Shown here: piece by piece, positions 1 to 32,278 of the stretch
Layout of the letters: each line of letters starts with the position of its first letter
How positions within the stretch are numbered: position 1 is the first letter of the stretch
Source of the DNA: an uncultured Clostridia bacterium
GTDB lineage: Bacteria; Bacillota; Clostridia; Oscillospirales; Acutalibacteraceae
Length of the DNA: 32,278 bases
Direction of reading: 5' to 3'
Assembly: GCA_947572385.1 (NCBI GenBank)
Contig: CANPBX010000026.1
Coordinates: 1 to 32,278 of the forward strand
Notes under the pieces: generated by a model
The model's input: the letters and a program-made list of their open reading frames with translations, nothing else
Told to the model about the DNA's origin: nothing
Databases searched by the model: none
Position numbers and translations under genes: made by a program

Positions 1-69
1 CAAATCCTGCACAAAAGTAAACAACTCCTATGTCCCCAATGCCCAGGCCCTCCCGGCAGCACACAATGT

Positions 70-190
70 CCGGCTGTAATGCCCGTACCGGTCCGACCCC
101 TTCCTTGTCTATGCAGGCCATACTGCCGGTCAAAGGCAAGCTCATGGATGTCATCGAACGAATCAATGAAAACGCGATAGTTGCTGCATG
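70..190 (+). pseudogene. Possible remnant of a GyrB/ParE-type topoisomerase gene
   Basis: A short frame reads SGCNARTG, then after a probable small frameshift MQAILPVKGK and a DVIERIN tail. This resembles the TOPRIM-region stretch of type II topoisomerase B subunits, where GGNAR/GGxAK is followed by QAILPLKGK and an NVEKARxDK-like helix. The neighbouring frame preserves SDPFLVY just before it, as expected if one or two bases changed. No start, catalytic domain or further gene parts are visible, so this would be debris. The match is by eye and short; chance similarity is possible. Confidence 0.28.
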
Positions 191-289
191 ACGGGGCGAT
201 AATGCCTTACTCCTATAATGGCTGCGGATAACTCGCTTTTGCTTTAAAGCGCCCATTCCACACGGCCTCATAACAGGCGATCTTCATTA

Positions 290-324
290 AAAACTACCGT
301 GACTCACAAGGAGCCACGGTAGTT
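290..324 (-). terminator. Rho-independent terminator of the SLH/phosphodiester glycosidase gene
   Basis: The 10-bp arms AACTACCGTG (292-301) and CACGGTAGTT (315-324) pair perfectly. On the minus strand the hairpin is followed by a T run. It starts only a few bases after the stop codon of the upstream minus-strand gene. Confidence 0.75.
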
Positions 325-328
325 CACC

Positions 329-1963
329 TCACTTAAAGACTATCACATTATTCATAGGCCGCGACCTCGGCCCTGTATAGTAGGTCCCCTCCACATAGAG
401 GTTTGCAGAGCCGCCGCCGTCCAGGTTTACCGCGCTGTAGCAGCCGAGGCTCACCATCACGTGGGAAAGCTTCGGCAGGGAGGTATTGGCTGTCAGAAGC
501 ACCAGATGTCCATCCGGCTTTATCCCCAGGCAGACCCGGCGGTCGTTGGAGAAGTTGTTTATCCCGCTCAGGCCCTCGGCGTTGTAGGTCGAGGCGTCGC
601 CATAGAGCCAGCCGTCCTTTACCACCTGAGGGCCGACGCCCAGGGCAAGCTCGATATCCTGGGTCTTTGAGCCCTCGTAGTAGACGCTCTTGTTCACATC
701 TGTGCCTACGGCTATTGAGGTAATGAAATCATTCTGATACATACGGTCGGCCTGCTGGACTATCAGATAGCCGTCGTTTGCGTTGGGGATATCCACGTCC
801 TTATTTCTGTAGACTGCAACAACTCTCCCGCTATTGTCGACCCTGACGGCATACTTTGGCGTGAAGCCCAGCGTCCTTCCCCAGTCCCTGGTGAAAATTA
901 TGCGCGCGCCGTCCTTACTGCTGGACGGCCGGACATTCACCACCACGTTCTCTGCCTTCTTCGCGGTCCCGTTAGGATCATATACCTCAAGGGTCACTTT
1001 GGTGGTAAAGTGCTCAATGGAAAACCTTCCGGTGCTGTCCATAACGATAGTCGACTTTGCCGGGGAGTGGGCGTTGTATGTAGAGATGAGCCTGCCGTTT
1101 TTAACTATAGTCGCATAGGGCATATAGGTGTCGAAGCCGAAGAAGCCTCCGTTTACGGCTATCTTTGCCCCTGTACGGCTGATAATATTGGCTATATTTT
1201 CCCCGCCGTCTATCAGATCATTGCCCATGACAACATCAGGGGTATACCCGCTTGGGTCAAACTCCACCGCCGCCACGGACACATCCTCGACCCTTTTGCG
1301 TATGACCTTATAGTTCGGGTCCCGGCCCACCTTCAGGAACGTGGAAAGCATCTGGGCCGCCTCACAGCGCTGGCTGTTGTTCTTAGGCTTGAAGTAGCCC
1401 TCGTTGCCGTTAAGTATCCCCGCCCTGGCGCAGGCGTACACCGCGTCCTCGGCGTAGAGGTTTATGGCATAGTCGTCCTTAAAGTACATGGGCCCTTTTA
1501 CAGGGGGAATGCCTATACCCATGGCCTTGGTATAGTTCACCAGCATAACAGCCATATCCTGGCGGGTGAGCCTGCCGCCGGGGTTAAACTTATTGTTGCC
1601 GGCGCCCTTGACTATGCCGTTCTCGCTGGCCCAGTTAATGTAGGGGTTGGCCCAGTAGCCTGTATTCACGTCCGTGAAGCTGCCCCTATAATTGTACTTT
1701 CTGAGCTCGCTCTCCGGCAGAGCGCTGTGGGCAAGCATAGTGGCAAAGTCCGCCCGGGTCAGGTATCCCCCGGGACGGAAGGTCCCGTCCCCCGCGCCGC
1801 TCATTATGCCCCTGTTTACCATATCCCGCACTGCCTCAGTGTACCAGGCGTTCGAGGGCACATCTGTAAACCCCGCCGCAGCGCCGGCCCTGACGCCGGC
1901 AAATACCGCCAGCAGCGACACGCACAGCATTACAGCTAACGCTCTAAGCTTTCTTTTTAACAT
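329..1963 (-). CDS. SLH-domain exoprotein with C-terminal phosphodiester glycosidase (NAGPA-like) domain
   Basis: A secreted, wall-attached protein of 544 aa. It begins with a signal peptide (basic MLKRKLR, then a hydrophobic stretch ending near AGA). Three SLH repeats follow at about residues 30-75 (FTDVPSNAWY), 95-140 (FTDVNTGYWA) and 155-205 (YFKDDYAINLY); SLH domains bind pyruvylated secondary wall polymers. The C-terminal half carries hallmarks of the phosphodiester glycosidase family: GGFF, GVGPQVVKDG and NLDGGGSANL near the end. That family removes sugar residues linked through a phosphodiester, but the substrate here is unknown. I chose ATG 1963, 9 bases after AAAGGAG, over an ATG only 1 base after that site. 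It lies 60 bp downstream of the exporter gene and ends in a strong terminator. Family assignment is firm; its cellular role is inferred. Confidence 0.88.
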   Translation of the reverse strand: MLKRKLRALAVMLCVSLLAVFAGVRAGAAAGFTDVPSNAWYTEAVRDMVNRGIMSGAGDGTFRPGGYLTRADFATMLAHSALPESELRKYNYRGSFTDVNTGYWANPYINWASENGIVKGAGNNKFNPGGRLTRQDMAVMLVNYTKAMGIGIPPVKGPMYFKDDYAINLYAEDAVYACARAGILNGNEGYFKPKNNSQRCEAAQMLSTFLKVGRDPNYKVIRKRVEDVSVAAVEFDPSGYTPDVVMGNDLIDGGENIANIISRTGAKIAVNGGFFGFDTYMPYATIVKNGRLISTYNAHSPAKSTIVMDSTGRFSIEHFTTKVTLEVYDPNGTAKKAENVVVNVRPSSSKDGARIIFTRDWGRTLGFTPKYAVRVDNSGRVVAVYRNKDVDIPNANDGYLIVQQADRMYQNDFITSIAVGTDVNKSVYYEGSKTQDIELALGVGPQVVKDGWLYGDASTYNAEGLSGINNFSNDRRVCLGIKPDGHLVLLTANTSLPKLSHVMVSLGCYSAVNLDGGGSANLYVEGTYYTGPRSRPMNNVIVFK

Positions 1964-2007
1964 GGGTATCATCTCCTTTTTTGTAAGTTCTTCATATATT
2001 TTAACAT

Positions 2008-2036
2008 ATTATAGTCGATTTGTCTACCCAAATATT
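2008..2036 (-). promoter_or_regulatory. Candidate promoter of the SLH/glycosidase gene
   Basis: A TATAAT -10 box lies on the minus strand at 2008-2013, about 45 bp before the start codon. The matching -35 region (about 2031-2036) is weak. Confidence 0.35.
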
Positions 2037-2866
2037 ACTTGGCAAATACTTCCAACCACTACCGCCGACACATAAAGCCCCCCGGCGATGGAAAAATTCT
2101 CCTTCCAGTTCCTATTGACCCTGAACAGTACCAGCAGCCCCAGCCCGGCCCCGGTACACAGCCCGGATACAGCCGCCCCAAACGACAGGGAGCCTCCAAG
2201 GTACAGCTCTGTCAGTATCACCGACGCGGCACAGTTGGGTATAAAGCCTATGAGCCCGGCAAGCAACGGCTGCCAGACGCTCCCCGCCAGCAGCAGCCTT
2301 GAAATATTCTCCTCGCCTACCAGCTCTATCGCCACATTCAGCGCTATATTTACTGCCAGCAGAAACAGGAATATTTTCACCGTATGCCCCAGCGCGGAAC
2401 GCAGCACGCCCTTCTCCTCACAGCCGCAGTCCCCGCAGAGCTCATGGAACGGCTGGGACTCCCCTTGCTTTAAAAACCTGCCGTATACGATATCTGTCAA
2501 TATGCCCGCCACTGCCCCGGCTGTCAGCTTCACTACAAGGAGCAGCCCCAGCTCCTTCGCTGCGCCGGGCCTTGAGAGCAGTATAGGAATGGCCTCGTCC
2601 GATGTGGCGATGAACACCGCCAGCAGCGTCCCGGGAGTTATCAGCCGCCCTGCGTAGAAATTTGCCGCCGCCACTGAAAACCCGCACTGGGGCACACAGC
2701 CCAGCGCCGCCCCTCCCACGGGCCCCAAAGGCCCCAGCCTCCCCAGGAGCCGGGCCATCCCCTCGCTGGCCCTATGCTCCAGAAGCTCAATGAGCAGGTA
2801 TGCCCCGAACAGGAACGGCAGTGTTTTAAGCGAGTCTATTATCGCGTCAAGTAATATATCAAGCAT
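2024..2866 (-). CDS. ArsP_2-family (10-TM) putative metal/arsenic exporter
   Basis: An integral membrane protein of 280 aa with about eight to ten hydrophobic segments. The N-terminal FLFGAYLLIELLEH and the CVPQCGFSV segment are typical of the ArsP_2 family (putative heavy-metal or arsenic efflux, also annotated as a putative manganese transporter). A central hydrophilic loop holds a Cys-rich ELCGDCGCEEKG, a plausible metal-binding patch. The C-terminal half has IPNCAASVILTELYLGG, which repeats the N-terminal half and suggests an internal duplication. The start ATG at 2866 follows GTGAGG. A TATAAT-like -10 sits at 2892-2897. It is divergent from spoIIR and probably transcribed alone. The transported ion is not established. 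Confidence 0.8.
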   Translation of the reverse strand: MLDILLDAIIDSLKTLPFLFGAYLLIELLEHRASEGMARLLGRLGPLGPVGGAALGCVPQCGFSVAAANFYAGRLITPGTLLAVFIATSDEAIPILLSRPGAAKELGLLLVVKLTAGAVAGILTDIVYGRFLKQGESQPFHELCGDCGCEEKGVLRSALGHTVKIFLFLLAVNIALNVAIELVGEENISRLLLAGSVWQPLLAGLIGFIPNCAASVILTELYLGGSLSFGAAVSGLCTGAGLGLLVLFRVNRNWKENFSIAGGLYVSAVVVGSICQVIFG

Positions 2867-2891
2867 ATTTCGACCTCACATCTTTTTCAGT

Positions 2892-2897
2892 ATTATA
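2892..2897 (-). promoter_or_regulatory. -10 element of the exporter gene promoter
   Basis: TATAAT on the minus strand, 25 bp before the start codon. No good -35 hexamer is visible at 16-18 bp. Confidence 0.35.
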
Positions 2898-2946
2898 CCA
2901 CAAAGCTTTCTCTTTTTAAACCCCGAATAAAACCCTCCCATGCCGC

Positions 2947-2976
2947 CCATACTTTTCCCAGAATATGGAAAAACTG
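2947..2976 (+). promoter_or_regulatory. Candidate sigma-F (forespore) promoter of spoIIR
   Basis: CCATA (2947-2951) resembles the sigma-F -35 consensus GYWTA with one mismatch. After 15 bp, GGAAAAACTG (2967-2976) fits the -10 consensus GGnnAnAhTR. SpoIIR genes are known to be under sigma-F. The implied leader is very short (about 10 nt), which weakens the call. Confidence 0.38.
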
Positions 2977-2992
2977 TGAAAGGTATGATCTT

Positions 2993-3616
2993 ATGAGTTC
3001 CAAAAGCAACCTAAAATCCCCTCCTCTTTTCAAAGCCGCCCTCTGCGCCCTGGCCCTCACCCTCTCCCTCTCCTGGCTCACCGCCGCCGGGCCCGCCCAG
3101 CAGCTTCCCGAGAACATACTGCGCCTGCATGTCGTTGCCAACTCAGACGATGAAAGGGACCAGGCGCTGAAGCTCCAGGTCCGTGACGCGGTACTTACTG
3201 AGGCGGCCCGCTGGTGTAGTGAAGCCGAAGACCTTTACAGCGCCAACGCCGCCCTGTGTACGCATCTTGAGAGTATCACCCAGGCTGCCCAGCTCACTGT
3301 GAAGGAAAAGGGCTTTACGGATACCGTCACCGCCACTGTGACCGACGAATTTTTCCCCACCCGCAGGTATGGCTCCATTACTCTCCCTGCCGGGCGCTAC
3401 CGCACCCTGCGCGTTGTGATAGGCGAAGGCAATGGGCACAACTGGTGGTGCGTGGTGTTCCCGGCCCTCTGCCTGCCTGCCGCAAGCGGGGAGGACGTGC
3501 TGGCCTCGCTGCCTCCGGACCAGCGGGCGCTGGTGGAAGATCAGGGGGTACAGGTCAGCTTTAAATTTATCGAGCTCTATGAGGCGCTGAAAAATTGGCT
3601 TGCCCAGGGAGCCTAA
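2993..3616 (+). CDS. spoIIR: Stage II sporulation protein R
   Basis: SpoIIR is the signal made in the forespore under sigma-F and exported to the intermembrane space. There it activates the SpoIIGA protease, which matures pro-sigma-E in the mother cell. The 207-aa protein has an N-terminal signal/anchor segment (about residues 13-33), the family motif LPENILRLHVVANSD just after it, and the diagnostic GHNWWCVVFPALC near residues 143-155. The start ATG follows AAAGG. The length is normal for the family. A sigma-F-like promoter lies directly upstream and the addB promoter directly downstream. Its presence shows the organism has the sporulation programme, consistent with the split sigK gene about 11 kb further on. 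Confidence 0.93.
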   Translation: MSSKSNLKSPPLFKAALCALALTLSLSWLTAAGPAQQLPENILRLHVVANSDDERDQALKLQVRDAVLTEAARWCSEAEDLYSANAALCTHLESITQAAQLTVKEKGFTDTVTATVTDEFFPTRRYGSITLPAGRYRTLRVVIGEGNGHNWWCVVFPALCLPAASGEDVLASLPPDQRALVEDQGVQVSFKFIELYEALKNWLAQGA

Positions 3617-3628
3617 GGGGTGTATAAT
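3600..3628 (+). promoter_or_regulatory. addB promoter
   Basis: TTGCCC (3600-3605), a 17-bp spacer and TATAAT (3623-3628). It overlaps the 3' end of spoIIR, so addB can be expressed in growing cells independently of spoIIR. Confidence 0.6.
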
Positions 3629-3681
3629 AGTATATCATCGCGCAGGCCCATGGCACGACCGCATATATCAAGGAGGCCCCC

Positions 3682-6600
3682 ATGCTCCAGTTCATTCTCG
3701 GCCGCTCCGGCAGCGGCAAAACCGAATACCTTCGCCGCACCATCTCTGATCTCGCCAGCTCCTCCCCCGCGCCCTGCCTTATGCTCGTCCCCGAGCAGTA
3801 CAGCTTCGAGACAGAAAAGGCCATGCTGCGGCTTGCAGGCCCCCAGCTCGCCAACTCCATCGGCATATACAGCTTCACCCGCCTTGCCGACTCCGTATTC
3901 CACAGGCTGGGAGGCCTTGCCGGCCACCGGCTCACTGACGGCGGCAGGCGTATCCTCATGTCCTCGGCTCTTGCAGCCTGCGACGGCCTTCTGGATGTGT
4001 ACAGGGAAGCCGCCCGCTCAGGCAGGGTCACAGAATTGATGCTCACCGCCATAGACGAGCTCAAAATGTGCGGCGTAACTCCCCAGGACCTCTCCGCCAC
4101 CTCTGAAGCGCTCAGGACCAGCAGCCGCGGGCTCTCACAGAAGCTCCGGGAGCTGGGCGCGGTCTATGCCGCCTACGACGCCCTGGTCGCCGCCTCATAC
4201 CTGGACTCCCGTGACGACCTCACCCGCTTGGCCCAGGCCCTTGAGGGCACGAATATTTTCTCCGGCTGCACCATCGCCGTGGACTCCTTCGAGGGCTTCA
4301 CCCAGCAGGAGCTGAAGGTGCTCGCAAGGCTAATGTCCCAGGCGGACACAATGCTTGTCTCCCTTTGCACCGACGGCCTCGCGGAAGACGGCGCCGGGCT
4401 CTTCGCTCTTGTGGACCGCACCCGCCGCCAGCTTACCGCCATTGCCGGAGAGCAGGATGTAAAGGTCCTGCCTCCTGTCATGCTCACCCACTCCCCACGC
4501 TTCCACAACGAAAACCTGAAGCTCCTGGAGGCCCAGCTTTTCTGCCCCGAGGAGGTCATGACCTCCCCAGACCACGAGGGGATCGTCCTCTACCGCGCCC
4601 GGGATGTGTTTGACGAGAGTGAGTTCGTCGCCTCATACATACGCCGCCTTGTGGCCGAGGGCCTGCGCTACAAGGATATTACGATCATCTGCCGCTCCCC
4701 CCGGCAGTATTACGGCAGCTTGGACATATCCCTGAAAAAGCGCGACATCCCATGCTTTATGTCCCAGCCCGTGCGTGTGGACGCTGAGCCGGTCACACGT
4801 TTTCTCCTCTGCGCTTTCGAGGCCGTCCAGAGCGGCCTTGCCACCGAGGACCTTCTGGAGCTCCTGAAAACCGGCGTGTCCGGCTTCACTGCCGGGGAGA
4901 TTTCCGACCTTGAGAACTACGCCTATCTCTGGAAGCTCAAGGGCTCCCACTGGCGCGCCCCCTTCACCCGGCACCCCCGCGGCTTCGTCCACGAGATGTC
5001 CGACAGCGACCGGGCCCTGCTCGACAGCCTGAACGCCATGCGTGACCGCCTGGTGCCCCCTTTGGAGGCCTTCGCTCTCGCTACCGCCGACAGCTCCGGC
5101 GCGGAGATAAGCCAGGCGGCCTACGACCTGCTGCTCTCCTTCGGCCTGGAGGGATCCCTCCCTGAATACTGCCGCAGGCTGGAGCTTGCCGGGGAGGACG
5201 CCATAGCCGCCCGCCAGCTCCGGGTCTGGGACCTTCTGATGGAGACGCTGGACCAAATGCACAGCATTTTAGGGGACCGCAGGACCTCCCGGGAGCGCTA
5301 TTACCGGCTTTTGAAGGAGGTCCTTGCCGGGGAGGATGTGTCGGAAATACCGGAGACCGCCGACCAGGTGATATTCGGCACCGCCGAGCAGGTGCGCCAG
5401 ACCTCCCCCAAGGCCGTTTTTCTCATTGGCGTGTCTCAGGGCGACTTCCCCCTAAACCCCAGCTCCTCCGGGGTATTCTCTGACGCGGAGCGCCGGGAGC
5501 TGATAGAGCTCCGGCTGCCTCTTGGCGACCCATTAGAGCAGAAGGCCATTGAGGAACGCTATCTTGCCTACTCCGTGGCCTGTCTCCCCAGCGACCGGCT
5601 GATACTCTCCTGGCCTGCTTCAGCGGGAGGCCAGGACAAGGAGCCCAGCGAGCTGATCGCAGGGGTGCGGGGAGTCTTCCCCACACTCGCTCCTGAACGC
5701 GGACTCCCCGAGGATTTCTTCTCCTGCTCAAAGGAGGCCGCCTTCTCCCGCATGGCTGCCCGCTGGCGTGAGCAGAGCCCCGAGGCCGAGGCGCTGAAAA
5801 AATTTATCCGCGGGGACCCGGAGCTCTCCGGCAGGCTGGAGGCCCTGGAGCGCGCGGCAGGCCAGCGCCCCCAGCAGCTCACCGACCCGGAGCTCACCAG
5901 GAAGATCTACGGTGAGCGGCTCTTCCTCTCCCCCACCCAGATCGAGACATACCATAGCTGCCCCTTCAAATACTTCTGCCGCTACGGGCTGAATGCCAGG
6001 GAGCGCCGTCCCGCAGAGGTCGACATTTTGCAGTACGGCACGCTCATGCACTACCTTCTGGAGCAGGTCTTCTCTGAGCCGCAGTCTCAGCGCGCAAGGT
6101 GGACGGATGATGATCTGGAGGACTTCGTCACCCGGCTGATAGAGGTCTATGCCGCCGAAAACCTTGGCGGCATTGACTCCCTCACCAGCCGTCAGCGCTA
6201 CCGCCTTGGACGCATGGGTTCCTCGGCCTGCAAGCTCATCCGGCACCTGGAGCTGGAGCTGGCCCAGAGCAGGTTCGTCCCCGAGCACACGGAGCTGAAG
6301 CTGGGCAGGGACTTCCCCACCCTCAGGATAGAGACCGCCAGCGGCGATACTGTCACCGTCGGCGGCACTATCGACCGGGTGGACGTGCTGCACACCGGCG
6401 GCAGGAGCTTCGTGCGGGTCATAGACTATAAGACTGGGGGCAAGGATTTCAAGCTCGGGGACGTGCTATACGGCCTTAATATGCAGATGCTGGTCTATCT
6501 CGCCGCCCTGGTGCAGAGCGGCAGGCGCTTCCCCGCCGGTATACTCTACGTCCCCGCCGCCGAGCCCAGCGTCAGCGCCGAGCGCGGGGCCAGCCCGGAG

Positions 6601-6999
6601 GAGATAGCAAAGGCCGGCATGAAGGAGCTGCGCATGAGCGGCCTCGTGCTCAGCGACGGCGAGATAATCGAGGCTATGGAGGCCGGTGCAAAGGGCGTAT
6701 TTATCCCCGCCGCACTGAAAAAGGACGGCACTCCCGACAGCCATAGCTCGGTTTTAAGCGAGGGCGAGCTTCTGCGGGTGCTGGAATATTCAAAGCGCCT
6801 TATAGCCTCCATGGGCCTTGAGCTGCTCCGCGGCACGGCCCAGGCAAAGCCCAATATGAAAAACCGCAGCGCCTGCCGCTTCTGCCCATATTCCGCAGTC
6901 TGCGGCATGGAGCTTGGTGAGCGGGACGTTGAAAGCGAACGCCTGAGCCAGAAGGAGGCCATGGCTGAAATCGACAAAAGACTGGAGGAGATCAAATGA
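3682..6999 (+). CDS. addB: AddB subunit of the AddAB helicase-nuclease
   Basis: AddB partners AddA in double-strand-break end resection before RecA loading. The 1105-aa protein is typical in length. Residues 7-14 form the Walker A loop GRSGSGKT. The C-terminal RecB-type nuclease domain has VIDYKTGGK with D915 and K917. An iron-sulphur cluster is expected from C760 (in YHSCPFKYFC) and C1065, C1068 and C1074 (in CRFCPYSAVC), the known AddB spacing. Translation starts at ATG 3682 after AAGGAGG. The stop codon overlaps the next ATG (ATGA). Unusually, addA, normally the next gene, is not present here; a small membrane-protein gene takes its place. Without addA this AddB would need a partner encoded elsewhere. 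Confidence 0.93.
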   Translation: MLQFILGRSGSGKTEYLRRTISDLASSSPAPCLMLVPEQYSFETEKAMLRLAGPQLANSIGIYSFTRLADSVFHRLGGLAGHRLTDGGRRILMSSALAACDGLLDVYREAARSGRVTELMLTAIDELKMCGVTPQDLSATSEALRTSSRGLSQKLRELGAVYAAYDALVAASYLDSRDDLTRLAQALEGTNIFSGCTIAVDSFEGFTQQELKVLARLMSQADTMLVSLCTDGLAEDGAGLFALVDRTRRQLTAIAGEQDVKVLPPVMLTHSPRFHNENLKLLEAQLFCPEEVMTSPDHEGIVLYRARDVFDESEFVASYIRRLVAEGLRYKDITIICRSPRQYYGSLDISLKKRDIPCFMSQPVRVDAEPVTRFLLCAFEAVQSGLATEDLLELLKTGVSGFTAGEISDLENYAYLWKLKGSHWRAPFTRHPRGFVHEMSDSDRALLDSLNAMRDRLVPPLEAFALATADSSGAEISQAAYDLLLSFGLEGSLPEYCRRLELAGEDAIAARQLRVWDLLMETLDQMHSILGDRRTSRERYYRLLKEVLAGEDVSEIPETADQVIFGTAEQVRQTSPKAVFLIGVSQGDFPLNPSSSGVFSDAERRELIELRLPLGDPLEQKAIEERYLAYSVACLPSDRLILSWPASAGGQDKEPSELIAGVRGVFPTLAPERGLPEDFFSCSKEAAFSRMAARWREQSPEAEALKKFIRGDPELSGRLEALERAAGQRPQQLTDPELTRKIYGERLFLSPTQIETYHSCPFKYFCRYGLNARERRPAEVDILQYGTLMHYLLEQVFSEPQSQRARWTDDDLEDFVTRLIEVYAAENLGGIDSLTSRQRYRLGRMGSSACKLIRHLELELAQSRFVPEHTELKLGRDFPTLRIETASGDTVTVGGTIDRVDVLHTGGRSFVRVIDYKTGGKDFKLGDVLYGLNMQMLVYLAALVQSGRRFPAGILYVPAAEPSVSAERGASPEEIAKAGMKELRMSGLVLSDGEIIEAMEAGAKGVFIPAALKKDGTPDSHSSVLSEGELLRVLEYSKRLIASMGLELLRGTAQAKPNMKNRSACRFCPYSAVCGMELGERDVESERLSQKEAMAEIDKRLEEIK

Positions 7000-7193
7000 A
7001 AAAGAAAAGCGGGGCACGCCGCAGGCCCGGGAACGGCCAAAAGCTCGCCCTGGCTGTAGTCACCTTGCTGAATCTAGTCCTGACCCTGGTGCTTGCAGTC
7101 ATGCGCCGCCAGGAGACCCTCTGCGCCATACGGAACGAGGACAGGCTGAAGGTGCTTTGGGAACAGCCGGACAGCTCAGGCAAGCAGGAGTAA
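6996..7193 (+). CDS. Small single-pass membrane protein
   Basis: A 65-aa protein whose start ATG overlaps the addB stop codon (ATGA), so translation is probably coupled. It has a strongly basic N-terminus (MKKKSGARRR), one hydrophobic segment at about residues 18-37 (LALAVVTLLNLVLTLVLAV) and a charged C-terminal tail. Basic residues before the segment suggest the N-terminus is cytoplasmic. I do not recognise a family. It may simply be a coupled hypothetical, or an accessory of AddB. It is followed by a strong terminator. Confidence 0.65.
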   Translation: MKKKSGARRRPGNGQKLALAVVTLLNLVLTLVLAVMRRQETLCAIRNEDRLKVLWEQPDSSGKQE

Positions 7194-7236
7194 AAAAAGA
7201 GGTCCTATGTGTACCCCACATAGGACCTCTCTTTTA
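7192..7236. terminator. Bidirectional terminator between addB operon and the zinc-ribbon gene
   Basis: The 14-bp arms at 7198-7211 and 7217-7230 pair perfectly around a 5-nt loop. An A run precedes the left arm and a T run follows the right arm, so the hairpin can stop the converging transcripts on both strands. Confidence 0.85.
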
Positions 7237-7237
7237 T

Positions 7238-7708
7238 TTACTCCTCGCTGCTTCCGTCCTCGTCGCCGCTGTCCAGCTCCTCGAAGCTTATATCCTCGTC
7301 CTCATCGTCGAAGTCGAACTCCAGCGTCTCCCCGCAGTTGGGGCAGACCATGGTATCTTCGTCCAGCATATCCTCCGAAAGCTCGATGGTCTCGCCGCAG
7401 TTGGGGCAGATGGCCTCGAACTCATGGTGGTGCCCGCAGCCACAGCCGCCGTGATGATGGTGGCCGCAGCCGCAGCTGTCCTCGCCTATGCCGTAGAACT
7501 CAGACTCCAGGGTGCCCAGGTCCTCGTCGACCTCGTCCAGCTGGTCGGCAATGCCTTCGACCTCGTCCTCCAGCTCGTCCACAGAGGTGCAAAGCTCTGA
7601 GAGCAGCTCCGCTACTGCATTCCAGAGCTTGGTCTCCTTGGCGTTAGGGTCCAGCTCCAGGCCGTCCATCAGTCCACGGATGTATGATGCGCGTTCTGAA
7701 TTACTCAT
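7238..7708 (-). CDS. CD1247-type N-terminal domain protein with two zinc ribbons
   Basis: A 156-aa acidic protein. The N-terminal helix (SNSERASYIRGLMDGLEL) matches the start of the CD1247 N-terminal domain family of Clostridia. A long acidic predicted coiled coil follows at about residues 25-75. Next is an unusual Cys/His-rich linker (CGCGHHHH, then CGCGHHH, residues about 79-95). Two CPNCGE knuckles follow at about residues 101-106 and 123-128, a pair that can form one rubredoxin-like zinc site. The C-terminal tail is almost entirely Asp/Glu. The start ATG follows AAAGGAAG. Function is unknown; metal binding is inferred from the residues. It is downstream of efp on the same strand. Confidence 0.75.
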   Translation of the reverse strand: MSNSERASYIRGLMDGLELDPNAKETKLWNAVAELLSELCTSVDELEDEVEGIADQLDEVDEDLGTLESEFYGIGEDSCGCGHHHHGGCGCGHHHEFEAICPNCGETIELSEDMLDEDTMVCPNCGETLEFDFDDEDEDISFEELDSGDEDGSSEE

Positions 7709-7732
7709 GATTTTCTTCCTTTCTTGGGGCGC

Positions 7733-7786
7733 TGCCCCAAACCCCGCAACCTTTGAAAAGGTTGACGAAACTTTTGATCTTACGGC
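7733..7786. repeat. Palindromic intergenic repeat downstream of efp
   Basis: Two adjacent palindromes lie between efp and the zinc-ribbon gene: TTGGGGC..GCCCCAA and AACCTTT..AAAGGTT, joined by CCCGC. This two-hairpin layout looks like a dispersed intergenic repeat of GC-rich Clostridia, though only one copy is in this window. It may also act as a processing or attenuation site between the two genes. Confidence 0.5.
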
Positions 7787-7801
7787 TTTCCCGATCGGGT
7801 C

Positions 7802-8359
7802 TTATGCGCGCTCCATGTATTCGCCGGTGCGCGTGTCTATCCTTATCATTTCGCCCTCGTTGATGAACAGGGGCACGCGTACCTCTGCCCCGGTCTCCAC
7901 GGTGGCGGGCTTCAGTGTGTTGGTTGCGGTGTCTCCCTTCACGCCGGGCTCGGTCTTGGTGACCTCCAGCTCCACGAAGTTGGGGGGCTCCACGCCGAAC
8001 ACGCTGCCCTTATAGGACAGCACCTTGCACTCCATATTCTCCTTCACAAACTTGAAATTGTCTGTGAGCACTGAGCCGTTTATCGGTATCTGCTCATAGC
8101 TCTCTGTGTCCATGAAGTAATAGAGGTCGCCGTCGCTGTAAAGGTACTGCATGTCCTTCCTCTCAATGAAGGCGGTGGGGTACTTGTCGTTGGGGTTGAA
8201 GGTGCGCTCGGTCACCGCGCCGGATATCACATTGCGTATCTTGGTGCGCACAAAGGCCGCGCCCTTGCCGGGCTTTACGTGCTGGAACTCAATGATGGAG
8301 TACACGTTCCCCTCCATCTCAAAGGTCACGCCGTTCCTGAAATCGCCTGCCGTTACCAT
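7802..8359 (-). CDS. efp: Translation elongation factor P
   Basis: EF-P binds the ribosome between the P and E sites and relieves stalling at consecutive prolines. The 185-aa length is normal. Domain I starts [10 protein letters not shown] and contains the KPGKGAAF loop, with K32 at the residue that is post-translationally modified in many bacteria. The C-terminal signature (residues about 150-175: [21 protein letters not shown]) is intact. The start ATG follows GGGAGG. A good promoter (TTGCAA-17-TAGAAT) lies 50-75 bp upstream. Confidence 0.96.
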
Positions 8360-8404
8360 AGTAAAAAACCTCCCGGAATATTCTTGACAGTTTAACGTGT
8401 ACTT

Positions 8405-8433
8405 ATTCTAATATATTTTGCCGTGAATTGCAA
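8405..8433 (-). promoter_or_regulatory. efp promoter
   Basis: On the minus strand TTGCAA (8428-8433), 17-bp spacer and TAGAAT (8405-8410), about 45 bp before the efp start codon. Confidence 0.6.
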
Positions 8434-8659
8434 GCCCTTTTATAAGATAAGCGCATAAAAACACCTCACTCAAAAAAGTACACTTTTTGTGAGCAGGGTC
8501 TCTTGCGCTTGATTTGCTAAATTATACCATAATATTTACAGTTTTGCAATACTCCATTTTCAAATCATAGGGGAAAATGTCCTCAGACTGCCAGCTTTCA
8601 ATAAGTGTACTATTTGAGAGCCGCTTGTGCGAAATCAAAATTTTCAGGAGGTTTTTAAA
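8434..8659. other. Intergenic stretch between efp and the LRR_5/SLH gene
   Basis: An AT-rich spacer between divergent genes. The only structure seen is an imperfect inverted repeat at 8465-8493 (CTCAC..GTGAG and AAAAAGT..ACTTTTT). No confident promoter for the plus-strand gene and no small gene is visible. Confidence 0.4.
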
Positions 8660-9841
8660 ATGAAAAGGGTTCTATCAGTTCTCTTGGCGCTGTGCCTGGT
8701 TATCGGCGCGGTGCCTGTATTCGCTTTTGCGGCGGATGAAGATTTTGTTATCGAGGACGGCGTGCTTACAAAGTACAATGGCCCCGGCGGGGATGTGGTC
8801 GTCCCGGATGGCGTCACCAGTATCGGAAGAAGTGTTTTTGCGGGCCGCAAAGATATTACCGGTGTGAAATTGCCGGACGGCTTGATAAGTATTGGAATAA
8901 TGTCATTCGAGGGAAGCGGCCTTACCAGCATAGATATGCCGGACAGTGTTACCATTATTAAGGATTCTTCCTTTGCCAGCTGCAGAAAACTAACTGACGT
9001 AAAACTGTCCAACAATCTGAAAACCATTGAGGGATACGCATTTCAATATTGCGAAAGCATTACCACAATAAAGCTCCCCAATAGCATGACCCGTATCCGC
9101 ACGGACGCATTTACACTATGTAAAAACCTTGCAAGCATAGAGATCCCCAAAAGCATTACAGAAATAGAGGCATTTGCTTTTGTTGGATCTAATAATCTTC
9201 GGGATGTGTACTATGCCGGCACGAAGTCAGAGTGGGAGAAAATAAGCAAAGGAAGTAATGAACAGCTGGACAACGCCACCATACATTTTAACAGCGGATC
9301 CCCCGACCCCTCCACCGGCTTCACCGACGTAAGAGCCAACGCATACTATGCCGACGCGGTGAAATGGGCCGTGGAGAACAACATCACCGCCGGGACCGGC
9401 GGCGGGAAGTTCAGCCCCGACAAGACCTGCACCAGAGACCAGATAGTCACCTTCCTGTACCGCTCCAAGAACAGCCCGGCGGTGACTATCACCAGTCAGT
9501 TCACCGATATGCCCAAGAACCAGGAGTTCCAGAAGGCCATAAGCTGGGCTGTGGAGAACAGCATCACTGTGGGCGACGGCAAAGGCCACTTCCTTCCGGC
9601 GAAGGGCTGCACCCGCGCCGAAGCCATGACGTTTATCTGGCGGGCGGCCGGAAAGCCGGAGCCCCAAGCCGTGGCGGGCTTTACTGATATGCCCTCCAAC
9701 TCCGACTTCCAGAAGGCCATAAGCTGGGCGTCTGAAAACGGCATCACCAGCGGCGTCGGCGGCAATAGGTTCGGGTCCAACCGGACCTGCACCCGCGGTC
9801 AGATAGTGACGTTCCTGTATAACGCGCGGAGCATATTTTAA
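8660..9841 (+). CDS. Secreted LRR_5 (BspA-like) protein with three SLH domains
   Basis: A surface protein of 393 aa. It has a signal peptide (MKRVLSVLLALCLVIGA, cleavage near AFAA). From about residue 30 to 195 there are five to six BspA-type leucine-rich repeats of about 23 residues with the pattern I.(S/A)F.xC.xLTxIxLP. Three SLH repeats occupy about residues 220-393 (FTDVRANAYY, FTDMPKNQEF, FTDMPSNSDF), which would anchor it to secondary wall polymer. ATG 8660 is chosen because it follows AGGAGG at normal spacing; an upstream in-frame ATG at 8627 has no ribosome site. Codon use changes between the two halves: the LRR part is AT-richer and the SLH part is GC-rich, suggesting domain shuffling. 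Its ligand is unknown. Confidence 0.88.
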   Translation: MKRVLSVLLALCLVIGAVPVFAFAADEDFVIEDGVLTKYNGPGGDVVVPDGVTSIGRSVFAGRKDITGVKLPDGLISIGIMSFEGSGLTSIDMPDSVTIIKDSSFASCRKLTDVKLSNNLKTIEGYAFQYCESITTIKLPNSMTRIRTDAFTLCKNLASIEIPKSITEIEAFAFVGSNNLRDVYYAGTKSEWEKISKGSNEQLDNATIHFNSGSPDPSTGFTDVRANAYYADAVKWAVENNITAGTGGGKFSPDKTCTRDQIVTFLYRSKNSPAVTITSQFTDMPKNQEFQKAISWAVENSITVGDGKGHFLPAKGCTRAEAMTFIWRAAGKPEPQAVAGFTDMPSNSDFQKAISWASENGITSGVGGNRFGSNRTCTRGQIVTFLYNARSIF

Positions 9842-9858
9842 AAGCAGCATAACTACAA

Positions 9859-9890
9859 AAGAGGGGCGCATACAGCGCCCCTCTTGCTTT
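9859..9890. terminator. Bidirectional terminator
   Basis: The 11-bp arms AAGAGGGGCGC (9859-9869) and GCGCCCCTCTT (9875-9885) pair perfectly, with a T-rich tract after and an A tract before. It separates the converging LRR/SLH and peptidase genes. Confidence 0.8.
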
Positions 9891-9916
9891 GGCTTCTACG
9901 TATAAGCTTTGCCTGC

Positions 9917-10996
9917 TTACAGCTCGATAAGCTCTTTAGGAGACTTTGTAAGGCTCCTGCACCCGTCCTCCGTAATGAGCAGCATATCCTCTATCCTGAC
10001 GCCGTACTTCGCCGGCAGGTATATGCCGGGCTCGTCGGTTATCACCATTCCCTCGGCGCACACGGTATCGTCCTTTGAGGAGAACGCCGGCCACTCGTGT
10101 ATCTCGAAGCCGACCCCATGGCCCAGGCCGTGGCCGAAGGTGCCGGGATAGTCCTTCTCAATGATATCCCTTGCTATCTTGTCCACGTCCTTGCAGAGCA
10201 TTCCCGGCTTCACAGCGTCTATGACCGCCAGCTGGGCCTCCAGGACAGTCTCGTAGACCTTCCTCTGCTCGTCGCTCACCTTGCCGAAGGCAACGGTGCG
10301 GGTCATGTCAGAGTGGTAGCCGTCCAGAAGCGCGCCGGTGTCCATGGTGATGAAGTCGCCCTTCTGCACGGTGTTCTGGCTTGGCACCGCGTGGCACTGG
10401 GAGCCGCTCCTGCCCGCGGCCACGATAAGGTCGAAGGCCACGCCGTCGGCGCCGTTTTTGCGCATGAAGAACTCTATCTCCAGGGCCAGCTCCCGCTCGG
10501 TCACGCCCTCCTTAATAAAGGGCAGTATATGCTCAAAAGCCGCGTCGGTAATGGCCTGGGAGGCCTCTATCTTTTTGACCTCCTCCGGGGACTTTATCAT
10601 CCGCTGGTCCTTTATGGCGTTGTCCAGGGTCTCGTCCAGGACCACCTCGATGCCCTTCTCGTTAAAGGCCTTCTCGAACTTCCTTGAGTCGGCTACGGAG
10701 AGCTTGTTTATCTCCATATAGACCTGCTTCACGCCGTCCTGCTCCATGAGCTCGCAGAGCTTCTCCACAAAATTCTTGAAGCCCACCACAGTGCAGTTTT
10801 TGGCGCTGTAGCCTGCCGCCTCCTCATAGCGGAAGTCCTGCAGGAGGTACGCGCCCTCCGCGGTGATCAGCAGCGCCCCGGCGTCCGAGGGGAACTCCGT
10901 GAAGTACCGGCGGTTGCGCTCGGAGTACACCATAACGCCCTTCTGCCTGTCCCCGGCGATGAGCCTGTCGCGTATGCGCTCAACAGGGTTTTTCAT
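9917..10996 (-). CDS. M24-family Xaa-Pro peptidase
   Basis: A 359-aa cytosolic metallopeptidase of the Xaa-Pro aminopeptidase/dipeptidase group. Residues 1-130 form the creatinase-like N-terminal domain. The rest is the pita-bread fold with all five dinuclear-metal ligands recognisable: Asp in MDTGALLDG, Asp in SDMTRT, His in GHGLGHGVG, Glu in TDEPGIY and Glu in RIEDML. It releases N-terminal residues next to proline; aminopeptidase versus dipeptidase activity cannot be decided. The start ATG overlaps the stop of the upstream phosphatase gene (ATGA), so the two are translationally coupled. The neighbouring efp also concerns proline, but this may be coincidence. Confidence 0.92.
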   Translation of the reverse strand: MKNPVERIRDRLIAGDRQKGVMVYSERNRRYFTEFPSDAGALLITAEGAYLLQDFRYEEAAGYSAKNCTVVGFKNFVEKLCELMEQDGVKQVYMEINKLSVADSRKFEKAFNEKGIEVVLDETLDNAIKDQRMIKSPEEVKKIEASQAITDAAFEHILPFIKEGVTERELALEIEFFMRKNGADGVAFDLIVAAGRSGSQCHAVPSQNTVQKGDFITMDTGALLDGYHSDMTRTVAFGKVSDEQRKVYETVLEAQLAVIDAVKPGMLCKDVDKIARDIIEKDYPGTFGHGLGHGVGFEIHEWPAFSSKDDTVCAEGMVITDEPGIYLPAKYGVRIEDMLLITEDGCRSLTKSPKELIEL

Positions 10997-11499
10997 TTTA
11001 TTACATCCTCTCTCACTTTAAATTTATTTCTAAGCCCTTGCTCAAAGTGCCTTCGCGCCCTGAAGGTCCAGCCCTCCTCGGGCTCGAGGGGCTCCAGCAG
11101 CACGGATCTCATCCCGCACATATTTGCCCCTATCACATCGGTAAAGATCTGATCCCCGATTATAACGCAGTCCCGGCACCGAAGCCCCAGCATTTTTGCC
11201 GCCCGCACATAGCCGAAAGGCAGCGGCTTCATAGCAAAGCTGATGTACGGCAGCCCAAACCTTGCGGCAAATGCCGACACCCTCTTTTTATAGTTATTGG
11301 ACACTATCACCACTTTGTACCCAGCCCGGGACAGCTCCCCGGTCCACTCCAGCGCGCCCTCGGCGGGCTCGTGGGATGTATAGGTGGCGATGGTGTTGTC
11401 CACGTCCAGCAGCACAGCCTTCGCTCCCAGGCGCCTTAAAAGCTCCGGACCCACGTCCCGGGCCCTCGGCTTCACGGCTGTCGGTATGAACACTCCCAT
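10993..11499 (-). CDS. YqeG-family HAD (IIIA) phosphatase
   Basis: A 168-aa HAD hydrolase. The catalytic DxDxT loop is seen in LLDVDNTIA (motif I), motif II as VIVSNN, the conserved Lys in FAMKPLPFG, and motif III as IIGDQIFTDVIGAN. This pattern and length match the YqeG family (related to phosphatidylglycerophosphate phosphatases such as GEP4). The physiological substrate in bacteria is unsettled. The start ATG lies 12 bases after AGGAGG, a rather long spacing. The gene overlaps the peptidase gene by ATGA and forms a two-gene operon after the rpsU terminator. Confidence 0.9.
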   Translation of the reverse strand: MGVFIPTAVKPRARDVGPELLRRLGAKAVLLDVDNTIATYTSHEPAEGALEWTGELSRAGYKVVIVSNNYKKRVSAFAARFGLPYISFAMKPLPFGYVRAAKMLGLRCRDCVIIGDQIFTDVIGANMCGMRSVLLEPLEPEEGWTFRARRHFEQGLRNKFKVREDVIK

Positions 11500-11529
11500 G
11501 ATTTGTCGCGCCCTCCTGTCCCCAAGAAA

Positions 11530-11565
11530 AAGGCGGGCGCCAACACCATGCGGAGCGCCCGCCTT
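11530..11565 (-). terminator. rpsU terminator
   Basis: The arms AAGGCGGGCGC (11530-11540) and GCGCCCGCCTT (11555-11565) pair perfectly. On the minus strand the hairpin is followed by TTTTC. A second inverted repeat, AGCGAGGGG/CCCCTCGCT (11619-11627 and 11647-11655), overlaps the rpsU stop codon. Confidence 0.8.
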
Positions 11566-11654
11566 TCATCAGGTCTGCAGCTTAACAGCAGACGGAGCAT
11601 ACAGCCCGCGCGCCCTGCAGCGAGGGGCCTGCACTCCGCTTCCCGACCCCTCGC

Positions 11655-11831
11655 TTACTTGTACTTGCGCTTGCGGGCCGCTTCGGACTTCTTCTTACGC
11701 TTGACGGAGGGCTTTTCATAAGCCTCCCGCTTGCGAACTTCCTGGATAACGCCAGCGCGGGCGCACTGCTTCTTAAAGCGCCGCAGAGCACTGTCCAGGG
11801 ACTCATTTTCCTTGAGCCGTATCTCAGCCAT
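11655..11831 (-). CDS. rpsU: 30S ribosomal protein S21
   Basis: A 58-aa basic protein. It begins [20 protein letters not shown], continues with [16 protein letters not shown], and ends in a Lys/Arg-rich tail ([15 protein letters not shown]). Sequence and length are typical of bS21, which sits on the small subunit near the anti-Shine-Dalgarno helix. The start ATG follows GGGAGGG at 7 bases. It has its own near-consensus promoter and terminator, so it is transcribed alone. Confidence 0.96.
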
Positions 11832-11904
11832 TCATATCCCTCCCATCCGCCTAAAAGGCAGGGGTGTGCGATGCGATACTTGAAAAGTATACTACAACAT
11901 AAAC

Positions 11905-11933
11905 ATTATAGCTCCAACCCCCGGGCTTGTCAA
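11905..11933 (-). promoter_or_regulatory. rpsU consensus sigma-A promoter
   Basis: TTGACA (11928-11933), exactly 17 bp and TATAAT (11905-11910) on the minus strand: a perfect consensus, fitting a highly expressed ribosomal gene. The leader is about 65 nt. Confidence 0.85.
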
Positions 11934-12029
11934 CCCCCCATGAGAAGACTTTTTTGCAATGTTACGGAATGTTCACGGATTCTTCATGATTCGTGTAAAT
12001 ACGCCAGAGAAAACTCCCGGCCCCGCCAG

Positions 12030-12473
12030 TCACTTTCCGTCCCTCATGCTCTTCTTCCTCCCCAAGGCCTCGTCGTACTTCTTGCCCAGCACCCTGAAAT
12101 ATATCTCGAACCCCAAGCAGAGCACCACGAAGGCTATGAAGAATATCACCACAAAGGACACCCACGCCCCCAGGTCGCCCATTGGGAACCACTTGAATGC
12201 CCAGGCAAAGCCGGAGCAGACTCCGTATATGAGCCCCATGAATATCACAAGGCGCAGCCAGTAGCTGGGCTTTTTCAGCACCTGGCCGGAGAAGAAAACA
12301 TACTGCAATAGGGTGATTATTCCGCACATGGCAAGCATCTGGACGACGAGGGAATAGCGGATATACTCCCCGCCGCAGAGCCAGTCGATGAACATATAGA
12401 TACATATAGCTCCTGTGAAGCTCAGGCACCCCCAGGTCTTGAGCTCGCCTATAAATTTCAGAAATTTTTTCAT
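12030..12473 (-). CDS. DUF3021-type four-TM membrane protein
   Basis: A 147-aa membrane protein with four hydrophobic segments at about residues 17-33, 43-62, 72-92 and 103-127. Length, topology and its position directly behind a LytTR gene match DUF3021 proteins. In streptococcal LytTR regulatory systems (HdrRM, BrsRM) the membrane partner restrains the LytTR activator, so the same role is inferred here. The start ATG follows GGGAGG, 39 bp after the LytTR gene, in an operon. No catalytic motif is visible. Confidence 0.7.
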   Translation of the reverse strand: MKKFLKFIGELKTWGCLSFTGAICIYMFIDWLCGGEYIRYSLVVQMLAMCGIITLLQYVFFSGQVLKKPSYWLRLVIFMGLIYGVCSGFAWAFKWFPMGDLGAWVSFVVIFFIAFVVLCLGFEIYFRVLGKKYDEALGRKKSMRDGK

Positions 12474-12512
12474 ATTATATTCAGCCTCCCTTTCAAATCG
12501 GACCTTTTAAAG

Positions 12513-12962
12513 TCAAAGCCCCAGCCGCTCCCTCAGCCCCGGAGCGTACTGTCTTGACACATAAACTGCCTCGCCGTTATCCATGGCGAGCCTTATCCTC
12601 CCGCCCATGTCCGGCCGCAGTGACTTTATGGCGTTGAAGTTCACCAGCGCCGATTTTGAGGCCCTGAAGAAGTCCCTTGCACGCAGGCGCTCCTCCAGCT
12701 CCCAGAGCCGCAGCTCAGTCTCATAGACACCCTCGGCAGTGTATAGGAACGTGCGCTTGTCGGCAGTGTCGGCATAGAGCACCTTCGCAGGGTCCAGCAG
12801 GTATGTCTGCCCCTCCAGCCGCCCGGTGAGCTTGCCGGTCCCTTCAGCCTCCAGCTCACTGAGCTTAGCAACCACCCTCGCCGCGTCCCCTCCGGCCTTG
12901 CCGCACCGCACCACGACCTCTGTCTCCACAAGCCCCGGCACCGATTCCACCCGAATTTTCAT
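12513..12962 (-). CDS. LytTR-domain transcriptional regulator
   Basis: A 149-aa protein. Residues 1-50 are a short unassigned N-terminal part. From about residue 52 comes a LytTR DNA-binding domain: ILYAD-like VLYADTADKRTFLYT, then LWELEERLRARDFFRASKSALVNFNAIKSL and a C-terminal VYVSRQYAPGLRERL. There is no receiver domain, so it is not a classic response regulator. The start ATG at 12962 is favoured, with a purine-rich GAAGGTGG before it; a longer in-frame extension to 13274 crosses the promoter and is rejected. It heads an operon with the DUF3021 protein and probably regulates that operon. Confidence 0.8.
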   Translation of the reverse strand: MKIRVESVPGLVETEVVVRCGKAGGDAARVVAKLSELEAEGTGKLTGRLEGQTYLLDPAKVLYADTADKRTFLYTAEGVYETELRLWELEERLRARDFFRASKSALVNFNAIKSLRPDMGGRIRLAMDNGEAVYVSRQYAPGLRERLGL

Positions 12963-12999
12963 TTTCCGCCACCTTCTCGTTTTCTGCAGCTGCAAACAT

Positions 13000-13028
13000 A
13001 GTATAGCCCCTTGCCATGGTTTGCGCAA
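13000..13028 (-). promoter_or_regulatory. Promoter of the LytTR-DUF3021 operon
   Basis: TTGCGC (13023-13028), 17 bp and TATACT (13000-13005) on the minus strand. An inverted repeat CCCCTTGC/GCAAGGGG (13007-13014 and 13025-13032) sits over the spacer and -35. Confidence 0.6.
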
Positions 13029-13259
13029 GGGGTTTTTCCTGACCTGCACTGGATACGGCGTAAGAGGATAAATGCTGGCGGTAAGACGAGGATAAATTGA
13101 CAGGATCAAGCACGGCTGATATGATGAAGCCGCTTTCACCCGAATGAACTCCGAAAGTGGAGAGTGGGTAAGGCTTTTGGCGAACCTTAAGGACCACTTA
13201 TATATGGTATTATACTGCGCTCTCTTAAATACGACCCCCCTTTTGCCCCCCTCCGGATA
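13029..13259. other. Gene-free stretch between divergent LytTR and acyltransferase genes
   Basis: No coding region is supported. On the plus strand the inverted repeat at 13007-13032 followed by TTTTT looks like a terminator. A good plus-strand promoter, TTGACA (13097-13102), 17 bp and TATGAT (13120-13125), has no gene directly after it. The downstream 130 bp contain short pairings (CTTTC/GAAAG, AAGG/CCTT) and could be a leader or small RNA; I recognise no known RNA family. Confidence 0.35.
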
Positions 13260-13287
13260 TTGACAACTCCCCACAATATGCTATAAT
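13260..13287 (+). promoter_or_regulatory. Promoter of the acyltransferase gene
   Basis: TTGACA (13260-13265), 16 bp and TATAAT (13282-13287), 33 bp before the GTG start. Confidence 0.7.
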
Positions 13288-13320
13288 AACCGAAATAGCT
13301 CCGAAAAGGACTGATACACC

Positions 13321-14361
13321 GTGAAACGCGATCTGACTATCGATATACTGCGGCTGGCGGCAGCCTTTGCCGTTGTGTGCCTGCACAATTTCAGCGGCTC
13401 GGGGGTGGCGGGCGCTGAGGAGACCGTAGCGCTGGCGCGGTTTGCTGTGCCCCTTTTCTTCCTGTTCTCCGGGTATTTCTGCGCCGTTATGTCACGGGAA
13501 AGAAAGCTCCGCCAGATATTGCGCATATTTGCCTGGGCAGTGTTAGCAAACCTCTGTTATCTGGCCCTGGACCTCTCCCGTCAGTCCAACGAATTCCTTA
13601 TAAAATTGCGGATGCAGCAGATATTCCCGGAGGGTTCCGTAAAAAATCTGCTGCTCTTTAATGAGTCGCCTATCAGCGCGCACCTTTGGTTTTTGGGGGC
13701 GTTTCTGTACATCCTTATACTGGACCTCCTGCTGGGCTGGCTCTTTGATAAGCTCCCCCAATGGGTGAAATGGGGCTTTACCATAGCCCTGCTCCTGGGC
13801 GGCCTCACCCTCTATCAGCTTCTCACCCGGAATCCCGAGGTTAATTTCCATCTCTGCCACTACCGCAACTTCCTGCTCTTCGGCATGCCGTTCTTCCTTA
13901 TAGGCAAGCTCATAAGGACCAGCTCATTTGATAAGCTCAAAATATCCGGGTTCCTCTACCCGTCCCTGCTGTTTTTCGCCGCGACGCTCACCATCTTCGA
14001 GTACCGGGCCCTGGGAGCCTGGGAGCTGTATACCGGCTCCATAGCCACCACGCTCCTGCTGGCGCATCTGGCGCTCAGATACCCGCTCACGGACGCGCCA
14101 AATGCTGTGCGGGCCATAGCCTGGCTGGGCCGGGAGACGGCATTTACAGTGTACATCATACATATATACTTCCTGGACCTTATCAGGGGCATATACTGGG
14201 CCAATCACCCCTGGCAGTTTGAGTTCGGGGTGTACCATATGATACCGCTGCTGGTGTTCGTCATATCCATGGCAGCTGCCCTGCTGATAGCCTTTGCAAG
14301 AATCGGGGCTAAAAAGCTCCTCGCTAAAACCATGAAAAAGCGTGCCCGGGCACAGGAATAG
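13321..14361 (+). CDS. Acyltransferase family 3 membrane protein
   Basis: A 346-aa polytopic membrane protein of the acyltransferase-3 (OafA/WecH-like) group. The N-terminus MKRDLTIDILRLAAAFAVVCLHN contains the family's conserved Arg in DILR and the His at the end of TM1. About ten hydrophobic segments follow. Such enzymes O-acylate surface carbohydrates; the acceptor here is unknown. The start is GTG 13321, 10 bases after AAAGGA. It converges with the sigK C-terminal half, leaving only 2 bp between stop codons. A hairpin within the sigK tail probably terminates it. Confidence 0.85.
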   Translation: MKRDLTIDILRLAAAFAVVCLHNFSGSGVAGAEETVALARFAVPLFFLFSGYFCAVMSRERKLRQILRIFAWAVLANLCYLALDLSRQSNEFLIKLRMQQIFPEGSVKNLLLFNESPISAHLWFLGAFLYILILDLLLGWLFDKLPQWVKWGFTIALLLGGLTLYQLLTRNPEVNFHLCHYRNFLLFGMPFFLIGKLIRTSSFDKLKISGFLYPSLLFFAATLTIFEYRALGAWELYTGSIATTLLLAHLALRYPLTDAPNAVRAIAWLGRETAFTVYIIHIYFLDLIRGIYWANHPWQFEFGVYHMIPLLVFVISMAAALLIAFARIGAKKLLAKTMKKRARAQE

Positions 14362-14363
14362 CG

Positions 14364-14720
14364 CTACCCCTCCTCAAAGCGGGCCCTAAGCTTCTCCAGG
14401 GCCCGCTTCTCTATCCTGGAAACATAGGAGCGGGAGATACCCAGCTTCGCCGCCACCTCCCGTTGGGGCAGCGCCTTGCGCCCCCCGAGCCCATAGCGCA
14501 TGACTATCACATTGCGCTCCCGCGGCTCCAGGGCGGGCAGGTAGCCGTAGAGCTGCTCCGACTTCATGCGCAGGTCCAAATCGTCCACCACCGTGTCCTC
14601 GGCTGCCATGGTGTCCATAAGCGTCAGGGCACCGCCGTCCCGGTCGGATTCAATGGGCTCGTTGATGGACACATCCCGGGCGGTCTTGCGGCCCCAGCGG
14701 AAGGACATGAGGATTTCATT
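14364..14720 (-). CDS. sigK: Sigma-K, C-terminal part (spoIIIC-like half of split sigK)
   Basis: This half encodes the last 117 residues of sigma-K, from ENEILM onwards: the linker ARDVSINEPIESDRDGG and region 4 with the helix-turn-helix PQREVAAKLGISRSYVSRIEKRAL. It has no ribosome site of its own, and its frame is closed by a TGA about 15 bp before the core. The true N-terminal part is at 24,371-24,715, also on the minus strand. The five bases AATGA (14716-14720 on the plus strand as TCATT) are repeated there, and joining at this core restores the reading frame. B. subtilis has the same arrangement (spoIVCB/spoIIIC), where a serine recombinase joins the halves in the mother cell. Sigma-K directs late mother-cell genes for coat, cortex and lysis. 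Confidence 0.95.
   Translation of the reverse strand, partial: NEILMSFRWGRKTARDVSINEPIESDRDGGALTLMDTMAAEDTVVDDLDLRMKSEQLYGYLPALEPRERNVIVMRYGLGGRKALPQREVAAKLGISRSYVSRIEKRALEKLRARFEEG
14377..14412 (+). terminator. Candidate terminator of the acyltransferase gene, inside sigK
   Basis: The arms AAGCGGGCCCT (14377-14387) and AGGGCCCGCTT (14398-14408) are perfect and followed by CT-rich sequence on the plus strand. They lie in the codons for the last residues of sigma-K. Confidence 0.4.
14716..14720 (-). other. Recombination core of the skin element, sigK 3' side
   Basis: The core AATGA (minus strand) is shared with 24,384-24,388. The element side has ATGTGA (plus-strand positions 14729-14734), which becomes one arm of a dyad when the element circularises. 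AATGA is also the crossover core I recall for the B. subtilis skin element. Confidence 0.85.
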
Positions 14721-14733
14721 TGCTACCCTCACA

Positions 14734-16404
14734 TTAGAGAATCAAATCTGGGACAGTTGTATAGTCCACGTCCCCTTCCGCGCCGAACAGCACCACATGG
14801 GCCAAATTACCGTCCCAGACCACCTTCTGCACGATGGTGCGGATGGCGGCGCGCTTTTCCTCTATTGACAGCAGGTCTATGGTGGTGCGGAAACTGCTGA
14901 GCATTTGGGTGAGTATGTCAAACTCCTCCGTACTTAGTTCATTTTGAGATGTAAGGCCCTCCAACTCGGTGATTCGGGCTTGGAGGGCTTCTTTCTGTGC
15001 GGTCAGCTCGTCAATGCGCTTTGCAACCTGATTCTTGGCGGCTGCACTGTTCAGCTCGGCGAGGGAATCAACTAAGGCGGTGAGCTTGGTTTCTACGTCC
15101 GCACATTCTTTGCGGAGTGCTGCTAACCGCTCGTCATACCCGGCCCGGTCGCCGGAATAAAAGCTCCTGCTCTTTTCCAGGAGCTTCACGAAAGTTGACT
15201 TATCCTCGGTAAGGCCCTTGATTTCCTCAATCACGGCGGCGTCCAGCCGGTTGCCGCTGACGTTCTTCTGGGCGCACTGGCTCCCCTGGCTATGCTCCTT
15301 GCGCTTGCAGATGTAGGTGTATAGTGGCTGGCCGTCCGGCCCCAGGCGCTTGGAGGTCTTGGGGTACATCCGGCTGCCGCAGGAGCAGAACAGCAGGCCG
15401 GTAAGGAGGGCCTGGTTGCTCCTGGGCTTGCGGTAGGACTTGGAGCGGTTCTGCTCCAGGCTCGCCTGCACCTTCACCCACTCGCGTCCCGGTATCAGCC
15501 CCTCATGCTGGCCCACGGTGACGATCCACTCATTGACCGGCAGGTAGACAGTGGCCCGGCCCTTCTCCTGGTCAGTGCGGTTGTAGGCGAGAATACCGTG
15601 GGCGCTGTCAAAGTCGGCAGGAGAGGAGAACAGGTCGGCCTCGTTCTCTGTGAAATATTGGTATGCCTCCCGGTCGGCTATCAGGTAGACCGGGTTTTGC
15701 AGGATATTCTTGACAGCAAACCGGGTGAAGTCCCGGCCCGTCTTGGTCTTGATATTCTGGCGGCGGAGCTCGGCCTCGGTCTTGGAGAGGGAGTCGGTCT
15801 CGGCGTAGAGAGCGAAAATTTCCTTGACCAGTCCGGCCTCCTCCGGGATAAGCCGGAGCTTGCAGGCTTTGCGTGCCTTGCCGTCCACCGTGACAGTCCG
15901 GACGCTCTTGGAGGCGTAGCCGGTGGGGGTGTTGCCTCCCAGCCAGCGGCCGGTCTTGGCCAGCTCGTGCATGTTGTCCCGGATGCGCTCGGCGATGGTC
16001 TCCCGCTCCAGCTGGGAGAACACGGAGGCTATGTACATCATGGCCCGGCCCATGGGACTGCCGGTGTCGAACTGCTCCCGAATGGAGATGAAGGCCACAT
16101 TCAAGCGGCTCAGCTCCTCAATGAGCGCCGAGAAGTCGCTGATGTTGCGGCTGATACGGTCAAGGCGGTAGACCACGATGGCGCTGATCTCGTGGTTGCG
16201 GGCGGCTTTCAGCATCTGCTGGAAGGCCGGGCGGTTCAGGTTGCCGCCGGAGAAGCCCTCGTCCTCGAAGATTAGGGCGGTGCGGGCGGCCTCCTTGCCG
16301 GAGTGCAGTGCGATGTATTCGCGGCAGAGGTCGATCTGGTTGCCGATGCTTTCGCCTTTGCCTGTGAATTTGGATTTGCGGGAGTAGATGGCGGTGGGGG
16401 ACAT
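14734..16404 (-). CDS. spoIVCA: Large serine recombinase of the skin element (SpoIVCA type)
   Basis: A 556-aa large serine recombinase that should excise the element and rebuild sigK. Residues 4-150 are the resolvase catalytic domain: AIYSRKS carries the likely nucleophile S11, and VVYRLDRISRNISDF the conserved arginines. The recombinase DNA-binding domain spans about 165-275 (NTPTGYASK, NPVYLIA). A zinc ribbon follows at about 325-370 (LLFCSCGSRMY and ICKRKEHSQGSQC). A coiled coil occupies about 385-480. ATG 16404 follows AAAGGAG. The stop codon is only 13 bp from the core, so gene and site form one unit. In B. subtilis the gene is under sigma-E and SpoIIID; no clear sigma-E promoter is visible here. 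The symbol is assigned from family plus context. Confidence 0.92.
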   Translation of the reverse strand: MSPTAIYSRKSKFTGKGESIGNQIDLCREYIALHSGKEAARTALIFEDEGFSGGNLNRPAFQQMLKAARNHEISAIVVYRLDRISRNISDFSALIEELSRLNVAFISIREQFDTGSPMGRAMMYIASVFSQLERETIAERIRDNMHELAKTGRWLGGNTPTGYASKSVRTVTVDGKARKACKLRLIPEEAGLVKEIFALYAETDSLSKTEAELRRQNIKTKTGRDFTRFAVKNILQNPVYLIADREAYQYFTENEADLFSSPADFDSAHGILAYNRTDQEKGRATVYLPVNEWIVTVGQHEGLIPGREWVKVQASLEQNRSKSYRKPRSNQALLTGLLFCSCGSRMYPKTSKRLGPDGQPLYTYICKRKEHSQGSQCAQKNVSGNRLDAAVIEEIKGLTEDKSTFVKLLEKSRSFYSGDRAGYDERLAALRKECADVETKLTALVDSLAELNSAAAKNQVAKRIDELTAQKEALQARITELEGLTSQNELSTEEFDILTQMLSSFRTTIDLLSIEEKRAAIRTIVQKVVWDGNLAHVVLFGAEGDVDYTTVPDLIL

Positions 16405-16670
16405 GGGGGCTCCTTTATGATAGGCATTTTAGTATAGTATAGCATAGAGTAGCGGAGGAGTACAGAATAAATTGGAAAAGATTTTACCACCTTATAACAG
16501 AAAGAAATATAGAACATCAACTATCCACACTGTATTTCGAAGGAAGATACCCGGATCACGGAGGTGCTAAATCTCTTCGCTAGAAGTCTTGAGCGCTCAG
16601 ATTTACCTTTTAGTATGCTCAATATTTTTTTAGCGTGCGCTTGCATTTCTATTGCCATCGTTTTTGCCAA
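16405..16670. other. AT-rich spacer upstream of the recombinase
   Basis: No supported gene. Two overlapping TATACT hexamers on the minus strand (16431-16436, 16436-16441) may supply a -10 for the recombinase, but no good -35 or sigma-E box accompanies them. Confidence 0.35.
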
Positions 16671-16712
16671 AAGAAGAGAACCATCCTTGAAACCAAAGAT
16701 GGTTCTCTTCTT
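16671..16712 (-). terminator. Terminator of the GNAT gene
   Basis: Perfect 15-bp arms at 16671-16685 and 16698-16712 with a 12-nt loop. On the minus strand the hairpin is followed by TTTTGG. It begins 6 bp after the GNAT stop codon. Confidence 0.8.
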
Positions 16713-16717
16713 GTCTC

Positions 16718-17266
16718 TTAACAACAAGTGACAGAAGGCACTTGTGAAATGAATCCAGGCATAAAATAGTAGATAACTTTTTGGGGACTACATTTCAGTG
16801 GCTCGATAGGGCCATTGTATGATAACTCATGAAAACCAGAACGATAATATCCACTATAGCTGTCATACAACTTGAAACCAAATCGCTGTAGGAAAGAATC
16901 AAACTCAGTTACTCGCGGCTCTGAAACCGTAATGACGGGATGTCTGTCACCTAGTGTTATGATTGCTTTCTTCATAAACGCCGTACCAATACCGCGTCCA
17001 CGGAAGTCGTCAGGAATGTATAACGTGCAAATCTTTTTTTCATTGAGAGTTCTCTTCAAAATCATTGCACCAGCCAAACGATTGCAGTCGCCTTGAGGCG
17101 ACGCAAAGAAAACCATCCGATTGTCTCCAATGGAAGGAACAACTGTCTGATTATACCAGTGTTCAAAACCAGGATAATCGTCCCGCAGAAAAGCCAAGGA
17201 AGTACCAACCATCCGAACTGAATCCGAGTCAACTTTTCTAAGTTGCTGGATAGTTATATTGTCCAT
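16718..17266 (-). CDS. GNAT-family N-acetyltransferase
   Basis: A 182-aa protein with the GNAT fold. The acetyl-CoA motif A is IPDDFRGRGIGTAFMKKAI (residues about 84-102), and the C-terminal part has SFLQRFGFKLYDS, a typical motif B. The C-terminus is extended by about 35 residues ending in TCC. The substrate cannot be told. ATG 17266 follows GGGAGG. It has its own consensus promoter and terminator but is in line with the unknown, ASCH and kinase genes. AT-rich composition matches that group and differs from the recombinase. Confidence 0.85.
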   Translation of the reverse strand: MDNITIQQLRKVDSDSVRMVGTSLAFLRDDYPGFEHWYNQTVVPSIGDNRMVFFASPQGDCNRLAGAMILKRTLNEKKICTLYIPDDFRGRGIGTAFMKKAIITLGDRHPVITVSEPRVTEFDSFLQRFGFKLYDSYSGYYRSGFHELSYNGPIEPLKCSPQKVIYYFMPGFISQVPSVTCC

Positions 17267-17291
17267 AAGTAGAGCCTCCCTTCCATATTAC

Positions 17292-17320
17292 ATTATACAC
17301 CGTTGAGCCAATATTGTCAA
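17292..17320 (-). promoter_or_regulatory. Consensus promoter of the GNAT gene
   Basis: TTGACA (17315-17320), 17 bp and TATAAT (17292-17297) on the minus strand: perfect hexamers and spacing, so the GNAT is likely expressed in vegetative cells independently of the genes before it. Confidence 0.8.
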
Positions 17321-17342
17321 GAAGGTAATATATTATATGCTT

Positions 17343-18404
17343 TTAGGTAGGCGGTGTCAAGAGAAATTTGCAAATCAGTTGCCAAATAATGTCTTTCAAC
17401 GCCAAAATACCACTTCCTAAGAGTGATCCCACTGCACCAAGTCCGAGAGTAATAAGAACATACCGCCATATAACCTGCTGCTCAACTCTGAATTTAGCGA
17501 AAAGTTCACTGGAATCGATATATTTCGAGTTACTCTCTGTCTTGGGTTTGTCAGCATAATGGTAGGCCACCAAATCTTCTGTATCAAGTCCATCGACATA
17601 GTCTTTCCAAACATCTTGTTCGATTTTCCTGACTTTGAAATTTGTGTTGGATACATCGACGTATGCCTTCGTCATTAAGAAGAAATGAAGTTGTTGAACC
17701 GGAACGGGATGATTCAGTTTTTCGTGGAAACGCTCGACGAGAGTATTATGAAGTCCGCGAATGTTATGGTAACGAAAATCAATCATATATGTAGTATTAA
17801 ATAGCCCTTGGATGACTCCGGTCGGCGGCTTATATCGATGAATCAGAAAATCAAGGGGTTGGTTTTTTATGCGAAATCGGAAATAGTAGTCCGATTCCTG
17901 CTCAGATTCATCCATATTACTTAGTATACGACCTGTTTTTATCTCGAGTATGGTTCCTTCACCAAAGGCTTCGAGACTTATGTCATTTACGATATCCAAT
18001 TGATAGACTTTAAAATGATCACCCTTCGATGTACAGCGCACATCAATTTCTTTCTTGTTAGCAGAAATCGTAACGTGATGGCTATCATTGAATAGAGCAT
18101 CAGCCAGCAAAGCGTTTTCAAGAAATTTTCTCCCAAGGTCCTCGATACATTGCATTTTTTTCGCTTCAGTTATAGAAAAAGGCAGGAAGAAAAATAATGC
18201 CTGTGCTTTTGAAAGTCTCTTCACCCGGAATCCAATATCCAAATACGGGTAATCAGTGCCTTGTAAGTGTTCCTTCTCTTTTTTCCAACCACATTCACAC
18301 CATAAATTGAAATGCACATGCGCAGCCAATTCACCAGACTCATCTGACACAGATACACCAGATTCATTCTCACGTTCTTTATACCAAAAAGCAAAACTCT
18401 CCAT
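17343..18404 (-). CDS. Unrecognised 353-aa protein with a C-terminal membrane segment
   Basis: I do not recognise a family. The protein starts MESFAFWYKERENESG. It is largely soluble and mixed alpha/beta in appearance for about 310 residues, with HFNLWCECGW near residue 35 and FFFLPFSITEAKK near 80. Around residues 300-350 it has one or two hydrophobic segments (VIWRYVLITLGLGAVGSLLGSGIL, then a shorter one before the end). So it is probably a cytoplasmic domain tethered to the membrane at its C-terminus. ATG 18404 follows GAGGTG and lies 10 bp after the ASCH stop codon; a longer in-frame start at 18485 lies inside the ASCH gene and is less likely. AT-rich, like its neighbours. The linked genes and topology would suit an effector, but no function can be claimed. 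Confidence 0.75.
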   Translation of the reverse strand: MESFAFWYKERENESGVSVSDESGELAAHVHFNLWCECGWKKEKEHLQGTDYPYLDIGFRVKRLSKAQALFFFLPFSITEAKKMQCIEDLGRKFLENALLADALFNDSHHVTISANKKEIDVRCTSKGDHFKVYQLDIVNDISLEAFGEGTILEIKTGRILSNMDESEQESDYYFRFRIKNQPLDFLIHRYKPPTGVIQGLFNTTYMIDFRYHNIRGLHNTLVERFHEKLNHPVPVQQLHFFLMTKAYVDVSNTNFKVRKIEQDVWKDYVDGLDTEDLVAYHYADKPKTESNSKYIDSSELFAKFRVEQQVIWRYVLITLGLGAVGSLLGSGILALKDIIWQLICKFLLTPPT

Positions 18405-18414
18405 TATTCTCACC

Positions 18415-18825
18415 TCATAGCCTATCACAGTCCGGCACACAGATTTCATGGTCAGTATTGATGTATATAAATGATTGCGGCGCATGATCTATGCCATAAT
18501 CCAGAAGTTCCCTGGGACAATTGAATTTTATTACTTCTCCAATCTCATATGCGTATGCTATCTTAGAATTGGAAAAGTATCTCATGTATTCATCATAACT
18601 GATTCCTGCACCTGATTTAGTCATGTTCCATAAAGCATCTGGAGAAGCGCTTAATTGGCTGATGATCTTCGTATATGCAATTACTTTACTGACAGGAGCA
18701 GTACAATAGATAACCATTATGGAGGGTTTCTTACGAGCCATTTTTCTGCGGTATTCATATGTTTTCTCGCCAGATAATATCTTCTCAATGTATTTAGGCT
18801 TGATCGATATAAGAATAGCTGTCAC
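18415..18825 (-). CDS. ASCH-domain protein
   Basis: A 136-aa single-domain protein. The N-terminus ILISIKPKYIEKILSGEKTYEYRR is the typical ASCH signature (IKPxYxxxIxxGxKxxExRR). Further on come IYCTAPVSKVIAYTKI and HAPQSFIYIN, also seen in this subgroup. ASCH domains have a PUA-like fold and bind RNA. Some are RNases or N4-acetylcytidine amidohydrolases (YqfB), so a nucleic-acid or nucleoside substrate is likely, but the activity is unknown. The start is GTG 18825, 7 bases after GGAGG; a nearby ATG is out of frame. It is the second gene of the kinase-ASCH-unknown operon. Confidence 0.82.
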   Translation of the reverse strand: MTAILISIKPKYIEKILSGEKTYEYRRKMARKKPSIMVIYCTAPVSKVIAYTKIISQLSASPDALWNMTKSGAGISYDEYMRYFSNSKIAYAYEIGEVIKFNCPRELLDYGIDHAPQSFIYINTDHEICVPDCDRL

Positions 18826-18858
18826 GCATGTACCTCCGTCGAATAGTGATATAAGTTT

Positions 18859-19404
18859 TCAATCAAAAATGATGCCGTTTTTCGTAAGTATAGAAACGCA
18901 ATGCGCTGAATCGTTTGCGTCATAAGACATATAATGGACATCAAGCGGACACTCTATGAGATTCGCAATATGTCTAGCAACAGTTTGTTCTTCTTTTTGC
19001 AGGCATACAACCTGTTCATAGTCGTAGAATTTCTTATCCCTTGACAGTAAATTGCTAATTATCTGGTTTGTATCAGCGTCCAAAAGCAGTATTTGTTTTA
19101 TATGTAGCTTTTCAAACACCCCATATGGCAACACCTCAACATGATTCTGTTCATTAAAAATGCAAAAATGTCCTGCAAGCAAAATTATTGGATGCTTTTT
19201 CAGTTTTAGTTCGACCTCAGCAACAAGTACTTCTTGATTGTATACCGCATCCTTTACGGCCTTGCTTTGTTTGTAATCTTCGCCATTTATCTTGCTTATT
19301 AAATCTCCAGCAGAGAAAGATGGAATGTTTAAGGAATTGCCTAACGACCTACACAAGGTACTCTTTCCTACGCCATAAACTCCTGCGATAAAAATAGTTT
19401 CCAT
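18859..19404 (-). CDS. P-loop nucleotide kinase-like ATPase
   Basis: A 181-aa protein with Walker A GVYGVGKST (K14) at the extreme N-terminus. An adenylate-kinase-like layout follows: a SAGDLISK segment, IILLAGHFCIF as a possible Walker B, and QILLLDADTNQI before an Arg-containing lid (LLSRDKKFYD). The acceptor could be a nucleotide or another small molecule and cannot be read from sequence. ATG 19404 is chosen because it follows AGAGGA; an upstream ATG at 19422 overlaps that site. It heads the AT-rich operon, 33 bp before the ASCH gene. Confidence 0.75.
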   Translation of the reverse strand: METIFIAGVYGVGKSTLCRSLGNSLNIPSFSAGDLISKINGEDYKQSKAVKDAVYNQEVLVAEVELKLKKHPIILLAGHFCIFNEQNHVEVLPYGVFEKLHIKQILLLDADTNQIISNLLSRDKKFYDYEQVVCLQKEEQTVARHIANLIECPLDVHYMSYDANDSAHCVSILTKNGIIFD

Positions 19405-19514
19405 TTTCTGTCCTCTCTTCATTGTAATGACATTATAGTTTCATTTTATCAAATTATATCGCTTTGTCTATAGTGAAAATAGGTGTTAGACACAAACTGC
19501 ACTATTTATAAGTA

Positions 19515-19542
19515 ATTATACCATATTCGCAGGATATTTCAA
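19515..19542 (-). promoter_or_regulatory. Promoter of the kinase-ASCH-unknown operon
   Basis: TTGAAA (19537-19542), 16 bp and TATAAT (19515-19520) on the minus strand, giving a leader of about 100 nt. Confidence 0.6.
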
Positions 19543-19601
19543 CTACGCAATGGGGATTTGAGGGAAAATGAACTTATAGACAAAAAACATTCTGTAAGGA
19601 T

Positions 19602-19824
19602 GGTCACGGACATTTTGTCCGCGACCATTTTGTTGCAACGTCGCCGAAACAGTTTCGCCCACGTTGTTTTCTGGTGGTGGCGTAATCCGCAACCACCACC
19701 CCGCAAAATCAAAACGACAAATTGCCGTTCTGGTCAACGACTTTTTATCGCTGAGCAAATTACTGTCTTGACGTGACGGAAATTATTTCCGTCACGTTCT
19801 AAAACCGACAAAATGACGGTTTTA
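19602..19824. repeat. Cluster of inverted repeats downstream of the XRE repressor
   Basis: At least five hairpins lie in 220 bp of non-coding DNA: 19602-19626 (GGTC.CGGAC/GTCCG.GACC), 19636-19666 (CAACGT..ACGTTG around CGAAAC/GTTTCG), 19673-19697 (GGTGGT.GCG/CGC.ACCACC), 19771-19797 (13-bp arms around one base) and 19800-19824 (TAAAACCG/CGGTTTTA). The last two probably terminate the XRE gene; the others are unexplained. Confidence 0.6.
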
Positions 19825-19841
19825 GCTCAGAGATATGATTT

Positions 19842-20450
19842 TCAATCTTTAACTTGCTCAGCTTTTAGTGTTTCGTAGATACTATCAGAAACGCTTTTCT
19901 TCTCTCCTATTATTTCAGTTTCCCAATCTCGAATAACATTCCCCAGGCTGTTTGTAGCGAGAAAGTGTTCAATGAAAACGGCGTTCAGCAATTTGTTTTT
20001 CTCTCTTCTTTCCATTTTTTCGCCCTCAACGATCTTCTGTACTTCCAGGCTAAAGCGGTATCTCAGCATACTTTTCATCACCTCACGGAACTCTTCACTG
20101 GCAAAGAGCGCGTCCAATGTTCCGGGATAGTCTTTTGAAAATTCTCCAAATTCTCGCAAAAACGCAACACTTTCCTCGCTCATATTGAGAAACTTACACA
20201 CCCCAGCCAAATCCATATCAAGGCTCTTGGCCCCGCCCTGCCGCCCCACCAGCCAGTCACAGGACACATCGAAATACTCTGCTATTTGCAGCAGCTTGTC
20301 AGCGTTCGGCTGTCCTATACCCATGGTGTATTGGCTAACTGCCTGTCGTGATATACCCAGCTCCCTTGCAACCGCTGTGATGGTAGTAGGTTTTTCTTCA
20401 ATTAGCTGTCTGAGCCGAGTAGGGAATATGTCATTATATTTGTCTGACAA
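19842..20450 (-). CDS. XRE-family repressor of the element
   Basis: A 202-aa regulator. The N-terminal Cro/C1-type helix-turn-helix covers about residues 8-65 (RLRQLIEEKPTTITAVARELGISRQAVSQYTMGIGQPNADKLL). A helical C-terminal part of about 130 residues probably serves dimerisation. The start is taken as TTG 20450, 8 bases after AAGGGGG, because it yields the typical beginning SDKYNDIFPTRL. ATGs at 20513 and 20522 lack a ribosome site. The leader is about 85 nt. A 29-bp palindrome overlaps the -10 boxes of both this gene and the divergent primase operon, so it likely represses both, as in phage switches. Confidence 0.85.
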   Translation of the reverse strand: MSDKYNDIFPTRLRQLIEEKPTTITAVARELGISRQAVSQYTMGIGQPNADKLLQIAEYFDVSCDWLVGRQGGAKSLDMDLAGVCKFLNMSEESVAFLREFGEFSKDYPGTLDALFASEEFREVMKSMLRYRFSLEVQKIVEGEKMERREKNKLLNAVFIEHFLATNSLGNVIRDWETEIIGEKKSVSDSIYETLKAEQVKD

Positions 20451-20512
20451 GAAATCTACCCCCTTTTGTAGCGTGCGATTTTCTTGCGATTTTGTAAATG
20501 TAGAAAGAAACA

Positions 20513-20541
20513 TTGACTTCATCTTTTTCTTGCTATATACT
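20513..20541 (+). promoter_or_regulatory. Rightward promoter of the primase operon
   Basis: TTGACT (20513-20518), 17 bp and TATACT (20536-20541). The -10 lies inside the operator palindrome. Confidence 0.75.
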
Positions 20542-20555
20542 GAGTATAGCAAGAA
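20527..20555. promoter_or_regulatory. Operator palindrome of the XRE switch
   Basis: Perfect 11-bp arms TTCTTGCTATA (20527-20537) and TATAGCAAGAA (20545-20555) with a 7-bp centre. It covers the -10 elements of both diverging promoters, so one bound repressor could control both directions. Confidence 0.75.
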
Positions 20556-20571
20556 ATACAGCCACTGTCAA
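20543..20571 (-). promoter_or_regulatory. Leftward promoter of the XRE repressor gene
   Basis: TTGACA (20566-20571), 17 bp and TATACT (20543-20548) on the minus strand. It overlaps the operator and the rightward promoter. Confidence 0.75.
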
Positions 20572-20597
20572 GCGGCTATCACAAAGGAGGAATTTCT

Positions 20598-20756
20598 ATA
20601 GCAGAAACAAAAGCCATTCAAGAGCTGGCGCGTGAGGCCCAGCGAGAGTACAAGCGCCAATGGCGCAAGAAAAATCCCGATAAAGTGAGGGAGATGAACC
20701 GCCGCTATTGGGAGAAAAAGGCCTGGGAGAAGGCAAAGGAGGGGGTGAAGCGATGA
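20598..20756 (+). CDS. 52-aa basic protein with an ATA start
   Basis: A small, highly charged helical protein: AETKAIQELAREAQREYKRQ, then WRKKNPDKVREMNRRYWEKK and a basic end. The only initiation context is AAAGGAGGAATTTCT followed by ATA, with 7 bases between AGGAGG and ATA. No in-frame ATG, GTG or TTG lies between the upstream stop codon and this point. So it either starts at ATA or is a start-codon mutant of an ATG gene. It is the first gene after the rightward promoter and overlaps the primase gene by ATGA. DNA or RNA binding is likely from charge; a role as excision factor or regulator is conceivable but unsupported. Confidence 0.65.
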   Translation: MAETKAIQELAREAQREYKRQWRKKNPDKVREMNRRYWEKKAWEKAKEGVKR

Positions 20757-22186
20757 CAAATTTCTCTAACTGTCTGGTTAAATTCGCGCCTGAAGCTAAC
20801 TCCCGATACACAACGACCGACATCGGCAATAGCAATCTGTTCGCCGATTATTACCGTGACGTCGCCCGCTACATCCCTGAGCGGAAGATGTGGTACATCT
20901 TTACCGGCAAGCTCTGGAAGCCGGACCCCTGCAACCTCCAAGCCATGGAGCTATGTAAAAAACTTGCGGATGAGCTGGTGATTTATGCCCTCTCCCTACC
21001 CGAGGGCCGCGAACGCAACGAGTACCGCAAGGCCGTGGAGCGGTGGCAGATTCGCCACTACCGGGAGATAATTCTGAAAGACGCGATGGGCATTTACCCG
21101 GCAAAACTCAGCGACTTTGATAGCAAGCCAGACCTGTTCAACTGCACAAATGGCACGATGGATTTACAAATGAGGGTGTTCCATGAACACAACCCAGTCG
21201 ATATGCTGGCGACCATTTCCGGTGTGAAGTGCGACCCCGAAGCCCGCTCAGAGCTGTGGGAGCGCACCATCCGGGACGTTATGCAAGGTGACGTTGACCT
21301 TGCCGCCTACCTCCAAAAAGCCCTGGGCTACGGCCTGACAGGGGACACCAGCGAGGAGTGCTTCTTCCTCCTATACGGCCCCACCACCCGCAACGGCAAG
21401 GGCACCGTGATGGAAACATACATGAAAATGCTGGGCGGCTACGGCAAGACGGCACGGCCTGAGACCATCGCTTTGCGGCAAAATTACAACAGCTCCGGGC
21501 CCTCTGAGGACATAGCAAAGTTGGCAGGAGCGAGAGCCGTGAACATATCCGAGCCGGACAAGCAGATGGTTTTGAGCGCAGCGCTGGTGAAAACCCTGAC
21601 CGGCAACGACACCATGAGCGCCCGATTCCTCAACGAAAACAGCTTTGAGTTCAATCCGCAATTCAAACTTTTCATCAACACCAATCACCTGCCAAAGGCA
21701 AATGATGTGACGATTTTCAGCTCCGGGAGGGTGAAAGTGCTGCCATTTAACCGCCACTTTGAACCGGAAGAGCAGGATAAATCCCTCAAAAAGCGGCTAG
21801 AGAAGGAGCTCTCAGGAGTGCTGAACTGGTGTCTGGATGGTCTCTGGCTCATGCATGAAACAGGGTTTGATCCGCCGGAATCGGTGCAAAATGATACCGC
21901 AAAGTATCAGCATGACAGCGACAAGCTGACAAGATTCGTTGAGGAAATGCTCACGCCCGACCCAGACGGTGAAGTCAGAACCGAAGATGTTTACCGTGAA
22001 TACCGGGACTGGTGTACGCAAAACGGTCAGTATGCGGATGCTTACCCCACATTCAAACAGGGTATGGAAGGGTATGCTCAAATCAGAAAAAAGCGGCCAA
22101 GAGGTGCCGGAAAAGCTGTCAATCCGACAGCTATGTTCTGTGGAGTACAGCTTAAAATGGGTGGCCCTTACTTTCAGCAAACATGA
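20753..22186 (+). CDS. P4-family phage/plasmid primase-helicase (helicase part)
   Basis: A 477-aa replication protein. Residues about 40-170 form a D5_N-like region (KMWYIFTGKLWKPD; DLFNCTNGTMDL). An SF3 helicase domain follows, with Walker A GPTTRNGKGT (K216), ANISEPDKQ-like Walker B region (AVNISEPDKQM) and sensor FKLFINTNHLPKAND near residue 305. The C-terminal part (about 395-477) resembles the P4/primase C-terminal winged helix (DVYREYRDWCTQNGQ). The N-terminal AEP primase domain of full-length relatives (about 750 aa) is absent, so it may act as a helicase with another primase. Start ATG 20753 overlaps the 52-aa gene stop. Presence on a skin element points to a once self-replicating mobile ancestor. 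Confidence 0.88.
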   Translation: MTNFSNCLVKFAPEANSRYTTTDIGNSNLFADYYRDVARYIPERKMWYIFTGKLWKPDPCNLQAMELCKKLADELVIYALSLPEGRERNEYRKAVERWQIRHYREIILKDAMGIYPAKLSDFDSKPDLFNCTNGTMDLQMRVFHEHNPVDMLATISGVKCDPEARSELWERTIRDVMQGDVDLAAYLQKALGYGLTGDTSEECFFLLYGPTTRNGKGTVMETYMKMLGGYGKTARPETIALRQNYNSSGPSEDIAKLAGARAVNISEPDKQMVLSAALVKTLTGNDTMSARFLNENSFEFNPQFKLFINTNHLPKANDVTIFSSGRVKVLPFNRHFEPEEQDKSLKKRLEKELSGVLNWCLDGLWLMHETGFDPPESVQNDTAKYQHDSDKLTRFVEEMLTPDPDGEVRTEDVYREYRDWCTQNGQYADAYPTFKQGMEGYAQIRKKRPRGAGKAVNPTAMFCGVQLKMGGPYFQQT

Positions 22187-22188
22187 TG

Positions 22189-22275
22189 GTGTTCCGAGTG
22201 TTCCAGGCAAAACATTACCTCCCACGCGAAAGCAACTATTTTTACCCCTATATTCCGCTGGAACACCTGGAACAC
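22189..22275. repeat. Paired heptamer repeats, candidate replication origin
   Basis: GTGTTCC occurs twice, 9 bp apart (22189-22195, 22198-22204). Its complement GGAACAC occurs twice, 9 bp apart (22260-22266, 22269-22275). The two pairs face each other across 55 bp containing an AT-rich run. Within this, GTGTTCCAGG and CCTGGAACAC are perfect 10-bp arms. The layout directly after a helicase gene suggests an origin or initiator-binding site. Confidence 0.5.
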
Positions 22276-22298
22276 GCAAGAGCCTTGACGGCTGAAAT

Positions 22299-22427
22299 GG
22301 CCCCGTAGGGGCCGGAGTTTTGAAACCGAGAATTTTCGAGGTTTCAGAACGAGCCAGCATCGCATTTGTCCAGACACCCGTACGGACACGTGTGCGGACA
22401 ATGCAGCTTGGACAGGGAGAACCCTGT
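22299..22427. other. Hairpin-rich region upstream of mobC, candidate oriT
   Basis: Several inverted repeats precede the relaxosome gene: GGCCCC/GGGGCC (22299-22313), TGAAACC/GGTTTCA (22321-22346), TTGTCC/GGACAA (22366-22401) and ACAGGG/CCCTGT (22412-22427). Transfer origins are usually hairpin-rich and adjacent to mobC. No nic site of a known family was recognised. Confidence 0.4.
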
Positions 22428-22472
22428 AACCCCGATTTTTAGAGTTATAACATAATGGAAAGGATGATTTTT

Positions 22473-22820
22473 ATAGGCAATCAAAAGAAATTTGACATGA
22501 GGATGACAGAGCAGGACTACAAGCGGCTTACCCGCAAAGCACGCAAATGCGGGCTGACAAGGTCAGGCTATATTCGACTCTTGATCCACGACTACAACCC
22601 CCGCGAGGCTCCGCCCGCTGATTACTTCGGTATGACACGGGAGCTAAAGGAGATTGGCGGCAACATGAACCAGATTGCGTTCATGGCGAACGCCACCGGG
22701 CTTGTGGACGAGGGACGGTACTATGAAGAGGTAACGCATCTTCGGGATGCACTTCGGCGGATTGAGCAAGCTGTTACTGGAGTGAAAGATGCTCAAGTTG
22801 ACTTTGATGAAGAAAGTTAA
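22473..22820 (+). CDS. MobC-like relaxosome accessory protein
   Basis: A protein of about 115 aa of the bacterial mobilisation (MobC) family. It has the ribbon-helix-helix-like N-terminus KFDMRMTEQDYKRLTRKA, then CGLTRSGYIRLLI and the signature LKEIGGNMNQIAFMANATG. MobC binds oriT and helps the relaxase nick. The start is the odd point: the good ribosome site GGAAAGGATGA is followed at normal spacing by ATA (22473). The in-frame ATGs at 22455 and 22464 lie before or inside that site. If the ATGs are used the protein gains 3-6 residues. No relaxase gene follows, so MobC here could only act with a relaxase supplied from elsewhere, or is a relic. Confidence 0.82.
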   Translation: MGNQKKFDMRMTEQDYKRLTRKARKCGLTRSGYIRLLIHDYNPREAPPADYFGMTRELKEIGGNMNQIAFMANATGLVDEGRYYEEVTHLRDALRRIEQAVTGVKDAQVDFDEES

Positions 22821-22892
22821 GACACGGCACCATGAACAAGCATATTGTACAAGTCATCAGACATATGAGTAGCTGAAACGGAGGTGCCGCCT

Positions 22893-23120
22893 TTGCCCAA
22901 AAGCCAGCCCATCAAGCTCGTCATGCACTACCCCAAGACCGAGGAAGGAATACGCCAGTTGTCCCAGCAGGTTGCCGAAGCTCATGCGGAGGCAGTGATA
23001 CATAAAATCAGCAGCACGAGAAGCTCTGTCAAAGAAAAAATCGCGATGATGCAGGCCGTAGCGAATGCCGTACAAACAGAACGGCAAATCTCAAAAGAAC
23101 AAAATGAAATAGGCCGTTGA
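22893..23120 (+). CDS. Small conserved mobile-element protein, unknown function
   Basis: A 75-aa protein beginning PKSQPIKLVMHYPKTEEG and continuing QLSQQVAEAHAEAVIHKI. I recall similar short proteins (HYPxTxEG...VAEAHAxAV pattern) in Firmicute conjugative and mobilisable elements, but no function. TTG 22893 is preferred, 8 bases after CGGAGG; a GTG at 22884 overlaps the ribosome site. It lies where a relaxase gene would be expected after mobC. A terminator follows. Confidence 0.65.
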   Translation: MPKSQPIKLVMHYPKTEEGIRQLSQQVAEAHAEAVIHKISSTRSSVKEKIAMMQAVANAVQTERQISKEQNEIGR

Positions 23121-23180
23121 CCTATCCCAAAGAAGAAAATTCCAACAAACTATGTTGTTAAAAAATAAATACACAAAAAC

Positions 23181-23216
23181 AGTCCCGGAGGCTTTCATTC
23201 TCTCCGGGACTTCATT
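23181..23216. terminator. Bidirectional terminator between the mob region and the zeta gene
   Basis: The 10-bp arms AGTCCCGGAG (23181-23190) and CTCCGGGACT (23202-23211) have an A-rich flank on the left and a T-rich flank on the right. It separates the converging 75-aa and zeta-like genes. Confidence 0.8.
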
Positions 23217-23217
23217 T

Positions 23218-23772
23218 TTATTGCAGAATTTTTACCAAGCTCTTGAGCCACTCAGGCGGGCTCTGAGTGATAGCCAGCAGCTCCCCATTCTCATACCGCG
23301 CCACCTCCACAAAGCCGTTGCCGTTGTCAAAGAACCGGGCCTCGTCACAGTAGGTCAGCACCTTCACAAGAGCATCGAACCGCCCTGCATACCGCCGCTC
23401 CACGTCCCGCTGAGGGATATTGTGCCCGCCCTTGCGGACCCGGTTCTCAATGCGCGAAAGGCTTTCCTCAAGGCTGTCCAGGCCGATATAGTAGAGCCGG
23501 ATGGAATAACCTAACTCTTTCGCCCGCCGGATAGTGCGCTCCGTCCGCGCTCCGGCAAGGGTAGTCTCTTGAGTAAAGTTCAGACCCTTCTCAAGGCACT
23601 CGTTTATCTTCTCGACCGCCGCCCTGCCGCCTGCCCCATAGCCGCCCAACTTGGCCGACAGCTTGTCCGGGTCGATGATGATGCCCAGGTCGTCACGCTC
23701 CGCTTTCAGCGCGCCGGTAAGGCTGGACTTGCCACAGCCATTCACGCCGCCGATAATGGTGTATAGTTTCAC
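23218..23772 (-). CDS. Zeta-toxin-like P-loop kinase
   Basis: A 184-aa protein of the zeta toxin/AAA_33-like group. Walker A is GGVNGCGKSS (K15). Next come an IIDPDKL segment (like the zeta DxD substrate region), the loop NFTQETTLAG (zeta-like Glu-Thr-Thr), and the C-terminal signature GGHNIPQRDVERRY with basic lid residues. Zeta toxins phosphorylate UDP-N-acetylglucosamine and block wall synthesis; whether this small member is toxic is unknown. The start is GTG 23772 after GGGGG. It follows a two-HTH XRE gene by 35 bp, the same order as PezA-PezT, so a toxin-antitoxin pair is plausible. A terminator ends the operon. Confidence 0.78.
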   Translation of the reverse strand: MKLYTIIGGVNGCGKSSLTGALKAERDDLGIIIDPDKLSAKLGGYGAGGRAAVEKINECLEKGLNFTQETTLAGARTERTIRRAKELGYSIRLYYIGLDSLEESLSRIENRVRKGGHNIPQRDVERRYAGRFDALVKVLTYCDEARFFDNGNGFVEVARYENGELLAITQSPPEWLKSLVKILQ

Positions 23773-23807
23773 GATGTGTACCCCCGTTTGTGCTTCATTA
23801 TCTAAAA

Positions 23808-24374
23808 TTATAGCACATCACGCTCGGAATAGAAAGGGGAAAGATACTCTTTTAGCTTCTCCCAGCTCTTTTTACTGACCTTTTTCCGTCCCATCTCCCA
23901 ATCGCGCATAGATTTTCCCCCAGTACCTACCAGCTTGGCAAATGCTTTTCGGCTCAGCCCCAGCCTCTCCCGAGCGCACCGTATCTGGTCAGACGGCCCG
24001 TCATAAAGAAACCGGCTGTACTCATCCAGCAAGTCCTCTACCAGCACCTCATATAGCTCTGCCAGCTTGTCCATCGTCAGAGCGGGATACTCTTGGCAAG
24101 AGCCCCGCTCCATTTCCTCATATTGACTCAGGGGAATCCCGAGCTGCTGGGCCACCTCTTTCTGCATCAGCCCCAGCCGGTACCGGCACCAGCGTAGCCG
24201 CTCCGGGACTGTGCGCAGATCCTCGTACTTGCAGGAATACCTCTGAGCCTCTGAAACCTTCCGCACCTTTCCCAGCCGGAAAGAGAGCGCATACAGCGGC
24301 GCAAGCCTCCCATCCAGGCCCATCAAATATAGCCCATTCCCCAGGGACACTCTTGTCCGCCAAGGAGAAGTCAT
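23808..24374 (-). CDS. XRE-family regulator with two HTH domains, next to the core
   Basis: A protein of up to 188 aa. After an N-terminal segment (YLMGLDGRLAPLYALSFRLG) come two Cro/C1 HTH domains. The first is RLRWCRYRLGLMQKEVAQQLGIPLSQYEEMERG (about 60-110). The second is IRCARERLGLSRKAFAKLVGTGGKSMRDWEMGRKKVSKKSWE (about 130-175). Similar two-HTH proteins recur on Clostridial mobile elements. ATG 24374 overlaps the stop of the interrupted sigK N-terminal half (ATGA), though ATG 24323 is an alternative. No promoter of its own is evident, so it may be read from the sigK promoter when the element is integrated. It precedes the zeta-like gene and may be its antitoxin. Confidence 0.78.
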   Translation of the reverse strand: MTSPWRTRVSLGNGLYLMGLDGRLAPLYALSFRLGKVRKVSEAQRYSCKYEDLRTVPERLRWCRYRLGLMQKEVAQQLGIPLSQYEEMERGSCQEYPALTMDKLAELYEVLVEDLLDEYSRFLYDGPSDQIRCARERLGLSRKAFAKLVGTGGKSMRDWEMGRKKVSKKSWEKLKEYLSPFYSERDVL

Positions 24375-24715
24375 GTGATAATATCATTCTCAATACACCT
24401 CGAAGCATAGCTCGACAGCCTTATCCCCTTATCCGGGTCAAAGGTGTCCACTGCCTTAATAAGGCCGATCGTCCCGATGGAGATAAGGTCCTCCTGGTCG
24501 CTGCCGCCATAGTATTTTTTGACGATATGGGCCACCAGCCGCAGGTTATGCTCTATGAGCCGCTGCCGCGCCGCCTTATCGCCCTTTGCCATCTCGTCCA
24601 GGGCCCGGCGCTCTGCCGCCGCGCTCAGCGCCCGGGGGAAGCTCCCAGTCCCCGCCACGTGCAGCAGCAGGTAGAACGCCTGGGAGAGCATATCTATGAG
24701 ATTTGCTAAAAACAT
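24371..24715 (-). CDS. sigK: Pro-sigma-K, N-terminal part (spoIVCB-like half of split sigK)
   Basis: This half encodes residues 1-110 of pro-sigma-K, then four element-encoded codons (DIIT) and a stop. It contains sigma region 2: RLIEHNLRLVAHIVKKYY, then EDLISIGTIGLIKAVDTFDPDKG and SYASRCIEN. The first 20 or so residues (MFLANLIDMLSQAFYLLL) are hydrophobic and align with the B. subtilis pro-sequence removed by SpoIVFB, before the conserved FPRAL. So this is a pro-protein, unlike C. difficile sigma-K, which lacks a pro-sequence. ATG 24715 is chosen, 7 bases after AGAGGAG; a GTG at 24724 overlaps that site. A sigma-E-like promoter lies 40-65 bp upstream. Joined at AATGA to 14,720, the gene encodes 227 aa. 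Confidence 0.95.
   Translation of the reverse strand: MFLANLIDMLSQAFYLLLHVAGTGSFPRALSAAAERRALDEMAKGDKAARQRLIEHNLRLVAHIVKKYYGGSDQEDLISIGTIGLIKAVDTFDPDKGIRLSSYASRCIENDIIT
24384..24388 (-). other. Recombination core of the skin element, sigK 5' side
   Basis: AATGA on the minus strand, matching 14,716-14,720. The element side carries TCACAT (plus-strand 24373-24378), the partner of ATGTGA at the other end. In the excised circle these two arms would flank an 18-bp centre symmetric about the AA of AATGA, as expected for a serine-recombinase site. Confidence 0.85.
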
Positions 24716-24752
24716 ATGGGTCACTCCTCTATACAGTTAGCCTTTGTGGTTT

Positions 24753-24779
24753 ATGTGTATGAGGAGCGGCGGTGATATT
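24753..24779 (-). promoter_or_regulatory. Candidate sigma-E promoter of sigK
   Basis: On the minus strand AATATC (24774-24779), 12 bp and CATACACA (24754-24761) resemble the sigma-E consensus ATATT, 13-16 bp, CATACAnT. B. subtilis sigK is transcribed by sigma-E with SpoIIID. The fit is good but not exact. Confidence 0.5.
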
Positions 24780-24840
24780 TGCTTGTCTGCTTTGTATTCG
24801 GCAAAATGTCCTGCAGGCATTCAAGGGATCTGAGGAAAAC

Positions 24841-26235
24841 TCAGCCATCCCCCATTTTCTTCGCCTGGTGGATCCATTTGCCGCTTTTCAGCCTGAATGC
24901 CAGCCATACCGATTTAATGATAAAGTCCACACGCAGGGCCACCAGCACAAGGGCCGGGGGCAGGTCCAGCACCAGCCCCGCCAGCGCACCCATGGGTATA
25001 GACGCCAGCCACTGAAAGATGATGTCGGCAACCATGAGGAACTTCGTGTCCCCGCCGCCGCGCAGTATCCCCTTTGACAGGGCGCTCTGGATCGCCTGGA
25101 AGAATACTATAATGGCGCTTGCCTCCATCATGCTGACAGTTATGTCCACCGTGGAGGGCTCTATCTCGTACAGGCCGATGGACCACTCCCCGAGAATGAG
25201 CACCAGCACCCCGCCAATAACGCCTATTATTGCCGACAATATGAGGAATGTCCAGCCCTCGGTCTGGGCCCTCTTGAACTCGCCCCTGCCAACAGTCTGC
25301 CCGATCACCACTCCCGCTGCGCTCGTGGCCCCCTGTATCGCCACAGTCGCCATGCGGTCCATGACCGTGACAATGGCGTATGCCGAGACGATCTCCTTGC
25401 CCATATGCCCCAGGATCATAGATATCACGCTTGCAGCAAGGGCCAGCAGGGAGTCGGATATTATCGCAGGCATACCAAGCCGCCTGAACTCCCCGAACAG
25501 TCCCCTGCCAGGAAGCCTGAGCAGGCCGGCAGCCTTATACTTCAGGGTCTTCTCATATTTCAGCAGGTAGATGGCGCAGAACAGGAACTCCACCCCCCGG
25601 GCTATCAGTGTGCCTACCGCCGCGCCCATCACTCCCAGGGCAGGCGCGCCCAGCTTGCCGAAGATAAATATGTAGTTGGCCCCGATATTCACAATAAATG
25701 AGGCTATAGAAACGTAAAGCCCAAGCTTTGCGTTTCCGATAGAGCGTATCACATTGGAGACCACCAGGCTGACCCCATGGGGCAGGTAGATAAACGCGGT
25801 AATGCGCAGATACTGTGCCCCCAGCTCTATCACGTCCTCCTCGGCGCTGAAAATGCGCATGATCGGCCTTGGCAGCAGGAAGGTAACGATAGCGAAAGCC
25901 GCCCCGCCGATAATGACTATCTGCAAAATAAGGTCGAACACCCTGCGCACTGTGCGCAGGTCATCGGCCCCGAAATACTGGCTGGAGAGCACAAGCCCCG
26001 CCGCGCTGATGCCCATACACAGAAACGTAAATATATTGTAAAACTGATTTGCAAGGCTTGAGGCTGAAATGGACGCCTCTCCAAGCTTGCCCACCATAAC
26101 CGTGTCCATCATGTTTACCCCTTGGTTTATGATGGACTGCAGCACTATTGGAATTAGTATCAGCAGGACGTTTCTGTAAAACCCTCTGTCCCGCACCCAA
26201 AATTTATCTATCCACTCGTTCTTCCCCAAACCCAT
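24841..26235 (-). CDS. MATE-family efflux transporter
   Basis: A 464-aa membrane protein with twelve predicted segments in two six-TM halves. The N-half has the MATE-typical NQGVNMMDTVMVGKLGEASISA and GMSIAAG-like GISAAGLVLSSQYFGA. The C-half has ATSAAGVVIGQTVGRGEF and QAIQSALSKGILRGGGDTKF. MATE proteins export cationic drugs or metabolites using Na+ or H+ gradients; the substrate is unknown. ATG 26235 follows AAAGGAAG; in-frame sequence further upstream crosses the promoter and is rejected. It is upstream of sigK on the same strand, but sigK has its own promoter. Confidence 0.93.
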   Translation of the reverse strand: MGLGKNEWIDKFWVRDRGFYRNVLLILIPIVLQSIINQGVNMMDTVMVGKLGEASISASSLANQFYNIFTFLCMGISAAGLVLSSQYFGADDLRTVRRVFDLILQIVIIGGAAFAIVTFLLPRPIMRIFSAEEDVIELGAQYLRITAFIYLPHGVSLVVSNVIRSIGNAKLGLYVSIASFIVNIGANYIFIFGKLGAPALGVMGAAVGTLIARGVEFLFCAIYLLKYEKTLKYKAAGLLRLPGRGLFGEFRRLGMPAIISDSLLALAASVISMILGHMGKEIVSAYAIVTVMDRMATVAIQGATSAAGVVIGQTVGRGEFKRAQTEGWTFLILSAIIGVIGGVLVLILGEWSIGLYEIEPSTVDITVSMMEASAIIVFFQAIQSALSKGILRGGGDTKFLMVADIIFQWLASIPMGALAGLVLDLPPALVLVALRVDFIIKSVWLAFRLKSGKWIHQAKKMGDG

Positions 26236-26292
26236 CAGCTTTCTTCCTTTCTTGAATTTTATCCTGCATCCTCCCGAGAAATTGATGGTATG

Positions 26293-26321
26293 AGTGTAAC
26301 ATGATTTTGACGAATATTCAA
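26293..26321 (-). promoter_or_regulatory. MATE gene promoter
   Basis: TTGAAT (26316-26321), 17 bp and TACACT (26293-26298) on the minus strand, about 60 bp before the start codon. Confidence 0.5.
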
Positions 26322-26372
26322 CTATCCCCCAAGCTTCCACAGGGCAATACACGGCCCACTTATATCAAATAT

Positions 26373-26401
26373 TTGACCGTTATTCCGGTTTGTGATATAA
26401 T
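26373..26401 (+). promoter_or_regulatory. Promoter of the type III restriction-modification operon
   Basis: TTGACC (26373-26378), 17 bp and TATAAT (26396-26401), 59 bp before the mod start codon. Confidence 0.7.
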
Positions 26402-26459
26402 ATGGATCTAAACGCGGGGTCTCAATAGCGGCTGCCGGCGTGATCTGGAGGTAGTAGCA

Positions 26460-28205
26460 ATGGACAAACTAAAAATGCAAACGCCTGACCTGGCCCAAAC
26501 CAATATCGAGAAGCTTGCCGCCCTGTTTCCCGCCTGTATTACCGAGGCCCGGGGTGAGGACGGCAGGCTGAAAAAGGCCGTCAACTTTGACCTGCTGCGG
26601 CAAATGCTGTCTGATGAGGTGCTTGAGGGCGGGGAGGCCTATGAATTTACCTGGGTCGGCAAGAAAGCGGCTTTCGCAGAGGCAAATAGGTCCATCCGCA
26701 AGACTCTGCGGCCCTGCCCGGCAGAGAGCGCAGACTGGGATGCCACCGAAAACCTCTACATTGAGGGCGACAACCTGGATGTGCTGAAGCTCCTGCAGGA
26801 GAGCTATCTGGGCAAGGTAAAGATGATCTATATTGACCCGCCCTATAACACAGGCAGCGACTTTATCTATCAGGATGATTTTGCTATGGGCCGCAGGGAG
26901 TACAGCGAGGGATCAGGGCACGTGGACAGTAACGGCGACCGGATGTTCCGCAACACCGACTCAAATGGGCGGTTCCACTCCGACTGGTGCAGTATGATGT
27001 ATTCGCGGCTGCTGCTGGCAAGGAACCTGCTCTCTGATGACGGAAGCATTTTTATCAGCATTGACTTTAACGAGGTGGCCAGCCTGAGAAAAATAATGGA
27101 CGAAGTTTTCGGCCCGAAGAACTTCCAGCGGGAGATCATCTGGCGTATCGGGTGGCTTTCAGGCTATAAAACAAAAGCCCCCAATTTCATCAGAAACCAC
27201 GACACCATCCTGTTTTACTCCAAAAACTCCGCTAAGCTTGATTTTATTAAGAAATACATAGAAAATCGGGATTTCAAGCCCTTGGTCAAAAAGGGTACGG
27301 CGCTGACAGCTAAGCTCTCCTCCCTTGGGCTGGACGCAAAGGGACAGAAGGAGCTGCTGCATTTTATAAATCATGAAAACCGCCCTGAGCGCTACCCTAT
27401 GGAGGATACCTGGAACGCCAATGAATATGACGACCTTAACAGCATTGCCATAGTTTCATTTTCCGGGGAAAAAATATCCAAGCTGCTTGAAACCGGGCAG
27501 GACTTCAAGGGCCAGAAGTCCCTCGGGCTAATGCTGCGGCTGCTTGAGTCCGTGACCCGCCCGGGAGATATCGTCCTGGATTTCTTTTCCGGCACTGCCA
27601 CCACCGCCCACGCAGTCATGCAGCTAAACGCAAAGGACGGCGGGGATCGGAAATTTATCATGGTGCAGCTGCCGGAGCCCTGCGGTGAAAACAGCGAGGC
27701 ATATAGATCCGGCTACAAGACTATCTGTGAGATTGGCAAGGAGCGTATCCGCCGGGCCGCGGATAAGATAGCCGCAGACAGCCCCGGCAGTAAATTTGAC
27801 GGCGGGTTCCGCGTTTTCAAGCTGGACGACACCAATATGACCGATGTGTACTACTCCGCCGGTGAATACACCCAGGCAATGCTTGACCAGATGGTGGACA
27901 ACATCAAGCCCGGCCGCTCGGATCTGGATCTGCTGTTCAGCTGTCTGCTGGATTGGGGGCTGCCAATTTCCATGCCATACACCTCAGAGCAGCTTGAAGG
28001 CTGCACCGTCCACACTTATAACGGGGGGGATCTGATCGCGTGCTTTAATGAGAACATCCCCGACGCAGTTATTAAGGAGATCGCAAGGCGCCAGCCCCTG
28101 CGGGCAGTGTTCCGGGACAGCAGCTTTGCAGACAGCCCGGCTAAAATCAATGTGGGCGAGATCTTTAAGATGCTGGCCCCCCGTACCAGAGTGAAGGTAA
28201 TATGA
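26460..28205 (+). CDS. mod: Type III restriction-modification system methyltransferase
   Basis: A 581-aa beta-class N6-adenine methyltransferase. Motif IV DPPYNTG (D126-Y129) comes first, and the AdoMet motif I DFFSGTATTAHAVM (D374-S377) is C-terminal, the beta-class order. Between them (about 215-345) lies the variable target-recognition region. Length and order fit the Mod subunit, which recognises an asymmetric site, methylates one strand, and is also needed for restriction. ATG 26460 follows GGAGG. res follows after 53 bp, so they form one operon. No phase-variable simple repeat is seen in the gene. The target site cannot be read from sequence. Confidence 0.92.
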   Translation: MDKLKMQTPDLAQTNIEKLAALFPACITEARGEDGRLKKAVNFDLLRQMLSDEVLEGGEAYEFTWVGKKAAFAEANRSIRKTLRPCPAESADWDATENLYIEGDNLDVLKLLQESYLGKVKMIYIDPPYNTGSDFIYQDDFAMGRREYSEGSGHVDSNGDRMFRNTDSNGRFHSDWCSMMYSRLLLARNLLSDDGSIFISIDFNEVASLRKIMDEVFGPKNFQREIIWRIGWLSGYKTKAPNFIRNHDTILFYSKNSAKLDFIKKYIENRDFKPLVKKGTALTAKLSSLGLDAKGQKELLHFINHENRPERYPMEDTWNANEYDDLNSIAIVSFSGEKISKLLETGQDFKGQKSLGLMLRLLESVTRPGDIVLDFFSGTATTAHAVMQLNAKDGGDRKFIMVQLPEPCGENSEAYRSGYKTICEIGKERIRRAADKIAADSPGSKFDGGFRVFKLDDTNMTDVYYSAGEYTQAMLDQMVDNIKPGRSDLDLLFSCLLDWGLPISMPYTSEQLEGCTVHTYNGGDLIACFNENIPDAVIKEIARRQPLRAVFRDSSFADSPAKINVGEIFKMLAPRTRVKVI

Positions 28206-28258
28206 CCGGCACATTTAATTAAAAATTTAAGTATTTTGACCAAGGAAGTCTCGGATAT

Positions 28259-31200
28259 ATGAAACTCCAATTCAAGCACCAGAAATTCCAGGCCGACGCC
28301 GCCAAAGCCGTGGTGGATGTTTTCGCCGGACAGCCCTGCCTGACCCACTCCTATATGATGGACAGAGGCAGCGGGAGCTATCAGGTCGGCGTCAATGAGG
28401 AAATGGACTTTACAGGTTTCAGCAACCATAAAATCGTGCCGGAGCTGTCCGACAGGCAGATCCTGGAGCAGCTGAATAAGATCCAGCGCGCCAATCAGCT
28501 CAAGCCCTCCGAAAGACTTGAAGGCAGGGAGAATGGCTATAACCTCTCCGTTGAAATGGAAACCGGCGTCGGCAAGACCTACACCTATATAAAGACCATG
28601 TTTGAGCTGAATAAGCACTATGGGTGGTGCAAATTCATCGTGGTTGTCCCCAGCGTGGCTATCAGGGAGGGCGTGTATAAATCCTTCGAGATGACTCAGG
28701 AGCATTTTGCCGAGGAGTATGGGAAGAAGGCGCGCTTCTTTATCTACGACTCATCCAAGCTGAGCGAAATTGACCGCTTTGCCTCAGACAGCTCCATCAG
28801 TGTGATGATCATTAACTCCCAGGCGTTTAACGGCAAGGACGCCCGCAGGATCTATATGAAGCTGGACGACTTCCGCTCACGCCGGCCTATTGATATTATC
28901 GCAAAGACCAACCCCATTCTGATCATTGACGAGCCGCAGTCAGTGGAGGGGAAGCAGACCAAGGAGCGCCTGAAGGGGTTTCATCCGCTTCTTACCCTGC
29001 GCTATTCCGCTACCCATAAAAGCGGCAGCACCTACAACATGGTATTCCGTCTGGACGCTATGGAGGCCTATAACCGGCGGCTGGTCAAGAAAATCGAGGT
29101 AAAAGGGATCGCCAAAAGGGGCAGCACCGCCACCGACAGCTATATCTATCTTGAGAGCATCAACCTCTCAAAAAGCGACCCAACCGCTACCCTGCAGCTT
29201 GAGGTCAGGCTGAGCGGCAGCGCGCCCAAGAAAAGGAGCCGTATTGTAAAGGTCGGGGACGATCTTTACGACTGCTCCCGCGGCCTGGAGGAATATAAAG
29301 ACGGCTTTGTGGTCAGGCAGATCGACGGGCGCAGCAACTGCGTGGAGTTCCTGAACGGGATCAGGCTCTTTGCCGGAGACATCATAGGTTCTGTGGATGA
29401 GGACCAGCTGCGGCGGATACAAATACGCGAGACGATCCTCTCCCATATTCTGCGGGAGCGCCGGCTGTTCTACAAGGGTATCAAGGTACTCTCCCTATTC
29501 TTTATCGACGAGGTTGCAAACTACCGCGAATACGATGGGGCGGGCAAGCCTGCCAACGGAAGATACGCCGTCATGTTCGAGGAAGAATATAATGATGTTA
29601 TAGCCAATATGCAGCCTGCCGCTGGTGAAGACGCTTATTTCAGGTATCTTCAGTCTATCCCCGCGGCTAAAACCCACGCCGGATATTTCTCAGTGGACGG
29701 CAAGGGCAAAATGGTAAACTCCAAGGCGGGCGGGAAGGAAAACACCTCCGACGATGTGAGCGCATACGAGCTGATCATGAAAAATAAGGAGCTGCTGCTC
29801 GACTCTGACCCGGTGCGCTCCCCTGTACGCTTCATCTTCTCCCATTCCGCCCTGCGGGAAGGCTGGGACAATCCCAACGTCTTTCAAATCTGCACCTTGA
29901 AGCAGAGCCGCAGCAGCCTGCGCAAGCGGCAGGAGGTCGGGCGCGGCCTGCGCCTTTGCGTGAGCCAGAGCGGCGAGCGTATGGACACAAACGCTCTAGG
30001 CAATGATGTGCATAACATCAATATACTCACTGTCATTGCAAACGAGAGCTATGATTCATTTGCAAAGGGCCTGCAGACAGAAATGGCTGAGGCAGTTGCC
30101 GACCGCCCCCGGGCCGTTACGGTTGAACTTTTTGTCGGCAAGGTCATTAGTGACAACGCGGGAAATGAGCAGGTCGTTGACTATAATACGGCCTTTGCCA
30201 TCCACTTCGATATGATCGTCAACGGCTATATTGACCGCAATGGTATGATAACTGACAAATATTACGAGGACAGGGCAAACGGAAATTTGAAAATAGCGGA
30301 AGAAGCCGCAGATTCCGCTGCCTCGGTATTTGCAATTATCGATTCCATTTATGACCCCCGGAGTTTGCAGCCCGAAAATGCCCGCGGCAATAACGTGGAG
30401 CTCCAATTAGACAGAACCAAGCTGGATATGCCTGAGTTCAAAGAGCTCTGGTCATATATCAAGAAAAAAACCGTCTATACCGTGGACTTTGACACCGAGG
30501 AGCTGATCCAAAAGGCCGTTGCCGCGCTGAACGGCAAACTGTTTGTTTCCAAAATCCACTTCCAAGTGGAGAAGGGTACGATGGACACGATCAGTTCCAA
30601 AGACGAACTGCTCTGCGGATCATCCTTTGTTAAAGACGGATCCAGCAGCTTCAGCGCCGCAATCACTGTAAACCCAAATGTGAAGTATGACCTGATCGGA
30701 AAGCTGGTACATGAGACCGGCCTGACCCGCAAGGCCCTTGCCTCTATCCTAAAGGGCCTGCGGCCATCTGTATTCGGCCAGTTCAGGGATAACCCCGAAG
30801 AGTTTATCATGAAAGCCGCCGCGCTGATCAACGATGAAAAGGCCCTGGCGGTGATCGAGAATATAACCTATGACGTTCTGGATGACGCCTACACCACGGA
30901 TATCTTCACCGGCCCGGCTATCAAAGGCAGGCTTGATGTAAACGTGATGAAGGCCAAAAAGCACCTGTACGACCATATCGTATATGATTCGGCTGTGGAG
31001 CGGGATCTTGCCGCCCAGCTTGACGCAAGCAAAGATGTTGCGGTCTATGTGAAGCTACCGGACAGCTTCTATATTGCAACGCCCTTGGGCCGCTATAACC
31101 CGGACTGGGCCATCGCGTTTTATAAGGATACCGTCAGGCACGTTTATTTTGTCGCGGAGACAAAGGGCTCCATGCGCTCCATGCAGCTGCGGCTGATCGA

Positions 31201-31312
31201 GCAGTCAAAGATCCAATGCGCAAGAGAACACTTCAGGGCTATCTCCGGCGGCAACGTAGTATATGATGTTGTGGACAGCTGCCGATCGCTTCTGGAAAAG
31301 GCAATGGGGTAA
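28259..31312 (+). CDS. res: Type III restriction endonuclease subunit
   Basis: A 1017-aa Res subunit. The SF2 ATPase core has Walker A METGVGKTYT (K106), DEPQ box (D224-E225), SATHK motif III and motif VI QEVGRGLRL after HSALREGWDNPNV. The C-terminal PD-(D/E)XK nuclease is intact: NPDWAI with D949, then AETKG with E967 and K969. Res works only with Mod, translocating or sliding from unmethylated head-to-head sites and cutting about 25 bp away. ATG 28259 has a modest site (GGAAG, 11 bases). No frameshift or key-residue loss is seen, so the system looks functional. It could restrict incoming phage or plasmid DNA. Confidence 0.93.
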   Translation: MKLQFKHQKFQADAAKAVVDVFAGQPCLTHSYMMDRGSGSYQVGVNEEMDFTGFSNHKIVPELSDRQILEQLNKIQRANQLKPSERLEGRENGYNLSVEMETGVGKTYTYIKTMFELNKHYGWCKFIVVVPSVAIREGVYKSFEMTQEHFAEEYGKKARFFIYDSSKLSEIDRFASDSSISVMIINSQAFNGKDARRIYMKLDDFRSRRPIDIIAKTNPILIIDEPQSVEGKQTKERLKGFHPLLTLRYSATHKSGSTYNMVFRLDAMEAYNRRLVKKIEVKGIAKRGSTATDSYIYLESINLSKSDPTATLQLEVRLSGSAPKKRSRIVKVGDDLYDCSRGLEEYKDGFVVRQIDGRSNCVEFLNGIRLFAGDIIGSVDEDQLRRIQIRETILSHILRERRLFYKGIKVLSLFFIDEVANYREYDGAGKPANGRYAVMFEEEYNDVIANMQPAAGEDAYFRYLQSIPAAKTHAGYFSVDGKGKMVNSKAGGKENTSDDVSAYELIMKNKELLLDSDPVRSPVRFIFSHSALREGWDNPNVFQICTLKQSRSSLRKRQEVGRGLRLCVSQSGERMDTNALGNDVHNINILTVIANESYDSFAKGLQTEMAEAVADRPRAVTVELFVGKVISDNAGNEQVVDYNTAFAIHFDMIVNGYIDRNGMITDKYYEDRANGNLKIAEEAADSAASVFAIIDSIYDPRSLQPENARGNNVELQLDRTKLDMPEFKELWSYIKKKTVYTVDFDTEELIQKAVAALNGKLFVSKIHFQVEKGTMDTISSKDELLCGSSFVKDGSSSFSAAITVNPNVKYDLIGKLVHETGLTRKALASILKGLRPSVFGQFRDNPEEFIMKAAALINDEKALAVIENITYDVLDDAYTTDIFTGPAIKGRLDVNVMKAKKHLYDHIVYDSAVERDLAAQLDASKDVAVYVKLPDSFYIATPLGRYNPDWAIAFYKDTVRHVYFVAETKGSMRSMQLRLIEQSKIQCAREHFRAISGGNVVYDVVDSCRSLLEKAMG

Positions 31313-31326
31313 CTGTTTGCCTATGC

Positions 31327-31361
31327 GGCAGCAGGTCCCCTCAAGCTGCCTTGAAAGCTCT
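31327..31361 (+). terminator. Weak candidate terminator of the mod-res operon
   Basis: GGCAGC (31327-31332) can pair with GCTGCC (31345-31350); a T-rich stretch begins about 10 bp later. Only six base pairs, so uncertain. Confidence 0.25.
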
Positions 31362-31432
31362 TTATTTTCCCACATATCTGTGGCATACTTTATTTTGTGC
31401 CATACCATATAATGATCGTGGAAGGGTCTGTC

Positions 31433-31909
31433 ATGAAAAAGGCGTATTATAACAGAATACTGCTCATGTATTCCAGCGTGCTGTTCTGCCTGCTGATAGT
31501 GCTTGTGGGCAGTTATTTTTATCAGCGTAGCTCGGCTTCCCGGAGAATGATAGAAGAACAGGACCGTATCATGTTCAGCGAATATATCAAGCAGGAGGAG
31601 AGCATTCTGGAAGCCCTGGTTACCCAGGCCCATACCATTCGGAATATGGATCCTCTAGCCAGCTATGCCCTGAGCTCTTAAGAAAACTATTACAGCAAAA
31701 TGACCGAGCTCCACAATGAGTTCTCAAAACCCGGCTGGGGCCAGGATCCTATCTATATGATCCACAAGATAAACGACACCCTTGCTCCCACTACCCTAAG
31801 CTCCACTCCAGTGGCCTCCCAGCTGAAAACCTACGGCATCGATGATGATATTACTTCCCCTATAAAAGACAGGAAAGACGCGGATGGAGGAAAAGACGAG
31901 AAATCTTAA
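31433..31909 (+). pseudogene. Broken membrane-sensor-type regulator (N-terminal part only)
   Basis: The frame starts at ATG 31433 after GGAAGGG. It encodes a basic start (MKKAYYNR), one membrane segment (about residues 9-28, LMYSSVLFCLLIVLVGSYF) and an extracytoplasmic helical part. A TAA at 31679 stops it. The same frame then continues with sensible sequence (ENYYSKMTELHNEF, then DPIYMIHKINDT) to about 31855. There the adjoining transposase remnant begins. The layout resembles the sensor half of membrane-anchored AraC-type regulators or histidine kinases; no output domain remains. A TATAAT at 31408-31413 may be its old -10. Confidence 0.6.
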
Positions 31910-32278
31910 GGGGTTTATGCTGAAGGCCGCGCATAAAAGAGTAAATTTCATGGGAGATGTCCTGAGCGGTATAGGGAAGCTTCCCTGTATGCACGTAGTG
32001 CTTTAGAGCATGGTCGAGGTATTCGTCGGGATCGTATTCCGGGGCATAAGGCGGCAGAAAAAAACACCTCAATTTTATCTTTCCGTTTCTCCAGCCATGC
32101 CGAAACCAGCTTCCCATGATGCACTTTCAAGTTATCCAGAACCAGAAAAGCTTTCCGCTCAGATGTGCCGGTCAAACGCTGCATGAATCGAATCAGCCGC
32201 TGATCCATGCTTTCCCGGTATACCATAAACCGTACGCTGCCCTCGCTGCTGACCGCCGAAAGCATATTCACCCGTTCC
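31860..32278 (-). pseudogene. IS630-type transposase, frameshifted and cut by the window end
   Basis: The minus strand encodes the C-terminal DDE part of an IS630/Tc1-like transposase. The first frame has KAFLVLDNLKVHHGK with the second catalytic Asp. A second frame has FFLPPYAPEYDPDEYLDHALK with the third acidic residue and continues to the stop at 31860. The frames meet at a run of seven T (minus strand; 32058-32064), where one extra T breaks the gene. It is either an inactivating insertion or a slippage site. The N-terminal part lies beyond 32278. The insertion appears to have removed the end of the sensor-type gene. Confidence 0.8.

What the first reader, a model, noticed from the sequence alone, without database searches (positions are those of the whole stretch)
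14364..24715. A 9.67-kb skin element splits sigK
Two halves of sigma-K lie 9.7 kb apart on the same strand, each ending at AATGA. Joining them gives an exact in-frame RCIENEILM, as in B. subtilis sigma-K. A SpoIVCA-type recombinase lies at one end. This is a developmentally excisable element, smaller than the B. subtilis and C. difficile examples, with unfamiliar cargo.
Basis: partly seen in the sequence, partly recalled or inferred. Interest (0 to 1): 0.9.

Follow-up and report, generated by a model that had tools for sequence, protein, structure and literature searches.

The report
Split sporulation gene with excisable insert
In this gut bacterium the gene for the last spore-building sigma factor is cut in two by a 9.7-kb mobile insert that carries its own cutting enzyme, and a second sporulation regulator gene in the same genome is split in the same way, so the bacterium probably has to cut and rejoin its own DNA twice to finish a spore.

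Summary
In an Acutalibacter genome sigK lies in two same-strand pieces, 9668 bp apart between AATGA copies (24388-24384, 14720-14716). Joined, they give an in-frame 684-nt sigK. No intact sigK was found in the genome.

The insert is a skin element by every sequence test, laid out like the C. difficile one (recombinase directly upstream of the 3' half), not the B. subtilis one. Its recombinase family targets this codon across gut Clostridia: 74 of 80 relatives sit at the same sigK cut. A conserved 56-78-aa protein was in 13 of 13 complete relatives, often behind a sigma-E-like promoter. It is my candidate for the excision factor.

The element moves between species: 92% identical to G020's just inside the junction, while sigK is 66-74%.

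Beyond the finding:
- sigK has two further cut sites, each with its own recombinase family. Some genomes fill several; Anaeromassilibacillus An200 has sigK in four pieces.
- In the window's own genome spoIIID is also split by a recombinase element and stays under purifying selection.

So this is a known mechanism in a new setting. Excision itself was not observed here.

The parts
24384..24715 (-). 5' piece of sigK (ATG 24715; pro-sequence-like hydrophobic N-terminus, sigma-70 region 2); its frame closes inside the element at 24371
24384..24388 (-). AATGA copy at the first junction; the part shared in register by the elements compared is the AA of the AAT codon
   Evidence: AA followed by other sequence at an off-target site in L114
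24754..24780 (-). sigma-E-like promoter of sigK (AAATAT-13-CATACACA)
   Evidence: score 14.5, none of 30 block shuffles as high
14364..14720 (-). 3' piece of sigK (sigma-70 region 4), starting at AATGA 14720-14716
14721..14735 (-). element-side arm of the second junction (AATGTGAGGGTAGCA); imperfect inverted repeat of the arm after the first junction (TGATATTATCACATG)
   Evidence: AGGATAGCA arm kept at 8 or more of 9 positions in 70 of 74 relatives
14734..16404 (-). large serine recombinase, 556 aa (resolvase, recombinase and zinc-ribbon domains)
22884..23120 (+). conserved small protein (start GTG 22884 or TTG 22893), candidate recombination directionality factor
22840..22869 (+). sigma-E-like promoter of the small protein (GCATAT-16-CATATGAG), a weak match in this genome
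16718..17266 (-). GNAT acetyltransferase (cargo)
17343..18485 (-). 380-aa protein, no family hit (cargo)
18415..18825 (-). ASCH-domain protein, PADLOC candidate family PDC-M11B (E 1.3e-40) (cargo)
18859..19422 (-). P-loop nucleotide kinase-like protein (cargo)
19842..20552 (-). XRE-type repressor (cargo)
20708..22186 (+). P4/D5-type primase-helicase (mobile-element replication gene)
22455..22820 (+). MobC/NikA-like mobilisation accessory protein; no relaxase among the 10 element proteins scanned
23218..23772 (-). zeta-toxin-like P-loop kinase (cargo)
23808..24374 (-). double-HTH XRE regulator whose start overlaps the end of the 5' sigK frame

Best explanation
A mobile sigK-intervening (skin) element. 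Shown from sequence: a large serine recombinase element is inserted at a short core containing AA, in the AAT codon of RCIENEILM. [quoted passage not shown] That protein binds the recombinase and turns it from integration to excision. The 9668-bp circle leaves, the two sigK pieces are joined in frame, and pro-sigma-K is made; the spore keeps the element because the mother cell dies. In this genome the step probably depends on an earlier rearrangement, since spoIIID, the regulator that acts with sigma-E on sigK and on skin excision in B. subtilis and C. difficile (passages of PMC5025042), is also in two pieces. The element is held in place because losing its excision genes would block sporulation, and it can still move between species.
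For: In-frame join and no other sigK. Recombinase with all three domains. 74 of 80 recombinase relatives (59-92% id) have the sigK 3' piece downstream, all 74 cut at AAYGA of the same codon, recombinase within 400 bp in 71 of 74. In an order sample 26 of 30 fetched relatives (window included) sit at sigK; the 4 misses are 41-42% id. Small protein: 13 of 13 loci holding both sigK pieces; 24 of 28 genomes with a recombinase of 45% id or more against 5 of 366 others, Fisher 1.5e-29 (lists compared by hand, the two 394-genome draws taken as the same). Its best sigma-E-like promoter lies at a fixed place in 16 of 25 thinned loci (24 of 36 unthinned), 9% expected, p 1e-11. SpoIVA and a sigE-like gene intact. 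sigK of G000 against sister G010: dN 0.007, dS 0.084. Element 92% identical to G020 just inside the first junction while the sigK pieces are 66% and 74% and the upstream flank 60%.
Against: No reads or experiments; excision was not seen. The recombinase promoter region shows no sigma-E signal (9 of 73 loci at p 0.05 or less; window p about 1.0), so control would have to come from the small protein, whose role is inferred from association. The window's -10 for it (CATATGAG) is a weak match, and in 12 of 36 loci, the sister G010 and G009 among them, the best promoter hit lies elsewhere. The small protein is missing from 4 of 28 recombinase genomes and present in 5 of 366 others. A relative can insert outside sigK (L114). 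An overlapping-frame ORF at the recombinase start (16272-16520) as rival excision factor is not excluded.
Confidence: 0.92

Rival explanations
1. A recent or decaying mobile insertion that has simply killed sigK; the strain no longer forms spores and the gene is a pseudogene.
For: Relatives with intact sigK are common (18 of 29 genus genomes). G284 shows that decay can occur: truncated recombinase and no small protein in the stretch fetched.
Against: Both sigK pieces and both spoIIID pieces are open and conserved: dN 0.007 against dS 0.084 for sigK; 6 synonymous and 0 nonsynonymous changes in spoIIID between two species sharing the split. SpoIVA and a sigE-like gene are intact. The recombinase is full length.
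Confidence: 0.05
2. An ordinary integrative mobilizable element that uses sigK only as an integration site, with excision controlled by its own transfer cycle rather than by sporulation.
For: P4/D5 primase and MobC/NikA-like genes. Exchange between species at the same site. One relative inserted elsewhere (L114).
Against: No relaxase among the 10 element proteins scanned. The conserved small protein carries a sigma-E-like promoter at a fixed distance in most loci. Such an element would leave its host unable to sporulate most of the time (reasoning).
Confidence: 0.03

Closest known systems
Clostridioides difficile skinCd (CD1231 recombinase, CD1234 directionality factor; PMC5025042: abstract, section 13 and passages seen)
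   Same: Recombinase directly upstream of the 3' sigK moiety; small separate directionality factor (72 aa there, 56-78 aa here) under sigma-E; recombinase itself not under sigma-E; att sites with inverted repeats
   Different: [quoted passage not shown] whether the codon and the recombinase are the same could not be tested (no C. difficile sequence in hand)
Bacillus subtilis skin (SpoIVCA, Skr; passages of PMC6957869 and PMC4191935; PMC10745906 sections 11 and 15)
   Same: sigK split with AATGA at the recombination site; excised in the mother cell; pro-sigma-K
   Different: 48 kb prophage-like element; spoIVCA lies next to the 5' fragment in the opposite direction; Skr overlaps the 5' end of spoIVCA, whereas the small protein here is a separate distant gene
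Bacillus cereus group sigK insertions (PMC10745906, sections 11 and 15 read, passages seen)
   Same: Different insertion positions in sigK (nt 195 and nt 423); the one at nt 195 is close to my site B by codon number; island IV carries restriction-modification rather than phage genes; excision shown there
   Different: One insertion per gene in the strains described in the sections read
Multiple interruption elements in cyanobacterial nif genes (PMC4874684, passages seen)
   Same: Several recombinase elements in one developmental gene (four in one nifD)
   Different: Heterocyst genes, unrelated hosts
gin in gerE, yin in yabG, SPbeta in spsM, Alicyclobacillus prophage in sigK (PMC5595907, PMC10747680, PMC4191935, PMC13141910, passages seen)
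   Same: Recombinase elements inside mother-cell sporulation genes
   Different: Other target genes or one insertion; spoIIID is not among the interrupted genes named in the passages seen

Membership tests
sigK-intervening (skin) element | Splits sigK so that a precise join restores the frame | tested here: met
sigK-intervening (skin) element | Carries its own site-specific recombinase | tested here: met
   recombinase stop lies 13 bp before the second AATGA
sigK-intervening (skin) element | Short identical core with inverted-repeat arms at both ends | tested here: met
   arms imperfect in the window
sigK-intervening (skin) element | No other functional sigK in the genome | tested here: met
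   (own genome, 95% complete)
[quoted passage not shown]
   no reads or cultures
sigK-intervening (skin) element | Directionality factor under sigma-E control | tested here: inconclusive
   conserved small protein with sigma-E-like promoter; function not shown
B. subtilis-type skin | Recombinase next to the 5' fragment, opposite orientation; prophage structural genes | tested here: not met
   (10 element proteins scanned against PHROGs: integrase, regulators, primase)
C. difficile-type skin | Recombinase directly upstream of the 3' moiety, same strand | tested here: met
   position of CD1231 taken from passages of PMC5025042
C. difficile-type skin | Same insertion codon and an orthologous recombinase | not tested
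   no C. difficile sequence fetched; the passages seen give no sequence
integrative mobilizable element | Own relaxase | tested here: not met
   none among the 10 element proteins scanned; MobC/NikA-like accessory only

The most novel reading that the evidence does not exclude
In this lineage the mother-cell programme is gated by a relay of DNA rearrangements. A 7.2-kb recombinase element must first leave spoIIID. SpoIIID with sigma-E then drives sigK and the skin excision factor, and the 9.7-kb skin leaves sigK. More widely, sigK of gut Clostridia is a shared docking gene with three separate recombinase families at three codons, stacked up to three deep, so that some species must perform several excisions to build one sigma factor.
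Probability: 0.5. Interest if true: 0.8.

Novelty: new variant of a known kind. Interest (0 to 1): 0.62.

Why it matters
Skin elements are known from a handful of species. Here one recombinase family is found cutting sigK at the same codon across gut Clostridia, including Faecalibacterium and Gemmiger genomes. The stacked cases and the split spoIIID make an open question testable: do such elements merely hide in genes that only a dying cell needs, or do they add timing steps to development? The small conserved protein gives a concrete candidate for the excision switch, with many natural variants to compare.

Tried and rejected
Chance or assembly artefact: rejected (same split in named isolates and a one-contig genome). 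Excision factor overlapping the recombinase start, as skr does in B. subtilis: small ORFs there clustered in up to 70 of 73 loci, but the clusters are largely the recombinase's own frame or its shadow frames; an overlapping ORF is not excluded, I followed the separate small protein instead. Sigma-E promoter in front of the recombinase: no enrichment (9 of 73). Phage origin: the best-ranked of 856 matching records among 50,697 phage records is 38.6% identical (Terrisporobacter phage). Of 52 IMG/VR loci 4 hold a sigK piece (L257-L260); the other 48 show none in the stretch held, but several of those contigs end within or just after the recombinase, so this is a weak negative. Is the spoIIID recombinase dedicated to spoIIID? 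Four IMG/VR relatives at 70% show no significant spoIIID match within 3 kb, so probably not. Site-B relatives: of 30 loci fetched (of 44 matches) the 9 with 55% id or more are at sigK, the 21 with 49% or less are not. The C87 pattern match first taken as the An200 tail was an unrelated frame; the C78 match is the tail. A script that checked the loci had an empty query and was rerun. I did not tile the rest of the genome to look for other split genes.
Full report
1. Observation. On the minus strand, sigK starts at ATG 24715 and runs in frame to ...RCIEN, then enters the element and stops at 24371. The rest of sigK begins at AATGA 14720 in ...GTAGCAAATGAAATCC and ends at 14364. The AATGA copies lie at 24388-24384 and 14720-14716, 9668 bp apart. 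Joined in a script they give a 684-nt open frame with RCIENEILM. Pfam calls sigma-70 region 2 in the first piece and region 4 in the second. A profile search of the own genome (2.39 Mb, 84 contigs, 95% complete) found these two pieces and no intact sigK.

2. Organism. The recombinase is 92% and 89% identical to those of Acutalibacter sp. 1XD8-33 and 1XD8-36, whose contig lengths equal those of G020 and G010. The genus assignment rests on that and on the kinship table.

3. The genus. Of 29 genus genomes (window plus 28 relatives) 18 have a near full-length sigK match, 6 are split as in the window (G000, G009, G010, G020, G022, and G024 with only the 5' piece on a short contig), 4 are split elsewhere, and 1 (G002) gave no sigK. 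Complete elements at the window's site (site A) span 9.5 to 26.8 kb with cargo that differs in part. The split in G022 lies in a one-contig genome.

4. A dedicated recombinase family. Of the 80 best relatives of the recombinase in GTDB contigs (80 kept of 494 found), 74 have the sigK 3' piece downstream, all 74 starting at AAYGA of the same codon; the recombinase is within 400 bp in 71 of 74, and the arm AGGATAGCA is kept at 8 or more of 9 positions in 70 of 74. Three more (L051, L109, L115) show only the 5' piece. L095 ends at the core on a contig edge. L114 has the same arm followed by a different sequence after AA, an off-target insertion that points to AA as the crossover. L125 shows nothing. 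Hosts named in the records include Faecalibacterium, Gemmiger, Mediterraneibacter, Holdemania and Christensenellaceae. In 394 genomes of the order, 32 matched at E 1e-100 or better; 30 loci were fetched, 26 hold a sigK piece beside the recombinase (window included), and the 4 misses are 41-42% identical.

5. A candidate excision factor. A 56-78-aa protein (window 22884-23120) occurs in 13 of 13 loci that hold both sigK pieces, and in 6 of 6 Acutalibacter and An200 site-A elements examined in full (two of these six, G020 and An200, are also among the 13). It was found in 32 of all 80 loci, most of which hold only part of their element. In the order sample it is in 24 of 28 genomes with a recombinase of 45% identity or more and in 5 of 366 others (lists compared by hand, the two draws of 394 taken as the same; Fisher 1.5e-29). 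It matches no PHROG or PADLOC family, and its one Pfam hit (E 0.023) is under the cut-off. In 25 loci thinned for similarity the best sigma-E-like promoter upstream lies 50-66 nt before a conserved motif in 16, against 9% expected (p 1e-11; 24 of 36 unthinned). I used a matrix built from the recalled B. subtilis consensus. Taken one by one, 16 of 38 regions beat their shuffles at p 0.05 or less. Upstream of the recombinase there is no such signal (9 of 73); upstream of sigK 7 of 16, the window among them. This is the C. difficile logic: recombinase not under sigma-E, excision factor under sigma-E and SpoIIID (PMC5025042: abstract, section 13 and passages seen). A conserved RGACA box sits in the promoter region in 13 of 25; it resembles the SpoIIID consensus as I recall it, untested.

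6. Mobility. Window against G020: sigK pieces 66% and 74% identical in DNA and upstream flank 60%, but 92% over 399 bases just inside the first junction and 91% over the 1700 bases before the second. Window against its closer sister G010: sigK 96% and 99%, yet only 75% just inside the first junction and 89% before the second (blocks). So the element has been exchanged between species at an occupied site. It carries a P4/D5 primase and a MobC/NikA-like gene but no relaxase in the 10 proteins scanned, and cargo including a candidate defence protein (PDC-M11B, E 1.3e-40), XRE regulators and two P-loop kinases.

7. Two more docking sites. In G003, G013, G021 and G023 sigK is cut at about codon 64 (VK|KYY, within the lysine codons; site B). 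The site-B recombinases of G013, G023 and An200 are 61-81% identical to that of G003, and those of G003, G013 and G023 are 25-27% identical to the window's over part of their length; G021's was not seen in the stretch fetched. In G013 and G021 the gene is cut again near its 3' end (SYV|SRIEK, core ATGT; site C), with a third recombinase family. In the order sample the site-B family sits at sigK in all 9 fetched loci of 55% identity or more and in 0 of 21 at 49% or less; 14 further matches were not fetched. The site-C family sits at a sigK junction in 19 of 24 loci: 3 by the 5' side, 16 by the short 3' tail, found by a motif and in 2 of them also by alignment; of the misses one is at a contig edge and four are 41% identical or less. 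A B. cereus group insertion at nt 195 of sigK (PMC10745906, section 11 read) is near site B by codon number.

8. Stacked splits. Anaeromassilibacillus sp. An200 has sites A, B and C filled: pieces at C56:66162-66362, 72382-72555 and 78776-79093 and a tail at C78:23403, each cut with its own recombinase beside it. G284 also shows all three, but its site-A recombinase is truncated and no small protein was found in the 27 kb fetched, so it may be decaying. Two sites are filled in G013, G021, G192, G417, G131, G137 and G109 (in G109 from the bounds of the piece at its site-C recombinase and an unfetched site-A fragment on the same contig). Several elements in one developmental gene are known from cyanobacterial nifD (PMC4874684, passages seen). 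No listing or passage I saw reports this for sigK, but none of those searches asked for it by name and the library lacks most subscription papers.

9. spoIIID is split too. Checking SpoIIID in 14 genomes gave 11 with one nearly full match, 1 without a match (G067) and 2 split: the window's genome (C12:59352-59236 and 51997-51857) and its sister 1XD8-36. The cut is STVH|KDVSQ with shared CATA, and a 515-aa large serine recombinase ends just before the second junction. The elements are about 7.2 and 9.0 kb; the two long aligned blocks, flank included, are 94% and 96% identical. Between the two species the joined spoIIID has 6 synonymous and 0 nonsynonymous changes, so it is probably still used. 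No member of the small-protein family was found in this element, so its excision factor is unknown. Relatives of this recombinase at 70% are not beside spoIIID. The listing (10 papers with at least 3 of the terms) has no title naming spoIIID as an interrupted gene; I had seen passages of six of the ten for other questions, and they name other genes.

10. Mechanism. Shown by sequence: the split, the recombinase, the core and arms, the conserved small protein and its promoter signal, selection on sigK and spoIIID, exchange of elements. Inferred: sporulation-specific excision, the role of the small protein, and the order spoIIID then sigK. SpoIVA is present over its cut-off in all 14 genomes checked, including two Faecalibacterium and two Gemmiger, so sigK is likely to be needed.

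11. Verdict. The finding is right and the element is a skin element by all sequence tests. As a single case it is a new member of a known kind; with the conserved excision-factor candidate, the interspecies exchange, the three docking sites and the split spoIIID it is a new variant worth testing.

Noticed in passing
own genome G000:C12:51857-59352 (L251); sister in L252: spoIIID split by a 7.2-kb (9.0-kb in the sister) large-serine-recombinase element, no intact copy found
   Followed up: partly
L129, L136 (Anaeromassilibacillus sp. An200): sigK in four pieces with three recombinase elements
   Followed up: partly
L254-L256 (G284): sigK in four pieces, but the site-A recombinase is truncated and no small protein was found in the stretch fetched: possible decay
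   Followed up: partly
L114, 11624-11780: element with the same arm GATAGCA followed by AA and non-sigK sequence: an off-target insertion
   Followed up: no
L095, contig end after 10559: contig ends exactly at GATAGCAA, the crossover core, as if two forms were in the sample
   Followed up: no
L051/L194 and L260: site-A family elements with the recombinase beside the 5' piece, as if inserted in the reverse orientation; L260 is from a 38.8-kb contig classed as viral
   Followed up: no
L085, L091 (Faecalibacterium), L053, L082 (Gemmiger): genera usually regarded as non-sporulating (recalled) hold SpoIVA, a sigE-like gene and a split sigK
   Followed up: partly
window 26460-28205 and 28259-31312: adjacent genes that read by eye like a methylase and a helicase/nuclease subunit of a restriction system (not searched)
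   Followed up: no
L045, L046, L048: site-B elements seem to carry housekeeping-like genes (read by eye, not searched) instead of phage or plasmid genes
   Followed up: no
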